Assembly: GCA_002256205.1 (NCBI GenBank)
Contig: NKIW01000003.1
Location: 1-64,000, forward strand
DNA length: 64,000 nucleotides
Direction of reading: 5' to 3'
Source: Rhizobiales bacterium PAR1
Lineage (GTDB): Bacteria > Pseudomonadota > Alphaproteobacteria > Rhizobiales > Beijerinckiaceae
In this document: positions 1 through 64,000 of the stretch, piece by piece
Numbering within the stretch: position 1 is the stretch's first letter
Layout: the number at the start of each line of letters is the position of its first letter
Position numbers and translations under genes: made by a program
Notes under the pieces: model-generated
The model's input: only the letters and a program-made list of their open reading frames with translations
Database searches by the model: none
What the model was told of the DNA's origin: nothing

Positions 1-99
1 AATGATCTGCTCTTCCGTGAATCTTGCTCGCTTCATCAGTCCGTCCTCATCAGGGCCGGACTCTAACTCCATGTGGAGGAAAATCTCAGTGGCAGGTCA
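1..99 (-). mobile_element. Left edge of an IS3-family-like insertion sequence (partial)
   Basis: On the minus strand, positions 36 to 1 read ATG followed by codons for KRARFTEEQII, the usual opening of the OrfA transposase of IS3-family elements; the rest lies outside the window. Upstream of this ATG, the stretch ending near position 99 begins TGACCTGCC on the minus strand and looks like a terminal inverted repeat followed by a short leader. The other end of the element and any target duplication cannot be seen, so the boundary at 99 is inferred. The small plus-strand reading frame over the same bases is not a credible gene. Confidence 0.55.
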
Positions 100-182
100 A
101 TGGGTCAAATGCCAATGCTCTGAAAACAGAAATCAGCCGGCTTCTGCCAAAACAAAAACAGGAGGCGTTCCCGTGAGATTAT

Positions 183-2504
183 CTAAATGACATGATCGGT
201 GCGACCTTCGCGATAGCCATACTGAATGTAGTGTATTGTAGCAGAGTGTTCATCTGTGCCAAATGCGCTTCGAATATCCGCATAATTTGCTAGATATTGC
301 GTCGCGTTGAAATGATCACGAGAGCGTCCTTCGACTTTTCCATACTGAATGAAATGCAGTTCTGCAGCATGGATATTTGTGCCAAGTGCCCCGACTAAGT
401 CACCGTAACCTGCAATATATTGAATAGGGTCAAAAAGAAATTTATTTCGTCCTTCAGAGTATCCATTATTGACATAATGTGTCGAAGCAACCTGTTCATT
501 TGTTCCAAAGGCTGTAATCAAATCATCATAGGATGCTGTATAGCGAAGATTGTCAAAAACATCTCGCGAGCGTCCCTCACCACGGCCATGTTGAATATAG
601 TGAAGCGCCAGAGCCTCACTGTTGTTTCCGAGTGAGGAAATCAGATCGGTATAAGATGCTGCATATTCCGTAAAATTGAAGAGGTGGTTGCCGCGACCTT
701 CAGCATACCCATTTTGAACAAAGTGCGAGGCAGCGGCATCGGAATTGCTTCCTAGGGCAGAAGTAAGGTCGTCGAAGGAGGCAATATATGTATAATTATT
801 AAATACATCTGCGGACCGTCCCTCTTGCGCGCCACTATGAGCGTAATGGTTCCACGCGGACTGAGAATTTGCACCAAAAGCAGTTATTAGATCGCCGTAA
901 GAGGCAAGATATTCAAGCGGCTTAAAAGTCGATGCGGTTGCAGCACCGATTGTCTGGTCAGAAAACGTCAAGCTCTCGATATTTGTAATGAAGTCCGTAC
1001 CGTCGCTGACGTTACCTGTAACCACCACCTGACTGTTAAAACTCCAGATCGAATAGGTATTCCGCGCGGCGGCAAAAACAGCCGTATCAGTCCCGGTGCC
1101 GCCATCGATCGTATCATTTCCGGCCCCCCCAATGATCGTATCATCGCCACCATTGCCGGTGAGTTGGTTATTTGAGCCATTCCCCGTAATCGTATCATTG
1201 CCGCTGCCGCCAACAGCATTTTCGATAATCGTGTTTGTTGCGATGCCGATGTTGTCGATTAATCCGCCGATATTCGACCAAGAACCGCCATTTAGATTGA
1301 TAAGCTGGTTCTGAGTGTATCCGGAGACATCCAATGTGTCATTGCCGCCGCTATCGTAGATCGTGAGCGCGGGTGCTGTTGTGAAATTGGCGAAGTTGTA
1401 AAGCTGGGCACTCAGGCCAGTGAGGCCAGAAACATGGAAGCCATAGGTTGTGTCTGTGGCATGTCCCGAGCCCGCGCCATAAAGAGATTGGACAGCCATA
1501 ATATCCGCAATCTGCGGCGTAACCAAATAACGGAAAGAGGCTCCCCCGTAATTTTCCTGGGAGTTATAGGACATAATGGAGTACTGCCAAGTGTCGTTGA
1601 CGTATTGATTGTCAACGCCGTAAGTCGCGCTTCCATTATAGTTGCCGCCGTGGCCTAGCCCGAGAGCATGGCCAATTTCGTGAATGAAGGTCTGGAGCGT
1701 ATAGCCATCGATGGCGGAGGAGCCTCCAAACCAGTTCGTGGCGACATTGATACTCTCGCCCAGAATAGTCTGGCCGACCAGCGAGGTCGGCGAAGCGTAA
1801 GCGCCAGATGAGTCCGTATCATCAAGGGTGATTTCAGCGGCACCGCTCGTCTCGGTGAACGTCAGCCCGCAAACGTCTGCCCAGGTTGCAAAAGCAAGCC
1901 GTGCAATCGTCGCGCGATCCGCTGTCAATCCGGCCACATTGAAGGTGATATCCGTGTTACCGGCTCCCCAGTGACGCGGCGTGTTGCCATTGGATGCCCA
2001 GTAGCCGTTGACCAGTTGGTCTTGAATTTGTGTGAGCGTATAGACTGGCAATGATGGTGCAGAGGCCACTGAGAGGGAATATCCACCCGTAGTGCTGCCA
2101 TAGCTTCCCGCTGATATGTAGTATGTTCCTGCAGCGGAAAATGTAAATCTCAGTGAGGAGTTATAAACTCCTGAGCTCGCATCGTCATTGTAAGCAATTT
2201 GAGTTCCGGAGCTGTTGAACAGACGCAAATAAGTATCAGGACTTGCGCTGGCTCCATTGTAGGCGGTGCCGGAGAGCGAAATCTGAACGGCTTGTCCAGC
2301 CGTGACCGTGATGGCGTACCAGTCCTGATCGCCCGCGACATCGGTCACACCTTGGACGGTGCCGCCCAACGTAATCGTCGAGGCGGCGCCTATGCTGCTT
2401 CCGATCGTATCGCCGCCGCCACTCGGCCCCTCGTATGCAGGGGTAAAGGTTTCAAGCAGAAAAGTCTTTTCTGTAGAATGGGTTGTACCACAAATCCAAC
2501 ACAT
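183..2504 (-). CDS. Serralysin-type RTX zinc metalloprotease with C-terminal repeats
   Basis: Predicted secreted peptidase of family M10B, 773 residues. Residues about 37-150 form a pre-peptidase C-terminal (PPC) beta-sandwich. The catalytic domain (about 155-350) carries the zinc motif HEIGHALGLGH at 275-285 and the Met-turn SIMSY near 309-313. Glycine/aspartate-rich calcium-binding nonapeptides (GGSGNDT, GGAGNDT) lie around 425-475. Residues 527-773 are six repeats of about 41 residues. There is no Sec signal peptide; the short N-terminus beginning MCWICG is typical of type I-secreted RTX proteins. The ABC transporter/fusion protein pair at 18.8-21.9 kb is the obvious candidate exporter, though not adjacent. 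The gene lies between an IS edge and the alpha-oxoamine synthase gene, with a 141-bp upstream gap that suggests its own promoter. Confidence 0.92.
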   Translation of the reverse strand: MCWICGTTHSTEKTFLLETFTPAYEGPSGGGDTIGSSIGAASTITLGGTVQGVTDVAGDQDWYAITVTAGQAVQISLSGTAYNGASASPDTYLRLFNSSGTQIAYNDDASSGVYNSSLRFTFSAAGTYYISAGSYGSTTGGYSLSVASAPSLPVYTLTQIQDQLVNGYWASNGNTPRHWGAGNTDITFNVAGLTADRATIARLAFATWADVCGLTFTETSGAAEITLDDTDSSGAYASPTSLVGQTILGESINVATNWFGGSSAIDGYTLQTFIHEIGHALGLGHGGNYNGSATYGVDNQYVNDTWQYSIMSYNSQENYGGASFRYLVTPQIADIMAVQSLYGAGSGHATDTTYGFHVSGLTGLSAQLYNFANFTTAPALTIYDSGGNDTLDVSGYTQNQLINLNGGSWSNIGGLIDNIGIATNTIIENAVGGSGNDTITGNGSNNQLTGNGGDDTIIGGAGNDTIDGGTGTDTAVFAAARNTYSIWSFNSQVVVTGNVSDGTDFITNIESLTFSDQTIGAATASTFKPLEYLASYGDLITAFGANSQSAWNHYAHSGAQEGRSADVFNNYTYIASFDDLTSALGSNSDAAASHFVQNGYAEGRGNHLFNFTEYAASYTDLISSLGNNSEALALHYIQHGRGEGRSRDVFDNLRYTASYDDLITAFGTNEQVASTHYVNNGYSEGRNKFLFDPIQYIAGYGDLVGALGTNIHAAELHFIQYGKVEGRSRDHFNATQYLANYADIRSAFGTDEHSATIHYIQYGYREGRTDHVI
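186..926 (-). repeat. Six tandem repeats of about 41 codons in the protease C-terminus
   Basis: The last 247 residues of the metalloprotease divide into six units with the pattern YxASYxDLxxAxG, then NxxxAxxHY, then GxxEGR. Unit lengths are 40, 41, 41, 41, 41 and 43 residues. At DNA level the period is about 123 bp, but the units have diverged, so this is an old protein repeat and not a recent tandem duplication. The same style of repeat occurs in other secreted alphaproteobacterial proteins; its function is unknown to me. Confidence 0.9.
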
Positions 2505-2645
2505 GGATTACCCCTTGGACGTTTAAGGACATTCTTCTCCAAACGAGATCAAAATAGCGCAGGTAGGCAAATAGGAAAACTCTCAACTCAACAGATGTAG
2601 CAAATATGCAAATATTGCTGACCAAGTTATGAAGAAAGGTAGATC

Positions 2646-3980
2646 TCAAGCCCCTTTGATTGCCCCGGAGATAAAGCTCCGCGCCGAGATATCTTTGATA
2701 TCCTCCATGATCTCGGCGGTGGCATCCACCACGGCATCGATCTGTGCCTCGCTATGCGTTGCATTGATGAAGAAGCGCAGGCGGGCGGATTTTTCCGGGA
2801 CACCGGGCGGCAAGATCGGGAAGGCGTTGAAGCCGCGCCGCTGCAGCCGCTCCGCCAGCACCAGAGTGCGCACCGTTTCGCCGACAATCGCCGGGATGAT
2901 CGCATAACCCCAAGCATCGCCCGTATCGAGGCCGCGCGCCTTGGCGCGGGCGAGGAAGTATTGGCTGTTCGCCTGCAATTTCGCGACGCGTTCCGGCTCC
3001 GCGTTCATGATCGCCAGCGCCTTGGCCGAGGCTGCGGCAACCGAGGCCGGCATACCGACGGAATAGACAAACCCGGGCGCGTGGCATTTGAGGAGATCGA
3101 CCAGCACAGCGCTGCCGGCGACATAGCCGCCGCAGCCGACGAGCGTTTTGGAGAGCGTGCCGAACCAGAGGTCCACACCGCCGGGGGCGACGCCCTGATG
3201 CTCGAAAATGCCGCGTCCGGTCTTGCCCAGCACGCCGAGCGCATGGGCATCGTCCATCAGCAGCCAGGCACCGTAGCGCTGCTTGATCTCGATAAGACGC
3301 GCAAGATCCGGCCCGTCGCCATCCATCGAGAACAGGCCTTCGGTGGCGATCATGCAGCGCTCGAAACGCGAACGCTCCGCGGCCAGCAGCTTTTCGAGCG
3401 CATCGAGATCGTTATGCGGGAAGTTCCGCCGTGTCGCGCCGGAGAGCTGAGCACCGACAACGATGCAATTGTGGATCAGCGCGTCATGGACGATGAGATC
3501 CTTCGGTCCCACCAGCGCGGCGATGGTGGAAACGCCGCCCGCGTGACCCGAGTTGAAGACGATGCAATCCTCGGCCTCGTAGTTTTTCGCGAGCGCCAGT
3601 TCGAGATCACGATGCACCTGCCGTTCGCCGGCGCTGATGCGGCTGGCAGAAACCGAGGTGCCAAATTCGCGCGTCGCGGCTTCCGCTGCGGCAACAATCT
3701 CGGGATGGCCATTGAGGCCGAGATAGTCATAGGAGGCGAAGTTGGTGAGCGTTTGCCCATGGATGATCGCTTCCGCACCCGAACGCGTCTCGTGCATGCG
3801 GTAGTAGGGTACGGTCAGCTCAGCGAATTTCGCGAATTCCCGCTGGAATTTGATCTGCTGATACTGCGGCAGGGTGTCGAAGGCGACATCATAGGTTTTC
3901 TGCGGCGCCTCAGGGCGCGCCGCTGCTTTCGCCGGGGCCTGACGCATCATCGAAAGGAGCTTGTCGACATCCTTGCTCAT
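2646..3980 (-). CDS. Alpha-oxoamine synthase (AONS/SPT-like PLP enzyme) linked to the PKS
   Basis: Fold-type I PLP enzyme of the 8-amino-7-oxononanoate synthase/serine palmitoyltransferase family, 444 residues. These enzymes condense an acyl thioester with an amino acid, losing CO2 to give an alpha-amino ketone. Visible signs are FASYDYLGLNGHPE (81-94), the DDAHALG cofactor motif (D243-H246), and FGTLSKTLVGCGGY with the Schiff-base lysine at K278. The N-terminal extension of about 50 residues is longer than in BioF. The gene starts 123 bp after the PKS stop on the same strand, and no other biotin genes are nearby. A role in off-loading the PKS product is therefore more likely than biotin synthesis. 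The amino acid substrate cannot be told from sequence. Confidence 0.9.
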   Translation of the reverse strand: MSKDVDKLLSMMRQAPAKAAARPEAPQKTYDVAFDTLPQYQQIKFQREFAKFAELTVPYYRMHETRSGAEAIIHGQTLTNFASYDYLGLNGHPEIVAAAEAATREFGTSVSASRISAGERQVHRDLELALAKNYEAEDCIVFNSGHAGGVSTIAALVGPKDLIVHDALIHNCIVVGAQLSGATRRNFPHNDLDALEKLLAAERSRFERCMIATEGLFSMDGDGPDLARLIEIKQRYGAWLLMDDAHALGVLGKTGRGIFEHQGVAPGGVDLWFGTLSKTLVGCGGYVAGSAVLVDLLKCHAPGFVYSVGMPASVAAASAKALAIMNAEPERVAKLQANSQYFLARAKARGLDTGDAWGYAIIPAIVGETVRTLVLAERLQRRGFNAFPILPPGVPEKSARLRFFINATHSEAQIDAVVDATAEIMEDIKDISARSFISGAIKGA

Positions 3981-4103
3981 CGGTCCCGGTCCTTGTGTCT
4001 GGATACCAGAAATCTACCAGCCCGAACGGGCGTCCGAGCTTACGCGAAGGGATGGCTCGAAGAGGACCTTTCGTAAGAAAGGCTAGTTCTGAGAGCCGAA
4101 AAA

Positions 4104-7100
4104 TTATGGCCGATGGCTCTCGCCTGCGATCTTCATGCGTTGGCTGAGCGCTTCGGCCTCTTCCGCCGACATCTCTCCGCCGGCGTGCATGCCGGACATG
4201 GCGAGCACGAGGTTGGCATCAGCCGCAGCTTCCTCGCCCTCGGAACCTTCCGAACCGATGGAGGTGAGGATGACGCCGGCGATATCCGCGAGGCGCCGGT
4301 CGCCCGCCCCGACCATCGGAATGTCGGTACCGCAGAGGCGCTCAATGGAGAGCTGAAGTTCCAGAGCCATCAACGAGTCGAGGCCCAACTCGCCCAGTGG
4401 ACGGGAGGTGTCGATTTGCTCTTCGGGCATACGGAGAATGTGTGAAATCTCGCGTTTGAGCGCGAGAATGATCAGCGCAATCGCATCCGCCTTGCTCTTG
4501 CCTTCAATGGCCGAGACAAGATCACCGCCCTGTTCTCCCTCTTCCTCGCGGCGCGCCAAGCCTAGACCGGAGAAGGCCGCACTGTTGATGAGGCGGAGCT
4601 TTTCCGCCGCCGCGCCGGGCGAAATGTTGGTATAGAACTGCATCGGCCCGGCAGCATTGCCGAGCGAGAGCAGCCGCCCGAGATGCGCCAGCGACTCCGA
4701 TGAAGAGATGCCGACAACGCCCGTCGTGCGGCGCAGGCGGCGACCCAACTGCTTGTCGCGCGCGATGATCCCGACATCCGAGATCGCGCCCCAGCCGATG
4801 GCGAGCGCGGGCTTGCCGTTGGCGCGACGCTGGCGCGCAAAGCCTTCGAGCCAGGAGTTCGCCGCGACATAGGCGCCCTGGCCGGGGCTGCCGATTACGG
4901 TTGTTGCCGAGGAATAGACAACGAAGAAATCCACCGGCTGATCCGCTGTGGCGGCATCAAGGTTCTGGGCACCCAGCAGCTTGGGCTTGAGCACGGCGCG
5001 CAGGCGTTCCGGTGTCAGGCCGGAGATCATGCCGTCATCGAGCAGCACGGCCGCATGGACCACCCCGCGCACAGGACCATGGTTGCGTGCAAGGCGCTGA
5101 ACCAGCGCAGCAACCGCCGCACCATCAGCAACATCGAGCGCTTCGATCAGCACCTTGGTGCCGGCCTTGCGCAAAACCTCGACCTCATTCTCGAGGCCTT
5201 CTTCCACCGTGCCGCGCCGCGAGGCGAGCACCACCGTGCCGGCACCCTTCTGGGCGAGCCAGCGCGCGGTTGCAAAACCAAGGCCGCTGGTGCCGCCGAC
5301 GATGAGATAAACGCCCTCGGCCGGCTGGAACTTGAGCGCCACGGCATTGCGCGAGGCCGTTTTCGCCGGGCGCACCACAATCTTGCCGACGTGTTCCGAA
5401 GCCTGCATCAGGCGGAAGGCCGCACCGACATCATGCGCTTCGAAAACGCGATAGGGCAGGGGCTTCAACTCACCGGAGGCGAACTGATCCGAGATCAGCT
5501 TCATCATTTTTTCGACGAGCGGACGGTCATGCGCCAGCAATTCATCGAGATCGACGCCGAAATAGGCGATGTTGCGCACGAAGGGGCGCAAGCCGAGATA
5601 GGTGTTGTCGAGATAATCGCGCTTGCCGAGTTCGACGAAACGTCCGAACGGCTTGACGAGCTTGAAGCTCGCTTCCATCGCCGGACCGGCAAGGCTGTTG
5701 AGCACGACATCGACGCCGCCGAGATCGTTCCGGATCGCTTCCGCAAAACGCTCCTGACGGGAATCATACGTGAGATCGGCACCCGCCGCACGCGCAATAG
5801 CGCGACGCTCCTCGCTGGAGGCGGTAGAAACGACCCGTGAACCCGCAAGCTTTGCAAACTGGATCGCGGCAAGGCCAACGCCGCCCGCGCCGCCATGGAT
5901 CAGGACATCATCGCCTTCACCGATCTGCGCGCGCTTGACGAGCGCAAACCAGGCGGTCGCGAAAGCCACCGGGATCGTGGCCGCAGCCTCAAGGCTCACA
6001 CCCTCCGGCACCTTGAAGAAGTGCCAGCCGGGCGAGACGAGGTGCGACGCGAAGGTGTTGGCGGCGAAGCCCATCACCGCATCGCCAACGGCAAGATGCG
6101 TCACGCCGGCACCGATACGCGTCACGATGCCCGAGCATTCGAAGCCGAGCGCTGCAGCTGTCAGGCCCGCGCCGAGAAGATCATCATCGAGAATGCCAAG
6201 GCCAACGAGAATATCGCGGAAGTTGAGGCCCACAGCGGCCACTTCGATCTCGATCTCGCCTTCGCCCGGTTCCGTGCGCTCTGCCTTGATCCAGCTGAAG
6301 CTGTCTAGGCGACCGGCTTGCTCGAAGCGCAGCACAGAGCGCTCGCCTGCCGTGAGGGGCTCGGGCGGGAAGAGGTTACGGCGCATCCGAAGTGCTGAAA
6401 CGCCGGCGGCATCCACCCGCAACTCGAGTTCTTCGCCCGAGTAAGTCAGCAACTCTTCCAGCAGTTTCGAGGCGTTCGCACCGGAAACATGGCTGGCGAT
6501 TTCCGCCAGACGCAGATCGACGGTCGGGATCTCGTTGATCGCGACGCGCATGAAGCCCCAGATGCCGCTGGCAAGAGCGGAGGGCCGGGCATCCGCATCC
6601 ATCGCACCGCGCGTCAGCACCGTGCAACGGGTTGTGGCGCCCGCCGTTTCCAGCGCTTCGGCAATCGCCTTGATCGCCTCGATATGCTGTGCAAGTGCCT
6701 CGACTTCGTCCGGAACGGTGCCCGAAACGAGATAGAGGATATGCGGCGGCAGGGTGCCAGCGGTTGCCAGCTCGCTGATCCGTGTGCCGAGGCGCGCATC
6801 GGCATCAAGGATGAGATCTGCGTGTTCCGCGAGTGTGTCCGAAAGGGCATCGGAGGATGAAACCAGCGCATAGCCGTTAGACTTCGTCGCCACGGCTTCC
6901 ACCGGAGAAATGCTCCCGACCAGCAAGGCGCCGAGGCCGTCGGCGGCTGCGTGGCTGCTGATCTCCGTCACGCCGAATTCGGCCAGCGACGCGATGAGCC
7001 GTTCCTGCGTCGGGAAACGCACGAGGCTGTTTTCAGTCTTGCTGGCATCACCGAACCAGCCAGTCCAGAGACCAAGCAGGAAGTCGAGCGTCGCATCCGC

Positions 7101-10100
7101 TCCCGGCGCGGCAACCAGCACCGGCGCCTTGGCCCGCATCAGCGAGCGCAGAGCCGAAGCGATCCGCCCGTCTGCATCCCCGATCGGCGCCGTGCCTACG
7201 GCAACCAGCGCATCGAACGGCAATGGCGAAGTTAGCGCCCCTTCCGAGCCAAGGTCGAGGAATTCGATTTCCGCATCGACGCGGCTGTAAGCGCGTGCGG
7301 TGTCGATGGCCTTGCGATCCGGCGCGGTCAGTGTGAGTTCGATCACACCATCCTGCACCAGCGGCAGCAGGGCCTGCATCAGGCCTGCGCTCCAAGGCTC
7401 GATGGCGAGGAAGCGCAATTTGCGGCCGGCGCTCGCGGCAAGGCTCGTGGCCGCTTCGCGCAGGGCAACCAGCGCACCGGTCGTGAGCACGCCGCTCGTC
7501 TCGATCTGGTCCTTGAACGAGGGCGGAACCGGCAGGCGTCCGCCCGAACCGATCAGGCGTTCGGTATGGGAAAGAGCATTGGCCGCAAGGCGGATTTCGA
7601 GGTTTGCCTCGGGAAAATTGGCGATCAGCGTCGCCAGAATCTCTGCTGGCGGCGGCAGCGGATTTTCCGCCGCAACGGTGCCATCACTGATGAGGCCTAA
7701 GCCTTCAAGGATCATGCGGGCGGCTTCCACCACCGGGCGAGACGCCTCCGGTGCTGCGCCATCAAGGCGCGTCAGCAGCCCATGGGCCAGCGAGACTGAG
7801 AAGGCGCGTGCCACGAGCCATGGCGCGGGGACTTCATGCGCTTCGGAAGCGGCATCGCCAAGGCGCGCCAGTGTCGTCGCCAGCTTCTGCGCTTCATCCG
7901 AAGGCAGCGTGACAGGCAAGGTCTCGATCCGGAAGGTGCGGTCGGCGGTGGTCGCCTTCGAGAGGTAGAGCGCGCGCAAGACGGCGGCTTCGACGGAGAA
8001 CACGACGTCGCCTTCGGCATCGAAAAGCGTAATCGCCACGGTCTTGAAGCGATCCGTTTCGTGGGTGAGCAGCGTGATCGCGCGGCGCACGACAGCGCCC
8101 TGTTTCCAAACGCAAATCTTGCGAAAACGCACCGGAAGATGGGCCTTCTTCTCGCCTTCCTTCTGCGGGCGCGAGATGAAAAGCCCATGGAATGCCGCAT
8201 CAAGCGAAACCGGGCTGATGACCTGCAAATCCTCAAACGCGCCCAAACCGATTTCCGCCGGGGCGGCAAGGAGCGAATCGGTCGTCACATGATCGCGCTC
8301 GCTGGCGGTGACGAGCTGGAACAACGGGCCATATTCGAGCCCGGCGAGGGTTGCTTCGGCGTAAACCTCGGCAGCGGTATCCTTGACCTTGAGATGTTCG
8401 ATCGGCGGCGGCAGTGGCGCGCTGACCGGGCGGGTCAGAATGCCAAGGCGGCCGCGCGCATGGAGCACCCAATCCTGCGTCGAGAACCGCTTGCGGCTCC
8501 AGACTTCGATGGAGCTGCCGGCCTCGGAATAGCGGGTCGAAACCTCGCGCGTTTCGTCCTGCGCGATTGCGAGTGCCTTGAGCACGTCGAATTCGTCGAG
8601 TTCGAGCGGGCGTTCGCCGAACAGATCGCGTCCCGCCGCGAGCGCCATTTCGATTAGGCCCGCCGCCGGGACAATCACGCCACCATCGACGCGGTGATCG
8701 TCGAGATAGGGCACCAGAATGGGATCGACGAGGTTACGCCATTCAGGCGAACCATCGGCCATGCGCGCGCCCAACAGCGGATGCCGCAATTCGGAATGAT
8801 TGAGCTTGCCGAAGGCATTCAGCGCTTCGTTCGTGCCGGGCAGCGCGTAGGACTGGCGCTGGAAGGCGTAATTCGGCAGTGGCGCCGGCCGCGTCGGGCG
8901 GGTGCCGCAGAGGCGGCTGCGGTCAAAACCGGCGCCATGAGCAACAAGCCGCGCAATCGTCAGCTCGACCGGATTGCCACCTTCCTTCTGCGACAGCGAG
9001 GACAGCGTTTCGCCGGCGACGCCTTTGTCGCGCAGGTTTTCGGCGATGGCGCCGGTCAGGATCGCGCGCGGGCCGATTTCGATGAAGATCTTGCCGTTGC
9101 CCCCCGCCGCCGTGTTCAGCGCATCCTGAAAGCGCACGGTGTGGCGAATATTCCGCCACCAATAGGAAGCGTTGAGGTTTTCTCCCGCCGTGACCTCTCC
9201 CGTAACCGTGGAGACGAACGTGGCGTGCCCGGCTCTGGGGCGAATGAAGCTGAGATCGCCGACCATGCCGGCATGTAGCGGCTCCAGCGCCGAGGAGTGG
9301 AACGGATAGTCGATATCGAGCGGGATGGTCGCGACCCGCGCCGAGCGGCAATGCTTGGCAAAAGCCTTGAGAAGGTCGGCAGGGCCGGAAACCGTGGTCG
9401 AGGTCGCGCTGTTGACGGCGGCAATCTCGATGGTCGCATCGCCGAAATCGCGTAGGCGCTGCTCGACCTGCTCGCGGTCGGCGGCGACAACGAGCATCCG
9501 CCCAAGGCCGCGCGCACCCTCCTGATGCTTGGAGCGCAGGTAAATCAGCCGTACGGCATCGGCGCGCGTCAGAGCACCGGAAGCTTCCGCCGCCGCGACT
9601 TCACCTACTGAATGGCCCAGAACGGCTTCAGGGCGAATGCCCGTTTCGGCAAGGCAACCCACCAGAGCTGACTGGATCGCGTAGATCAGCGGCTGTGCGA
9701 CCGAGGTTTTCTGAAGCTCTTCGGCGGGAATCACCTGCGTCAGGCAGTCCGTGATCGACCAGCCCGCTAGCGGCTTGAACAGCCGGTCGATATCCGCGAT
9801 CTCGGCGCGGAAGGTTGCACTCGCCGCATAGGCCGCATGGCCCATTTCAGGGAACTGGCTGCCATTGCCGGAAAAGACGAAAACAACCGGACATTCGGTC
9901 AAAGCTGCGGCGCCGGAGGCAAAAGCAGGGCTTTCCAGCGTCCCGCCGGCAAAGGCGCGCAGCGCGTCAATCGTGGCGGTCTCGCTCGCTAGCGGAATAG
10001 CGAGGCGATGCTTCATCAGATCGCGGCCATGGCCCAGCGTACGGGCGACGGCATCCGCGCCAATGCCGCCTTCGATCTCATCGGCGAGGTTGCCGGCAAA

Positions 10101-11489
10101 TTCGGCGAGGCTTGCTCGGTCGGCAGCGGTCACAACCAGCTGGCGCGCGGGGGTAACGCCTTTTTCACCGGCTGTGACAAGGCTTTCGCTGGCGGCACGC
10201 ACTAGAACATGCGCGTTGGTGCCGCCAAAACCGTAGTTGCAGATACCGGCGTAACGTCCGTGACGCGCAAGATCGAGCGGCCGCGCAGCCCCGTTCGGCA
10301 CAAGGTTCAACGTCGCAAAATCGATGTTCTCGTTGGTCTCTTCAAGGAAGAGCGATTGCGGCAACACGCGATGTTCGAGCGCCAGAACCGATTTGAGCAG
10401 GCCGGCGAGGCCCGATGCCGCTTCAAGATGGCCGATGTTCGACTTGACCGAGCCAATTGGCAACGGCGCACGGCGCTTTTGCCCGAGAGACTGACCGATC
10501 GCGGCAGCCTCGATCGGATCGCCGACTTTGGTGCCAGTGCCATGGGCTTCGACAAAGGCAAGATCATCAGGCTTGATGCCGCTTTCGGCATAGAAAGCTT
10601 CGATCAGTTGCTGCTGGCCGTCGAGTGAGGGGAGCGAAATGCCCGTCGTCCGCCCGTCCGAGTTGACAGACGCACCGACGATGACACCGCGCACGCGATT
10701 TCCCGCAGCGAGCGCTTCCGGCTCGCGTTGCAGAACCAGCACCACCGAGCCCTCGGAGCGCACATAGCCATCCGCTTTCGCCGAGAAAGGGCGTGAAAGC
10801 CCGGTCGGTGAGAGCATCCGCGCCTGCGAGAAGCCGATGAAGGGAACCGGCGAGAGCAGTAGGTTCACGCCGCCGACGACCGCCAGCTCGATCTTGCCCT
10901 CGCTCAGCGCATCAATCGCCTGCTTCAGCGCGACAAAAGACGACGAGCAGGCGGAGTCGACCGTAAAGCTAGGACCCTTGAAATCGAAGATATAGGAGAT
11001 GCGGTTGGAGAGGACCGACAGCGAATTGCCGGTCATGAAGTGGCTTTCCATCACCGCCGGGTCATGCGACGCCGTGCCCTGATAGTCGACCATCGAGGCG
11101 CCGATATAAACGCCGACCTGCTTGCCCGCGAGCGAGGAGGGGGGAATCGCGGCGTCATCCAGTGCATCCCAGACCACTTCGAGCAGCAGGCGCTGCTGCG
11201 GGTCCATCTGCTGGGCTTCACGCGGAGACACACCGAAGGGAGCAGGGTCGAAATCGAGCGGGCGGTCGAGATAGCCGCCGGCGAAAGTATACGCAAAACC
11301 GGGCGCAGGATCGCCAGGGCGCAGGAAACGCTCGATGCTCCAGCGATCCACCGGCTGCTGACGGACGGAGTTCTGGCCAGCCATGAGCAGGCGCCAGAAA
11401 CCAGCCAGAGAATCGGCTCCCGGCAAACGGCACGCTGCACCGATAATGGCCGCCTGCGGCCGGGAGAGTTTATTGTTTACCTGCATCAC
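4104..11489 (-). CDS. Highly reducing type I polyketide synthase (KS-AT-DH-psiMT-ER-KR-ACP)
   Basis: Single-module PKS of 2461 residues. KS: Cys181 in VDSACSSSF, His316 and His354. AT: Ser627 in GHSVGE, with YPFHS at 728-732; extender choice is ambiguous. DH: HxxxGxxxxP at His932 to Pro941 and Asp1097. About 1190-1720 is a linker containing a methyltransferase-like strand (LRFLAIEPWSAG, 1358-1369) without the SAM glycine motif. ER: about 1720-2042, nucleotide site HGGAGGVG at 1865. KR: about 2058-2250, GGTSGLG at 2065, Ser2194, Tyr2207 and the LDD motif (2150-2152) of B-type ketoreductases. ACP: Ser2372 in GLDSLM. The full reductive set predicts a saturated, fatty-acid-like chain, probably built iteratively. 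There is no thioesterase or reductase domain, so release must be in trans; the downstream oxoamine synthase fits. No loading module is present. Confidence 0.96.
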   Translation of the reverse strand: MMQVNNKLSRPQAAIIGAACRLPGADSLAGFWRLLMAGQNSVRQQPVDRWSIERFLRPGDPAPGFAYTFAGGYLDRPLDFDPAPFGVSPREAQQMDPQQRLLLEVVWDALDDAAIPPSSLAGKQVGVYIGASMVDYQGTASHDPAVMESHFMTGNSLSVLSNRISYIFDFKGPSFTVDSACSSSFVALKQAIDALSEGKIELAVVGGVNLLLSPVPFIGFSQARMLSPTGLSRPFSAKADGYVRSEGSVVLVLQREPEALAAGNRVRGVIVGASVNSDGRTTGISLPSLDGQQQLIEAFYAESGIKPDDLAFVEAHGTGTKVGDPIEAAAIGQSLGQKRRAPLPIGSVKSNIGHLEAASGLAGLLKSVLALEHRVLPQSLFLEETNENIDFATLNLVPNGAARPLDLARHGRYAGICNYGFGGTNAHVLVRAASESLVTAGEKGVTPARQLVVTAADRASLAEFAGNLADEIEGGIGADAVARTLGHGRDLMKHRLAIPLASETATIDALRAFAGGTLESPAFASGAAALTECPVVFVFSGNGSQFPEMGHAAYAASATFRAEIADIDRLFKPLAGWSITDCLTQVIPAEELQKTSVAQPLIYAIQSALVGCLAETGIRPEAVLGHSVGEVAAAEASGALTRADAVRLIYLRSKHQEGARGLGRMLVVAADREQVEQRLRDFGDATIEIAAVNSATSTTVSGPADLLKAFAKHCRSARVATIPLDIDYPFHSSALEPLHAGMVGDLSFIRPRAGHATFVSTVTGEVTAGENLNASYWWRNIRHTVRFQDALNTAAGGNGKIFIEIGPRAILTGAIAENLRDKGVAGETLSSLSQKEGGNPVELTIARLVAHGAGFDRSRLCGTRPTRPAPLPNYAFQRQSYALPGTNEALNAFGKLNHSELRHPLLGARMADGSPEWRNLVDPILVPYLDDHRVDGGVIVPAAGLIEMALAAGRDLFGERPLELDEFDVLKALAIAQDETREVSTRYSEAGSSIEVWSRKRFSTQDWVLHARGRLGILTRPVSAPLPPPIEHLKVKDTAAEVYAEATLAGLEYGPLFQLVTASERDHVTTDSLLAAPAEIGLGAFEDLQVISPVSLDAAFHGLFISRPQKEGEKKAHLPVRFRKICVWKQGAVVRRAITLLTHETDRFKTVAITLFDAEGDVVFSVEAAVLRALYLSKATTADRTFRIETLPVTLPSDEAQKLATTLARLGDAASEAHEVPAPWLVARAFSVSLAHGLLTRLDGAAPEASRPVVEAARMILEGLGLISDGTVAAENPLPPPAEILATLIANFPEANLEIRLAANALSHTERLIGSGGRLPVPPSFKDQIETSGVLTTGALVALREAATSLAASAGRKLRFLAIEPWSAGLMQALLPLVQDGVIELTLTAPDRKAIDTARAYSRVDAEIEFLDLGSEGALTSPLPFDALVAVGTAPIGDADGRIASALRSLMRAKAPVLVAAPGADATLDFLLGLWTGWFGDASKTENSLVRFPTQERLIASLAEFGVTEISSHAAADGLGALLVGSISPVEAVATKSNGYALVSSSDALSDTLAEHADLILDADARLGTRISELATAGTLPPHILYLVSGTVPDEVEALAQHIEAIKAIAEALETAGATTRCTVLTRGAMDADARPSALASGIWGFMRVAINEIPTVDLRLAEIASHVSGANASKLLEELLTYSGEELELRVDAAGVSALRMRRNLFPPEPLTAGERSVLRFEQAGRLDSFSWIKAERTEPGEGEIEIEVAAVGLNFRDILVGLGILDDDLLGAGLTAAALGFECSGIVTRIGAGVTHLAVGDAVMGFAANTFASHLVSPGWHFFKVPEGVSLEAAATIPVAFATAWFALVKRAQIGEGDDVLIHGGAGGVGLAAIQFAKLAGSRVVSTASSEERRAIARAAGADLTYDSRQERFAEAIRNDLGGVDVVLNSLAGPAMEASFKLVKPFGRFVELGKRDYLDNTYLGLRPFVRNIAYFGVDLDELLAHDRPLVEKMMKLISDQFASGELKPLPYRVFEAHDVGAAFRLMQASEHVGKIVVRPAKTASRNAVALKFQPAEGVYLIVGGTSGLGFATARWLAQKGAGTVVLASRRGTVEEGLENEVEVLRKAGTKVLIEALDVADGAAVAALVQRLARNHGPVRGVVHAAVLLDDGMISGLTPERLRAVLKPKLLGAQNLDAATADQPVDFFVVYSSATTVIGSPGQGAYVAANSWLEGFARQRRANGKPALAIGWGAISDVGIIARDKQLGRRLRRTTGVVGISSSESLAHLGRLLSLGNAAGPMQFYTNISPGAAAEKLRLINSAAFSGLGLARREEEGEQGGDLVSAIEGKSKADAIALIILALKREISHILRMPEEQIDTSRPLGELGLDSLMALELQLSIERLCGTDIPMVGAGDRRLADIAGVILTSIGSEGSEGEEAAADANLVLAMSGMHAGGEMSAEEAEALSQRMKIAGESHRP

Positions 11490-11741
11490 AACATCAATCA
11501 GCCAGTTCCCGAACCGCAGCAGCGGTGAGATAACTGGAAACTAGACAATAGGAGACAAGGCTTTTCGAAAAAGGAGACCGTTTGTCAACCTTCTTCACCA
11601 CCACAGGCTGTTTACATCAGGTCTGTGGCACGTCCGCCATGCTGGCATCGGGCAAGGATTTACGCTGATTTTCACCGGCTTTCAGGGCTCGGAGAGGAGC
11701 CGGGCTTCGAAATCGATCAGGATGGAACCTCGGTTTTGGCG

Positions 11742-12758
11742 TTATTTCCGGAACTGCGGGTGCAGGATCAGCCAATCGGCAAATTTTCGCGCACCTTCCT
11801 GAATGGAGGTCTCCGGCTGGAAACCGGTCAGCGCATGCAGCTTTGCAATATCGGCATAGGTTGCCAGCACATCACCCGGCTGGCGCGGCATATGCTGCTT
11901 GATCGCCATTTTGCCGCAAGCGGATTCGATTGCGGCAACAAAATCCGCGAGCCGTTCGGGACGATTGTTGCCGATGTTGAGGATGCGGTGGGGTGATTGC
12001 AGGCCGTCTTTCTGTGGCGCCAGCGGCAGGAGCCGGAGAATAGAGGCCACAATGTCATCGATATAGGTGAAGTCGCGGCTCATGCCGGCTTCATCGTAAA
12101 CCTCGATGGCGCGACCGGCGAGAATGGCATCGGTGAATTTCCACATCGCCATATCGGGCCGGCCCCACGGGCCATAAACGGTAAAGAACCGCAACCCGGT
12201 CATGGGAAGCGCGAAAAGATGGGCATAAGTCTCCGCCATCAACTCGTTCGCACGTTTGGTAGCGGCATAAAGCGACAGCGGATGCTCGACTGGATCGTCC
12301 TCGGAAAAGGGCACCTTGGCATTGCTGCCATAAACCGAACTCGACGAGGCATAGAGAAAATGCCGAACCGGGTGCTGCCGCGCCGCCTCGATCATCGAGA
12401 GAAACCCCTCGATGTTGGATTGCGTGTAGCTGCGGGGCGCATCAAGCGAATAGCGGACACCTGCCTGTGCCGCGAGATGAACAACGACATCCGGCCTGAA
12501 GGTCGCAAACGCCGCCATGACCGCCGCGCCATCCTCGATCGAGATCTTTTCGAACGAAAAACCGTTGCGTCCGGCGAGCGTCGCGAGCCGCGCCGCCTTG
12601 AGTGCGGGGTCATAATAGGCGTTGAGATTATCCATCCCGAGCACCTCGATTCCCTGATCGAGGAGCAGGGCGGAAAGGTGCATGCCGATGAAACCCGCAG
12701 CCCCGGTGACCAGCACACGGCGAGGAAGAGCACCTTGCGGAACATCAACTGCTGGCAT
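11742..12758 (-). CDS. NAD-dependent epimerase, probable UDP-glucuronate 4-epimerase
   Basis: Extended SDR sugar epimerase of 338 residues. It has the Rossmann motif GAAGFIG near the N-terminus, the sequence DNLNAYYDPALKAARL that is typical of the LpsL/CapI group of UDP-glucuronate 4-epimerases, a YAATK catalytic motif (YxxxK) and FTVYGPWGRPDMA. The likely product is UDP-galacturonate for surface polysaccharide. The start at 12758 is chosen because a strong Shine-Dalgarno (AGGGAGAGGG) sits just upstream; an in-frame ATG at 12776 is less likely. It is transcribed away from gmd, with about 170 bp between the two starts. Confidence 0.88.
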   Translation of the reverse strand: MPAVDVPQGALPRRVLVTGAAGFIGMHLSALLLDQGIEVLGMDNLNAYYDPALKAARLATLAGRNGFSFEKISIEDGAAVMAAFATFRPDVVVHLAAQAGVRYSLDAPRSYTQSNIEGFLSMIEAARQHPVRHFLYASSSSVYGSNAKVPFSEDDPVEHPLSLYAATKRANELMAETYAHLFALPMTGLRFFTVYGPWGRPDMAMWKFTDAILAGRAIEVYDEAGMSRDFTYIDDIVASILRLLPLAPQKDGLQSPHRILNIGNNRPERLADFVAAIESACGKMAIKQHMPRQPGDVLATYADIAKLHALTGFQPETSIQEGARKFADWLILHPQFRK

Positions 12759-12930
12759 GAACCCTCTCCCTGTCATCGCCTTGGTCTAGTCAACCCCAGG
12801 CTTCATGCCAAGCGGCCAACACGCAGCCAATACGCGGCCATTTGTCGGCACTGGCCTTTTTCTCCGCTACTCTTTATGGCAACGCTCATGTTGCGCCAGC
12901 CCGTAGAGGCTGATCTATCGGGAATTGCCA

Positions 12931-13998
12931 ATGACAAAGACCGCGCTGATTACCGGGATCACCGGGCAGGATGGAGCCTATCTCGCCGAATTGCTGCTCG
13001 CGAAGGGCTATCGCGTGCATGGCGTGAAGCGGCGCTCCTCATCGTTCAACACGGCCAGAATTGACCATCTCTATCAGGATCCGCACGAAAGCGACGTTCG
13101 CTTCTCACTCCATTACGGAGACATGACCGATGCGACGAACCTGATCCGCATCGTGCAGGAAACCCGGCCAGACGAGATTTATAACCTCGCCGCCCAGAGC
13201 CATGTGCAGGTCTCGTTCGAGACAGCGGAATATACTGCCAATGCCGATGCCGTCGGCACGCTTCGGTTGCTCGAAGCGATTCGCATACTCAAGCTCGAAG
13301 AGAAGACGCGGTTCTATCAGGCCTCGACCTCGGAACTCTACGGCAAGGTGCAGGAAGTGCCGCAAAGCGAGACGACGCCCTTCTATCCGCGCTCTCCCTA
13401 TGCTGCGGCAAAAATCTACGCTTACTGGATCACAGTCAATTACCGTGAAGCCTATGGCATGCACGCCTCGAACGGCATTCTCTTCAATCATGAAAGCCCG
13501 CTCCGGGGGGAGACCTTCGTGACGCGCAAGATCACGCGCGCTGTTGCGGCGATCCATCTGGGTTTTCAGGACAAGCTTTTCCTCGGCAATCTCGATGCCA
13601 AGCGCGACTGGGGCCATGCGAAGGATTATGTCGAGGGGATGTGGCGCATTCTCCAGCAGCCGGAAGGTGATGATTACGTGCTCGCCACGGGTGAAACCCA
13701 CCCGGTACGCGAATTTGTCGAGCATGCCTTCGCGGCGACCGGCGTGAGCCTTGTCTGGAAAGGCTCGGGCGTCGATGAAATCGGGTTTGATGCCAAAACC
13801 GGGCGCGCGTTGGTCGCGGTCGATCCGCGCTATTTCCGCCCGACGGAGGTCGATCTTCTGATCGGCAACCCCGCGAAGGCGCACGCCAAGCTCGGCTGGA
13901 AGCATACCACCGGCTTCGCCGATCTCGTCCGCGAGATGGTCGATGCCGATTTGAAAGCGGTAAAGCATGAGCAGGATCGCACGGAACGTCACGGGTGA
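12931..13998 (+). CDS. gmd: GDP-mannose 4,6-dehydratase
   Basis: Converts GDP-D-mannose to GDP-4-keto-6-deoxymannose, the first step to GDP-L-fucose and related deoxysugars. About 355 residues, standard for the family. The N-terminus has [16 protein letters not shown], followed by VKRRSSSFN, the serine/tyrosine region [11 protein letters not shown] and [10 protein letters not shown] (YxxxK), and [17 protein letters not shown], all diagnostic of Gmd. The ATG at 12931 is preferred to the TTG two codons earlier. fcl begins 4 bp after the stop, so the two are co-transcribed. Confidence 0.97.
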
Positions 13999-14002
13999 GA
14001 TC

Positions 14003-14953
14003 ATGAACAAGCTCTTCGATCTATCCGGCAAGCGCATTTATGTCGCCGGTCATCGCGGCATGGTCGGCGGGGCTGTCGTACGGGCGCTTGAGGCGCGCGG
14101 CATGGTGCCGCTCACCGCGACCCGTGCCGAGGCGGATCTGGAGCGGCAGGCCGATGTCGAACGCTGGTTTGCGGCCAATACGCCAGAAGTTGTGGTGCTG
14201 GCTGCTGCGCATGTCGGCGGGATCCTTGCCAACAGCGCGTTTCCGCGTGACTTCATTTACAAGAACATGATGATCGCTGCGAATGTCGTCGAGGCGGCGT
14301 ATCGCAACGGCGTGCAGAAGCTCGTTTTCCTCGGTTCCTCCTGCATCTACCCGAAGTTCGCGCCGCAGCCGATTACCGAGGAAGTGCTCCTCACCGGCAG
14401 CCTCGAACCCACCAACGAATGGTACGCCATCGCCAAGATCGCGGGAATCAAGCTCGCGCAGAGCTATCGTCGCCAATTTGGGGCGGATTTCATCTCCCTG
14501 ATGCCAACGAACCTCTACGGCACCGGCGACAATTACCACCCCGAGCATTCCCACGTGATCGCGGCGCTGCTGCGCCGCTTCCATGAAGCGAAAGAGGCAG
14601 GCGCGAAGGAAGTCGTGATCTGGGGCACCGGCACACCTTGCCGCGAGTTCCTGTTTGTTGATGATCTTGCCGAAGCGACGCTCCATTCGCTAGAATATTA
14701 TTCGGGCGAAAGTCATCTCAACTGTGGGACCGGCGTCGATGTCACCATCGCCGAACTTGCTCGCGAAATCGCCCGCGTCACCGGTTTCACGGGCGATCTC
14801 GTGTTCGATACCTCCAAACCCGATGGCACGCCGCGCAAGCTGCTGGATGTCTCGAAATTGAAGGCGCTGGGCTGGCAGGCTAAGACGGAACTTAGGGCCG
14901 GGCTCGAGGTCGCCTATCGCGATTTTTTGGCCGGTGGTGGGCGAAATCTCTGA
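14003..14953 (+). CDS. fcl: GDP-L-fucose synthase
   Basis: NADPH-dependent epimerase/reductase that turns the Gmd product into GDP-L-fucose; 316 residues. It shows [25 protein letters not shown], the [10 protein letters not shown] serine region, [11 protein letters not shown] (catalytic Tyr and Lys) and [12 protein letters not shown]. The start at 14003 lies 4 bp after the gmd stop, with GGGTGAG acting as ribosome binding site. A longer reading frame from 13967 overlaps gmd and is not needed. The 220 bp after it is AT-rich and holds no recognisable gene. Confidence 0.97.
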
Positions 14954-15173
14954 TTCACACAACTCATCAAAATGCGGTCAATGGGCGTGTATTTGACGAG
15001 TAGATTTTAATACCAAGATTGGTGATATGTGGGGTTTTTCCTATGAAAACATTACTCAAAGCGGTGTTATAAATTTTATTTTTCAATCGAATATGCGTAA
15101 TTAGTGGCTGCAAATCTGCTTGTCTCGTGTTCGATGCTCGCAATAAGAAATTTGGCGTCAGGGAGGTGGAGCT

Positions 15174-15725
15174 TTGCAAAGCAAGCGTTTTGAGATCGAT
15201 GGGCCCGTTGTTTTTACGCCCAAACGTCACGGCGATGATCGTGGATTTTTTTCAGAAGTCTTTCGGCAGGACGTTGTCGATGCCGCGCTGGGTGCGCAGA
15301 CCTTCGTGCAGGACAATCACTCTTTTTCGGCGCGGAGAGGGACGCTTCGCGGGCTGCATTATCAGTCCCCGCCGGCCGCACAGGGCAAGTTGTTGCGCGT
15401 GGCGCGCGGGGCGGTCTTTGATGTTGCCGTCGATATCCGCAAGGCTTCTCCAACCTATGGACGCTATGTCGGTCTTGAATTGAGCGCGGCCAATGGAGAG
15501 CTTTTCTGGATTCCACCCGGTTTCCTGCATGGCTTCTGCACGCTGACGGACGGTACGGACTTTCTGTATAAGGTGACCCATTATTACAGCCACCCGAATG
15601 ACGGTGCCGTGATCTGGAATGATCCGGACATTGGCATCACTTGGCCCTTACCGACAGAGGACATCATGCTGTCGTCCAAGGATGCTCAGGCACCGCGCTT
15701 GCGTGATCTCCCGCCGATCTTCTGA
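15174..15725 (+). CDS. rfbC: dTDP-4-dehydrorhamnose 3,5-epimerase
   Basis: RmlC-type cupin of 183 residues acting in dTDP-L-rhamnose synthesis. Characteristic parts are DDRGFFSEVF, QDNHSFSARRGTLRGLHYQ with the catalytic His, GKLLRVARGAVFDVAVDIR and FWIPPGFLHGF. The reading frame opens with TTG at 15174, preceded at the right distance by GGGAGG (15161-15166); no in-frame ATG sits in a better position. It is the first gene of a four-gene rfb/rml operon in the order C-B-D-A. Confidence 0.96.
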   Translation: MQSKRFEIDGPVVFTPKRHGDDRGFFSEVFRQDVVDAALGAQTFVQDNHSFSARRGTLRGLHYQSPPAAQGKLLRVARGAVFDVAVDIRKASPTYGRYVGLELSAANGELFWIPPGFLHGFCTLTDGTDFLYKVTHYYSHPNDGAVIWNDPDIGITWPLPTEDIMLSSKDAQAPRLRDLPPIF

Positions 15726-15767
15726 TCCCGAACAACGCGGTCTCTTCTCAAGAAGGTCAGGTCGATC

Positions 15768-16826
15768 ATGCGAATTCTCGTAACAGGCGGAGCAGGGTTT
15801 ATCGGCTCGGCCGTGTGCCGGTTTCTTGTCAATGAAGGCGGGCACACGGTCCTGAATGTCGACAAACTCACCTATGCCGGCAATCTCCAGTCCCTCGTCT
15901 CGATAGATAACAGCCCGAATTACCATTTTGCTCAGGTCGATGTCTGCGATCAGGCCGCCGTAATGCGGCTCTTTGCGGAATTCCAGCCCGAGGGCGTGAT
16001 GCATCTGGCTGCTGAAAGCCACGTCGACCGTTCCATCACCGGCGCGCGCGTGTTCGTGGACACCAATGTCCTGGGAACACTGTCGATGCTGGAGGCAGCG
16101 CGCCACTATTACGGCGGACTGCCGGCTGAGGCCAGAGCGGGCTTCCGCTTCCTCCACGTCTCCACCGATGAAGTCTATGGCTCGCTGGGGGATACGGCCC
16201 TCTTTACGGAAGAGACGCCCTATGACCCGTCTTCTCCCTATTCTGCGTCGAAGGCCGCGGCGGATCATCTCGCCAGCGCCTGGCATCGTACCTATGGCTT
16301 GCCGGTCGTCATTTCCAATTGTTCGAATAACTACGGCCCGTTTCATTTTCCCGAAAAGCTTATTCCCCTCGTCATTCTCAACGCGATGCACGGCAAGCCC
16401 TTGCCCGTCTATGGCACCGGCGCGAATGTTCGCGACTGGCTCTTTGTTGAGGATCATGCACGGGCGCTTTTCCTGGTGATGACGCAAGGGCGCTTGGGCG
16501 AGAAGTACAACATCGGCGGGCGCAACGAACGGCGGAATATCGAAGTCGTCGAGACCATCTGCGAGACGCTGGATCATCTCATGCCGAAGCTGGAACCGCA
16601 CCGCTCCCTCATCGCCTTCGTCGCTGATCGCCCCGGCCACGATCACCGCTATGCGATCGACGCCACCAAGCTGGAGACGGAACTGGGCTGGCGCGCGCGG
16701 GAAAATTTCGCGACCGGCATCGAGAAAACCGTCCGGTGGTATCTCGATAATGAGTGGTGGTGGCGACCGCTGCGGGAAAAGGTATATTCCGGCGAACGGC
16801 TGGGTCTGGCCGTCCCGAAGGCATAG
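15768..16826 (+). CDS. rfbB: dTDP-glucose 4,6-dehydratase
   Basis: RmlB, 352 residues, forms dTDP-4-keto-6-deoxyglucose, the second step of dTDP-L-rhamnose synthesis. It shows [12 protein letters not shown] at the N-terminus, [12 protein letters not shown], the [10 protein letters not shown] region, [11 protein letters not shown] (catalytic YxxxK) and [16 protein letters not shown]. The start at 15768 has AGAAGG upstream. It lies 42 bp after rfbC and 15 bp before rfbD. Confidence 0.97.
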
Positions 16827-16841
16827 ACGCGGGACAAGACA

Positions 16842-17753
16842 GTGAAAATTTGCGTGACGGGAACACAAGGGCAGGTCGCGACAGCCCTCCAGGAACTGGC
16901 AGTGCAGGCTGGCATCGCGGTACATTGTCTTGGCCGTCCGGCGTTTGATCTTGGCCAGCCAGATAACGCAGAGGCGGTTCTAGCCGCCCTCAAGCCCGAT
17001 GTGCTCATCAGCGCGGCAGCTTATACTGCCGTCGATCTTGCGGAGGGGCATGCGGAGGAGGCTTACCGTGTCAACGCTGCCGGCCCTGCTGCACTGGCGC
17101 GGGCGAGCGGCAATCTCGGCATTCCGATCCTGCATCTTTCGACGGATTACGTGTTCGATGGTCTGAAGCGGACCCCTTATATGGAATCAGACATCACGGG
17201 CCCCTGCAGCGTCTACGGCGCTTCCAAACTCGAGGGTGAATATGCCGTTGCTGCTGGCAATCCATGCCACGTCATCCTGCGCACCGCTTGGGTCTACTCG
17301 CACAGCGGAAAGAATTTTCTGCGGACAATGCTCCGCATCGCCGAAACGAACCCGGTTGTCCGTGTCGTCAGTGATCAGTTCGGCTGTCCGACCTATGCCA
17401 CGGATATTGCCGCGGCGCTGATCGCCATTGCCCGGCAGGTCGTGGTAAAAGCGGCAGGGGATCCAGCCTTTGGCACTTTCCACATGACCGGGCGCGGCGA
17501 CACAAGCTGGGCCGGGTTTGCCGGGGCGATTTTCGCCATGGCCGCGAAGGGCGGGCACGCCGCTGCGAGGGTTGTGCCTATTGCCACCTCAGACTACCCA
17601 ACGCCAGCGAGAAGGCCGGAAAATTCACGGCTCGATTGCGGTAAGCTCGCTGATGTTTTCGGGGTCGAACTCCCACACTGGCACGATGGTACCGAGCGAT
17701 GCCTCGCGCGCCTTTTTCAAATGTCCGAGAGCCTTCAAGGAGCCGCCCCATGA
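16842..17753 (+). CDS. rfbD: dTDP-4-dehydrorhamnose reductase
   Basis: RmlD, 303 residues, makes the final reduction to dTDP-L-rhamnose. The N-terminus reads [15 protein letters not shown], followed by [29 protein letters not shown] and YGASKLEGE (YxxxK). The start is GTG at 16842. The stop TGA overlaps the ATG of rfbA (ATGA at 17750-17753), showing translational coupling. Confidence 0.96.
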
Positions 17754-18658
17754 GCAGTAAACCGCGCAAAGGAATTATCCTGGCGGGAGGAAGCGGCACG
17801 CGGCTGCATCCTATGACGCTCGCGATTTCGAAGCAGCTTCTGCCGGTCTATGACAAGCCGATGATCTATTATCCGCTTTCGGCGCTCATGCTCGGCGGTA
17901 TTCGCGATATCCTGATCATCTCGACACCGCATGACCTGCCGCATTTCAAGACACTTCTGGGCAACGGAGAGAAGTGGGGCATTCGGCTCAGTTATGCCGA
18001 ACAACCGAAACCCGAAGGGCTTGCTCAGGCGTTCATCATTGGGGCCGATTTCGTTAAGGGGCACAGTTCGGCACTGATCCTCGGCGATAACATCTTTTAT
18101 GGCCACGGCCTGTCCCAGTTGATGCACGCGGCAGGCGAGCGCAGCAGCGGCGCGACAGTTTTCGGCTATCACGTCGCGGATCCGCAGCGCTACGGCGTTG
18201 TGGAATTCGACCAGCAAGGACATGCGGTCAATCTTGAGGAGAAGCCTAAGCATCCCAAATCCAACTGGGCTGTGACGGGCCTCTACTTCTATGATGAAGA
18301 TGTGGTGGATATCGCCGCCTCGATCAAACCCTCGGCACGGGGGGAGCTCGAGATCACCGACGTCAACAAGGCCTATCTTTCGCAGGGCAAGCTACAGGTC
18401 GAGCGGATGGGGCGCGGATTCGCCTGGCTTGATACCGGCACGCCCGAATCCCTTGCGGATGCGACGAACTTCGTACGCGCGCTGGAACGTCGGCAGAATG
18501 TCCGCATCTGCTGCCCGGAAGAGGTGGCATACGAGCGCGGTTTCATCACAAAAGCACAATTGCAGGTGCTCGCCAGCGCCCTTGGCAAGAGCTCCTACGG
18601 CGAGTATCTAAAGTCGGTTGCGTCGTTGCGCAGTGGTCAGGATCTGCTGAATCCCTGA
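17750..18658 (+). CDS. rfbA: Glucose-1-phosphate thymidylyltransferase
   Basis: RmlA, 302 residues, activates glucose-1-phosphate to dTDP-glucose, the first step of the rhamnose pathway. The nucleotide-binding signature is [33 protein letters not shown] and [11 protein letters not shown] follow. The ATG at 17750 overlaps the rfbD stop and has AAGGAG a few bases upstream, so it is preferred to the longer frame from 17699. It is the last gene of the rfb operon. Confidence 0.97.
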
Positions 18659-18769
18659 AGACTTGCGGGTTTTTACAGAGCGCGCAAAGTCGATCGTCCA
18701 GCATGTTCTTTCTGTTAAGTGAAATCTGGGACACTGCGGTGTTCCGATTTCGCTTTTTGGATTTACCGG

Positions 18770-20623
18770 ATGAAGCGTCGCCTTTCCTCGCCGGATAGCC
18801 CGTTCGCCCGCGCCTGGGCGCGTGCGCGACAACCGTTCGCGGCGGTGTTCCTGTTTTCCTGCGTCGTCAACATCCTCGGGCTGACCGGCTCGATGTATAT
18901 GCTTCAGGTCTATGATCGGGTTCTCACCAGCCGGTCTGTCGCGACTCTTGTGGCGATTTCCGGCCTCGCACTCGGACTTTTTGCGCTGCAGGGCATTTTG
19001 GAAGTGGTGCGCAGCCAGGTGCTGGCGCGCGTTGGCGTCCGAGTCGAGCGCGAGTTCCTCACACCGGTCCATGATCTTCTCCTGCGCCTGACGATGCTCG
19101 GCCGTAGCCCTGTGGAGGTGACCCAGCCGGTGCGGGATATGGAGGCCGTGCGCGGTTTCATGTCCGGACAGGCGCCGGTCGCGTTTTTCGATTTGCCGTG
19201 GATGCCGTTCTACCTCGGCGCGATTTTCCTGCTCCATCCGTGGCTTGGTTTTCTCTCGCTCGGCGGCATGGTGGTGCTGATCGGTCTGACATGGCTCTCC
19301 GAGCACCGGCTCAGGCAGCCGAGTCGCGATGCCACGCTGGCCACGGCCAGACGGCAACAGGCCGCGGAGACGACGCGGCGTCATGCGGAAGTGCTGCGCG
19401 CCATGGGCTTTGCGGATCGGGCGGCGGCGCGCTTCTATCGCGCGTCGCGCGATCTCTTCGCGGCGGGAGAGAAAATGTCCGATGTGGGCGCCACCATTGG
19501 CGGTATCTCGCGCATGTTCCGTGTCATGTTGCAATCCGCGACCCTTGGCCTTGGCGCCTATCTCGTGCTCAAGGGACAGATGAGTGCGGGCTCGATCATT
19601 GCCTCCTCGATCCTTTCGGGGCGGGCCATGGCACCGGTCGAGATGACCATTGCCAACTGGAAGCTCTTTGTCGCGGCGCGTCAGGCGCGGACGCGGCTCG
19701 GCGAATTCCTCAAGTTCGCCCAGCAAGGCCCGGAGAATGTCGATCTGCCGCTGGCCAAGGACAGCCTTTCAGTGGATTCGATCCACGTCGGCCCTCCGGG
19801 TTCCCGTACCCCCGTGCTGCGGAACATCCGGATGAACCTCACTGCGGGCGATGGTCTCGCGGTGATGGGGCCGAGCGGCGCGGGAAAATCCACACTGGCG
19901 CGTGCGCTTGTCGGGGCCTGGCCGCTGCTCTCGGGCTCGGTGCGGCTCGATGGCGCGCCGCTGGACCAATGGCCGCAGCATCGCATCGGCCAGTTGATCG
20001 GCTATCTGCCGCAGGATGTCGAACTCTTCGATGGCACGATCGCCGAGAATATCGCCCGGCTCGATCCGGATGCGCCTGACGACAAGATCGTCGCGGCGGC
20101 GCAGGCGGCCAATGTCCACGACATGATCCTGCATCTGCCGCAGGGCTATGCGACGCAACTCGGCGAGGGCGGGCATAACCTTTCGGTTGGCCAGCGCCAG
20201 CGCATCGGTCTGGCGCGCGCGCTTTATGGGGATCCGTTCCTCGTCGTGCTGGATGAACCCAATGCCCATCTCGATCAGGAGGGGGAAATTGCGCTCTCGC
20301 GCGCCATCGCCCGCATCCGCGAGCGCAAGGGCATTGTGGTCGCGGTGTCGCATCGCCCCGCGCTGATGGAGGCCGTCAATCTCGTCGCGATTGTTGCCGA
20401 CGGAGAACTCAAGGTGATGGGGCCGCGCGATGATGTGCTCAAGCGGTTGAAGGAAGGCTCTCGTGGGCGACCGCAGGAAGCGGTGCGGCCGTTTCCCGGC
20501 CCGATGCAGACCGGCGCACGCATGACCGGGACCATGGCAACGGCACGCCCTGCGGGTGCTGTGGCTTCCGAGGGAGCCACCAAGACGCCCATCGAGGGGA
20601 CCGGCGGGAGGCATGCCGGATGA
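18770..20623 (+). CDS. Type I secretion ABC transporter (PrtD-like)
   Basis: Inner-membrane exporter with an N-terminal transmembrane domain (roughly the first 300 residues) and a C-terminal ATPase. Visible ATPase motifs are Walker A GPSGAGKST, the signature LSVGQRQRIGLARALYG, Walker B LVVLDEPNAHLD and the switch His in AVSHRP. It belongs to the PrtD/AprD group that exports RTX proteases and lipases, and lacks a C39 peptidase domain. The C-terminal 55 residues after the ATPase are Gly/Ala/Pro-rich and non-conserved. The ATG at 18770 is preferred to an upstream GTG at 18719, but its ribosome site is weak. The gene overlaps the fusion protein gene by 4 bp. Confidence 0.93.
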   Translation: MKRRLSSPDSPFARAWARARQPFAAVFLFSCVVNILGLTGSMYMLQVYDRVLTSRSVATLVAISGLALGLFALQGILEVVRSQVLARVGVRVEREFLTPVHDLLLRLTMLGRSPVEVTQPVRDMEAVRGFMSGQAPVAFFDLPWMPFYLGAIFLLHPWLGFLSLGGMVVLIGLTWLSEHRLRQPSRDATLATARRQQAAETTRRHAEVLRAMGFADRAAARFYRASRDLFAAGEKMSDVGATIGGISRMFRVMLQSATLGLGAYLVLKGQMSAGSIIASSILSGRAMAPVEMTIANWKLFVAARQARTRLGEFLKFAQQGPENVDLPLAKDSLSVDSIHVGPPGSRTPVLRNIRMNLTAGDGLAVMGPSGAGKSTLARALVGAWPLLSGSVRLDGAPLDQWPQHRIGQLIGYLPQDVELFDGTIAENIARLDPDAPDDKIVAAAQAANVHDMILHLPQGYATQLGEGGHNLSVGQRQRIGLARALYGDPFLVVLDEPNAHLDQEGEIALSRAIARIRERKGIVVAVSHRPALMEAVNLVAIVADGELKVMGPRDDVLKRLKEGSRGRPQEAVRPFPGPMQTGARMTGTMATARPAGAVASEGATKTPIEGTGGRHAG

Positions 20624-21927
20624 GCATCGAGGTTGCCGAATTCCCGCCCGAGCCGATGCTGCGGGGCCAGATCAGTTTCGGGCTTGCGAGCGTCATTCTC
20701 GGCTTTCTGGGCTTTGTCCTGTGGTTGATGACAGCCGATCTTTCCGGCGCGGTGGTAGCCTCCGGGCAGGTCGTGATCGAATCCGACGTCAAGAAGATCC
20801 AGCATCAGGCCGGCGGAATCGTCGGAGAGATCAACGTTCGCAACGGCCAGCGGGTTGCGGCGGGCGATGTGTTGATCCGGCTCGACGAGACCATTCCTCG
20901 CACCAACCTCGCGCAGATCATCTCGCAATTCGTGCAGGCCACAGGCCGCCGCGCGCGGCTTGAAGCCGAGCGGGATGATCGCGAGACACTCGTTCTGCCG
21001 GAAGGCTTCGCCGCGACGAGTGCCGAAGCGGCGGAGGTTGCCTCCGGCGAGCAGCGGTTGCTCACTGAGAGCCGGACCGTCCGGCGCCAGCAGGTCGAGC
21101 AATTGCGCGAGCGCATCGGCCAGTTTGAGCGGGAAATCGAAGGGTTGACGGCACAGGCGGAAGCGCGAAAGCGCGAATCCGCGCTGATCAGGACCGAGCT
21201 GAAGGGGGTGCAGGAGCTTTATGACAAGCAGCTCGTGCCGCTCCAGCGGATGACGGCGCTTCAGCGCGAGGCCGCACGCCTTGATGGCGAAAGCGGCTCC
21301 CTGATCGCCAGCATCGCCAAATCACGCGGCCAGATCGCGGAAATCAATCTCCAGCTCCTGTCCATCGACCAGAAAACCCGTGCCGATGCGATCAAGGATC
21401 TGCGTGAGGTGGAGGCGATGCTTTCGCAACTCATCGAAAAGCGCGCGGCGTCGCTCGATATCCTGCAACGCATTGATATTCGCGCGCCGCAATCGGGGTA
21501 TGTGCATGAACTGGCCGTGCATACCATCGGCGGCGTGATCGCACCGGGCGAAGCGATCATGCAGATCGTACCGGACACTGAGAAGCTGGCGGTGGAAATG
21601 AGGGTCAGCCCCTCGGATATTGATCAGCTCAGCATCGGCCAGAAGACCGTGCTCCGTCTCTCAGCCTTCAACCAGCGCACCACGCCGGAAGTCGAGGCGG
21701 AGATCACGCGGATCGCGGCGGATGCCTCGCGCGAGGCCCAGACCGGCGCAACCTACTACGTCATCCGTGCCACGGTTCCAGAGGCCGAGATGAAGAAGCT
21801 CGCGGGCCTGACGCTGTCGCCCGGCATGCCGGTGGAGGCTTTCGTGACGACGGAAAGTCGCTCGGCCTTCACCTATTTCGCCAAACCCCTGATGGATGCG
21901 ATGCACCGCTCCTATCGTGAGCGGTAA
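20620..21927 (+). CDS. Type I secretion membrane fusion protein (HlyD/PrtE family)
   Basis: Periplasmic adaptor of a type I secretion system, 435 residues. One transmembrane helix near residues 20-45 is followed by a lipoyl/barrel-sandwich half (KKIQHQAGGIVGEINVRNG), a long Gln/Glu/Arg-rich coiled-coil hairpin (about 110-280), the second lipoyl half (IRAPQSGYVHELAVHTIGG) and a beta-barrel domain. It is translationally coupled to the ABC transporter through ATGA at 20620-20623. No outer-membrane TolC partner is encoded beside it, so a genomic TolC homologue is presumably shared. Confidence 0.94.
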   Translation: MSIEVAEFPPEPMLRGQISFGLASVILGFLGFVLWLMTADLSGAVVASGQVVIESDVKKIQHQAGGIVGEINVRNGQRVAAGDVLIRLDETIPRTNLAQIISQFVQATGRRARLEAERDDRETLVLPEGFAATSAEAAEVASGEQRLLTESRTVRRQQVEQLRERIGQFEREIEGLTAQAEARKRESALIRTELKGVQELYDKQLVPLQRMTALQREAARLDGESGSLIASIAKSRGQIAEINLQLLSIDQKTRADAIKDLREVEAMLSQLIEKRAASLDILQRIDIRAPQSGYVHELAVHTIGGVIAPGEAIMQIVPDTEKLAVEMRVSPSDIDQLSIGQKTVLRLSAFNQRTTPEVEAEITRIAADASREAQTGATYYVIRATVPEAEMKKLAGLTLSPGMPVEAFVTTESRSAFTYFAKPLMDAMHRSYRER

Positions 21928-22965
21928 TCAGCCGGCGTAGGTGTGCCACTGGCCGTTTGGCGCGCGGATTTCGAGGCCGCCAACGCCCTGCCGGATCGAG
22001 GACGGCCCGATCTCGACCTTGCCGAACCCGCCCGGCAGATCGAGCACATAGGCGGGAATGGCATGGCCCGAAAGGCGACCGCGCAAGGCGCCGTAAATCG
22101 CCTGCCCCTCTGCGATTGTCAGCCGGAAATGGCCGGTCCCCGGCGCAAGATCCGGGTGATGGAGATAAAGCGGCGTGATGCGGTTCGAGGCCATCTTGCG
22201 GAAGAGCGCAAGGAGCGTTTCCGCGCTGTCGTTGATCCCCTTCAGCAGCACGGTCTGCCCCAGAAGTGCGATGCCGTGATCGGCAAGCCGCGCCAGCGCT
22301 ACCACGGCCTCCGGTGAAAATTCCTGCGCGTGGTTGGTGTGAACCGCGACGTAATTGGCTTTCCCGGGAAAACGCAGCGCGCGCACCAGTTCTGGTGTGA
22401 TCCGCTCCGGCGAGACCATCGGCACCCGCGAATGCCAGCGCACGGCGCGCACATGCGGGATGGTCGCGAGGCGCTGACCCAGCGCCGCGATCCGCCGTGC
22501 CGAGAGCATCAGCGGGTCGCCGCCAGTGAAAATCACCTCGAAGACGCCGGGTTGCGCGGCAATATAGGCGAAGGCGGCGTCCAGCTCTGCCTCTGAGAGA
22601 TTGCCGTCGCCCGAAGGTCCGACCATCTCGCGGCGGAAGCAGAACCGGCAATAAACAGGGCAGGTATGTGTGAGCTTCACCAGCACCCGGTCGGGGTAGC
22701 GGTGCACGAGGCCTTTCACCGGCGAATGCGGATGATCGCCGATCGGGTCGGCACGCTCCTCCGGGCGTGTTTCAAGCTCGGCCAGTGACGGGAGAAACTG
22801 CCGGGCAATGGCATCATCCGGCGCAGTGATGCGCGCGACCATGCCCGGCGTGATCGCGACGGCATAATGCGCGGTGACGGGCGCAAGCGTGGCAATATCG
22901 CCGGGCGCGATGAGGCTCGCTGCGGCAAGGTCTTCCAGCCGGGTCATGGCGCGCGGGCGGCTCAT
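21928..22965 (-). CDS. epmB: EF-P (R)-beta-lysylation radical SAM aminomutase EpmB
   Basis: Lysine 2,3-aminomutase-family protein of 345 residues. It has the radical SAM cluster motif CPVYCRFC (C102, C106, C109), followed by FTGGDPL and HTNHAQEF, with a probable PLP lysine in the C-terminal GGFGK. Its short length and the neighbouring epmA and efp identify it as EpmB, which makes the (R)-beta-lysine that EpmA attaches to EF-P, and not as a catabolic aminomutase. The start at 22965 overlaps the epmA stop (ATGA on the minus strand); a longer in-frame start at 23007 inside epmA is unlikely. Confidence 0.93.
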   Translation of the reverse strand: MSRPRAMTRLEDLAAASLIAPGDIATLAPVTAHYAVAITPGMVARITAPDDAIARQFLPSLAELETRPEERADPIGDHPHSPVKGLVHRYPDRVLVKLTHTCPVYCRFCFRREMVGPSGDGNLSEAELDAAFAYIAAQPGVFEVIFTGGDPLMLSARRIAALGQRLATIPHVRAVRWHSRVPMVSPERITPELVRALRFPGKANYVAVHTNHAQEFSPEAVVALARLADHGIALLGQTVLLKGINDSAETLLALFRKMASNRITPLYLHHPDLAPGTGHFRLTIAEGQAIYGALRGRLSGHAIPAYVLDLPGGFGKVEIGPSSIRQGVGGLEIRAPNGQWHTYAG

Positions 22966-24035
22966 ATCGCGTGATCCTTGGACGGCCCGGATTCTTCCAG
23001 AGCCCAAGGCGTGAAGATGACATCTTCCACGCGCTCAACGCCTGCCGCCAGCATCGCAAGACGGTCAAACCCGAGCGCGATCCCGGAGGCAGGCGGCATA
23101 TGGGAGAGTGCGGCGAGAAAATCCTCGTCGAGCGGATAGCGCTCGCCGTAGAGGCGTTTCTTTTCCCCCATCTCCGCCTCGAAACGCTGGCGTTGCTCAT
23201 CGGCGTTGGTCAACTCGCCGAAGGCATTCGCGAGTTCGACGCCGCAGACGTAGAGTTCAAAACGCTCGGCAAAGCGCGGATCTTCCGGGCAGGGGCGCGC
23301 GAGCGCGGCTTCCGAAATCGGGTAACGATCAAGGATCGTGGCGCAGGCTGAACCAAGATCAGGTTCGATTTTTTCCGACAAAACGCGCGAGAAAATATCC
23401 GTCCAACTATCATCTTCCGCGATCCGGACGCCGATACTTCGTGCGGCAGCAGCAAGCCCATCGCGATCTGTCAGTACGGGCTCAAGCGAAATTCCCGCAT
23501 GACGCTCAAACGCCTCAACGACGCTCAACCGTTCCGGCTCGGCGGTGGCATCGCAGGTGCGGCCCCGGAACGAGAATGCTTTCCGTCCGCCGATGTCGCT
23601 GGCGAGGCGCAGCAGCGCGGCGCAATCCGCCATCAGCGCAGTGTAATCCTCGCCGGCGCGATACCATTCGAGCATGGAAAATTCCGGGCTATGGAGGCGA
23701 GAAATCTCGCGGCCCCGGAACACCGGCGCGAACTGATAGATGCGCTGCTCGCCCGCCGAGAGGAGCTTCTTCATCGCAAATTCCGGCGAGGTATGGAGAT
23801 AGCCGGTGATGCGGTTCTCTCCCGGCGCGATCCAATCGGTTGCAAAACCGTGTAGATGGGTCTCGTTGCCGGGCGAAACCTGAATGATCCCGGTCTCGAC
23901 CTCCAGAAACCCATCCGCCTCCAGATGCGCGCGGATCGCCGATTTTAACTTCGCACGCGTCAACAGCCCAGGCCGCCGCGCGGCATGGCGAAGCGGATTC
24001 CAGAAGGGCAGGGCAGAATACGGCCGGTTATCCAT
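22962..24035 (-). CDS. epmA: EF-P lysine ligase EpmA (GenX/PoxA)
   Basis: Truncated class II lysyl-tRNA synthetase paralogue of 357 residues lacking the anticodon-binding domain; it ligates (R)-beta-lysine to a lysine of EF-P. Visible features are the class II motif 2 region [55 protein letters not shown] and motif 3 [12 protein letters not shown]. It is divergent from efp (158 bp between starts) and precedes epmB in the same operon. Confidence 0.96.
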
Positions 24036-24193
24036 CTCAAACGCACGCTTTTCGAAAAAGACTTGCTTCTCAGAAAGACTTGCTTTCCCGGAAGGGCTTG
24101 GCGTTTTGGCTTTCTGCGGCTATGGGAGCGCCTCTGATTTCATTTGCGCAACGCGCGTGCAAGCTAAAAACGCTTAAACCTCCGAGGACAATC

Positions 24194-24763
24194 GTGGTCA
24201 AGGTCATCGCCTCTTCCATCCGCAAGGGCAACATCATCGAGCTCGAGCTTGGTCTTTATGCCGTTATTTCCGCCGAGAGCTTCTTTCCGGGGAAGGGTAC
24301 GCCGACGACTCAGATCGATTGCCGCCGCCTTTCGGACGGCGTGAAGACGCAGGTTCGCTACCGCACCACCGAACAGGTCGAGAAGGCCTTCGTCGAGGAC
24401 AAGGACTACACCTACCTCTACGGCGATGACGACGGCTTCACCTTCATGGATCAGGAGAACTTCGAGCAGGTCATCGTGCCGAAGGACGTGATGGGCGATC
24501 AGGCCGTCTATCTTCAGGAGAACATGGTCGTTCGCCTCGGGCTTTATAACGGCATCGCGGTGACAGTGATCCTGCCGCAGCGCGTAACGCTCGAGATCGT
24601 CGAAACAGAGCCGGTTACCAAGGGCCAGACGGCCTCGTCGTCCTACAAGCCGGCGATCCTCTCGAATGGCGTGCGCACGCTCATCCCCCCGCATGTCACC
24701 GCCAACACTCGCGTTGTCATCAACACGGAAGACGGCTCCTACGTGGAACGCGCCAAGGATTGA
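24194..24763 (+). CDS. efp: Elongation factor P
   Basis: Translation factor that relieves ribosome stalling at polyproline stretches; 189 residues, normal for the family. The modified-loop motif PGKG places the acceptor lysine at K34, the same position as the lysylated lysine of E. coli EF-P. The KOW-like N-domain and two OB domains are complete. The GTG at 24194 is chosen because GAGGA (24184-24188) precedes it and it gives the canonical N-terminus [13 protein letters not shown]; the longer frame from TTG 24080 has no matching family sequence. Divergent epmA-epmB supply its modification. A terminator follows at 24801. Confidence 0.96.
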
Positions 24764-24800
24764 GATTTGAATTGAGCGATTTCTTTGCTTGAGAATGACA

Positions 24801-24825
24801 AGGCCGCCGAGAGGCGGCCTTTTTT
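24801..24825. terminator. Bidirectional intrinsic terminator after efp and the sugar kinase
   Basis: Stem AGGCCGCC/GGCGGCCT with GAGA loop followed by a run of T. It ends efp transcription on the plus strand, and the T tract reaches the stop codon of the convergent kinase gene. Confidence 0.9.
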
Positions 24826-25768
24826 ATACTCCCATTGCCGCCCGCACCTGCGCTGCCGTCGGGATCGGCGCGACGGCGCCATAGCCCTCGGTCGAGAGCG
24901 CGGCAGCCACGGCGGCATAGCGTCCCGCCGCCTCAAGATCATCCCCGGCGACGATCCGCGCAATGAAGCTGCCACCGAAGCAATCGCCCGCGCCCGTGGC
25001 GTCGATCGGCGTGCAGGGGTGTGGCGGAATGCGGAAGCGGCGATCCTTGTTCGCCACCAGCGCGCCCTCATGGCCGAGCTTCAGCGCCACGATCTTCGCG
25101 CCGCGATGGAGGCACCAATCCGCCAGAACATCCGGCTTGGTGATGTCAGTGATCGCAACGATATCGTCGTAGCTCGGCAGCAGGATGTCCGAGAGGCCGA
25201 TCACATCGGTCATGATCGCCCGCGCCCGGTCCTTCGACCACAGCTTGAGGCGGAGATTGGTGTCGAAGGAAACGAGGCACCCGCCCTCGCGCGCGGCGTG
25301 AATCGCAGTGTAGCAGGCGTCACAGGCGATGTTCGAGATTGCCAGCGAAATGCCAGAGAGGTGGATGGCTTTCGCCTGTCCGATGGCGTCGCGTGGCACA
25401 TCCGCCGGCGCATAAAGGCTGGCGGCAGAACCGGCGCGGGCAAAATTGAACTCGTGGCCGTTGGGGCCGTGGGTCACGAAATACATGCCGGTCGGGGCGG
25501 CCTTGTTCTCCAGAACAAGGCTGTGATCGACGCCTTCGGCATCCCAGAGCGCGCGGAACATCGCGCCATTGGCATCCGCCCCCAGTGCGGAGAGATAGCC
25601 CGTGCGGGCACCTTGCCGAGCGGCGGCAATGATGAAATTCGAGGTATCGCCGCCGAAGCCTTGAAGGAAGTTGCGTCCATCCCCCCCTTTGACCTGATTG
25701 AATTCGATCATCGGCTCGCCCACCGCGAGGATTTCTGGCGCGAGAATTTCGGGGGAGTTGTGAGACAT
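24824..25768 (-). CDS. PfkB-family sugar kinase, probable 2-keto-3-deoxygluconate kinase
   Basis: Ribokinase-fold kinase of about 314 residues. The N-terminal region EILAVGEPMIEFNQ and GFGGDTSNFIIAAARQG bind sugar. SFDTNLRLKLWS is typical of KDG kinases. The C-terminal PfkB signature TPIDATGAGDCFGGSF contains the catalytic Asp and anion-hole glycines. 2-Keto-3-deoxygluconate is the likeliest substrate, but a related keto-sugar is possible. No catabolic genes are adjacent. The ATG at 25768 is preferred to an upstream TTG at 25810. Divergent from the asparaginase gene. Confidence 0.85.
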   Translation of the reverse strand: MSHNSPEILAPEILAVGEPMIEFNQVKGGDGRNFLQGFGGDTSNFIIAAARQGARTGYLSALGADANGAMFRALWDAEGVDHSLVLENKAAPTGMYFVTHGPNGHEFNFARAGSAASLYAPADVPRDAIGQAKAIHLSGISLAISNIACDACYTAIHAAREGGCLVSFDTNLRLKLWSKDRARAIMTDVIGLSDILLPSYDDIVAITDITKPDVLADWCLHRGAKIVALKLGHEGALVANKDRRFRIPPHPCTPIDATGAGDCFGGSFIARIVAGDDLEAAGRYAAVAAALSTEGYGAVAPIPTAAQVRAAMGV

Positions 25769-25877
25769 GCGCAAACCGGATCGAGAAAGAGGATGAGGAC
25801 GGATAGCCAAACGGAGGAGTTCCTTTTATGCGTCTTGGACGTTTGGCGAAAGTCGTATGGTAGAGGAATCCCGTCTG

Positions 25878-26885
25878 ATGTCCGATCCGGTTCTGGTTGA
25901 AATCACGCGCGGCGGCGTGGTCGAGAGTTTTCACCACGGCGCGGTGGCGGTGATGGATGCCGATGGCAAGACCGTGCTCTCGCTTGGGGATATCGACCGT
26001 CCTATCTTCCCGCGTTCGGCAGTGAAGGCGTTTCAGGCGCTGCCCCTGATTGAGAGCGGTGCGGCGGATCGTTTCCAGTTGACCGATGCCGAGATTGCGC
26101 TCGCCTGCTCGTCGCACTCGGGAGAGCCGCGTCATGTCGGTGGCGCCGCCTCGATGCTCGGCAAGGCGGGGCTGGACCTGCATTGCCTCGAATGCGGCGC
26201 GCACTGGCCGATGGGTGAAAAGGCCGCGCGTGCGCTTGCTGCCGAGGGCAAGATGCCACTGACGCTGCATAACAACTGCTCGGGCAAGCATTCCGGTTTC
26301 ATCTGCGTCGCGGTGCAAGAGGGGATCGACCCCAAGGGCTATATCGCGCCGGATCATAAGCTGATGCGCGAGATCACTGGCGCGCTTGGCGATATGACGG
26401 GCTACGACCTCTCGAACACCGCGCGCGGCGTCGATGGCTGTTCGATCCCGACCTACGCCATCCCGCTGCGCAACATTGCGCGTGGCTTCGCGCAATTCGC
26501 GAGCGGGCAGGGGCTCGGCACCGAGCGCGTCAAGGCCGCGGCGCGGCTCCGGAAGGCTGTTGCGGCAGAACCCTTCATGGTCGCGGGCTCGGAGCGCTTC
26601 GATACGGTGGTGATGGAAGTCCTGCGCGAGCGTGCTTTCATCAAAACAGGTGCGGAGGGTGTCTATTGCGGTGCCTTGCCGGAACTGGGTCTGGGGATCG
26701 CGCTCAAGATCGAGGATGGTGCAGGTCGCGCGGCGGAAACGGCGATGGCTGCACTGCTGGTGCGATTCCTCAAGCTCACGGCGGAGAAAAATCCGGTCGT
26801 CGTTGCCCGCACGGACCATTCGATGAAGAACTGGAACGGCATCGAGGTCGGGCGGATGCGCGCGGCGGCAAGCCTTACTGCCTGA
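25878..26885 (+). CDS. L-asparaginase of the ReAV (AnsA, thermolabile) type
   Basis: Hydrolyses L-asparagine to aspartate and ammonia. The protein (335 residues) belongs to the Rhizobium etli AnsA family (PF06089) and is unrelated to E. coli asparaginases. Conserved segments are RSAVKAFQALPLIESGAA, ALACSSHSGE (catalytic SxxK-type region), CLECGAHWP, NNCSGKHSGF and GVDGCSIPTYA. An in-frame ATG at 25857 would add seven residues; 25878 is preferred because AGAGG lies before it and homologues begin close to PVLVEITRGG. Confidence 0.88.
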   Translation: MSDPVLVEITRGGVVESFHHGAVAVMDADGKTVLSLGDIDRPIFPRSAVKAFQALPLIESGAADRFQLTDAEIALACSSHSGEPRHVGGAASMLGKAGLDLHCLECGAHWPMGEKAARALAAEGKMPLTLHNNCSGKHSGFICVAVQEGIDPKGYIAPDHKLMREITGALGDMTGYDLSNTARGVDGCSIPTYAIPLRNIARGFAQFASGQGLGTERVKAAARLRKAVAAEPFMVAGSERFDTVVMEVLRERAFIKTGAEGVYCGALPELGLGIALKIEDGAGRAAETAMAALLVRFLKLTAEKNPVVVARTDHSMKNWNGIEVGRMRAAASLTA

Positions 26886-26893
26886 GCCTGATC

Positions 26894-27595
26894 TTACGGC
26901 CTAAGCCGCGCTCGCAGCATCATCATGCGCACCACGGCGGTGACCCCGCGCGCCATCGCGGCCATGTCAGGGCGGCGATCCTGCTTGCGTCCTCCGGCCT
27001 TCGCCGGCAGCGGGATATGCAGGAACAAAACTTCGGTGTTCCTCGGCATCGCCCCGAGCATCCGCCAGTAGGCCGCGTTGCATACGTAGCGCCCGGTATC
27101 GCGTGAGAGCCGCGCCGGAACCTGCGCCATATGCAACGCGCGCAGCACAGCGAGGCCGGGGTAACGCCCGAAGCGCGTCGTCTCGGCATCCGGTGCGAGA
27201 CAGGTCGCGCGTGGCTTGGCGCTGGTGGCATCGCGCTGCGTGGTCGAGACACGATTTTTGGCGCGCAATTCGACCCTGATTTCCTTCTCGCGGGCAGCGA
27301 CGCCGAGCATTACCACGAAGGCCGGGGCAGGGTGTGAGGCCGCTCTCTCATCGATCCGACGGGCGACAATGTCATAGCCGGTCGGGAAGGCGATGGCCTC
27401 CGCTTTCCAGCCCAGACGCTCCCAGGTCTTCGCTCCGGCAACCCGTCGTGCCAGGGTCTCGCTCGGGTTGATCTTCACGCCCGGAAACGGCCCGAACCCG
27501 GTGATCAGCAGCGTGGGCGAAAAGCCACAGTCACCTTGATTTGGCCGGATTTGGCCGCCATGAGCGATCCCATGGCCCTGAGGGGCGGCAGACAT
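26894..27595 (-). CDS. Pyroglutamyl-peptidase I-like cysteine peptidase (C15)
   Basis: Predicted to remove N-terminal pyroglutamate from peptides; 233 residues. It shows TGFGPFPGVKINPSE at the N-terminus, a Glu in the EIRVELRAKN segment, the catalytic Cys in GRYVCNAAYW and a His in LFLHIPLP, so the Glu-Cys-His triad is present. The region between Glu and Cys is more diverged than in enterobacterial Pcp. The start at 27595 has AAAGGA upstream. It is convergent with the asparaginase gene (8 bp apart). Confidence 0.83.
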   Translation of the reverse strand: MSAAPQGHGIAHGGQIRPNQGDCGFSPTLLITGFGPFPGVKINPSETLARRVAGAKTWERLGWKAEAIAFPTGYDIVARRIDERAASHPAPAFVVMLGVAAREKEIRVELRAKNRVSTTQRDATSAKPRATCLAPDAETTRFGRYPGLAVLRALHMAQVPARLSRDTGRYVCNAAYWRMLGAMPRNTEVLFLHIPLPAKAGGRKQDRRPDMAAMARGVTAVVRMMMLRARLRP

Positions 27596-27659
27596 TAACG
27601 ATTCCTTTCCAAAATCGCTCTAGCGCGAAGGGAAGGCTTCAAGGAATTCGGCCAAACCC

Positions 27660-28700
27660 ATGTCTAGAAACGTCGATCATGATGCCGTGCCGCAAGGTGC
27701 GATGCCAGCCCTTTCCCGTGGTGTGCGCCCCAGCCGCCGCGCGCTGCTTGTCGCGCTCGGGGTGATGCCGCTTGCCGGGTGTCTGGAGACCGGCTCGAAC
27801 TTCCGCGCGCAAGCCGGCGCGGAGCAGCTTTCGCAAGATCCGACGCTCCATGTCATCACAACCCGCAAACTGGTGCGTGACGGAATGCAGTCGCCGTTCT
27901 TTGATTCGAGCCGTTCGAACCAACTCTCTTACGCCCGCGCCACCTTGCAGGCGCCGGACGGCTCGGTCTTCGGTCAGATCAATGCACTGGTGACAACGCC
28001 CTTCGCCGTCAAAAGGGTTGTGCCGGTGACCGGTCCTGCGGCTGTGACTTTTGCAGAAAGCCTGCGCGGGCGTGATTCGTTGCTCTTCGTGCATGGCTAC
28101 AACCAGACTTTTGAAGCGGCGAGTCAGGATGCGACGCAGCTTTCCAACGGAATTGGCTTTGCCGGAAGCACGGCGCTGTTCTCCTGGCCGTCGAAGGGCG
28201 GCCTTCTTGATTACGGTTATGACCGCGAGTCGGCCCTTCTTGCGCGCGATCCGCTCTCGGATGTGCTCTCGAGTCTGTTGCAGGATGAGTTCGGCGCGCG
28301 GACCCATCTCGTGGCGCATTCCATGGGAACGCTGGTGACGCTCGAAGCCTTGCGCATCTACCGTGATCGCTACGGGGACAAAGGGCTTGACCGGGTCGGT
28401 GCGATTGTGCTGGCCGCGCCGGATGTCGATGCGGATGTCTTTCGCGCTGCGCTCGACAAGCTCGGTGCGTGGCGTTCCCGCATGACGGTGATCACCGCCA
28501 CCAATGATCGCGCGCTCGATCTTTCGCGCCGCCTTGCGGGCGGTGAACGTGCCGGAGCGCTCCCGCGCGAAGCTCTGGAAGGTGCGGGTGTCCGGGTGAT
28601 TGACGCGACGGAGTTCGCTTCCGGCCTCATCCGGCACGACGTGTTCGTCGCCAATGCCGATGTGCGCGCAGCGATCAAACGGGCAATCGAACGGAGTTAA
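27660..28700 (+). CDS. DUF900-family alpha/beta hydrolase, predicted lipoprotein
   Basis: 346 residues with a twin-Arg-like N-terminus (PSRRALLVALGVMPLAGC) ending in a lipobox LAGC, so it is predicted to be exported and lipidated. The hydrolase core shows LLFVHGYNQTF (oxyanion region), the nucleophile elbow AHSMGT and a late Asp/His pair. It matches the DUF900 (PF05990) esterase-like family of unknown substrate. Divergent from the pyroglutamyl-peptidase gene, with about 65 bp between starts. Confidence 0.82.
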   Translation: MSRNVDHDAVPQGAMPALSRGVRPSRRALLVALGVMPLAGCLETGSNFRAQAGAEQLSQDPTLHVITTRKLVRDGMQSPFFDSSRSNQLSYARATLQAPDGSVFGQINALVTTPFAVKRVVPVTGPAAVTFAESLRGRDSLLFVHGYNQTFEAASQDATQLSNGIGFAGSTALFSWPSKGGLLDYGYDRESALLARDPLSDVLSSLLQDEFGARTHLVAHSMGTLVTLEALRIYRDRYGDKGLDRVGAIVLAAPDVDADVFRAALDKLGAWRSRMTVITATNDRALDLSRRLAGGERAGALPREALEGAGVRVIDATEFASGLIRHDVFVANADVRAAIKRAIERS

Positions 28701-28856
28701 GTTCGCGTCTCCGTTGGTCCGGTGCGACAAGATGGCAATAAAAGCAGAGCTTCGCAGACTGATTTCGGGTTGGATTTTACCAAAATTTATTAGCTGCCGT
28801 GCATCTTATGCAAGATCATCTTGCAGATGGGCAATGTCGGGAGCATCCACTGCGTC

Positions 28857-29387
28857 ATGTTCTATTCTGACGTCAAAGCATCACATTTCAAAGACTCCGG
28901 CTCCTCGCTTCTGGCGGCGCCGTTGGCGATCTTTGCTGTCGTGCTGCTGATCGGCTCCTTTTTGCCTGGCATGCCGAAAGGTGCGGTCTTCGCACATGAA
29001 TGGGGCACTCACGGCGCCCCGATGCCGCTGCGTCTGCCGCTGATCCGGCCTGTTCATCTCAAACGGGGTGAGGCGCTTGAGATTGAATATTCGGCAAAAG
29101 TGCGGGCGGGCCGCCTTGCCGTGAAGGTCGCCTTTTCCGAGGATGTTCTGACGCTTCTGCTGGCGCGGGCCGATGAACGCGCGCTTTCACTGAGCCAGTC
29201 CGGCAGCGGTGCCGTGCGCTATACCGCGCTCAAGACGGGGTATTACCTGTTTTCACCAACTGTAGAGCCTCCCAGCAACTATGTCGGCGGGTGCCACGAC
29301 ATTCTGGGTGACTTCTGGGCAGCAACGCGCGCCGACCCCTCGCCCTGTCCGAGCTATAACGTCAGCTATCGGCTGAGTTATTTCTAA
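28857..29387 (+). CDS. Hypothetical exported protein
   Basis: I do not recognise a family. The chain (about 176 residues) has a hydrophobic stretch near residues 15-35 (LLAAPLAIFAVVLLIGSFLPG) that acts as a signal peptide or anchor. A beta-rich domain follows, with two Cys near the C-terminus (GGCHDILGDF and SPCPSYN) that could form a disulfide. The start is uncertain: ATG 28827 and TTG 28821 are also in frame; 28857 is chosen because GGGAG lies upstream and it puts the hydrophobic segment nearer the N-terminus. Confidence 0.6.
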   Translation: MFYSDVKASHFKDSGSSLLAAPLAIFAVVLLIGSFLPGMPKGAVFAHEWGTHGAPMPLRLPLIRPVHLKRGEALEIEYSAKVRAGRLAVKVAFSEDVLTLLLARADERALSLSQSGSGAVRYTALKTGYYLFSPTVEPPSNYVGGCHDILGDFWAATRADPSPCPSYNVSYRLSYF

Positions 29388-29450
29388 AGGATCGTATTAG
29401 GGTGTCACCGCGCCTGCACGGTCGAACAGGCACGGTGCTTTTTCGAAAAA

Positions 29451-29843
29451 TCAGACGAACTGGCTGAGGCCGGGGATGGAGCCGACGATGGCGCCCATCT
29501 TGTCTTCACCGACCTTTTCTTGCGCGTAGGCAAAGACTTCCTTCGACAGCGAGCCGATCTGGCCCATGTCGATGCCGTTGCTCATGAGCTGCTGGCCGAG
29601 CGCCATGACACCGCCGCCGGCGCCCATCATGCCCATGAGGCCGCCGAGGAGGCCACCCCCGCCTTCTTCCGGCGCATGGGCTGCCGCGAGCTCTGCCGCG
29701 CCCGGCATCGAGTTCATCATCTCGCCGACGTGCTCTTCCGGGGCGTTCTTCTGGAGGAAGCCGATGATCAGGCCAACGGCCTTTTCCGCCAGCGCCGGAT
29801 CGATGCCGACATTGGTGGCGATGCGATTGATAAGCTCTTCCAT
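29451..29843 (-). CDS. Small Gly/Met-rich protein, DUF2780-like
   Basis: 130 residues: an N-terminal helical part (LINRIATNVGIDPALAEKAV), a central Gly/Met-rich segment (GGGGLLGGLMGMMG) and a C-terminal helical part. The pattern resembles the VcgC/VcgE (DUF2780) family of unknown function; the assignment is by impression only. A clear Shine-Dalgarno (CGGGAG) precedes the start at 29843. Confidence 0.65.
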   Translation of the reverse strand: MEELINRIATNVGIDPALAEKAVGLIIGFLQKNAPEEHVGEMMNSMPGAAELAAAHAPEEGGGGLLGGLMGMMGAGGGVMALGQQLMSNGIDMGQIGSLSKEVFAYAQEKVGEDKMGAIVGSIPGLSQFV

Positions 29844-29948
29844 GGTCGTCTCCCGAATCCGCGCCGGGCCCTTTGCCCGCGTCGGCCTCGGTTACGCCAA
29901 CGAGATGACCGATGCAAGACGATGTAGTTCACACATGAACGGTACAGG

Positions 29949-30794
29949 TCACTTTTCGCGGAGTTGGACGCCGCGCCGTGGCTGGGCGGTCCCCCAGGGG
30001 CCTGGCCTGACCTGACGGGCAAACTCAGCCGCGAGTGCCCCGACTGTCTCACCCACAGATCCACGGTCTCGTCCGCCAAGTTCAGCATGATTGGCGCCAT
30101 CGATGATCGCAAGGCGCTTCTTGCCCGGCGGCAAGGAGGTAAAGGTAGAAATCCGGGTTTCAAATCCGCCGTCAACCGAGCGGTCTTCGGTGCCGGTAAT
30201 GATGATCACAGGCTTGCGGATTGAGCTCATAGCGCCAGAGGGGAAGAAATCCGTGCCTTCGCCTTGCGCTGAAACGGCAATATAGGCGTCGAAGCGGTCG
30301 CGTCCCGCGATCCCGGCAGCATTGCGGGCGCCGGCTTCCACCAGCGTTTCGCGTGCGCCTATGGAGTGTCCGCCGAGCACCTTGTGCGGCACCGGGCAGC
30401 GCCGTTCTTCCACCGCAAGAATCGCATCGAGATCTGCTTGCCGCGCCCGATGCGCCGTCGGATCGCCGGCTGCCGCCGCGACGCCTGCGAGACGATTGGG
30501 ACTGCGCATCGCCGCCATCAGAAGGTGCGGGCCGCTCTCGGCGTGGCTCGGCAGCACAACTCGATAGCCAGCGCTCCGGAGCGCTTCCGCGAGCGGGCGA
30601 TTGCCGTTCGACGAGCCGCCGAGGCCGTGGCTGATGATCGCCAACGGCGCGCAACCAGAGCCTCCGGCATCCAGAACGGCGGCATTGACACTGCTGCCAT
30701 CGGCCCGGCGGTAGCGCGCGGCTTCCTCCGCCGTAGCGGGAAGGTTCGCAGCGAGAAGCGCAACAAGGACAATCGGATGAACGCGAGACATCAT
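29949..30794 (-). CDS. Secreted alpha/beta hydrolase (dienelactone hydrolase/acetylhydrolase-like)
   Basis: About 281 residues with an N-terminal signal peptide ending near ATAEEA. The hydrolase features are ISHGLGGSSNGNR, the nucleophile elbow GGHSIGA, TGTEDRSV containing the acid, and GANHAEL containing the catalytic His. The likely role is hydrolysis of an ester in the periplasm; the substrate is unknown. GTG at 30803 and ATG at 30791 are alternative starts; GGAG at about 30799 suits the 30794/30791 pair. Transcribed away from the DUF853 ATPase gene. Confidence 0.78.
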   Translation of the reverse strand: MMSRVHPIVLVALLAANLPATAEEAARYRRADGSSVNAAVLDAGGSGCAPLAIISHGLGGSSNGNRPLAEALRSAGYRVVLPSHAESGPHLLMAAMRSPNRLAGVAAAAGDPTAHRARQADLDAILAVEERRCPVPHKVLGGHSIGARETLVEAGARNAAGIAGRDRFDAYIAVSAQGEGTDFFPSGAMSSIRKPVIIITGTEDRSVDGGFETRISTFTSLPPGKKRLAIIDGANHAELGGRDRGSVGETVGALAAEFARQVRPGPWGTAQPRRGVQLREK

Positions 30795-30974
30795 GAACTC
30801 CACAACAGGATAGTGATGCTACCTGCCTAACAACCCCAACCTTACGAGCTTCGGTCGGCAACCTTGCTGCGAGATGAAGATTGCTTCGAATTCTCTGCAT
30901 TTCGTACCTGCCAAAAACCGGCTATAGGCAGCGCTGACGCGTGATTTTTTAAGACGCGGATTTCGGAGGACAGT

Positions 30975-32522
30975 ATGGCGGCGCAAGGTGGAGCACAGCT
31001 CGACGGGACGATCCTGATCGGCAAGAGCGAGGCAGGTTACGAGCGTATGGTGCTCAAGCTGGCCAACCGGCATGGCCTCGTGACCGGCGCGACCGGTACC
31101 GGCAAGACCGTGACGCTGCAAAAGCTTGCCGAAGGCTTCTCCGCCGTTGGTGTTCCGGTGTTCACCGCCGATATCAAGGGCGATCTCTCCGGCATTAGCG
31201 CCAAGGGCAATGCGCTGCCGCCCTTCGTCAAGCGCGCGGCGGAGATCGGCGTCGAATACAAGGCCGAGCAATATCCGGTCGTGTTCTGGGATCTGTTCGG
31301 CGAGCAGGGCCACCCGATCCGCGCGACCATCGCGGAGATGGGCCCGCTGCTGCTCTCGCGCCTCCTTGAACTCAACGATGTGCAGGAAGGTGTGCTCAAT
31401 ATCCTCTTCCGTTACGCCGACGAGAAGGGCCTCCTGCTGCTCGACCTCAAGGATTTCCGGGCGATGCTCTCGGAACTGGGCTCGAACAAGGAGCTTCAGG
31501 CCGAATTGCAGACCGCTTACGGCAATGTCTCCTCGGCTTCCATCGGCACCATCCAGCGCCAGTTGCTGGTGCTCGAGAATCAGGGTGCGGCGAATTTCTT
31601 CGGAGAACCGGCGCTTGATATCCACGACTTCATGAAGCTCGACGAGGATGGCCGGGGCCAGATCAACGTGCTCGCAGCCGACAAGCTGATGAAGTCACCG
31701 CGGCTTTATTCAACTTACCTCCTTTGGATGCTCTCCGAGCTTTTCGAGGCTCTGCCGGAAGTCGGCGATGCAGAAAAGCCGAAACTCGTCTTCTTCTTCG
31801 ATGAAGCGCACCTCCTGTTCGACAACGCCCCTCCCGCGCTGCTGGAGAGCATCGAGCAGGTTGTTCGCCTCATCCGCTCGAAGGGCGTCGGCGTCTATTT
31901 CGTGACGCAGAACCCGCTCGATGTGCCGGATAAAGTCGGCGCGCAGCTCGGTAACCGCATCCAGCACGCGCTGCGTGCCTTCACCCCGCGCGAGCAGAAG
32001 GCGGTGAAAGCGGCGGCAGAAACCTTCCGCGCCAATCCGAAATTCTCGACCGCCGATGTCATCACCAACCTCGGCGTCGGTGAAGCGCTGGTCTCGACCC
32101 TGCAGGACAAGGGCTCGCCCTCGATTGTCCAGAAAACGCTGATCGCCCCGCCGGGTGGCCGTGTCGGACCGATCACGCCAGATGAGCGCAAATCGCTGAT
32201 CGCGGAGAGCCCGTTCCGCACCAAGTACACCGAGACGATTGACCGCGAGAGCGCGTTCGAAATGCTCGCCAAGCGCGCAGAAGAGGCCGCCAAACCTGCC
32301 GAAGGCGGCGGCATCGGCGGCTGGCTCGGTGGTCTGCTTGGTGGCGGCGATGCCGCGCCGACAACCGGCGGCCGCGCCGCGCCAAAGGGGCGTGTGCAAC
32401 AGTCTCTTGGCGAGAAAATCGCCACTTCCGCCGCGCGTTCGGTCGCGACTTCCGTGGGGCGCCAGATCGGCACCGCGATTGTGCGCGGCGTGCTCGGGAG
32501 CTTGCTGGGCGGGCGGCGCTAA
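30975..32522 (+). CDS. HerA-like ATPase of the DUF853 (YjgR) family
   Basis: Cytoplasmic P-loop ATPase of 515 residues. Walker [11 protein letters not shown] lies near the N-terminus, the DIKGDLSGI segment follows, and Walker [13 protein letters not shown] is in the middle; the C-terminus is Gly-rich then Arg/Ala-rich. The family is widespread and has been proposed to act as a DNA-translocating ATPase, but its cellular role is not settled. The start at 30975 has GGAGGA. It is 6 bp upstream of the exporter gene, so the two probably form one transcript. Confidence 0.9.
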
Positions 32523-32528
32523 AGGCGC

Positions 32529-33143
32529 ATGTTCTCTCCCTTTCTGTCCGGCTTTCTGATCGGTGGCGGGTTGATCGTTGCCATCGGTGCGCAGAACGCC
32601 TTTATTCTCAAGCAGGGCATCCGGCGCGAACACGTCTTCGCGCTGGCGTTGATCTGTTCGCTCTCGGATGCGCTGCTGATCGTCCTCGGCGTGGCGGGGT
32701 TGGGTGCGTTTATCGAGCGCTTCCCGGCGCTGCTTACGGGCGTGACGCTGTTCGGCATCGGGTTCTTGCTCTGGTACGGCTGGCTCGCCTTCCGCCGCGT
32801 CCTTGCGCCCGAAGCGCTGCGCCTGAGCGAAGAGGGTGCCGTTCCGCTTGGAAAAGCGGTGCTGACCTGCCTCACGCTGACGTTTCTCAACCCGCACGTC
32901 TATCTCGATACGGTGATCCTTGTCGGTAGCCTTGCCGCGCCCTATTCGGGCGCTGCGCGGCTTGCTTACACACTGGGCGCGATGTCCGCCTCGTTTTCGT
33001 GGTTTTTCGCGCTGGGCTACGGCGCGCGCGTTCTCACGCCGCTCTTCGCGAAGCCGGTGGCGTGGCGCATTCTCGACGCGATCATCGCTCTGGTGATGGT
33101 TTCGATTGCAGGCAAGCTCGCCCTTTGGCTACTCTCGCGCTAA
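32529..33143 (+). CDS. LysE/ArgO-family amino acid exporter
   Basis: Inner-membrane exporter of 204 residues with six predicted transmembrane helices. The family signatures are GGLIVAIGAQNAFILKQG at the N-terminus and TFLNPHVYLDTV in the middle, which match ArgO/LysE rather than the RhtB branch; arginine or lysine export is the likely role. It follows the ATPase gene by 6 bp. No LysR-type regulator is adjacent. Confidence 0.9.
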   Translation: MFSPFLSGFLIGGGLIVAIGAQNAFILKQGIRREHVFALALICSLSDALLIVLGVAGLGAFIERFPALLTGVTLFGIGFLLWYGWLAFRRVLAPEALRLSEEGAVPLGKAVLTCLTLTFLNPHVYLDTVILVGSLAAPYSGAARLAYTLGAMSASFSWFFALGYGARVLTPLFAKPVAWRILDAIIALVMVSIAGKLALWLLSR

Positions 33144-33200
33144 CCCCGTTTTCTGTTCCTGCCGGATCGGAATTCGGCTTACCTGGCTTACCTGATTGAC

Positions 33201-33244
33201 GCATTTTCTTCACGCGAACCGGTATCCACTTCGCTCGAAAATGC
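33201..33244 (+). repeat. 44-bp dispersed palindrome, copy 1
   Basis: Begins GCATTTTCTTCACGCGAACC and ends CTTCGCTCGAAAATGC. The ends are inverted repeats (GCATTTTC/GAAAATGC), so the element can form an imperfect hairpin. Two further copies lie at 34795 and 37619. It sits 25 bp upstream of the M20 peptidase start. Confidence 0.85.
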
Positions 33245-33269
33245 TTTTCCGAACCGCAAGGAAACCCTC

Positions 33270-34646
33270 ATGTCCATTGAACCCGTCCTCGCCCGCGTTG
33301 ATCGCGATCTCGATGCTAGCCTCAAGCGCCTGTTCGAGTTCATCCGCTTCCCCTCGATCGGGGCGGATAGTGCCTTCAACAAGGACACGCGCGCCTGCGC
33401 AGAGCATCTCGCCAAAGACCTCAAGACCATGGGCTTTGACGCGACAGTGCGCGAAACAGCAGGGCAGCCGGTCGTGATCGGCCATCGCCGCCGCGCCGGC
33501 AAACCGCATGTCCTGTTCTATGGCCATTACGATGTGCAACCTGTCGATCCGCTCGACCTCTGGACCGATCCGCCGTTCGAATCGAAGGTGATCGAGCTTG
33601 ATGGCCGCAAGGTGATCACCGGGCGCGGCTCCTGCGACGACAAGGGGCAGGTGATGACATTCCTCGAAGCCTGCCGCGCAATGATCGCCGAAACCGGCGA
33701 TCTGCCGATTTCGCTCTCGGTGATGATCGAGGGCGAGGAAGAATCCGGTTCCACCAACCTGCCGCCGTTTCTTGAGGCGAATGCCGAGGAACTGAAAGCC
33801 GATCTCTGCCTTGTTTGCGATACCGGCATGTGGGACCCGAACACCCCGCAGATCACGTCTTCCTTGCGCGGCATGCTCTACGAGGAAATCATCGTTCGGG
33901 CGGCGGATCGTGATCTGCATTCGGGCATGTTCGGCGGCACAGCGCAGAACCCGATCCATATTCTCTCGCGCATCGTCACTGCGATGCACGATGAGAACGG
34001 CCGCATTCTCGTGCCGGACTTCTATCAGGGCGTTCACGAGACCGGTGATAACCGTAAGGCCCAGTGGGAAGCCCTCGGCCTCACCGAGGAGGCCTATCTC
34101 GGCACCGTCGGCCTCAAATATGCCGCCGGCGAAAAGGGCCGTACGCTCGTTGAGAAGATGCAGGCGCGGCCGACCTGCGATTGCAACGGCATCTGGGGCG
34201 GATACACGGGCGAGGGCACCAAAACCGTGATCGCGGGCGAGGCGCGGGCGAAAATCTCCTTCCGCCTCGTCCATGATCAGGACCCCGTGGCGATCCAGAA
34301 AAACTTCCGCGCCTATGTCGAGAGCATGATCCCGGCGGATTGCTCGGTCGAGTTCATCGGCTACAAGGGTTCCCGCGCCGTGCAGGTGCGCGAGGAAAGC
34401 CCGGAGCTCAAGAAGGCGATCACCGCGCTCAAGGCCGAATGGGGCACCGAGCCGGTGATCCTCGGAACAGGCGGCTCGATCCCCATCGTCGGTGATTTCA
34501 AACGCGTGCTCGGCCTCGATGCGCTGCTGATCGGCTTTGGCCTCGATGACGACCGGGTGCATTCGCCGAACGAGAAATATGACCTCAAGAGCTTCCACAA
34601 GGGGCAGCGCAGTTGGGCGCGGATCATTGCCGCACTGGGGTCGTGA
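33270..34646 (+). CDS. M20-family dipeptidase (dinuclear metallopeptidase)
   Basis: Cytoplasmic peptidase of 458 residues. The metal ligands are visible in FYGHYDVQP (His, Asp), GRGSCDDKGQ (bridging Asp) and IEGEEESGS (catalytic Glu and ligand Glu), with CDTGMW and a late His in DDRVHSPNE. The dimerisation domain occupies about 190-320. It resembles carnosinase-like dipeptidases acting on short peptides or N-acyl amino acids. AAGGAA precedes the start. The gene is flanked by two inverted copies of the 44-bp palindrome. Confidence 0.92.
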   Translation: MSIEPVLARVDRDLDASLKRLFEFIRFPSIGADSAFNKDTRACAEHLAKDLKTMGFDATVRETAGQPVVIGHRRRAGKPHVLFYGHYDVQPVDPLDLWTDPPFESKVIELDGRKVITGRGSCDDKGQVMTFLEACRAMIAETGDLPISLSVMIEGEEESGSTNLPPFLEANAEELKADLCLVCDTGMWDPNTPQITSSLRGMLYEEIIVRAADRDLHSGMFGGTAQNPIHILSRIVTAMHDENGRILVPDFYQGVHETGDNRKAQWEALGLTEEAYLGTVGLKYAAGEKGRTLVEKMQARPTCDCNGIWGGYTGEGTKTVIAGEARAKISFRLVHDQDPVAIQKNFRAYVESMIPADCSVEFIGYKGSRAVQVREESPELKKAITALKAEWGTEPVILGTGGSIPIVGDFKRVLGLDALLIGFGLDDDRVHSPNEKYDLKSFHKGQRSWARIIAALGS

Positions 34647-34651
34647 GGCGA

Positions 34652-34676
34652 GGCTTGCCGGTGCCCCCGGCAAGCC
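34652..34676. terminator. Perfect 10-bp hairpin just after the M20 peptidase stop
   Basis: GGCTTGCCGG and CCGGCAAGCC flank a five-base loop. No T-run follows on either strand, so it is a weak or factor-dependent terminator or an mRNA 3-prime stabilising hairpin, not a standard intrinsic terminator. Confidence 0.55.
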
Positions 34677-34794
34677 ATCACCAACCGTGATCGGATGATG
34701 AAATCTTCGAATATGCGGCCGGTTTTGCCGGTTTTTCCGAGCTGACCGGTTGACCCCTTCGCCTTGCGGCGCTCGAATAGAAAAAATTTCTACA

Positions 34795-34838
34795 GCATTT
34801 TCAAGCGAGCCGGGATCCGGTCCGCGTGAAGAAAATGC
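34795..34838 (-). repeat. 44-bp dispersed palindrome, copy 2 (inverted)
   Basis: Reads GCATTTTCAAGCGAGCCGGG at its left end and GAAGAAAATGC at its right end. Its reverse complement aligns with copy 1 (33201). It lies 24 bp upstream of the aminotransferase start, about the same distance from the downstream start as copy 1. Confidence 0.85.
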
Positions 34839-34862
34839 GCGAATAAAACGTGGAGCGTGGAT

Positions 34863-35717
34863 ATGGCCTGGTCGCAAACTTGGACCTTCGTGAACGGCGA
34901 TTGGCACGAGGGGAATCCGCCGATCCTCGGCCCGCGCAGCCACGGCTTCTGGCAGGCCTCCTCGGTGTTTGACGGCGGGCGTTACTTCGAGAATGTCGCG
35001 CCGGATATTGCGCTGCATGCAGCCCGGCTCGCGCGCTCGGCAGCGGCAATTGGTCTTAAATGCCCTGTTGAGCCGGATTACATCGTCGGCCTTCTGAAGG
35101 ATGGCGTGAAGAAATTCGCGCCGGGCACCGCGCTTTACGTCAAGCCGATGGTCTGGGGCGAGGGCGACAAGGGCTCTGCCATTCTCGCCGACCCGGATGA
35201 CAGCCGCTTCCTGCTTTGCTTGTTTGAAGCACCGATGCCGGAGCCGGGACCGTCGTCGATTACGCTGTCGTCGTACCGCCGCCCGACCATCGAATGCATG
35301 CCGACAGATTCGAAAGCCGGCTGCCTCTACCCCAACAACGCCCGCGCGCTGCGCGAGGCTCGTGCCCGCGGCTTCGATAACGCGCTGGTGCGGGATATGC
35401 TCGGCAATGTCGCGGAAACCACGACCGCGAATATCTTTATGGCGAAGGATGGCGTGGTCTATACGCCAATCCCCAATGGCGCCTTCCTCAACGGCATCAC
35501 CCGCCAGCGCGTGATCGGCCTGATGCGCGAGCGCGGCATCACGGTGGTCGAGAAGAGCTTGACCTATGCCGAGTTCGAAAACGCCGATGAAATCTTCTAT
35601 TCCGGCAATTATTCCAAGGTGATGCCGATCACCAAGATCGACGATCGCTCGCTCCAGCCCGGCCCGTTCTACACCAAGGCGCGCGCCGCCTACTGGGACT
35701 TCGCGCATTCAAAGTAA
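34863..35717 (+). CDS. Class IV (branched-chain-like) aminotransferase
   Basis: PLP enzyme of fold type IV, 284 residues. It shows SHGFWQASSVFDGGRYFEN at the N-terminus, the PLP lysine in DSKAGCLYPNN, GNVAETTTANIFM and GAFLNGITRQRVI. It most resembles IlvE-type branched-chain aminotransferases, which make valine, leucine and isoleucine or start their breakdown; a D-amino acid transaminase-like activity cannot be excluded. The ATG at 34863 has GGAG seven bases before it; the GTG two codons upstream is less likely. Confidence 0.88.
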   Translation: MAWSQTWTFVNGDWHEGNPPILGPRSHGFWQASSVFDGGRYFENVAPDIALHAARLARSAAAIGLKCPVEPDYIVGLLKDGVKKFAPGTALYVKPMVWGEGDKGSAILADPDDSRFLLCLFEAPMPEPGPSSITLSSYRRPTIECMPTDSKAGCLYPNNARALREARARGFDNALVRDMLGNVAETTTANIFMAKDGVVYTPIPNGAFLNGITRQRVIGLMRERGITVVEKSLTYAEFENADEIFYSGNYSKVMPITKIDDRSLQPGPFYTKARAAYWDFAHSK

Positions 35718-35814
35718 GGGCGGAGAGGCGCAAGGCTTCGCCACAATTGTGCCAAAATGACGAGGTCATGCAGCGCGTACCTTACGCGTCCTTAAGGCGA
35801 TAACGCTAGATTTG

Positions 35815-35920
35815 CCCTTGTGGTTATCGGGTGCGTCGACCCCCGAAAAAGTTTCTCGATGCCACCAAAGGTTCGAGACCCCTTTGAACAAAGGCCGCGG
35901 TGCAGAACCGCGGCCTTTTC
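35815..35920 (+). ncRNA. Candidate small RNA ending in an intrinsic terminator
   Basis: The 218 bp between the aminotransferase gene and the minus-strand DUF962 gene has no credible ORF but shows three successive hairpins. These are TCGGG/CCCGA (35828-35847), CAAAGG/CCTTTG (35867-35886) and a strong terminator (35891-35919). A weak -10-like TAGATT lies near 35811. The structure looks like a short noncoding RNA, but no known family was recognised and the 5-prime end is a guess. Confidence 0.4.
35891..35919. terminator. Intrinsic terminator, usable in both directions
   Basis: AAGGCCGCGG, loop TGCAGAA, CCGCGGCCTT, then TTTT. On the minus strand it lies just beyond the stop of the DUF962 gene; on the plus strand it ends the candidate small RNA. 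Confidence 0.85.
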
Positions 35921-35935
35921 GTTTGCGGAGCGCCT

Positions 35936-36238
35936 TCAGGCCTGCCCGCGCATCTTTGCGAACCACCAGCGCAGGCCGACAAACAGGAACCGCCAGTCCT
36001 TGAAGAACTCGGGCGGTTTGCCTTCAAAAATGTGGCCGATGAACTGGAAAACCCAGCACACCACAAAGAGCGCTGCTGGCCAGATCCAGAAGCCCGGCAC
36101 AAAATACGCCAAGACAAACAGCGGAATCGATACCGCGATCATTGGAATGCCGAGCGTGTGAAAGAAGCGATTGGCGGGATGCTGATGGCTCGTCGCGTAT
36201 TGCGCGATCCATTCCTCCCAGGTTTTTCCGCCGAGCAT
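35936..36238 (-). CDS. DUF962 (Mpo1-like) membrane protein
   Basis: About 100 residues with two or three hydrophobic segments (PMIAVSIPLFVLAYFVPGF and IWPAALFVVCWVFQFIGH). SHQHPANRFFHTLGIP near the N-terminus and HIFEGKPPEFFKDWRF carry the conserved His residues of the Mpo1/YGL010w family, whose yeast member oxidises 2-hydroxy fatty acids. The role in this bacterium is not known. The start at 36238 has a strong GGGAGG five bases upstream, so a longer frame from 36286 is rejected. Confidence 0.85.
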   Translation of the reverse strand: MLGGKTWEEWIAQYATSHQHPANRFFHTLGIPMIAVSIPLFVLAYFVPGFWIWPAALFVVCWVFQFIGHIFEGKPPEFFKDWRFLFVGLRWWFAKMRGQA

Positions 36239-36361
36239 ATGTCCCTCCCGAGGCGTGTTATTTTGCTGGAGGGTAGCGCAGGGCAATCTGGTTCACAAAT
36301 GAACAATGACGGCGACACCATGTGCCGCCGCCAGTTTTTGCAGCGTCTACTGACCCTTGGT

Positions 36362-36778
36362 TTACTGGCCCTTGGCCTTCAACCAGGCCTTCATCTGCGC
36401 AATTTCCTTTTCTTGCGCCGCGATGATCTCCTCGGCCATTTTCTTCGTTTCCGGGTCCTTGCCATATTGCAGAACGACCTTGGCCATATCGATCGCGCCC
36501 TGATGATGCGGAATCATGCCCTTGAAAAAGTCGATATCGGCATCACCCGAGAACTTGATCGACATGTCCTTGTGCATACGGTCGTTCGCGGCCCGATAGG
36601 CCTTGGTGGAGGCCGAAGTGTTCTTGTCTGGCGTGCCGTGCATTTTGCCATGCATGGCGCCATGGTCCATCTGGGCTCCGTGGTTAATGCCCTGATGCTG
36701 CTGGGCCGAAGCCGGCAAGGTCGAGGCGGCGAGGGTGGAGAAGGCAAGCACTGCGGCTGCCGCGAGAAGCGTTTTCAT
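36362..36778 (-). CDS. DUF305 periplasmic His/Met-rich protein
   Basis: 138 residues with a signal peptide ([16 protein letters not shown], cleavage near ASAQQ). A His/Met-rich linker ([16 protein letters not shown]) suggests metal, especially copper, binding. The DUF305 domain has [17 protein letters not shown] and the C-terminal helical bundle. The start at 36778 has AGGAG upstream. It follows a small His-containing membrane protein gene by 35 bp on the same strand, making a probable two-gene metal-related operon. Confidence 0.88.
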
Positions 36779-36813
36779 GGAGGTCTCCTGAGAAAAAAGG
36801 GGGGAAATGACGC

Positions 36814-37176
36814 TCAGGCGAGGTCTCGTGGCGGGCGATCCAGCCGGGGAGGGACGAGACCCTCGCGCCAACGGGACGGGGCAACACCAAAGCGTTGTCC
36901 CTGCAGCAGGGCCGGCGGGTTCGCATCGACTTCTGGCGTCGGAATAACGAGGCACGCCGTAAGGCACTGCGCGTGATCAACAAGCGGCGCCTTGGCCGGC
37001 TCGGGTTGGGCCGGCTGGGGTTTGGCCGGGTGAGAATGGTGGGACGGCCCGTGATGATGCTCCACCGCGACAGCACTTTCCGGCGCCATCACGCCGACAA
37101 GAGCATGAAGCCGCGCTGGGATGAGCAAGGCCATCACCAGCGCCAGAATCATCAAATCGAAACCAAATCGGCGCAT
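36814..37176 (-). CDS. Small His-rich exported protein (unknown family)
   Basis: 120 residues: an N-terminal hydrophobic helix ([16 protein letters not shown]), a His cluster ([13 protein letters not shown]), a Pro/Ala stretch and one CxxxC (QCLTACL). It resembles the small DUF2946-like proteins often found near copper-handling genes, but this is an impression. AGGA is very close to the start codon. Upstream of the DUF305 gene and probably co-transcribed. Confidence 0.65.
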
Positions 37177-37304
37177 ATCCTAGAAATGGGCACGAAATGG
37201 CGCGAGTGCAATGCTGCAAAGCAAGCCACGGCACATTTCACGAATTTACTCACGAAGACGCTGGGAATCGGCTATGCAACGCCGATCAGGATCGGAACAT
37301 TCGC

Positions 37305-37613
37305 ATGCGCACTCGTTTCAAGCTTTTTCTGTCGCTCTCGTTTCTGGCCGCATTGGTCGGAGCCGCTTCCGCCTGGACACCGCCGGAAGTCGGCCGTGCC
37401 TGCCCCGGCACGCGCGGCCCCGGCCTTCGCCATGAGGCTGTCGCCGGGAATTTTCTGGGCGGGCGCGCGATCCGCAATGGCCTTGTGGATCGGAAGTCGT
37501 TCCAGAGCTGTTTTGCAACCACGGATCGCTGCGAAGCGTGGCTCGCGGACAAGGCGCGCCAGTTCCCGCTGGTGCCCGGCTTTGCAACCTGCACCCGCGT
37601 TGTTGTTCGCTGA
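37305..37613 (+). CDS. Small exported Cys-containing protein (unknown)
   Basis: 102 residues with a signal peptide (KLFLSLSFLAALVGAASA, then WTPPE). Four Cys remain in the mature part (RACPG, QSCFA, DRCEAW, ATCTR), which suggests two disulfides in the periplasm. No family was recognised. The start at 37305 gives a clean signal peptide with AGGATCGGA upstream; the longer frame from 37197 has no such support. A 44-bp palindrome begins 6 bp after the stop. Confidence 0.7.
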   Translation: MRTRFKLFLSLSFLAALVGAASAWTPPEVGRACPGTRGPGLRHEAVAGNFLGGRAIRNGLVDRKSFQSCFATTDRCEAWLADKARQFPLVPGFATCTRVVVR

Positions 37614-37618
37614 CGAGC

Positions 37619-37662
37619 GCATTTTCAAGCAAAGTGGCTTCCGGTTTGCTTGAAGAAAATGC
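37619..37662 (-). repeat. 44-bp dispersed palindrome, copy 3
   Basis: Starts GCATTTTCAAGCAAAGTGGC and ends GAAGAAAATGC, the same orientation as copy 2. It lies between the ends of two convergent genes (the small exported protein and murJ), where it may act as a shared 3-prime hairpin. Confidence 0.82.
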
Positions 37663-37680
37663 AATCAGGTAAAAAACGCA

Positions 37681-39186
37681 CTACCTGAGGTTCAACGGTA
37701 GCCGGAAGAACCGGAAGCCACCGATCACCAGCCCGGCATAGACGATGAGGCCTACGCCGCCGTCAATCGCCAGCCGCAGGATCGGATGGAAGCCCGCAAC
37801 AGCGCGATCGGTATAAATCAGCGCGACGCCAAGCCAGATCGCCCCGACAACCACCAGCGAAATCTGGAGCGCTAGGTCACCATCCGGTGTGGTTTTGCCT
37901 TGCCGCCACGCCAGCGCGTAGAGAATGCAGAAATTGGCGATGGCACCGATAGCGGTCGCAAAAGCGAGGCCCGCCGCACCCAACGATTGCCAGAACACCA
38001 GCTTCAGCGCGAGGTTGAGCGCAATCGCCGTCAGCGAAGCATAAAGCGGTGTGCGGGTGTCGCCGCGCGCATGGAAGCTCGCGACAATCGAACGGATCGC
38101 CACAATCGCCGGCAGGCCGATGGCATAGGCTGTCAGCACCTGCATCGTGGCGTGGGTGGCCTCCGGCCCGAATGCGCCGCGCTGGAACATCGCTGCGACG
38201 ATTGCATCCGGCACCAGCAGGAAGCCGGAGAAGAACGGCAGCGCCAGCATCCACGAGAGCGCCAGCGAACGGTTCTGCTGATGATGGGCATCCGCGATAC
38301 GTCCGGCTGCAATCAGGCGGCTCATTTCCGGCAGGAGCACGGTGCCCGCGGCAACGCCGATGACGCCCACGGGGAGCTGGTAAAGCCGATCCGCGTAATA
38401 GAGCGAGGAAGCTCCACCCTGCGGCAGGAAGGTGACGATAATCGTATCCGCGAGCATGGCGATCTGCACGCCCGCAGCGCCGATCACCGCCGGTCCGAAG
38501 GCCTTGAAGAAGGCTCTGACCTCAGCGTCCGGTTTGGGCCAGCGCGGCAGCACCAACAGTCCGGCCCGCCATGCGCCCCAACCGAGAAGGGCGGCTTCCA
38601 GAAAACCCGCGACCAGCACCCCCCAGGCGGCGGCATGCGCCAGCGTGACGAAATATGCCCCGGCAAGCAGGGTCGAAATCATTGCTAGATTGAGAAGAAC
38701 CGGTGCCGCTGCGCCCTCGATGAAACGCTTCTCGGCATTGAGCACGCCGGACCACAGCACCACCAGCGTCACCAGCGCGAGATAGGGGAAGGTGATGCGC
38801 GTGAGATCGATAGCGAGGCCCATCGCATCCGGGCGGTCTGCAAAGCCGGGTGCCAGCAGGCGGACGAAGCCGGGCGTGAAGGCCATGACCAGCGCCAACA
38901 GCACGAGTTGGCTCAGGAGGACCATCGAGAGAATGCGGCCCTGAAAACTCTCTGATGCCGCAACGCCGAGGGTGGTCCGGATGCGCGTGAATGCCGGAAC
39001 GAAGGCGGTGTTGAACGCACCTTCGGCAAAAATCGCGCGGAAATGGTTCGGCAACCGGAAGGCCACCGTGAAGGCATCCATCCTGAGGCCAACGCCGAGA
39101 AGATCCGCGAGCAGAATATCGCGCAGGAACCCCGTGACGCGAGAAATCAGCGTCCAAAGACCGACGGAGAGGAAAGAGCGGATCAT
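37681..39186 (-). CDS. murJ: Lipid II flippase MurJ (MviN)
   Basis: Polytopic inner-membrane protein of 501 residues with about 14 transmembrane helices. It flips the peptidoglycan precursor lipid II across the membrane. Signatures are RVTGFLRDILLADLLGVG with the essential Arg region, FRLPNHFRAIFAEGAFNTAFVP, and PVGVIGVAAGTVLLPEMSR. It follows the GT2 gene by 18 bp and is probably co-transcribed, with a weak ribosome site of its own. Confidence 0.95.
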   Translation of the reverse strand: MIRSFLSVGLWTLISRVTGFLRDILLADLLGVGLRMDAFTVAFRLPNHFRAIFAEGAFNTAFVPAFTRIRTTLGVAASESFQGRILSMVLLSQLVLLALVMAFTPGFVRLLAPGFADRPDAMGLAIDLTRITFPYLALVTLVVLWSGVLNAEKRFIEGAAAPVLLNLAMISTLLAGAYFVTLAHAAAWGVLVAGFLEAALLGWGAWRAGLLVLPRWPKPDAEVRAFFKAFGPAVIGAAGVQIAMLADTIIVTFLPQGGASSLYYADRLYQLPVGVIGVAAGTVLLPEMSRLIAAGRIADAHHQQNRSLALSWMLALPFFSGFLLVPDAIVAAMFQRGAFGPEATHATMQVLTAYAIGLPAIVAIRSIVASFHARGDTRTPLYASLTAIALNLALKLVFWQSLGAAGLAFATAIGAIANFCILYALAWRQGKTTPDGDLALQISLVVVGAIWLGVALIYTDRAVAGFHPILRLAIDGGVGLIVYAGLVIGGFRFFRLPLNLR

Positions 39187-39204
39187 CGGAACGGGGCCGG
39201 TGGA

Positions 39205-40218
39205 TCAGGGTATCGAAGGCGAAGCAGGCGCAGCTTCGGCTTGCGGCGAAGCAAGGCGGTTTTCACCGCGCGAGCGGCCGCCGATCTCTTCTGCCACGAT
39301 GTAAAGCGGCCTGCGTTTCACCTCCGCGAAGATGCGCCCGACATATTCGCCGATGACGCCGAGAAACACGAGCTGGATGCCGGATAGAAACATCACCGAG
39401 ACGATCAGCGAGGGAAAGCCCGGCACATCGGCCCCGAAGAAGATCGTCCGCATTGCCATCGCGATGGCATAGGTAAAGGCAAAAATCGAAATCCCGACGC
39501 CGATATAGGTCGCAAGCTTCAGCGGGAGCGTGGAGAAGGAGGAAAGACCGTCAAACGCGAAGCGCGTGAGCTGCCGATAGCCCCATTTCGAGGAACCATG
39601 CAGACGCTCTGCAACCTCGAACGGCACACCGACTGACTTGAACCCCACCCAGGCGTAAAGCCCTTTCGAGAAGCGCGCCCGCTCGCCGAGACGTCGCAGC
39701 GCCTCGACCACCTTGCGATCCATCAGGCGGTAATCACCAGCACCCGGCGGCAGTGGCGTTTCGCCGAAGCGGGCGAAGAGCGTGTAGAATTTCTCGGTGA
39801 ACCAGCGCCGAAGCGGCCCATCCGCCGAGCGGTCGACACGTTGGCCATAGACCATGTCGTAGCCCTCGCGCCATTTGGCGACGAACTTCGCGATGGTCTC
39901 GGGCGGATGCTGGAGATCGGCATCGATCAGCACGACCGCGCGGCCATAGGCATGGTCGAGCCCTGCCGCAAGCGCGATTTCCTTGCCGAAGTTGCGGCTG
40001 AACAGCACGGCACGGATGCGGCTGTCTGCCGAGGCGGCACGCGAAATGCGCTCTGCGGTATCATCGCGCGAGCCGTCATCGACGAACAGCACCTCGAAGG
40101 TCGAAACGGTGTTTTCGAGCACCGGAATGAGCCGCGCAATCAGCGCCTCGACGTTCTCGCCTTCGTTGAAGACGGGCACGACGACCGACAGTTCGGGATG
40201 GGGGCGGTGCGGACTCAT
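39205..40218 (-). CDS. GT2 glycosyltransferase, polyprenyl-phosphate type (GtrB/ArnC-like)
   Basis: 337 residues: a cytoplasmic GT-A domain followed by two C-terminal transmembrane helices. Motifs are VVVPVFNEGENV, FVDDGSRDDT and the DxD-like IDADLQHPPE, then HGSSKWGYRQL. Relatives transfer a sugar from a nucleotide donor to undecaprenyl or dolichyl phosphate. The start is set at 40218 (MSPHRPHPELS); the frame extends to a TTG at 40257 with no better ribosome site. It is divergent from a YdjC-family deacetylase gene, a pairing common in lipid-linked sugar modification. Confidence 0.9.
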   Translation of the reverse strand: MSPHRPHPELSVVVPVFNEGENVEALIARLIPVLENTVSTFEVLFVDDGSRDDTAERISRAASADSRIRAVLFSRNFGKEIALAAGLDHAYGRAVVLIDADLQHPPETIAKFVAKWREGYDMVYGQRVDRSADGPLRRWFTEKFYTLFARFGETPLPPGAGDYRLMDRKVVEALRRLGERARFSKGLYAWVGFKSVGVPFEVAERLHGSSKWGYRQLTRFAFDGLSSFSTLPLKLATYIGVGISIFAFTYAIAMAMRTIFFGADVPGFPSLIVSVMFLSGIQLVFLGVIGEYVGRIFAEVKRRPLYIVAEEIGGRSRGENRLASPQAEAAPASPSIP

Positions 40219-40387
40219 CGGAGATAACTCGAATTCCCCGACCTCGACGGTCGGCAAGACTGGTACACTTCAGATCTATGGCACGCCGATGGTTCGACGC
40301 GGCGCGACTTTGCCTGAAAGCCGAACCTGCGTTAAGCCCCGTTTGTCGCTTCGCGCAACCTTGCTGCAACTTTCTAGGCCGATTCCG

Positions 40388-41245
40388 ATGAATGGAACCC
40401 CAATGCCGCGCCGTTTCGTTCTGACAGCGGATGACTACGCGATGACCCCCGCCGTTTCGCACGGCATTCTGCGTCTGCTCGATGCAGGGCGGATCACCGC
40501 GACGGGCGCGATGACCAATCGGCCATCTTGGCGCGCAGCAGCGCGTGATCTGGCGGCTTTCGAAGGCAAGGCGGATCTCGGCATTCATATCAGCCTGACC
40601 TGCGGTGCGCCGCTGACCGAGGCGGATGCGCTGACCCGCAGCGGTGCCTTGCCGAAGCTCGGAACCCTGCTCGCGAGCGTCAACACCGGACGCATTCCGC
40701 TGGCGGTGATCGAAGCGGAAATCGAGGCGCAACTCGCTGAGTTCGAAGACGTCATGGGGCGTACACCGGATTTCGTGGATGGACATCAGCACGTCCACGC
40801 CATGCCGGGCATCCGGCGGGCTTTCGCGAAGGTGCTGTCGCAGCGCTATCCGGCTGCGAAGCCCTATGTTCGCGATGCAGCGGACCGGTTCGGCGCCATC
40901 CGTCTGCGCGGACGCCAAACCCTGAAAGGGGCTGTGGTCGCCCTTCTCGCACGCGGTTTTGGGCAGGGCATGACGGCACGCGGCTTCGCGCTCAATCAGG
41001 GGTTTTCTGGCTTTTCGGCCTTTGATCCGGCGGTGGATTATTGTGCTGATTTCCCGAGCTACCTTATTGCGCCCGGCGCGAAACCGCTGGTGATGTGCCA
41101 TCCAGGCGAGGTGGATGACGAATTGCGCGCGCTGGACCCCGCGACCGAAAGCCGCCCGAAGGAGATCGCCTATTTTCTCTCCGAGCGGTTCACCGAGGCC
41201 TGCGCGCGCGCAGGCATGACACCCGCTCGGTTTGCCGACCTCTAG
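40388..41245 (+). CDS. ChbG/YdjC-family (HpnK-like) carbohydrate deacetylase
   Basis: About 285 residues. Metal-binding residues are visible in LTADDYAMTP (Asp), LGIHISLT (His) and DGHQHVHAMPG (His-rich), with MCHPGEVDDELRA near the C-terminus. The family removes acetyl groups from amino sugars such as chito-oligosaccharides or hopanoid head groups. The substrate here is unknown; its divergent GT2 neighbour points to a lipid-linked sugar. ATG at 40403 is an alternative start. The long upstream extension of the frame overlaps the GT2 gene and is rejected. Confidence 0.87.
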   Translation: MNGTPMPRRFVLTADDYAMTPAVSHGILRLLDAGRITATGAMTNRPSWRAAARDLAAFEGKADLGIHISLTCGAPLTEADALTRSGALPKLGTLLASVNTGRIPLAVIEAEIEAQLAEFEDVMGRTPDFVDGHQHVHAMPGIRRAFAKVLSQRYPAAKPYVRDAADRFGAIRLRGRQTLKGAVVALLARGFGQGMTARGFALNQGFSGFSAFDPAVDYCADFPSYLIAPGAKPLVMCHPGEVDDELRALDPATESRPKEIAYFLSERFTEACARAGMTPARFADL

Positions 41246-41257
41246 AAAGGAAGCCCG

Positions 41258-41608
41258 ATGTCCCTCTCGCCTGCCCATCTCTGGCCTATCGGGCTGCTGC
41301 TGGCCTCCAATGTTTTCATGACCATCGCGTGGTACGGTCATCTCAAGTTCAAGGGCACGGCACTCCCGATCGTGATCGCTGCGAGCTGGGGCATTGCCTT
41401 CATCGAATATTGCCTCGCCGTGCCGGCCAATCGCATGGGGCACGCGGTTTATTCCGCAGCGGAACTCAAGACGATCCAGGAGGTGATCACGCTTCTGGTT
41501 TTCGCCGGTTTTTCGGTGCTTTATCTCGGCGAAAAACTCACTTTGAACCACGGAATCGGTTTTGCGCTGATTTGCGCCGGGGCATGGTTCGTTTTTCAGG
41601 GAAAATGA
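41258..41608 (+). CDS. DUF486-family (DMT superfamily) small membrane protein
   Basis: 116 residues with four hydrophobic helices: LWPIGLLLASNVFMTIAW, IVIAASWGIAFIEY, TLLVFAGFSVLYLGE and IGFALICAGAWFVF. QVPANRMGH-like (here AVPANRMGH) and EVITLLVFAGFSV are characteristic of DUF486 proteins, relatives of small multidrug transporters. It starts 12 bp after the YdjC gene and is probably co-transcribed, so a role in carrying a small molecule or lipid-linked sugar is possible but unproven. Confidence 0.88.
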   Translation: MSLSPAHLWPIGLLLASNVFMTIAWYGHLKFKGTALPIVIAASWGIAFIEYCLAVPANRMGHAVYSAAELKTIQEVITLLVFAGFSVLYLGEKLTLNHGIGFALICAGAWFVFQGK

Positions 41609-41748
41609 CCGCGCTTCGGCCGTTTGGTCTTCACCGAATGGTCTAGATGCTGCTATGCAGCAAAGGATTGCTCCGGCCCCGGATAGGCTGGTAGTAACAA
41701 GACAGCATCCGGACAGCTTGCCCGGCCGGACAAACGAGGAGACGCATC

Positions 41749-41970
41749 ATGAGCCAGACTTTGGATCGGCCGAAGGAAATCATCGAATTCTGCCTGAAGC
41801 CGCTCGACCTGCCGAAGGACGACGCGACCTATCAGGAAGTCTTCCGTCGCCTCGAGCACGTGATCCGCACCTATCAGGTGCAGATGGTCAAGGCCAAGGC
41901 GCCGACCGCTGTCGATTTCTCGGCGATGCGGACCATCACCATCAACGAGGATGCGCACGGTCACGATTGA
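41749..41970 (+). CDS. Small conserved-looking acidic protein (unknown)
   Basis: 73 residues, soluble and helical, containing PKEIIEFCLKPLDLPK and EVFRRLEHVIRTYQVQM, then a C-terminal His/Asp tail. No family was recognised. A good Shine-Dalgarno (GAGGAG) precedes the ATG at 41749 and a strong terminator follows 31 bp after the stop, so it is a self-contained gene. Confidence 0.72.
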   Translation: MSQTLDRPKEIIEFCLKPLDLPKDDATYQEVFRRLEHVIRTYQVQMVKAKAPTAVDFSAMRTITINEDAHGHD

Positions 41971-42000
41971 TTCGGCCCTGCCTCCTTTCGCGAAGATCGA

Positions 42001-42030
42001 AAAGCGCTGCGGTTTCCGTGGCGCTTTTTT
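42001..42030 (+). terminator. Intrinsic terminator of the 41749 gene
   Basis: AAAGCGCTGCGG pairs with CCGTGGCGCTTT around a TTT loop (12 pairs, two of them G-U) and is followed by TTT. Confidence 0.88.
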
Positions 42031-42119
42031 GTTGCGCAACCGCGATTGCTCGCGCTGCGCAAGTCGTTGCAATCGGAACTCTTTTCACACCAGCTTGGAA
42101 TTGTTACAGGCTGATGCAG

Positions 42120-42137
42120 TTTAGAAAAATTATAAGC
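42120..42137 (+). promoter_or_regulatory. Possible Irr-type iron control element upstream of the FTR1 gene
   Basis: TTTAGAA, three bases, TTATAAG resembles the rhizobial ICE/Irr consensus TTTAGAA-N3-TTCTAAA. The left half is exact and five of seven bases match on the right. It is 71 bp upstream of the iron permease start, a sensible place for iron control. Confidence 0.4.
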
Positions 42138-42142
42138 TATTG

Positions 42143-42158
42143 AAAAACAATTGTTTTT
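42143..42158. promoter_or_regulatory. Perfect 16-bp palindrome upstream of the FTR1 gene
   Basis: AAAAACAATTGTTTTT, a gapless perfect palindrome 50 bp before the permease start. It could be an operator or simply an AT-rich bendable tract; no regulator is assigned. Confidence 0.45.
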
Positions 42159-42207
42159 TGGATTTTGACGAGATAGCTTGCGGCATCAATCGCAAGGACC
42201 TTGACCC

Positions 42208-43020
42208 ATGCCGATGCTGTCTCTCGCCCTTCAGTCGGGCTCCATTCTCCTGCGGGAAGGGCTCGAAGCCCTGCTCGTGATCTCCGCACTCGCGGCGTTT
42301 CTTCATCGCTCGCATGCCGGTGGCGGCATCCGGGCGCTCTATGCCGGTGCCGGCGCGGCGATCCTCGCCAGCCTTGGCGCGGCACTGGTTTTTGAACTCT
42401 ACTTCAGCGGCGCGCATGATGATCGCCTCGAGGCGGTGACGATGCTGGTGGCGGCGATTCTGATGTTCTACATGTCCGGCTGGCTGTTCCTGAAGCAGGA
42501 TCCCCGCGCCTGGCAGGCCGACCTCCGGCAGGCAGCTGATCGCGCTTTGGCCTCGGGCACGCGCGTTTCTCTCGGCCTGATTGCGTTTCTCGCGGTGTTC
42601 CGCGAGGGCGCGGAGACCGTGCTTTTTCTGCACAGTCTCGCCAAGACGAGCGGTGGCTGGAACTTGGGCCTCGTGATCGGGCTTGTCGCTGCCGCTGCGG
42701 CGCTGGTCGTGATTTTTGTCGCCATTCAGGCCTTTGCGATGCGTCTGCCGCTGCGCCCGGTTTTTCTGATCACCTCGGCGCTGCTTTTCATCATGGCGCT
42801 GAAGTTTGTTGGCGGGGCCATTCAGGAAATGCAGGAGATGCAGATTCTCGATGTCACCGCGCTGGATGTGCCGGGCTGGTATATCGATATCGTCGGTAAT
42901 GCGACGCGGGAGGCGCTGCTCATCCAGATCGCGATCAGTGTGATCGCGATCGGGGGAACGGCGATAGCATGGTTCCGTCGCCGCCCGCCGGAGGCTCTTT
43001 CCCCGGCTGCGGCCGAGTGA
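42208..43020 (+). CDS. FTR1-family high-affinity iron permease (EfeU-like)
   Basis: 270 residues, seven predicted transmembrane helices. The two REGxE iron-binding motifs are present: LREGLEALLV in helix 1 and FREGAETVLF in helix 4. Relatives move ferric or oxidised ferrous iron through the inner membrane. The EfeO and EfeB partners of the E. coli system are not encoded beside it, so it acts alone or with distant partners. AAGGA precedes the start. The AT-rich upstream region carries an Irr-like site and a palindrome. Confidence 0.9.
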   Translation: MPMLSLALQSGSILLREGLEALLVISALAAFLHRSHAGGGIRALYAGAGAAILASLGAALVFELYFSGAHDDRLEAVTMLVAAILMFYMSGWLFLKQDPRAWQADLRQAADRALASGTRVSLGLIAFLAVFREGAETVLFLHSLAKTSGGWNLGLVIGLVAAAAALVVIFVAIQAFAMRLPLRPVFLITSALLFIMALKFVGGAIQEMQEMQILDVTALDVPGWYIDIVGNATREALLIQIAISVIAIGGTAIAWFRRRPPEALSPAAAE

Positions 43021-43026
43021 CAGGGC

Positions 43027-43476
43027 TCAGCTAAGCGTGACGCCGCGCCGGGACATCTGGAACCCGGCGCCGTCATCGCGGCGGCAGATGATGCCGGCTT
43101 CGTTGCTCTCGCAGGTGAACGGCGCCCGACGCCATACCGTGCCATAGGTCAGCTTCGGCTCGACGCCGCAGCACGAGGGATCGCCGACATTGCGGATGAG
43201 TTTCACCGCGCCGCGGCTGGACATGATCACGCGGACATAGGTCGGTTCAGCCCGGTCGCAGGAGAGCTCCGCGAGCCCTCCCTGTGGTCGGTAAACCGAA
43301 GTACCCGCCGGGCCGGTGTAGGTGCATTCGACATTGCCCGAGGGCATGACGAAGGTTTCCTGCTGCGCCTGCACGGGTTGAGTGGAAAGCGTAGTCGCAC
43401 TGATCGCCAGCATGGTCGGAATTAACAAACGCAAATTCCACGTTGGCTTCATGTTCCACGCGGGCTTCATGTTCAT
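43027..43476 (-). CDS. Exported Cys-rich protein, DUF6636-like
   Basis: 149 residues with a signal peptide (LLIPTMLAISATTLSTQPVQA). The mature part begins FVMPSGNVECTYTG, a pattern seen in DUF6636-like secreted proteins, and has several Cys (AELSCDRA, PSCCGVEP, FTCESN, IICRRD) likely to form disulfides. The N-terminus carries a short duplication, MKPAWN-MKPTWN, so ATG 43470 or 43452 could also serve as start. GGAG before 43476 favours that site. It is convergent with the iron permease gene. Confidence 0.72.
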   Translation of the reverse strand: MNMKPAWNMKPTWNLRLLIPTMLAISATTLSTQPVQAQQETFVMPSGNVECTYTGPAGTSVYRPQGGLAELSCDRAEPTYVRVIMSSRGAVKLIRNVGDPSCCGVEPKLTYGTVWRRAPFTCESNEAGIICRRDDGAGFQMSRRGVTLS

Positions 43477-43533
43477 GGCGCTCTCCAATGAGGTCGGCAC
43501 CATTGAAAGCCGGTTTTCGCGCCTCGGCAAGGT

Positions 43534-43695
43534 TCAACGCGTCGGCAAGGAGAGTTTTCTGGCGGAGCGGCATCGTTCCGAGCAGAACTTCACCTCATCC
43601 CAGACCTTTTCCCACTTCTTCCGCCACACGAAAGGCAACCCGCAGGCCATGCAGGGCTTGGTCGGCAGGTCCGCCTTCTTGCGCATTTTCGCCAT
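43534..43695 (-). CDS. DUF2256-family small zinc-ribbon-like protein
   Basis: A 53-residue protein encoded between the SDR gene and the exported protein gene on the same strand. It reads MAKMRKKADLPTK, then PCMACGLPFVWRKKWEK, then VKFCSERCR. The CxxC and CxxxC pairs and the WRKKWEKVWDEVKFCSERC pattern are typical of DUF2256 proteins of unknown function, which probably bind zinc. The start is 20 bp after the SDR stop with GGAG upstream. Confidence 0.85.
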   Translation of the reverse strand: MAKMRKKADLPTKPCMACGLPFVWRKKWEKVWDEVKFCSERCRSARKLSLPTR

Positions 43696-43715
43696 CAGGC
43701 TCAGCTCCGCGACGT

Positions 43716-44444
43716 TCAGCCTTTGGTACGCAGCGTCGAGCGTCCGCCATCGACACCGATGACCTGCCCCGTCATCCAGCCCGCTTCCTCCGAGATCAGG
43801 AAGGTGGCCAGCGCTGCGCTGTCTTCCGCCTCGCCAAGCCGGGGCAGGGCGTGCATCGCCGCGATCGCGGTAGCCATCTGCTCGTTGCCGGTCAAAGCCT
43901 TGGCGAGCGGTGTTTTTGTCAGCGAGGGCGCGATGGCATTTACCCGGATCTTTGGTGCGAGTTCGGCGGCAAGCGCCCGCGTAAGACCTTCCACGGCGCC
44001 CTTGGCCATCGACACAGAGGCGTGCGCCGTAAAGCCCTGCGCGACGGCAACTGTCGAGAACAGCACCACGGAGGCCGTGCCTTCCGAAGCCTTCAGCGCG
44101 GGCAGCGCCGCTTGAACAGCAAGCGCCGCCCCCATGGCGTTGAGGCGGAAATCCCGCTCGAAATCGGTCGCGGTGAGCCGTGCCAGTGGTTTGAGGTTGA
44201 TGCTCCCGACCGCATAAACCAGTCCCGCCAGCACCGGACCAGCCTCGGCGGCGGCGCGCGCGAACACCGTGGAGTCGTCGATATCACCAAGCGTCATTGT
44301 TGCGCCGAGTTCGTCCGCGAGGGCGGCCAGCTTGCTTTCATCGCGCCCGACAAGATGCAGGGCATAGCCGCGCGCCCGGAGCTTCCGCGCGGTGGCAGAG
44401 CCAATTCCGCCCGTACCGCCATAAATCAGAACTGTTCCAGGCAT
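43716..44444 (-). CDS. Short-chain dehydrogenase/reductase lacking the usual catalytic Tyr
   Basis: 242 residues with a classical SDR Rossmann N-terminus (IYGGTGGIGSATARKL), a Ser in LFSTVAVAQG and the C-terminal GQVIGVDGG. The normal YxxxK motif is replaced: the segment reads HASVSMAKGA, so Lys is kept but Val stands where Tyr is expected. The protein may therefore be a weak or non-enzymatic SDR or use another residue. The start at 44444 has GAGGG; longer frames reach 44540 without support. It heads a probable operon with the DUF2256 gene and the exported protein gene. Confidence 0.82.
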   Translation of the reverse strand: MPGTVLIYGGTGGIGSATARKLRARGYALHLVGRDESKLAALADELGATMTLGDIDDSTVFARAAAEAGPVLAGLVYAVGSINLKPLARLTATDFERDFRLNAMGAALAVQAALPALKASEGTASVVLFSTVAVAQGFTAHASVSMAKGAVEGLTRALAAELAPKIRVNAIAPSLTKTPLAKALTGNEQMATAIAAMHALPRLGEAEDSAALATFLISEEAGWMTGQVIGVDGGRSTLRTKG

Positions 44445-44538
44445 TTCATCCCTCATGCGTCTTACGTCTCGCGAGTTGATACGTTCGGGACGGGCGCGCG
44501 GTTCAGTCTGCCGGCGGTTGAAGGGATGGATCAGGCAC

Positions 44539-44567
44539 AAAAAAAGCGCCGGATCGCTCCGGCGCTT
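44539..44567 (-). terminator. Intrinsic terminator of sodB
   Basis: On the minus strand AAGCGCCGG, loop AGCGAT, CCGGCGCTT followed by a run of T. It is 37 bp past the superoxide dismutase stop. Confidence 0.9.
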
Positions 44568-44603
44568 CCAATGTTGCGGTTTGCAACCTTACTTGGTGCA
44601 ACC

Positions 44604-45203
44604 TTACTTGGTCGCCGCGTCGAACATTTCCGCCACGTATTCCCAGTTCACCATGTGCTCGATGAACGCCTTGAGATAATCCGGGCGGCGATTGCGGTAA
44701 TCGATGTAATAGGAGTGCTCCCAGACGTCGCAGCCGAGGATCGGCGAGGCACCGGTCACGAGCGGGCTTTCGCCATTCGCGGACTTGGCGACGATGATCT
44801 TGCCATCCTTCACGGCGAGCCAGGACCAGCCCGAGCCGAACTGCGTCACGCCGGCCTGAATGAAGTCTTCCTTCATTTTCTCGACCGAGCCGAGATCCTC
44901 GATGATCTTCTTTTCGAGCTTGCCGGGGATCGCGCCGCCGCCATTCGGCTTCATCCAGCGCCAAAAGTGGAGGTGGTTGTAATGCTGGCCAGCATTGTTG
45001 AACAGGCCGGCGTTCTTGCCGAACGAGCCCTTGACGATCTCTTCAAGGCTCTTGCCTTCCCACTCCGAACCCTTGAGCAGGTTGTTGCCGTTGTTCACAT
45101 AAGCCAGATGGTGCTTATCGTGATGATATTCCAAGGTTTCCTTGGACATGTAGGGCTGGAGGGCGTCGTGGGCATAGGGAAGATCGGGCAGGGTAAAGGA
45201 CAT
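44604..45203 (-). CDS. sodB: Superoxide dismutase, Fe/Mn type
   Basis: 199 residues, dismutates superoxide in the cytoplasm. Metal ligands sit in LEYHHDKHHLAYV (His), AGQHYNHLHFWRWM (His) and CDVWEHSYYIDYRN (Asp, His). The HFWRWMKP and FGSGWSWL patterns fit the iron-type subgroup common in alphaproteobacteria, though metal use cannot be proven from sequence. AGGAA precedes the start; the gene has its own terminator and is probably monocistronic. Confidence 0.96.
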   Translation of the reverse strand: MSFTLPDLPYAHDALQPYMSKETLEYHHDKHHLAYVNNGNNLLKGSEWEGKSLEEIVKGSFGKNAGLFNNAGQHYNHLHFWRWMKPNGGGAIPGKLEKKIIEDLGSVEKMKEDFIQAGVTQFGSGWSWLAVKDGKIIVAKSANGESPLVTGASPILGCDVWEHSYYIDYRNRRPDYLKAFIEHMVNWEYVAEMFDAATK

Positions 45204-45372
45204 GGGGAGTTCCTCGATCGGGTCAAATTCGAAAGGTGGTGCGTTGCGCCACGCCCCTTCTAATTAGGTCGCCTTGAGGCAAGTGGCAATCGCCAGCAGC
45301 GTCGGTTTGCACCGTTTGCGCGGACGACATTAGCCATTTGCCGAGATCAACCGTGATTTTGCCGACAATTCA

Positions 45373-45399
45373 GTGTATTCTCTCAATATCTGAATACAC
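45373..45399. promoter_or_regulatory. 8-bp inverted repeat upstream of the 45435 membrane protein gene
   Basis: GTGTATTC, 11 bases, GAATACAC. The arms are perfect and lie 36 bp before the start codon, in the region shared by the divergent sodB and 45435 genes. It could be a dimeric regulator site; no regulator is known for it. Confidence 0.45.
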
Positions 45400-45434
45400 A
45401 TTGCCGTTGCTTGTTGCGTTTGAAAGGCCTGTTG

Positions 45435-46514
45435 ATGATCCCTGCCATCTTTGTGTTGGCGTCCCTCCTGCTGGTCTCCGCCGCCCTTGCACTCGTTGCT
45501 GCGATCAATCTGGTCCCAACGGATTTCGGGTTCACTTACGCTCAAGTCGCCGCCGTACTGTTGAGTGCAGGCACCATCACGCTCGCGATCGGTCTGGCGA
45601 CGCGGGTGTTGAATCGTCAGTTGCGCCGTATGGCTTCGGCGCTCGAGGATAACCTCAAAGTGACGCACACGCCGGTGGAGGCGCCGCTGACGGCACCGGT
45701 CGCTGCCTCGCATGAAGCAGAATCTGCCATTGAAACAGAGCGTCCGGCGCTCGGCACTGTCGCGGCGGTCGGCGCGGCAGGGATTGCTGCTGGCGCCCTT
45801 GTCGCGGGCTCCCACGTCCTTGCGGATCACGCAGAGGCACCGGGAATAGTTCCGGAAAACACCCACGATGCGGCTACGCCTGCTGTCAGCGATCGGATGA
45901 TGGAAGAGCTGGAAAGCGATCTTTTCGCCCTTGCCCCAGTTGTGGCCGAAACACCGGTTGTGGAAGCGCCGATCATGGAATGTCCTGCGCAAGAGGCTCT
46001 CTTGCCAGCCGATACGCCGACGCAGGATGTCGCCGAACGGGATCCGGCTCCGCTCGCCGTTGCGGAAAAAGCGCTGGCTGCTGTCGAGAAGTCGCAGTTC
46101 GGACAGGATTTCGACCTGAGTCCGGATTTCACCCTGCCGCTCACCTTGCCGCCTGACCCCATTCCGGCGCCTCAGCCCTTGCAGCAGAGCGAGCCGGACG
46201 GGACTGTCGCGCAAGAACCTCAGCCTCCCGAACCTCAGCCTCCGGAACCTCCGCCGGTAGAACCCGCTGTTGAAGCCGTACCCGCACCACAGCCCGGCCT
46301 GATCGCGGATGCGGATCTCGCCGCGCTGGCCGAAGATATGCTACCGCCTCTGGCACCGATCTCGACGCTGGAAGTCGTGGGCGCCTACGATTCAGCCGGC
46401 ACGCGCTTTACGATGTATTCCGATGGTTCGGTGACCGCTGCGGGACCGGAAGGCGAGACGCGCTTTCGCACGCTCGATGATCTTCGTCGCCATCTCGGTA
46501 CGCATCAGGGCTGA
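45435..46514 (+). CDS. Membrane-anchored Pro/Ala-rich protein (unknown)
   Basis: 359 residues. Two N-terminal transmembrane helices (IFVLASLLLVSAALALVAAI and AAVLLSAGTITLAIGLATRV) precede a long low-complexity Ala/Pro/Glu-rich region that includes QPPEPQPPEPPPVEP. The C-terminus holds a short ordered motif, FTMYSDGSVTAAGPEG and FRTLDDLRRHLG, also seen at the ends of other rhizobial hypothetical proteins. The function is unknown. The start is placed at 45435 with AAAGG upstream; a longer frame begins at 45411. Polyproline stretches make it a plausible client of EF-P. Confidence 0.75.
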   Translation: MIPAIFVLASLLLVSAALALVAAINLVPTDFGFTYAQVAAVLLSAGTITLAIGLATRVLNRQLRRMASALEDNLKVTHTPVEAPLTAPVAASHEAESAIETERPALGTVAAVGAAGIAAGALVAGSHVLADHAEAPGIVPENTHDAATPAVSDRMMEELESDLFALAPVVAETPVVEAPIMECPAQEALLPADTPTQDVAERDPAPLAVAEKALAAVEKSQFGQDFDLSPDFTLPLTLPPDPIPAPQPLQQSEPDGTVAQEPQPPEPQPPEPPPVEPAVEAVPAPQPGLIADADLAALAEDMLPPLAPISTLEVVGAYDSAGTRFTMYSDGSVTAAGPEGETRFRTLDDLRRHLGTHQG

Positions 46515-46516
46515 AA

Positions 46517-48655
46517 TCAGACCTGAGCTTCCGGCACGGTGCCCGTCACTTCCATCGCAAAGGCAAAGACCCGCGCGATATCGGCGAGTTGCTCGAAGCG
46601 ACCTGACGCCCCGCCGTGGCCCGCGCCCATGTTGGTGTGGAGCAGGATGGGGCCGCCTCCGGTCATGGTCGCGCGCAGTTTGGCGACGAATTTCGCCGGT
46701 TCCCAGTAGGTCACGCGCGGATCGGAAAGCCCTCCCGTGACGAGCATCGGCGGGTAGTGCTTCGCGGCGATGTTATCGTAGGGCGAATAGCCCAGCATCG
46801 TGTCGAAGGTTGCCTTGTCCTCGATCGGGTTGCCCCATTCCACCCATTCCGGCGGGGTGAGCGGCAGCGTGGGATCGAGGATTGTGTTGAGACTATCGAC
46901 GAAGGGGACTTCGGCAACGATGCCGGCGAATTTCTCGCCCGCCATATTGGCGATAGCGCCCATCAGCATGCCGCCGGCGGAAACACCATTGGCGACGATG
47001 CGCTTCGGCGCGGCGTATTTCTCCGCAACGAGAAAATCGGCGACAGCAATGAAGTCGAGGAAGGTGTTAACCTTTTTCTCGCGCTTGCCGTCGCGGTACC
47101 AGCCGAAGCCCTTCTCCATGCCACCGCGGACATGGGCGAGCACATAGACAAATCCGCGATCGACAAGGCTCAACCGTTCCGTTTCGAAATCGGCCTCGAG
47201 CGCATGGCCATAGGAGCCATAACCGTAGAGGAGAGCCGGCGCGGTGCCATCGCGCGGAGTATCCTTGCGCGACAGGATTGTCACCGGGACCATGACGCCA
47301 TCATGGCTCGGCGCAAAGACACGCTCGACGCGATAGAGGCTTGCGTCATGCCCGGAGGGAACCTCCTGAACCTTCAGGATGGTCTCTTCGCCGGTCCGGA
47401 GGTTGCGATCGAGCGTCATTTCGGGCTCAGTCGGCGAGGAAAAGCAAAGACGCAGCGTGTCGCTGACATATTCGAGCCCGACCATGCCGGAGATGTCGCC
47501 GACCGCTGCGCGCGGCGCGAACACCTGATCTTCGCCGCTCGTCCAGTTGCGAACGCGGATACGCGGACCATCCTCGCCGAGGTCGGACCAGATCAGCCAG
47601 TCCTCCAGCACGTTGAGGGATTCGAGCACGCGCCCTGGCGTTTCGGGAACCAGCAGCAGCGCCTTGGTGATGTCGGTTTGCCCGACAGGTAGCGAGACAA
47701 TCCGGAAGTCCGGTGCCTTAAAGCCTGCTTCGCCGCCATGGTTGGTGCGGATAATGAGATTCCCGGCGTGATGTTCGATGTCATATTCGATGCCCTGAAC
47801 GCGGGGAAAGATTGGCGCCGGGACTTCGGAGGGATCATCAAGATCGAGCAGCAGCACCTCACTGGTCTCGTGGTCGTGCACCGAGATGAAACCGTAACGG
47901 TCATCCTGCGTGCAATCGAGCGAGACGAACCAGCCCGTATCGACTTCGCGAAAGATCTCGACATCTGCGGCCTGTCTGTCACCAAGCTTGTGGCGCATCA
48001 CACGATAGGGCCGCTGCGATTTATCGAGTTCGATGTAATAGAAGAACGTGTTGTCGCGACCCCAGACAACCTCACCACTGGTGCGGGAGAGCTTGTCGCT
48101 GTCCTTGCCGGTGGCGAGATCGCGGATGCGGATCACGTAGCTTTCCGCGCCGGTGGTATCGGCGGCCCATGCCATCAGCGCGTGGTTCGGCGAAGGCAAC
48201 ACCGCTCCGATATCGAAGTAGTCAAAGGCGCGCGCCTCTTTCGGTCCGTCGAGCAGGACTTCTTCCCGTTTCGAATCAACGGGCTTGCGGCAGAACACGG
48301 GGTATTGCTGTCGCTTGCGGAAGCGCTCGTAATAGAGATAGGCGCCATCCCGGATTGGCGGCTCGGATTCGTCTTCCCGGATGCGACCGCGCATCTCGGC
48401 GATCAGCCCCTTCTGCAGGTCTTCGAGCGGCCTTAGGGCCTCCGCAGTAAAGGCATTCTCGCGCTTGAGGTAAGCGCCGATTTCCACCGGCACCGCCTTG
48501 GGGTTTTCGATAACTTCCTGCCAGTTTTTCGCCCGGAGCCAAGCATAGGAATCCTCCAGGCGCACGCCGTGGACTGTACGGCTCGTCGGGCGCGGCTCGG
48601 CCACGGGCGGCTTGCGGGTGAGGTGGGAAAACGGCGTCACTGTCGTTTTGTCCAT
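46517..48655 (-). CDS. ptrB: Oligopeptidase B (S9A serine peptidase)
   Basis: Cytoplasmic peptidase of 712 residues that cuts short peptides after Arg or Lys. An N-terminal beta-propeller (about 70-420) covers a C-terminal alpha/beta hydrolase. In the latter are YGYGSYG, HVRGGMEKGFGWYRDG, the catalytic Ser in GVSAGGMLMG, and a late His in GAGHGGASGRF. AGGAAA precedes the start. It is convergent with the 45435 gene (2 bp apart). Confidence 0.95.
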   Translation of the reverse strand: MDKTTVTPFSHLTRKPPVAEPRPTSRTVHGVRLEDSYAWLRAKNWQEVIENPKAVPVEIGAYLKRENAFTAEALRPLEDLQKGLIAEMRGRIREDESEPPIRDGAYLYYERFRKRQQYPVFCRKPVDSKREEVLLDGPKEARAFDYFDIGAVLPSPNHALMAWAADTTGAESYVIRIRDLATGKDSDKLSRTSGEVVWGRDNTFFYYIELDKSQRPYRVMRHKLGDRQAADVEIFREVDTGWFVSLDCTQDDRYGFISVHDHETSEVLLLDLDDPSEVPAPIFPRVQGIEYDIEHHAGNLIIRTNHGGEAGFKAPDFRIVSLPVGQTDITKALLLVPETPGRVLESLNVLEDWLIWSDLGEDGPRIRVRNWTSGEDQVFAPRAAVGDISGMVGLEYVSDTLRLCFSSPTEPEMTLDRNLRTGEETILKVQEVPSGHDASLYRVERVFAPSHDGVMVPVTILSRKDTPRDGTAPALLYGYGSYGHALEADFETERLSLVDRGFVYVLAHVRGGMEKGFGWYRDGKREKKVNTFLDFIAVADFLVAEKYAAPKRIVANGVSAGGMLMGAIANMAGEKFAGIVAEVPFVDSLNTILDPTLPLTPPEWVEWGNPIEDKATFDTMLGYSPYDNIAAKHYPPMLVTGGLSDPRVTYWEPAKFVAKLRATMTGGGPILLHTNMGAGHGGASGRFEQLADIARVFAFAMEVTGTVPEAQV

Positions 48656-48742
48656 CGCTGCTTTCCTGCTTGGGTGCTGTGGCTCGGGCAGATGCTCGCG
48701 TGGAAGCGATAATCCGCCCTTGCGCTGGTTGCCAGCGGGAAA

Positions 48743-49144
48743 TCAATCCGCTTTGAAGTTAAAGGCGGCCCCGTTGATGCAATAACGCAGCCCGGTTGGT
48801 CGCGGCCCATCCGGGAAAACATGACCAAGGTGCCCGTCACAGGTCGCGCAGCGAACCTCGATCCGGCGCATGCCATACGAAGTGTCCTCGTAGGTTGTGA
48901 CCGCTTCGGCGTTTTCAGGCTCGAAGAAGCTGGGCCACCCGGTGCCTGATTCGAACTTCGAATCGGTGCCAAATAGCGGCGATTCACAGCCTGCACAGCA
49001 AAAAACACCCTTCCGCTTCTCTTCAAGGAACGGCCCGGTGAACGCGCATTCCGTGCCGTGTCCGCGCAATACGCGATATTGCTCGGGAGTCAGGATCTCC
49101 TTCCATTCCGCATCCGTTTTGATCACTTTGTGTCTTGAAATCAT
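48743..49144 (-). CDS. msrB: Peptide-methionine (R)-S-oxide reductase MsrB
   Basis: 133 residues, repairs the R-form of oxidised methionine. It has two zinc-binding CxxC pairs (CCAGC, CATCDGH), SGTGWPSFFEP, GHVFPDGPRPTGLRYCING with the catalytic Cys. The start at 49144 has GGAGGGAAG upstream. A 17-bp palindrome lies 28 bp before the start. It follows ptrB's direction, but with ptrB downstream and 87 bp between them the two could share a transcript. Confidence 0.95.
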   Translation of the reverse strand: MISRHKVIKTDAEWKEILTPEQYRVLRGHGTECAFTGPFLEEKRKGVFCCAGCESPLFGTDSKFESGTGWPSFFEPENAEAVTTYEDTSYGMRRIEVRCATCDGHLGHVFPDGPRPTGLRYCINGAAFNFKAD

Positions 49145-49490
49145 TGGAGTCTTCCCTCCCTCAGGAAACCTAAAGATAGTCTATCTTTGATATTCAACAA
49201 CCGCACTTCACGTAAATATGAGTGAATGTTGATCATGGAAGTAGAGGTGAATTTTCGCCTGTTTGTTTTGTGAATCAGCAATCCTTGTTTCGAATTTTCC
49301 GGGCTTGGACTATAAAGTCTTGAAAAAGGCACGATAAAGAAGCATCTCTTGCGTCCTTCTGGTCTGCGAGCCTGTTTGAGCTTGAAGTGATGAGATCAGG
49401 AGGGCTCACGAACGTGCTTATGGAATTTCTCACGTCGAGCGCATTCACCACGTCATTTCTCTGGTGCGCTCGGATCAAAAGGAAGTGAAA
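49145..49490. other. Intergenic region between msrB and mucR
   Basis: This 346-bp stretch separates divergent genes and contains no credible ORF. It is more AT-rich than the flanking genes. The one clear element is the palindrome at 49172-49188. A TATAAAG motif at about 49312 could belong to a mucR promoter, but no convincing -35 was found. Confidence 0.6.
49172..49188. promoter_or_regulatory. 17-bp perfect palindrome in the msrB promoter region
   Basis: AAAGATAG, one base, CTATCTTT. Read on the minus strand its right half supplies TATCTT, a possible -10 with TTGTTG 16 bp upstream, so a bound regulator would block msrB transcription. The regulator is unknown. Confidence 0.5.
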
Positions 49491-49907
49491 ATGGCTGGCG
49501 CTGTTGAACAAGGTGACTTGATTGAATTGGCGGCCGAGATTGTCTCGGCCTATGTAAGCAACAACTCGGTTCCTGCCGCGGACCTGCCGGGACTGATCAA
49601 CGAAGTCTTCGTAGCGCTGACGCGTGTCGGAACGCCGATCGCGGAAGTGGCCTCCGAGCCGCTCAAGCCCGCCGTTTCCGTCAAGAAATCGGTCAATACC
49701 GATTACATTATCTGCCTCGAGGACGGCAAGAAGTTCAAATCGCTCAAGCGGCATCTCCGGACGCAGTATAACATGTCGCCGGAACAGTATCGCGAGAAGT
49801 GGGGTCTTCCGAGCGATTATCCGATGGTGGCGCCGAACTATGCAGCCGCCCGCTCGCGCCTGGCGAAGGAAATGGGTCTCGGTCAGCAGCGTCGACGTAG
49901 CCGTTGA
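49491..49907 (+). CDS. mucR: MucR/Ros-family transcriptional regulator
   Basis: About 138 residues. The DNA-binding half has the MucR pattern [20 protein letters not shown], then [20 protein letters not shown] and [17 protein letters not shown]. Only one Cys is present where Ros has a CxxC pair, as in several MucR proteins with altered or no zinc coordination. MucR proteins are nucleoid-like repressors of AT-rich promoters and control exopolysaccharide, motility and cell-cycle genes in Hyphomicrobiales. The start at 49491 has AAAAGGAAG before it. A strong terminator follows. Confidence 0.92.
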
Positions 49908-49930
49908 GACTCTCCTTTCCGGATTGTCAA

Positions 49931-49958
49931 TGAGGCGCCTTGGGCGCCTCATTTTTTT
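49931..49958 (+). terminator. Intrinsic terminator of mucR
   Basis: TGAGGCGCC, loop TTG, GGCGCCTCA, then seven T. It isolates mucR from the downstream gene pair. Confidence 0.92.
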
Positions 49959-49987
49959 GAGACAAGTTGCCGCATTTGACCAAAAAC

Positions 49988-50002
49988 TTAATTAAATCTT
50001 AC
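49988..50002 (+). promoter_or_regulatory. CtrA-like site upstream of the GafYZ-like pair
   Basis: TTAA, seven bases, TTAC, one base away from the CtrA consensus TTAA-N7-TTAA. It lies in the AT-rich region upstream of the two putative GTA activator genes. CtrA is known to control GTA activation in Rhodobacter, which makes the position meaningful, but a site this short can occur by chance. Confidence 0.4.
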
Positions 50003-50008
50003 CGCAAA

Positions 50009-50029
50009 GGTTTATTCTTGGTTTATTCT
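50009..50029 (+). repeat. Direct repeat GGTTTATTCT x2, 11-bp period
   Basis: GGTTTATTCT occurs at 50009-50018 and again at 50020-50029. The 11-bp spacing puts both copies on the same face of the helix, as in tandem operator sites. No regulator is assigned; the AT-rich content would suit MucR. Confidence 0.5.
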
Positions 50030-50148
50030 AGCTCAGAAAACGGGGATAAATAATTCGGATTTGATCAGTATTTGATTATTTTGCTTGAACAAGCATTGAG
50101 AGCCTAAGTAACCTAACTTTCGGGGAGAGGTGTTTAGGAGATTAGATC

Positions 50149-50595
50149 ATGGAGCTGGATTCGCTTCCTTCTCTGTTTGTAAGCAATATGAAAGTAGTGC
50201 CTCTTAGAATTTCAAAACGACGCGGGAATTTCAAATCAACTGTAACGGTTCTTGCGATGCGCCGTGCCTTGAGTGAGCGGATCAGCGAGTCCTGCGCTGC
50301 GGCTTGGCGGGCTGTCCCCTCGATGGAATTGCGATGCCAGAGCCGCCGGACGGCCAGGGTGGCTTCAGCACGGCAGGCTGCCATTTATTTTGCGCATGTT
50401 GTCTTTGCCGCCAACCTCACGCGCGCTGGCGGGATTTTCGGTCGCGATCGGACGACCGCCCGGCATGCCTGCTCGCGCATGGAAGATTGGCGCGATGATG
50501 GACGGATCGATCGGGCTTTTGATGCGCTTGAGCCCGCGCTGCGCACCTGGGTCGAGGCCTTTGCCACGAAAAACGAGCCGGGAGATCAGTCATGA
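50149..50595 (+). CDS. DnaA-domain-IV-like HTH protein (GafA N-terminal/GafY-like)
   Basis: 148 residues. The C-terminal half (about 70-140) resembles the DNA-binding domain IV of DnaA: AIYFAHVVFAANLTRAGGIF, then GRDRTTARHACSRMED, matching the DnaA signature in which RTT and HAC contact DNA. There is no AAA+ domain, so it is a transcription factor-like derivative. In GTA-bearing alphaproteobacteria this domain forms the first part of the activator GafA or a separate protein followed by a DUF6456 protein. The gene has AGGAG before the ATG and overlaps the next gene by 4 bp (ATGA). Confidence 0.8.
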   Translation: MELDSLPSLFVSNMKVVPLRISKRRGNFKSTVTVLAMRRALSERISESCAAAWRAVPSMELRCQSRRTARVASARQAAIYFAHVVFAANLTRAGGIFGRDRTTARHACSRMEDWRDDGRIDRAFDALEPALRTWVEAFATKNEPGDQS

Positions 50596-51473
50596 CCGCC
50601 GGGCGCGGAACAATCCGCCCCCACGGTGTCGCACCATCGGCGAGAGCGCTATCGCAGGAATGTCGGCGTCTTGGGCGCCAGTTATTGAGTCGGATGGCGG
50701 AAAGCAATCTGGAGGCGGAGCGTCGGGGCGACCAGATTGTCCTGCTCAAACCGGGGAGTCGGGTGAGTGTCGCCGCCGGAATGCCGACCGGAGTCCTCGC
50801 GGAATTGCTGCATTCCGGCGCGGTTCGATGCCTCTCGAAAGCCGGGAAAACGGTGTTCACGATCACCGATGAAGGGCGTGCGCGGCTTCGTCGAGAGATG
50901 GCAGGCGGCGATCCTTTTGCCAGTCAGCATCGCGTGCTTGAAACACGTGAGATCGCCGGCAAGGAAGGGCGCGAGACTGTTCGGGTGAACACGCGCGAAG
51001 ACCCGCTGGAGTTCTTCCGGCGCGGACGGGAAGGCGGACGCCTTGTCGGTGCGGCCGAGATCGAAGCGGCGGACCGGCTACGGCGTGATCTGGCCATGGC
51101 ACAGGCCATTCCGCAGGTAACGGCAAACTGGTCGCGTCTCGTGGTGGATGGTGCGGGCTTTCATCCCGGCCTGACCAAATCGGAGGCGATCCTCGAAGCC
51201 CGACGGCGGGTTGATACGGCGATGCGCGCCGTGGGGCCTGACTTCGCGAATATCCTGATGGATATCTGCGGCTTTTCGAAAGGGCTTGAGGCTTTCGAGA
51301 AGGAGCACGCCTTGCCACTTCGCTCCGGCAAGGTTGTCGTGGGATTGGCCTTCCGGGCTCTGGCCCGCCACTACGGGCTTGCCAATGCCGCGCGAGGTCC
51401 GGCTTCGGCACCGATCCGGCAGTGGGGGGCGGAGGGGTATAGGCCTGCCCTGAAAACCGCCATGAAGCGGTGA
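50592..51473 (+). CDS. DUF6456 protein (GafA C-terminal/GafZ-like)
   Basis: 293 residues. An N-terminal winged-helix-like part is followed by a C-terminal DUF6456 region (about 200-275) with RRRVDTAMRAVGPDFANILM, DICGFSKGLEAFEKEH and VVGLAFRALARHYG. Translationally coupled to the DnaA-like gene. Together they have the domain order of the single-chain GTA activator GafA; in Caulobacter the split pair GafY/GafZ activates the GTA cluster and GafZ is reported to act as an antiterminator. I infer the equivalence from domain type, gene order and the nearby GTA genes; which of Y or Z matches which gene should be checked. Confidence 0.75.
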   Translation: MTAGRGTIRPHGVAPSARALSQECRRLGRQLLSRMAESNLEAERRGDQIVLLKPGSRVSVAAGMPTGVLAELLHSGAVRCLSKAGKTVFTITDEGRARLRREMAGGDPFASQHRVLETREIAGKEGRETVRVNTREDPLEFFRRGREGGRLVGAAEIEAADRLRRDLAMAQAIPQVTANWSRLVVDGAGFHPGLTKSEAILEARRRVDTAMRAVGPDFANILMDICGFSKGLEAFEKEHALPLRSGKVVVGLAFRALARHYGLANAARGPASAPIRQWGAEGYRPALKTAMKR

Positions 51474-51517
51474 GAACCTGTAACGCCGGTGATCCTCGTG
51501 ATGACCGGCGTTATACC

Positions 51518-51934
51518 TTAGCCTTTTGCGGCTTCGGCCTTGATCCGGGCCACCATCGAGGCAAGCCCGTTCGAGCGCTGTGCCGTCAGATGATCCTTGA
51601 GACCGATCTCGCCGAAAAAGGCCTGCGCATCGAAGGTCGCGATGTCCCGGATTGCGCGACCGTTGAACATTGCGATCACGAGCGCGACGAGGCCTTTGAC
51701 GATCAAGGCGTCGCTGTCACCACGAATATCAAGGGTTGAGCTATCGGCGCTTCGGGCCATCGTCAGCCAGACCTGGCTCGCGCAGCCCTGCACCTTGTGG
51801 GCATCGGTATAGGCATCCTCCGGGAGCGGTGGCATCGCCCGACCGAGATCGATCAGATAGCGATAGCGATCGTCCCAATCGTCAAGAAAAGCGAGATCAT
51901 CGCGGATCGCCTGCAAAACGGCATTCTCGGCCAT
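51518..51934 (-). CDS. sufE: SufE sulfur-acceptor protein
   Basis: 138 residues. SufE takes persulfide sulfur from the cysteine desulfurase SufS and passes it to the SufBCD scaffold for iron-sulfur cluster assembly. The acceptor Cys is in KVQGCASQVWL, and LIDLGRAMPPLPE and RSNGLASMVARIK are family-typical. The start at 51934 has GAGGA; a longer frame to 52000 is unsupported. No other suf genes are adjacent. It is convergent with the GafZ-like gene. Confidence 0.93.
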   Translation of the reverse strand: MAENAVLQAIRDDLAFLDDWDDRYRYLIDLGRAMPPLPEDAYTDAHKVQGCASQVWLTMARSADSSTLDIRGDSDALIVKGLVALVIAMFNGRAIRDIATFDAQAFFGEIGLKDHLTAQRSNGLASMVARIKAEAAKG

Positions 51935-52054
51935 GGAAATCCTCATCGGAGAAACGCGTCGCGTTCGGGTCTTTCCGGTGAGTGGGGCGGTGCGGGCCAA
52001 GCGTCAAGCCCCATCTGCCGTCAAGCCCCATCTGCCTTCAGGCCTCAAGCGCTA

Positions 52055-52378
52055 TCAGGTTCCCTTGCGGGGATGCAGCATCGCCGGACGAATGGGCGGG
52101 AGAGGGAATTCCACTGCCGTAACCGGGGTCGGGGGCGTCTTGAGCGACGTGACAGCCGAAATCTTGCCGGTGTGAGCGGGGGGCTCGCTCTGTGGGCCTC
52201 CGGCGGCATGGCGCAAGACCTGCTGGCAAAGCTCGGCCTTGTCGAGGCAGGCGGCGACAAGCGCACGGGGGGCTTCAACGGCGACTTCTGATGCCACGCG
52301 TGCCGCATCCTGCCGCGAGGCTTCCGCGCCATGCATGAAATAGATCGCAGTGATGGCCGCCGTGATGCGCCAGAGCAT
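52055..52378 (-). CDS. Small exported Pro-rich hypothetical protein
   Basis: 107 residues with a signal-like N-terminus (LWRITAAITAIYFMHGAEA), an Ala-rich middle with two Cys (AACLDKAELCQQ) and a Pro/Thr-rich tail. No family was recognised. GAGGAG precedes the start at 52378. Codon use is like that of the neighbours. Confidence 0.6.
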   Translation of the reverse strand: MLWRITAAITAIYFMHGAEASRQDAARVASEVAVEAPRALVAACLDKAELCQQVLRHAAGGPQSEPPAHTGKISAVTSLKTPPTPVTAVEFPLPPIRPAMLHPRKGT

Positions 52379-52683
52379 TCGCCTGTCTCCTCGTTGCCCC
52401 AACCATAGGCCCAGCCCTCTGAGAGGACCGTTCCGGGATTCGCTCAAATTTTAGGAAACTGCCGAATTGTTCGGTTCAACCTGCGGCAGACAACAGGCAA
52501 AACGCTTTGAGTCGTCGGGTTTGGAGAGAGGTTGTTCACCATAGGCTTCAAAACCCTCGAGCCATCCCGCGGAAGGGGCGGGAATCGCGGTTGCTCGTTG
52601 CTGATCTTAGGCTCCGCTTAATATCGCCCGGCGCATTTTCCGCCTCGGGGTTGGGGTAAAACAGAACGGGAAACCGGACGTCC

Positions 52684-54378
52684 ATGCGTATCGATTGGAC
52701 CCAGACAATGATCGGGTCATCCGCTTTGCTTCACGGAGCGGATCACGATCAGACCGGCAAAGCCGGCGAAAGGACGGCAACGTCTTTCGCACTCGCGCGC
52801 CTTGCGGGACTTCTGAGCGTTTCTACCCTGATTGGCTTTTCGATCGCCTCGATGCCTTGGCGTGGCTCGGTGGCGACACTGCCGGAAATTCTCGCGCTGT
52901 CGGGCTTCCTGCTCGCGCATGTTACGGGGCTGTTGAGTGCGGCGCGGTTCGGCTGGCGCAAGGCTGCCGCCACAATGGTTCTGGCGCTTCCCTTCGCAAT
53001 TTTTGCCGGTCTTTCAGTGCAGGTTCTCGCCGCGTTGAGCGTGCTGGTCATCCTCGATGGTGTTGCGGCCTATGTCGCTGCAGGACGCTCGCGCTTTGCG
53101 GTTGTCGCGCCTGTAGGCGTTGCAACCTTCGTCGCGTTGGCAACCTTCGGGTTTGCCAGGACTGGCACGGGCGGCGCGATGCTGGTGCTGGCTGCGCTGA
53201 TTCCGACGCTGGTCACGGCGGTTCTGTCCCTCGCCCGACGGGAGGAAAACAAGGTCGAACTGGCACAAACAGAAATCGCGCGCCTCAATGCCCTGTTGCA
53301 GGCGAGCGCGGAAGGCGGAACGCGGCAGATGCTGGTGACCGATATTGTCGGCACCCTTGATCCGCTCGCGGCCAAGGGCTTCGAACAGCATCTTCATGCG
53401 GAAATGTTTCCGGAAGGCTCGGTTGTCGCTGCAACCCTGATCGCCGATCGTGTGCAGCTTCTGAATGCGCTCTCACGCGCCATCCATAGCGGTGAGCGCA
53501 CCGAGAGCCTGCGTCTGCGCGTGCGGCGCGATCCCGCCGGTGCCGGCTACCCGATGCCGCCGCGCTATGATGCGGTGGATTGCGCGGTTTATCCGATGCC
53601 GGGTGTTCCGGATCGTGCGGTTGTGGCGCTTGGACTTTCGGGTGCGATGGCTTCCGACGTCGCTCCGGCTGTTGTCTCCTCCGGCCTGCCGGATGCCGCT
53701 GTGCTGGCGCGGGCCATGCACGATTGCACGGCCCCGTTCAATGCCGGCCTAGGCTTTCTCGAAATGATAGCCGATCCGCGCCTTGCGCCGCGTGATATCG
53801 CGACATACCGCGATTTCGCCGCCGAAGCCCACAAGGCGATCTCCGAGGCGCATCGCAATTCGGTGTTGCTCGGGCGCTGGTTGCGGCAGGTTCGCGCGGC
53901 GGAAGAGCCGATCGAGGCGGCAGAAATAGCACCGGCACGGCTGGTTCAGGATGGCATTCGCGGGCTCAACCTGCGGGATGTCGTGGATCGCGGGGAACTC
54001 AGGATGATCGAGGTCGAGAGCCTGCCAGTCGCCTCCGTCTCGCTGGTTCAGGCCCGCTTCGCGGTGGAAGTTCTGCTGCGGTTTGCGCAAGGACAGGCGC
54101 GGTCCGAGGTCCGCCTGAGCCGTCAGGGACATGATCTGGTGCTCACGTGCCGGGTGGTCGGTGAGGATGCCGATGATGTCGCCGTCGATGCGTTTCAGGA
54201 TGCGCTCGAAAGGGCGGCCAGCACGGGCAATCTTCATTTCACGGCGGCTGAAGGCGGCCGGGAGCGTCGCCTTGTGCTGACCGATGCCTTTCCGGTCTCG
54301 CATCTGGTGTCGGTGGAGGATCAGCCGGCTGCCCATGGGACCGTCAAGCCTGTGAACCCGGTTCGGCTTGCATCATGA
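52684..54378 (+). CDS. Membrane histidine kinase-like protein with degenerate kinase domains
   Basis: 564 residues. Five to six transmembrane helices fill residues about 35-185. A HisKA-like segment follows with LARAMHDCTAPFNAGLGFLE, in which His346 occupies the phosphorylation position but the usual HELRTPL is changed to HDCTAPF. The C-terminal part (about 440-550) has the length of an ATPase domain, but I see neither an N-box nor the DxGxG boxes. It may therefore be a pseudokinase or a phosphotransfer protein in the style of ChpT. It overlaps the next frame and is followed by a peptidoglycan-binding protein and a DUF1491 gene in one operon. Confidence 0.8.
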   Translation: MRIDWTQTMIGSSALLHGADHDQTGKAGERTATSFALARLAGLLSVSTLIGFSIASMPWRGSVATLPEILALSGFLLAHVTGLLSAARFGWRKAAATMVLALPFAIFAGLSVQVLAALSVLVILDGVAAYVAAGRSRFAVVAPVGVATFVALATFGFARTGTGGAMLVLAALIPTLVTAVLSLARREENKVELAQTEIARLNALLQASAEGGTRQMLVTDIVGTLDPLAAKGFEQHLHAEMFPEGSVVAATLIADRVQLLNALSRAIHSGERTESLRLRVRRDPAGAGYPMPPRYDAVDCAVYPMPGVPDRAVVALGLSGAMASDVAPAVVSSGLPDAAVLARAMHDCTAPFNAGLGFLEMIADPRLAPRDIATYRDFAAEAHKAISEAHRNSVLLGRWLRQVRAAEEPIEAAEIAPARLVQDGIRGLNLRDVVDRGELRMIEVESLPVASVSLVQARFAVEVLLRFAQGQARSEVRLSRQGHDLVLTCRVVGEDADDVAVDAFQDALERAASTGNLHFTAAEGGRERRLVLTDAFPVSHLVSVEDQPAAHGTVKPVNPVRLAS

Positions 54379-54404
54379 GCCGTCATCAAGGGAGTGGAGA
54401 ACCG

Positions 54405-55238
54405 ATGAACGATCGCGTGAAATCCGAACGTCGTCCTGCCAGCTCGCGGCCGGAGACTGCGGGTGGAAGGCGCCTGTTGCCGAAAAATCCGCTGGCTGGA
54501 GTCGCGCTGCCCAGAAGTCTTCTGACGCGCAATCGTTTGATCGCCGGGCTGGGGTGCCTGTTCGCTGGCGCAATCGTGGTCAACGCGGTGATGCTCCAGA
54601 ACGAGAAGCATCCGTCGCCGCTGTTCCGGACGGTGGCCAAAGCCAACGAACCCTTCCCGGTTCCGCCAGTGCGGCCGGATGCGGCGGCGGCGCGGAATGC
54701 TGCTGCGCCGACACCGGTGCAGACTGCTGCGCCCAAACCTGCCCCCGCCGACAAGACGAAGGCGCCTGAAAAGGCCGCTGCCCCTGAAACCAGCGATGCG
54801 CTCGTTGCGGAGATCCAGCGCGAACTTGGCAAGCGCGGCTATTTCAAGGGCGAGGCCACCGGCAAGGTCGGTGCTGCAACGACGCAGGCGATCCGCGATT
54901 TCCAGTTCGCGCAGCGCATGGCGGTTGATGGCAAGCCGAGCGAGCCGCTTCTGAACGATATTCAGGCCTCCAAGGTGACGATGAAGGATGAACTCGTCGA
55001 CCTCCTGAAGCGAACGGCCGGTGCAGAGGACAAGACGGTCAAAACCGTGTCGGATGTGCAAAAAGCCCTCAACAAGGTCGGCTACGGCCCGCTCTCGGAG
55101 GATGGCCAGCTCGGCCCCTCGACCAAGCAGGCGCTGGCGAAATTCGAGGCCGACAAGAAACTTCCGCCGCGCGGTGAGCCGAAAGGGCCGGTGCTCAAGG
55201 TGCTGGCTTCGGCGAGCGGCGTGCAGATCTCCCAGTGA
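54405..55238 (+). CDS. Membrane-anchored protein with two peptidoglycan-binding (PG_binding_1) domains
   Basis: About 277 residues. One transmembrane helix (LIAGLGCLFAGAIVVNAVML), an Ala/Pro/Lys-rich linker, then two PG_binding_1 repeats: EIQRELGKRGYFKGEATGKV with TTQAIRDFQ, and DVQKALNKVGYGPLSEDGQL with TKQALAKFE. It likely attaches an inner-membrane function to the cell wall. The ATG at 54405 has GTGGAG upstream; an ATG at 54375 overlaps the kinase-like gene stop (ATGA) and is an alternative. Confidence 0.85.
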   Translation: MNDRVKSERRPASSRPETAGGRRLLPKNPLAGVALPRSLLTRNRLIAGLGCLFAGAIVVNAVMLQNEKHPSPLFRTVAKANEPFPVPPVRPDAAAARNAAAPTPVQTAAPKPAPADKTKAPEKAAAPETSDALVAEIQRELGKRGYFKGEATGKVGAATTQAIRDFQFAQRMAVDGKPSEPLLNDIQASKVTMKDELVDLLKRTAGAEDKTVKTVSDVQKALNKVGYGPLSEDGQLGPSTKQALAKFEADKKLPPRGEPKGPVLKVLASASGVQISQ

Positions 55239-55260
55239 CGGCAACGGAAGGGCGCTGACA

Positions 55261-55602
55261 ATGCGCCTGACAAGCGACTTTTTTGTTTCGGCCTATATCC
55301 GGCGCTGCGGTGTCGAGGGCGCCTTTGCGGCCCTGCGCCGACGCGGTGGGGCAGAGGCGGGAGCGATCTTCATCCTCGTCGATCGGCTTGATGGCACGGG
55401 AACGCTCTATGGCCCGGCCTCGCAATCGGCATACGAGGATCGCCCTTCCGACAGGGCGTTCACCCGGCTGCACAAGGCAGAGGTTCTGCCGCGCGAGGAC
55501 ATCGAGGCACGGATCGAGAAGGAAATCCGCTTCGATCCGGATTGCTGGATCGTCGAGGTTGAGGAGCGGCAGGGGCGTCACTTTTTGGAAACGGTGATCT
55601 GA
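55261..55602 (+). CDS. DUF1491-family protein
   Basis: 113 residues, matching the alphaproteobacterial DUF1491 family: RLTSDFFVSAYIRRC at the start, GAEAGAIFILVDRLDG, LYGPA and FDPDCWIVEVE near the end. The function is unknown. It starts 22 bp after the peptidoglycan-binding gene and is probably part of the same operon. Confidence 0.9.
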   Translation: MRLTSDFFVSAYIRRCGVEGAFAALRRRGGAEAGAIFILVDRLDGTGTLYGPASQSAYEDRPSDRAFTRLHKAEVLPREDIEARIEKEIRFDPDCWIVEVEERQGRHFLETVI

Positions 55603-55733
55603 TGCCGCGCACTTCAGGCCCTGCTTCGGCGCGGTTCTTAAGCAGGCTTTAACAAATTGCCCCCACTTTGCCCGTAGGAGACTGATTCGGACGCCTGTTA
55701 TGGCCTATCCGCAGTCGCCGGAGGAGAATGGCC

Positions 55734-55931
55734 ATGGGCGAACTTATCCGCTTCAGGCCTCGTCAAGGGGCCAGACCAGCAGCGTCAGCTTCCGCAACCG
55801 CGGAGGCAGGCAGCACGGGCGGCGCACAAATCCTGCTTTTCCTGGGGGTGCGCTACGAGCGCCATCAGGATGACAGCGCCACGCAGGGCAAGAGCCCGGT
55901 GCGGCGCGCAAGCCGGCGCAAGCGCGCCTGA
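55734..55931 (+). CDS. Small conserved-type protein beginning MGELIRF
   Basis: 65 residues, mostly basic and Ala/Arg-rich. The opening MGELIRFRPR is shared by a group of short Hyphomicrobiales proteins of unknown function. GAGGAG (55721-55726) lies seven bases before ATG 55734, better placed than the ATG two codons earlier. The C-terminal half is not conserved in any way I recognise. Confidence 0.6.
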   Translation: MGELIRFRPRQGARPAASASATAEAGSTGGAQILLFLGVRYERHQDDSATQGKSPVRRASRRKRA

Positions 55932-56075
55932 TCGATCTCGCGCTGGCACGTTTCGCCAGCGCACAAATTCCCCGATGCGCCATCGCGGTCGGGGTCGCAC
56001 CCGTGAGCCGGTCCGGCTTCGGGTGTGTGTGCTTTGCGTACCCCAACATGTGATGTGGTGTGACGGAGGCTCACG

Positions 56076-56957
56076 ATGGCAACCCCGATGGCCTTTGGCA
56101 AAAAGATGTTCCGCCGAAATCCGGCGCGGACAGCGCTTCTGTCGGTGCTGGTGACGCTGCCGCTCACCGGGTGCCTCAACACGACTGGCGATTTCGGGCG
56201 CGCGCAAAAGGGCTTCACCGAGGATGTTCTGCTGCCGTTTACTGGCACCGTTTCAGGCCGCATGCGGGGCGAGCCGGTTTCCTTCTACGCCCTGACCGAA
56301 GACGAAAAGGAATTGCGCAACCGCGCCTGGAACTTCCTGATGCCGGAAAAAGATGCCCCCGCCGGCACCTGGCAGCAGGATCACCAGAGTTTTTACCACA
56401 TCCTGCCGCCGCGTGAGCCGGATATCACGCTCTATCACCGCACGATCATGGGCGGGCCGCAATTTGGCACGCTTGTCGGCGATTCGCCGATTGCGCGCCG
56501 GGTCTCGAACCCCGCCGGCAGCTTTACCTCGCTGGTGTCTCGCTACAACCGCGTTCGTGACCGCGTGATGGCTGATCATGCGCTGATCCCCTATTTCAAG
56601 CTGATCGCCAATCAGGTGACGCAGGCTGATCACGTACGCGCAAAAAGCCTTGAACACGTCGGTAACCTCACCGAGGAACAGCGCAGCGAGGCGCAGGCCC
56701 GGATGTGCGAGAATGCGCTGATCATCGCGCGGGTGAACTGGGCCTTCTTCGACAAGGCGGAGCAGTATCGCTATTCGCTCGAGCATCTGATGGTCGAGGG
56801 ACCGGAGCGTGAAGCGATCCCCGCCGAGCGGACGCTGATGGCCTATGAGAACGACATCGGCAAATTCACCCGTGACACTCATATTCCCTCAAGCTGCATG
56901 CGCGATGCGGAAATGCCGCCGGTCCTCACTCCGCGTCCGCTGGTGCGCAAGGGCTGA
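56076..56957 (+). CDS. Predicted lipoprotein (unknown)
   Basis: 293 residues with a signal peptide and lipobox (LLSVLVTLPLTGC, Cys near 33). The mature part is mostly helical, with EDEKELRNRAWNFLMP, LYHRTIMGGPQFG and RMCENALIIARVNWAFFDKA; a predicted alpha-helical coil is likely in 150-240. No family was recognised. It is convergent with the DUF1254 gene. Confidence 0.75.
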   Translation: MATPMAFGKKMFRRNPARTALLSVLVTLPLTGCLNTTGDFGRAQKGFTEDVLLPFTGTVSGRMRGEPVSFYALTEDEKELRNRAWNFLMPEKDAPAGTWQQDHQSFYHILPPREPDITLYHRTIMGGPQFGTLVGDSPIARRVSNPAGSFTSLVSRYNRVRDRVMADHALIPYFKLIANQVTQADHVRAKSLEHVGNLTEEQRSEAQARMCENALIIARVNWAFFDKAEQYRYSLEHLMVEGPEREAIPAERTLMAYENDIGKFTRDTHIPSSCMRDAEMPPVLTPRPLVRKG

Positions 56958-56988
56958 TCGTCTTGGGGGCTTGACGCCCGCGCCAATC

Positions 56989-57537
56989 TCAGTTCGGGAG
57001 CACTTCCGAAGTGCATTGCGCCTCGCGCAGCACAGCCTCCGCGCGTTCGCGCCCGCTGGGGCGGTCCACGAACACTTTGATGATCGCAAGGCCCTGCGCG
57101 CGCGGCGCGGGAATGCGCACTTCCTCCACCGCCTGATCCTCTTCGTCGAGGCGGGCGATGCGGTCGAGCTGGGTCTGTGTGGCGAGCACCACATCAAGGC
57201 TACCGCCTGTCGCTGCGCGATCCGAGACGGACGAGAAGATTCCACGACGCCGCTCGGCAAAAACAATCGCCAGAAAGGTCTCCGACAAAGGAACCCGAAC
57301 GCGCAACGGGCCGCTGCCAAGATCGTAGCGGCAAACGGCCAGCGCAAAGGCGGGGTCGGAATAGGGCAGTTGCCGCGCGGTCTCCTCCGGGATGAAGGCG
57401 ATGGCATTGACCGGCGTCTCAGCTTCGAGCCGCGAGAAGGCATCGGAGCGTGCAAGCCTCGGAAGGGCGAAAGTGCTCGCGATATGGCTGATGCCGGTGA
57501 CCACCACGAAGAGAACAAGCCAGACGAAGGCTCTCAT
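56989..57537 (-). CDS. DUF1254-like envelope protein
   Basis: 182 residues with an N-terminal signal or anchor (FVWLVLFVVVTGISHIAS). LPYSDPAFALAVCRYDLGSG and LRVRVPLSETFLAIVFAERR match the short alphaproteobacterial DUF1254 proteins. The gene starts with an ATGA overlap on the preceding DUF1214 gene, the usual two-gene arrangement for this family. Function unknown. Confidence 0.8.
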   Translation of the reverse strand: MRAFVWLVLFVVVTGISHIASTFALPRLARSDAFSRLEAETPVNAIAFIPEETARQLPYSDPAFALAVCRYDLGSGPLRVRVPLSETFLAIVFAERRRGIFSSVSDRAATGGSLDVVLATQTQLDRIARLDEEDQAVEEVRIPAPRAQGLAIIKVFVDRPSGRERAEAVLREAQCTSEVLPN

Positions 57538-58115
57538 GTCGGGCATCCAGTCTTGCGCAGGGTCGGCAATGTACGGATGTCGAGCTGTGTGGCGGTAGCG
57601 GCCAGCGGCGTTTCATAGAAGCGCAGGATGACTTCAAACGTGCCGGTGCTCCGGCCCGTGGGCAGCCAGTTTCCCGCTTGCGGATCGGGACCAATTTCGA
57701 TGGAGAAGCGTCCCTCGTGGTTGCGGGCAATCTCCGACGAGGTGAAACCCGTCCGTTCGGCAAGGTTCGAAACAAGCCTGCCGCTGCGGTCGACAAGCGT
57801 GATTGTCCAGTAGCGCGCGACCGGGAAGGGGCTGGTCAATTGATACTGGCAGGATGAGTCCAGCGGTGTTCCTTCGCTGTCGATGCGGGATTGCAGGGCA
57901 AAGCCCTCTCCCGAGGCCAGTGGCAGGCCGCCTTCGGCGAAGAGCCGAGCGCGGGCATAAGGATCGATATCCGGCGCACCGACGCGGGGCGAAAATGACC
58001 AGCCGTTGAGCTGTCTTACGAACAAGGGCGCGCCGGAGCCGACAGCAAACGCCGTCAACGCCAGTCCTAAGACACCTCCCGAGAGGCAAATGATCAGGAA
58101 AAAGACGATGTGCAT
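57534..58115 (-). CDS. DUF1214 envelope protein
   Basis: 193 residues, N-terminal membrane anchor (FFLIICLSGGVLGLALTAFAV), then the DUF1214 domain with DPYARARLFAEGGLPL, SPFPVARYWTITLVD, EIARNHEGRFSIEIGP and GNWLPTG. Translationally coupled to the DUF1254-like gene and only 12 bp after the PBP1A stop on the same strand, so the three could be one transcript. Function unknown. Confidence 0.88.
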   Translation of the reverse strand: MHIVFFLIICLSGGVLGLALTAFAVGSGAPLFVRQLNGWSFSPRVGAPDIDPYARARLFAEGGLPLASGEGFALQSRIDSEGTPLDSSCQYQLTSPFPVARYWTITLVDRSGRLVSNLAERTGFTSSEIARNHEGRFSIEIGPDPQAGNWLPTGRSTGTFEVILRFYETPLAATATQLDIRTLPTLRKTGCPT

Positions 58116-58127
58116 GCGAGCCGGATA

Positions 58128-60317
58128 TCAGGAGCGTCTCGCCGGACCTGCCGGCACCTCAGAAACCGGCCCTTCTGGCGCATCGGCCTCCAGCGCCTCG
58201 ATCTCCTTCAGGAGCGCCTTGCCGCGCGGCGATAGGCGGTATAGGCGCCCGGCTTGCGGCAGTTGCGCCTCACCGGCGCCGGCGATTTCCGCGAGCTTGG
58301 CATCCCGCGAGGGCTTGTCCTCATCGCCAAGGCCAAGGATATTTTTCGTCTCGATATCGAGATGCGCAAAAGCCATGACGTGCTGGAAAGCCATGGCGGG
58401 AAGGGAGCCACCGGTCATGTTGCGGGTGGCGGAATAGTCGTCATTCCCGAACCAGACTGCGGCCGTGAAATTGCCGGTGTAACCGACGAACCAGGCGTTG
58501 CGGTATTCATCCGTCGTGCCGGTCTTGCCGGCGGAAGGCACGCCCGGCAGCAGCGCGCGCTTGCCGGTACCATCGGTCACTACCTTGCGCATCATCCGGT
58601 TCATATCGAGTGCGACGTAGGACGGGATCGTTTGCGGGCGGGCATCAAGATTGGTGTCGGCGCGGTAGATCACCTCATCGTTCGCCCCGAGGATTTCGCG
58701 GGCGACATAGGGTTTGGTCTGCTTGCCGCCGTTGGCGAAGGCGTTGAAGCCCGTCGCCATGTCGATCACCGTGACCTCCGAAACACCGAGCGGCATGCCG
58801 GGAATATCGCGCACTTCATTGGCAAAACCGGTGGCGCGGATGAGTTCGTGAACCCGCCCGCGCCCCGCCTTGTGATTGCCCTTGCCGATCTTCTCGTTGA
58901 GCTGGATCGGGATCGTGTTGATGGATTTTGCCAGCGCGACGGTCGCGGTCATCGAGCCGCCGTAGGAGCGGCCATAGTTCTGCGGACACCATTGCCGGCC
59001 AAAATTAATGCAGGTCGGCTTGTCGACGACGATGCTGGACGGGGTGATCACGCCATCAAGCAGGGCTGTCGCGTAGACATAGGGCTTGAAGGAGGAGCCG
59101 GGCTGGCGCATCGCCTGCGTCGCGCGGTTAAACTGGCTCGCACCATAATCCCGCCCGCCAACCATGGCTCGCAAGCCGCCGGAATGGTCCAGCACGACCA
59201 TGGCGCTCTGATGGACGCCATAGGAGGGGCCTTGCTGGCGCAAAATCGCATCGAGCGCGCGCTCGGCGTGCTTTTGCAGGCCGGGGTCGATGGTGGCGCG
59301 CACAGTCAGCACACGCTGGTTACCGAGCTTGCCAGCTTGCGCGAGCTGTTTGATTTCCTCGAAGCCGTAATCAAGCGCGTAATCCGCGATATTCTGGTTT
59401 GCGCGCTCCACGGGGGTGGCGGGGTTGCGCAGGGCTGTTGAGATCTGCCCCTGGGTCAGGAAGCCGGCTTCCACCATGTTCGAGAGAACATCCGCCGCAC
59501 GGGCGCGGGCTGCTGGGAGGTTCACGGTCGGTGAATATTTCGATGGTGCCTTGAATAAACCGGCGATCATCGCGGATTCAGCGAGGCTAAGATCGCGAAC
59601 ATCCTTGCCGAAGTAGTGTTCGGCAGCCGATTGCACGCCGAAAACACCATTCCCGAGATAGGCGCGGTCGAGATAGAGCTTCAGGATTTCCTGCTTGGGG
59701 AGACGCGCTTCCAGCCAGAAGGCAAGGAAAGCCTCCTTGATCTTGCGTTCGATGGAACGCTCGTTGGTCAGGAACAGGTTCTTGGCAAGCTGCTGGGTAA
59801 TGGTCGAGCCGCCTTGCACGACGCCATTCGCGCGGGCATTGGCTGCCAGTGCGCGGACTAGGCCCGAGGGGTCAATGCCGAAATGCTCGTAGAACCGGCG
59901 ATCCTCGGTCGCGAGCGCGGCCTTGATCAGATGCTCGGGCAATTCATCGATCGGGATCGCCTTGGCATGGAGAATGCCGCGCCGGCCAATGACTGTGCCG
60001 GTCTGGTCGATGAAGGTGACAGCAAGATCCTGCTGCTTCAGCCACTGGTCTTCGTTGACGGCCCGGAATGCCGGTTTCGCCAGCGCCGTCAACAGCACGC
60101 TGCCGATAGCGGCATAGGTCAGCGCTTCGCATGCGAGCGTGACGACGATTCGCCCCGTATTCGAGGGTTCGAGACGGTCGGAAAGGGCCCGAATACGCCA
60201 GAGCCCCTCGTTGAAACGCTCGCCGAGGGCGTGAAGGGAATGCTCAAGCCAAGCATCCGCATCGCGCAGGCGGCGCGCCAGACGTTCCCCGAAGGAAATT
60301 TTCCGGAAATCGGCCAT
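58128..60317 (-). CDS. Class A penicillin-binding protein (PBP1A type)
   Basis: Bifunctional peptidoglycan glycosyltransferase/transpeptidase of 729 residues. After one transmembrane helix (about 65-85) the GT51 domain shows ATEDRRFYEHFGIDPSGLVRA with the catalytic Glu and GGSTITQQLAKNLFL. The transpeptidase domain has the active Ser in QPGSSFKP, a SIN motif in LAKSINT and KTG in AGKTGTTDEY. The long N-terminus is basic and cytoplasmic. It is divergent from the ycgN gene. Confidence 0.95.
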   Translation of the reverse strand: MADFRKISFGERLARRLRDADAWLEHSLHALGERFNEGLWRIRALSDRLEPSNTGRIVVTLACEALTYAAIGSVLLTALAKPAFRAVNEDQWLKQQDLAVTFIDQTGTVIGRRGILHAKAIPIDELPEHLIKAALATEDRRFYEHFGIDPSGLVRALAANARANGVVQGGSTITQQLAKNLFLTNERSIERKIKEAFLAFWLEARLPKQEILKLYLDRAYLGNGVFGVQSAAEHYFGKDVRDLSLAESAMIAGLFKAPSKYSPTVNLPAARARAADVLSNMVEAGFLTQGQISTALRNPATPVERANQNIADYALDYGFEEIKQLAQAGKLGNQRVLTVRATIDPGLQKHAERALDAILRQQGPSYGVHQSAMVVLDHSGGLRAMVGGRDYGASQFNRATQAMRQPGSSFKPYVYATALLDGVITPSSIVVDKPTCINFGRQWCPQNYGRSYGGSMTATVALAKSINTIPIQLNEKIGKGNHKAGRGRVHELIRATGFANEVRDIPGMPLGVSEVTVIDMATGFNAFANGGKQTKPYVAREILGANDEVIYRADTNLDARPQTIPSYVALDMNRMMRKVVTDGTGKRALLPGVPSAGKTGTTDEYRNAWFVGYTGNFTAAVWFGNDDYSATRNMTGGSLPAMAFQHVMAFAHLDIETKNILGLGDEDKPSRDAKLAEIAGAGEAQLPQAGRLYRLSPRGKALLKEIEALEADAPEGPVSEVPAGPARRS

Positions 60318-60444
60318 TCAGGTGCTGCTCGCGGACGAAGAATGATCGCTTCTACCCCGGAGGGCGCCACAAGACCAGTGGGTTCGATGCGACAGCGACA
60401 TCACAACGACTTGACGTTGTGGAGGGCGCACGACAAGGGAAGAT

Positions 60445-60942
60445 ATGTCCGAATCTTCAGCACCTTTCTGGAAAACCAAGCGCCTCGACGACATGAGCGA
60501 AGCGGAATGGGAAAGCCTCTGCGACGGCTGCGGGCGCTGCTGTCTCATCAAGATGGAAGATGAGGACACCGGGCGCTATTATTTCACCGATGTCGCCTGC
60601 AAGCTCTTCGATGCCGGAACCTGCCGCTGCCGTGACTACCCGAACCGGGACAAGGAAGTGCCGGATTGCGTGCGGCTGACCCCGGAAAATGCCGGGTCGC
60701 TCGGCTGGATGCCGCCGAGTTGCGCTTACCGCCTTCTGTCGGAAGGGAAAAATCTGCCAGAATGGCACCCCTTGGTGTCGGGTGATCCAAAAACAGTCGA
60801 GACAGCTGGGGTAAGTATTAGAAATCGCGTATTTGCCCTCGAAAATGAGGTTTCTATCCCGGAATTGGTTGAAAGAATACGAAAATGGCCAGGGCAGTGG
60901 CCGCGCAGGCCGAGCAGTAGTGTTACCAAGATGGGTAAATAG
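60445..60942 (+). CDS. YcgN/UPF0260 cysteine-cluster protein
   Basis: 165 residues. It holds the cysteine pattern [32 protein letters not shown] and VPDCVRL, typical of the YkgJ-like zinc/iron-chelating family (PF03692, UPF0260). The function is unknown. AAGGGAAG precedes the ATG. Its end is followed by the 304-bp leader region of the GTA cluster. Confidence 0.92.
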
Positions 60943-60955
60943 TCCCCGTTATTAA

Positions 60956-60975
60956 CCTAAACGTGGAAATTTAGG
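60956..60975. promoter_or_regulatory. Inverted repeat just upstream of the GTA promoter
   Basis: CCTAAA, eight bases, TTTAGG. It ends 10 bp before the -35 hexamer, a usual place for an activator site. The 8-mer TAACCTAA overlapping its left arm (60953-60960) also occurs upstream of the GafYZ-like genes (50109-50116). Confidence 0.45.
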
Positions 60976-60985
60976 ATTTTTGTCT

Positions 60986-61014
60986 TTGACAGTGTCACGC
61001 TGTTGGGCTATCAC
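60986..61014 (+). promoter_or_regulatory. Candidate promoter of the GTA cluster
   Basis: TTGACA (60986-60991), exactly 17 bp, then TATCAC (61009-61014). The -35 is consensus and the -10 is imperfect, as in an activator-dependent promoter. Transcription would start near 61021 and meet the terminator about 130 bases later. Confidence 0.55.
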
Positions 61015-61151
61015 TTCCTCACGCTCCGGAATTGCGGATTGAGACAATTCTCCCGGACCAGAGCGCGACAGAGTCTCCCACATGGCTATTACACTTCAGG
61101 CGTCGGAGAGGGCGCGGATACCGTTTTGCAGCGGAATTATTCAAATGACCG

Positions 61152-61180
61152 GGGTCTGCGTTCACGCAGGCCCTTTTTTT
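61152..61180 (+). terminator. Intrinsic terminator in the GTA leader
   Basis: GGGTCTGCG pairs with CGCAGGCCC (nine pairs, one G-U) around a TTCA loop and is followed by seven T. It lies between the candidate promoter and the first structural gene, so read-through or antitermination is needed to express the cluster from that promoter. The promoter-terminator unit could alternatively be a free-standing small RNA gene. Confidence 0.9.
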
Positions 61181-61246
61181 ATGTCCTCCGCCGAGGGCGC
61201 ACGCGTTTCACAGTCAAGTCTGGATTTGAGGAAGGAAGATACTGTT

Positions 61247-61660
61247 ATGATCCTGAATAAGGAGAAATCGAACTTAGCAGATCAGTCTGTCAAAAAGGCA
61301 GCCGCGCCCCGTAGACGCGTGGTTTCGCGGCTCTGGCGTACAGCCGAGCGACAGGTTGCGGAAATCGAAACGCGCATGGCCGGCGCCTCGGATGATCCGC
61401 TGGCGCTCGAGCGCGACGCCAAGACCCTCGCCATCATTGCCAAGACGATCCGCGATCTTGTTGCCATCGACGGTGAAGCGAGCGAGTTCAATAGCCGGAC
61501 AAAAGCGAAGGAGCAGGCTACTTATGGTGCAAAAGCCCACCTGCTTGCCGCCGCCGATTCCGGTGACCTCGGACCCCGCGATATCGAAGGTTTCCGTGCC
61601 GAACTTGCGCGCCGACTTGATGAGTTGCGTGGAGAACGAGCAGGGAGCGCAGCTTCTTGA
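61247..61660 (+). CDS. GTA small terminase-like protein (g1)
   Basis: 137 residues. A basic N-terminus is followed by RLWRTAERQVAEIETRM and ERDAKTLAIIAKTIRDLVAI, a helical pattern found in the first protein of RcGTA-type clusters, which acts as small terminase in DNA packaging. The start at 61247 has GAGGAAGGAAG upstream; a longer frame from 61082 would run through the leader terminator and is rejected. It overlaps the large terminase gene by 41 bp. Confidence 0.8.
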   Translation: MILNKEKSNLADQSVKKAAAPRRRVVSRLWRTAERQVAEIETRMAGASDDPLALERDAKTLAIIAKTIRDLVAIDGEASEFNSRTKAKEQATYGAKAHLLAAADSGDLGPRDIEGFRAELARRLDELRGERAGSAAS

Positions 61661-62936
61661 AAGTCTGAGCCCGCGCGCGCTGGCGCTTTTCCTCAAGGAT
61701 TGGATGCTCTTTGCCCGCCCGGATCAATTGCCGCCCGCGGAAGCGCAAGGCGGTGGCAGCTGGTTCACCTGGCTGGTGATGGGCGGGCGCGGGGCGGGCA
61801 AGACCCGCACCGGCGCCGAATGGGTGAGAGGGCTGGCACTGGGGCATTCTCCTTTTGCTGAGAAGCCGGTCGGGCGGATCGCGCTCGTGGCCGAGACGAT
61901 GCAGGACTTGCGCGAGGTGATGGTGGACGGGATTTCCGGCCTTCTCGCCATCCACCCTTACGAGGAGCGCCCGATCTGGCATGCCTCGCGTAAGCGGCTG
62001 GAGTGGCCGAACGGTGCGCTGGCGCAGGGATTTTCGGCGGAAGACCCGGAGAGCCTGCGTGGACCACAATTCGAGGCGGCGTGGTGTGACGAACTCGCCA
62101 AGTGGCAATATGCCGATCAGGCGTTCGACATGTTGCAATTCGGTTTGCGGCTCGGGGACAACCCGAAGCAGGTGATCACCACGACCCCGCGTCCCACGCC
62201 TTTGCTCAAACGTTTGGTCGCGGACCCGAGGACCGCGCTCAGCCATGCGCCGACGCGGGCAAATGCGGCAAACCTCGCGCCGAACTTCCTTGCGCGGATC
62301 GTCTCCCGTTATGCCGGGACGCAGCTGGGTCGGCAGGAACTCGACGGCATCATGATCGAGGACAATCCGGATGCGTTATTCCGGCGCGAGATGTTCGAAG
62401 CGAGCCGGATCGACCGGGCACCGCACCTCGTGCGCATCGTGGTGGCGGTGGACCCGCCAGCCGGGGGCAAACGCGGTGGTCGCTGCGGAATTGTCGTCGC
62501 CGGCAAGGACGAGAACGGCGCGGTGTTCATCCTCGAGGATGCCTCGCTGGAAGTCGCGCGCCCGGAGGTCTGGGCGGCGAAAGCCATCGACGCCTATCAG
62601 CGCCATGCGGCGGATGCACTGGTTGCCGAGATCAATCAGGGCGGTGAAATGGTCTCGAGCGTGCTCGGCGCCATCGATGCCAGCGTGCCGGTAACAACGG
62701 TGCGGGCCAAGCGCGGCAAGCACACCCGCGCCGAGCCGGTCGCGGCGCTCTATGCGCAAGGGCGGGTGAAGCATGTCGGTCCTTTCCCGGCGCTGGAAGA
62801 TGAAATGGCGGCCTTCGGGGCCGATGGTCTCGCCGATGGGCGCTCGCCCGACCGGCTCGATGCGCTGGTCTGGGCGGTGACCCATCTGGTGCTCGAAGGT
62901 GAGGCGGGCGCGCCAAGAGTGCGACGGCTGGGCTGA
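61620..62936 (+). CDS. GTA/phage large terminase (g2)
   Basis: About 438 residues; packages DNA into heads. The ATPase part carries the Walker A MGGRGAGKTRTGAEW, FSAEDPESLRGPQFEAAW and Walker B-like AAWCDELAKW, then the coupling motif ITTTPRPTPLLKRL. The nuclease part has VAVDPPAGG, LVAEINQGGEMV and the late Asp in DRLDALVWAVTHL. It is closest in style to the DNA-packaging protein of RcGTA-like clusters. The ATG at 61620 lies inside g1; its ribosome site is weak, so translational coupling is likely. The frame extends further upstream but only as a shadow of g1. Confidence 0.93.
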   Translation: MSCVENEQGAQLLESLSPRALALFLKDWMLFARPDQLPPAEAQGGGSWFTWLVMGGRGAGKTRTGAEWVRGLALGHSPFAEKPVGRIALVAETMQDLREVMVDGISGLLAIHPYEERPIWHASRKRLEWPNGALAQGFSAEDPESLRGPQFEAAWCDELAKWQYADQAFDMLQFGLRLGDNPKQVITTTPRPTPLLKRLVADPRTALSHAPTRANAANLAPNFLARIVSRYAGTQLGRQELDGIMIEDNPDALFRREMFEASRIDRAPHLVRIVVAVDPPAGGKRGGRCGIVVAGKDENGAVFILEDASLEVARPEVWAAKAIDAYQRHAADALVAEINQGGEMVSSVLGAIDASVPVTTVRAKRGKHTRAEPVAALYAQGRVKHVGPFPALEDEMAAFGADGLADGRSPDRLDALVWAVTHLVLEGEAGAPRVRRLG

Positions 62937-62957
62937 GCCTGTTTTTGGATGTTTCGA

Positions 62958-62981
62958 GGCCGCCCGCGAGGCGGCCTTTTT
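62958..62981 (+). terminator. Intrinsic terminator between large terminase and portal genes
   Basis: GGCCGCC, loop CGCGA, GGCGGCC, then five T. It is inside the head gene cluster, between g2 and g3, where a terminator would normally cut off all downstream structural genes. Confidence 0.9.
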
Positions 62982-63025
62982 GTTGGGCCAAGGTCTGGTC
63001 CCTAAACCTCGTCATGGAGAGACGC

Positions 63026-64000
63026 ATGGTCAATCTTCTCGAACGCCTCTTCGGGGGCGAGGCAAGCCGCACGAAAGCGGTGCGGCAGGCGCCGATGGTG
63101 GCCTTCCATCAACCCGGCTCCGGGTTCTTCTCGGACAGATCGGGGCCGGGGCTGGTGCATGCGGGTTTTCATCGCAACGCCATCGTCTACCGCTGCGTGA
63201 GGCTCATTTCCGAAGCCGCGGCGCAGATCGCCTGGACGGTGCTGATCAACGGGTCCGAACAGAAGGACCACCCGGTTGAGGCACTGCTGACACGCCCCAA
63301 TGCCCGCGAAAGCGGCACGGACATGCTCGAAGCACTCTACGGTCACCTCCTTGTTTCCGGGAATGCCTATTGCGAAGTGATCGCGGCCAGCGGCAAGCCC
63401 GCGGAACTCCATGTGCTGAGGCCGGATCGCGTCAGCCTCGTGCCGGGACCAGATGGCTGGCCGTTGGCCTATGACTATGCCGTGGGCACGGGGCTGACGC
63501 GGTTTCCGATTCCGGAGAACGGGCCGTCGCCCATCCTGCATCTCCGGCTTTTTGATCCCCTGAATGATCACTATGGCTTCGCGCCACTTTCGGCGGCGCA
63601 GGTGGCGCTCGAAATGCACGATGCCGCAAGCCGCTGGAACAAGGCGCTGCTTGATAATTCCGCGAGGCCCTCCGGCGCGTTGGTCTATGGCTCGACAGAT
63701 CAGATGAGCGAAGATCAGTTCGAACGGCTCAAGGGTGAACTCGAAAGTGCCTTTCAGGGTTCGACCAATGCCGGACGCCCGATCCTCCTCGAGGGCGGGC
63801 TCGATTGGAAACCGCTATCGCTCACGCCGAAGGATATGGATTTTCTCGAAGCGCGCGCCGGGGCTGCGCGGGAAATCGCGCTGGCCTTTGGCGTGCCGCC
63901 GCTGCTGCTCGGCTTTCCGGGGGACAATACCCACGCCAACTATGCCGAGGCGAACCGGGCTTTCTGGCGCTCGACGGTGTTGCCGCTCGTGCAGCGGACG
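63026..64000 (+). CDS. GTA/HK97-type portal protein (g3), cut by the window end
   Basis: 325 residues are visible; the stop is outside the window. It matches HK97-family portal proteins, which form the DNA entry ring of the head: AGFHRNAIVYRCVRLISEAA, HPVEALLTRPNARESG, LYGHLLVSGNAYCEVI, LHLRLFDPLNDHYGFAPLSA and a late FGVPPLLLGFPGDNTHANY. GGAGAG precedes the ATG at 63026; ATG 63014 is an alternative. The order small terminase, large terminase, portal is that of RcGTA g1-g3. Confidence 0.93.
   Translation, partial: MVNLLERLFGGEASRTKAVRQAPMVAFHQPGSGFFSDRSGPGLVHAGFHRNAIVYRCVRLISEAAAQIAWTVLINGSEQKDHPVEALLTRPNARESGTDMLEALYGHLLVSGNAYCEVIAASGKPAELHVLRPDRVSLVPGPDGWPLAYDYAVGTGLTRFPIPENGPSPILHLRLFDPLNDHYGFAPLSAAQVALEMHDAASRWNKALLDNSARPSGALVYGSTDQMSEDQFERLKGELESAFQGSTNAGRPILLEGGLDWKPLSLTPKDMDFLEARAGAAREIALAFGVPPLLLGFPGDNTHANYAEANRAFWRSTVLPLVQRT

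Follow-up and report, generated by a model that had tools for sequence, protein, structure and literature searches.

An antisense gene for an apparently exported protease, nested in the RcGTA-type gene transfer agent cluster of a Rhabdaerophilum-like bacterium

Described systems and the present locus

Gene transfer agents (GTAs) are domesticated phages that move bacterial DNA between cells, and the usual account of them is one of structural genes and little else, maintained for gene exchange. The moron concept, an extra gene in a prophage that benefits the host, belongs to prophages. The structural genes of RcGTA run in an order that we take to be g1 to g15, and this order is shared by the locus described here.

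The DNA analyzed, called the window below, comprises the first 64,000 nucleotides of contig NKIW01000003.1; the host is a Rhabdaerophilum-like member of Hyphomicrobiales. Its putative small terminase appears, judged by eye, to be without the N-terminal DNA-binding extension that RcGTA lacks according to the part of the report consulted (PMC6854486). Unlike RcGTA, the locus has an antisense protease gene between g5 and g6 and a GH108 endolysin-type gene directly after g15, and its tape-measure protein of 165 aa differs from that of RcGTA, for which segments of 113, 83 and 20 residues are given in the consulted part of PMC7296036. The Caulobacter GTA (CcGTA), with GafYZ activation and antitermination (PMC11150451, in part), is likewise a long cluster needing read-through, and a DUF6456 gene lies near the cluster described here; the consulted text of that report mentions no nested antisense gene for CcGTA, in contrast to the one found here. 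CcGTA lysis is carried out by LypABC, which is multi-domain with trypsin-like domains (PMC13236601, in part), whereas the protease here is small and single-domain, and a domain search found in it no fused CARD, ATPase or endonuclease domain of LypABC or CARD-NLR systems.

In Staphylococcus phage 80alpha, the Tha/Ith noncontiguous operon has an antisense gene nested in the operon of a phage-derived element, as is the case here (PMC11087260, in part). In contrast to Tha/Ith, the nested gene is a protease and not an immunity inhibitor, and it outlives its element; the likeness is one of gene layout. As in prophage morons, an extra gene of host-benefit type stands between conserved head and tail genes; however, the carrier is a GTA, an element that is not self-spreading, and the gene persists in the chromosome once its carrier has gone.

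The cluster and its flanks

The trio of consecutive plus-strand head genes g1, g2 and g3 that the original prediction placed at the window edge is present, with starts at 61247, 61620 and 63026. The g1 product (61247-61660, 137 aa) has no match to any Pfam, PHROG or NCBIfam model; it is taken as a putative small terminase from its place and length, from a core kept in 15 aligned members and from RcGTA precedent (PMC6854486, in part). By eye, the alignment shows an N-terminal extension in the g1 of loci L079 and L085 and none in the window. The large terminase (TerL) g2 (61620-62936, 438 aa) matches Terminase_6N (3e-26) and Terminase_6C (6.7e-22); its nearest relative in the phage collection, at 56.7%, comes from a record that itself resembles a GTA locus, and the next stand at 52% or less. 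The HK97-type portal g3 (63026-64234, 402 aa; Phage_portal 2.9e-89) has its first 325 codons within the window (63026-64000) and the remainder up to contig position 64234, and its best solved-structure (PDB) match is RcGTA Rcc01684.

Beyond the window, the RcGTA-type cluster is complete from g1 to g15 on the same contig and ends at 76346. Reading on downstream, as had been proposed, gave the remaining genes over the next 13 kb, all in RcGTA order: first those for the prohead protease, the capsid, the adaptor, the stopper, the tail terminator and the tail tube, then those for chaperones and a tape-measure protein that is short, and last those for the distal tail, the hub, an NlpC/P60 peptidase and the megatron. 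On the plus strand lie g3.5 (64241-64432), orf66 (64429-64629), the prohead protease g4 (64686-65246), the capsid gene g5 (65370-66602), the adaptor gene g6 (67584-68147), g7 (68155-68514), g8 (68511-68924), g9 (68940-69350), g10 (69358-69687), g10.1 (69741-69926), g11 (69930-70427), g12 (70440-71087), g13 (71091-71975), g14 (71986-72441) and the megatron gene g15 (72441-76346), followed by the GH108 endolysin-type gene (76372-77262) and a PhoPQ/FeuPQ-like pair (PhoP/FeuP-like, 77312-77989; PhoQ/FeuQ-like, 77996-79393). The trypsin-like protease gene (66599-67405) is on the minus strand.

The megatron scores 1612 bits against a GTA_megatron equivalog cut-off of 800. RcGTA proteins are the best solved-structure matches of the capsid, portal and megatron, while for the hub 8gtc is slightly ahead of RcGTA. 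The tape-measure protein reaches 63.6 bits (E 2.2e-17), under the RcGTA_tape cut-off of 220, which is a curated naming threshold and not a defining one. A short tape measure peculiar to the window was ruled out by 15 congeners spanning 146-197 aa (approximate start choice), and g11 in 50 relatives has a median of 190 aa with a range of 94-232 (approximate start choice). Across ten GTA genes compared between the window genome and G008, Ka/Ks is 0.10-0.24.

Upstream of g1 lies a conserved host gene with a CxxCxxCC domain (60445-60942, plus strand), presumably YcgN, which recurs as a cluster flank. Further upstream, a DUF6456 gene that the first reading had missed (50592-51473, plus strand; PF20057 1.9e-35) encodes a candidate GTA activator, which we take to be linked to GafA/GafYZ. 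Among 28 hand-picked genomes it tracks the GTA, being present in 12/12 GTA-bearing and 1/16 GTA-less genomes, and among the hand-picked GTA-less genomes with the protease still in place at the locus it is missing in 8/8, SD176 excepted. The model also matches Caulobacter vibrioides, used as a control.

A prophage, active or in remnant form, was weighed as an alternative against these data and appears highly improbable. A lysis-type gene follows g15, RcGTA homologues are found in real prophages (PMC11409702, in part) and the megatron is common to phages at about 40%. Against this stand the conserved flanks, purifying selection, the GTA equivalog match and the scanned ORFs, none of which is an integrase or replication gene; an active prophage was ruled out by the flanks, the constraint and these ORFs. 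Upstream, where integrase, repressor, lysis and replication genes had been said to be missing, Pfam found none in 10 chosen ORFs (46517-60942), two of them without any match and the small ORFs lying outside the scan. Over the wider region, no integrase, replication or self-transfer module was found by Pfam in 10 ORFs between 46.5 and 60.9 kb or in 20 more between 61.2 and 77.3 kb, other small ORFs being left out, or by NCBIfam in the regulator pair. Of the downstream genes named beforehand as evidence for a phage, integrase and replication genes are lacking in the ORFs scanned to 79.4 kb, but a lysis-type gene does occur, the GH108 gene after g15. RcGTA itself, however, lyses cells with a holin and an endolysin (PMC13236601, in part). 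Base composition is host-like as claimed, with a G+C of 0.648 at 62-64 kb against a window range of 0.497-0.650.

The cluster has the same place in the genus, where gene order and flanks are conserved, as they partly are beyond it: among 18 GTA loci of other families, both flanks occur in 2, FeuP alone in 8, a YcgN-like gene alone in 2 and neither in 6. This recurrence argues that the cluster is an old, vertically inherited GTA at a fixed locus and not a recent prophage. The view of the original prediction, a domesticated RcGTA-type GTA, is thus supported by the downstream order, the megatron equivalog, the RcGTA structure matches and the conserved flanks. A complete RcGTA-type GTA by itself is known, ordinary biology.

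The nested protease and its retention

An antisense protease nested in a GTA is unexpected, and no prior description was found: in the open-licence literature searched on GTAs, as far as the consulted parts of it go, no GTA cluster is described as containing a trypsin-like gene. Between g5 and g6 the gene is found antisense in 15/15 GTA-bearing congeners as well as in the window genome, where it converges with g5, the two overlapping by 4 bp at their stops. Its 268-aa product holds a trypsin domain alone. In the alignment, which includes 31/38 sequences (L042, L044, L045, L052, L053, L054 and L078 being left out), H75, D116, S203 and four cysteines are invariant in 31/31, so that the catalytic triad is intact, and A28-x-A30 is near-invariant. 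The protein is apparently an exported chymotrypsin-fold serine protease, export being judged from the aligned N terminus. The window copy has a long branch (0.66 vs 0.11 for its sister) and a Ka/Ks of 0.28, above the GTA genes compared. An origin from a recent phage was ruled out by the lack of a match in the phage collection; the PHROG match is weak (0.0014). Two copies of a 19-nt repeat lie upstream of the gene (contig 67437-67476), and the same search did not find them in the three congeners tried.

Across 199 family genomes, the protease gene (matches at E<=1e-20, with 11 second capsid places left out of the counts) is just downstream of the capsid gene in 99/116 capsid-bearing genomes, antisense in 99/99. 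A separate named list covers the best 80 of 339 entries. The gene is also antisense in 78/78 non-redundant loci, 37 of which have two tandem copies; it ends no more than 60 bp from the g5 stop in 47/78 and the gap exceeds 60 bp in the other 31. The fixed place beside the capsid gene and the doubled copies would suit a part or accessory of the GTA that happens to be encoded on the other strand, acting in capsid or tail maturation or in lysis. Nevertheless, this reading is unlikely: the prohead protease g4 is already present, the gene lies on the opposite strand, and its product combines an export-type N terminus with invariant cysteines. A role as GTA maturation enzyme is made unlikely by g4, this N terminus and retention of the gene without the GTA. 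Moreover, GTAs without a protease match exist in 15 genomes of genera g18 and g74 and in G178, and therefore the GTA does not need the protease; in G033, the only protease-less GTA whose g5-g6 gap was read, the gap is 77 bp.

Comparison of the loci showed that the protease, as judged from substitution rates and gene content, is under purifying selection and outlives the GTA on both flanks. It is kept beside FeuQ (divergent, within 3 kb) in at least 15 of 83 capsid-less family genomes, the only class in which FeuQ was placed; capsid-less is not equal to GTA-less here, since G046 and G043 are without a capsid match yet have other GTA genes. Of these 15, G025 and G042 were read at base level, and in the other 13 GTA loss is taken from the missing capsid and the short FeuQ distance. 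Among all 38 capsid-less genomes with the protease, FeuQ is within 3 kb in at least 15, at ~13 kb in 2, and far, on another contig or unplaced in 21. Six GTA-less loci were read directly, and the protease is kept in L056, L092 and L093 and gone in L057, L058 and L094. Alignment of Rhabdaerophilum sp. SD176 (G002) with G012 leaves one gap of ~9.4 kb and another of ~5.6 kb, with the protease in the shared 0.9 kb between them, and in two Bosea genomes the GTA is gone on both sides with two proteases left. On the protease tree the GTA state changes 8 times, and well-supported branches force at least 5 of these changes; the tree leaves out 17 loci (13 of Bradyrhizobium, L151, L133, L104 and L145), and its single-copy rows L144, L147 and L154 are of the g5-proximal type. 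Ka/Ks of the protease is 0.16, 0.17 and 0.22 in GTA-less pairs and 0.07 for SD176 vs G012.

These data also bear on a neutral hitch-hiker, a host gene that landed once in the cluster and was passively carried. The two GTA-containing genera without a match, together with 45/83 capsid-less genomes likewise without one (E<=1e-20), are in its favor. However, the protease was spared under purifying selection in separate lineages that lost both flanks, and two copies with intact triads are kept in GTA-less loci of Bosea (L130, L136), Methylobacterium (L132, L146) and Labrys (L164, L169), which makes passive carriage quite improbable.

Proposed coupling of the cluster and the protease

An antisense gene within a run of same-direction genes is the layout of a noncontiguous operon. 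We consider it probable that the GTA carries a moron-like gene for an apparently exported protease, and predict from the arrangement that GTA transcription should antagonize the protease. In GTA-off cells the protease would earn its keep, expressed under a promoter of its own, its target most likely being periplasmic or on the outer surface. A promoter scan of the region found none. A long GTA transcript would run antisense through the protease gene, and in the 47/78 loci with close convergent stops a terminator would have scarcely any space, or none, to fit between them; turning the GTA on is therefore predicted to bring the protease down, in the manner of noncontiguous operons, and mutual exclusion would follow. 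The window genome has a hairpin resembling a terminator directly ahead of g6; it is at chance level (1 found vs 1.2 expected in the region) and is missing in 15/15 congeners, by which a conserved terminator at this place was ruled out. There may be a separate internal promoter for g6-g15. In Caulobacter, antitermination across the whole GTA cluster is known (PMC11150451, in part).

A further proposal gives the protease a recipient-side or immunity role, with GTA-off cells exporting it to the periplasm against injected GTA or phage proteins, GTA-on producers silencing it through read-through of the antitermination-driven GTA transcript, and retention as immunity after GTA loss. The antisense architecture fits such an on/off switch, GTA-less relatives retain the gene, the antisense gene of the 80alpha noncontiguous operon controls immunity (PMC11087260, in part), and RcGTA is proposed to eject its tape-measure protein, DNA and probably also the tail peptidase into the periplasm of the cell (PMC7296036, in part). 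This donor/recipient switch is nonetheless doubtful, given GTA-containing genera without the protease and a protein with no match in the phage collection and a weak one among PHROGs.

Under the preferred moron-like reading, the GTA carries a gene that is valuable in itself, an antisense, apparently exported protease in an operon, which is doubled in many genera and survives repeated GTA loss. The nested protease is a possible reason for the retention of the GTA locus. Species of the same genus with and without the GTA, all with the protease, are natural knock-outs, some carriers being named environmental isolates, and therefore GTA loss, antisense coupling and protease function are directly testable.

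The cluster at the window edge and its age

The 64-kb window forms the start of contig C18 (527,673 bp), in a genome of 4.2 Mb. The original prediction of three consecutive gene transfer agent (GTA) genes at its edge is borne out, with g1 at 61247–61660, g2 at 61620–62936 and g3 at 63026–64234, crossing the edge. The head-tail genes to be expected downstream were also found, since C18 continues with g3.5, a 66-aa ORF, the prohead protease g4, capsid g5, adaptor g6, stopper g7, tail terminator g8, tail tube g9, g10, g10.1, a short g11, g12, g13, the NlpC/P60 peptidase g14 and the megatron g15, which ends at 76346. The megatron is followed by a GH108 endolysin-type gene (76372–77262), whose product has a holin-like C terminus as judged by eye, and then by a PhoP/PhoQ-like pair, which we take to be FeuPQ-like. 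Among solved structures, chains of the Rhodobacter capsulatus GTA (RcGTA) are the top match for capsid, portal and megatron, and 8gtc is slightly ahead of RcGTA for the hub g13. The megatron scores twofold over the GTA_megatron equivalog cut-off and g11 scores under the RcGTA_tape cut-off. RcGTA-like clusters are already known in Rhizobiales (PMC6821227).

The GTA locus is old. A search of 80 relatives, some of them congeners, found the g12 gene in 66, and the gene order was recovered by tblastn in 15 GTA-bearing congeners, apart from g7 missed in three, the upstream YcgN-like flank missed in one and one contig that stops within g15. In other families of the order, eighteen GTA loci show both flanks (2), FeuP only (8), the YcgN-like gene only (2) or neither (6), the fetched stretch often stopping too early in the last group. 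Ten GTA genes compared with genome G008 gave Ka/Ks of 0.10–0.24, rough values because Ks is about 0.7 or higher. Locus L047 of genome G043 retains g6–g15 (g10.1 undetected) and a piece of g2, with g1, g3, g4, g5 and the protease undetectable, and is possibly a decaying GTA. The small terminases of two related GTAs (L079:555–1109 and L085:1621–2016) carry an N-terminal segment, helix-turn-helix-like by eye, that g1 lacks; this difference is a possible record of GTA packaging losing sequence specificity. GenBank MW091529.1 ('Bacteriophage sp. 103231', sewage, 18,183 bp) matches g2–g15 in order, followed by FeuP (76%) and FeuQ (38%), annotated there as 'antibiotic efflux protein', and appears to be a GTA locus from a chromosome that was deposited as a phage carrying resistance genes.

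DUF6456 is presumably the mark of GafA/GafYZ. A DUF6456 gene lies at 50592–51473, about 10 kb upstream of g1, and occurs in 12/12 GTA-bearing against 1/16 GTA-less genomes of a hand-picked set. Homologues of gafA are reported from 196 of 208 genomes across GTA-containing alphaproteobacterial orders (PMC9765227).

An antisense protease between capsid and adaptor

A trypsin-family protease of 268 aa (C18 66599–67405; Trypsin, 7.2e-24) is encoded between g5 and g6, antisense to both, sharing 4 bp with g5 at their stops. Its N terminus is of export type by eye, 31/31 aligned members share H75, D116, S203 and four cysteines, and a PDB search with their profile returned chymotrypsin-fold proteases. 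Its end branch measures 0.66, against 0.11 for the sister copy in G008. Two 19-nt direct repeats lie upstream of its start (67437–67476); the same search was negative in three congeners.

The family sample of 199 genomes has the protease (E<=1e-20) in 138 and the capsid (E<=1e-60) in 116. In 99 of these 116 the protease lies at most 8 kb downstream of the capsid, antisense in 99/99; of the other 17, 16 had no protease match (15 from genera g18 and g74, plus G178) and one, G171, has it on a different contig. Among the best 80 of 339 loci, all named, 54 have the protease next to two or more GTA genes, in genera including Methylobacterium, Methylorubrum, Microvirga, Bosea, Chelatococcus, Enterovirga, Ancylobacter, Azorhizobium and Phreatobacter. 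In thirteen Bradyrhizobium loci the available stretch has relatives but neither GTA nor FeuPQ genes, so the protease is not absolutely bound to this site. The 78 non-redundant loci yielded a single protease (41) or two in tandem (37), antisense in every case, and in 47 no more than 60 bp separate the protease end from the g5 stop. The g6-proximal and g5-proximal copies form mostly separate clades with moderate support (81, 86), in a tree where some branches are long and unsure. Direct reading of the 18 other-family GTA loci found no protease between g5 and g6 in 17, the exception being G066; the simplest order is therefore GTA first and insertion later.

Survival of the protease after GTA loss

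The protease outlives the GTA. Rhabdaerophilum sp. SD176 (NCBI assigns Rhabdaerophilum to Hyphomicrobiales), of the same genus as the window genome and outside the 199-genome sample, shows no g12 genome-wide and no GTA genes at the locus, where the YcgN-like gene and FeuPQ enclose the protease. Two gaps relative to the GTA-bearing G012 account for the loss: about 9.4 kb from g6 into the endolysin, leaving a short endolysin remnant and 5 bp of overlap where the ends meet, and about 5.6 kb spanning g1–g5, ending directly behind the protease stop. SD176 still has the DUF6456 gene, which suggests that the loss is recent. Bosea psychrotolerans and Bosea sp. OK403 likewise keep two proteases; the g6–g15 and g1–g5 stretches of Bosea sp. 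AAP35 are absent from both genomes, except for a possible remnant in B. psychrotolerans, a single match of 109 bp.

Among 83 capsid-less family genomes, 38 have a protease match, in 15 cases divergent to FeuQ within 3 kb (seven genera); the other 45 have none, which counts against retention. Direct reading of six GTA-less loci found the protease kept in three and absent in three. A tree of mostly g6-proximal proteases requires eight changes of GTA state, at least five of them forced by well-supported branches. For the protease, the comparison of SD176 with G012 gives a Ka/Ks of 0.07, and three GTA-less pairs give 0.16–0.22.

Possible workings of the passenger gene

Architecture, conservation, constraint and survival are established for the protease, and its workings can be proposed. 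Cells with the GTA off would express the protease for its own benefit, and switching the GTA on would send polymerase antisense through its gene. In Caulobacter, GafZ lets polymerase read through terminators in the 14-kb cluster (PMC11150451), and in Staphylococcus phage 80alpha an operon-nested antisense gene has a switching role (PMC11087260). In the boldest reading, the apparently exported protease could plausibly be a recipient-side factor, because RcGTA has been proposed to release protein and DNA into the periplasm of the recipient cell (PMC7296036). In the literature searched, as far as its consulted parts go, no description of a protease nested in a GTA cluster was found. The GTA itself is ordinary; its passenger gene is unusual, conserved and self-sustaining.
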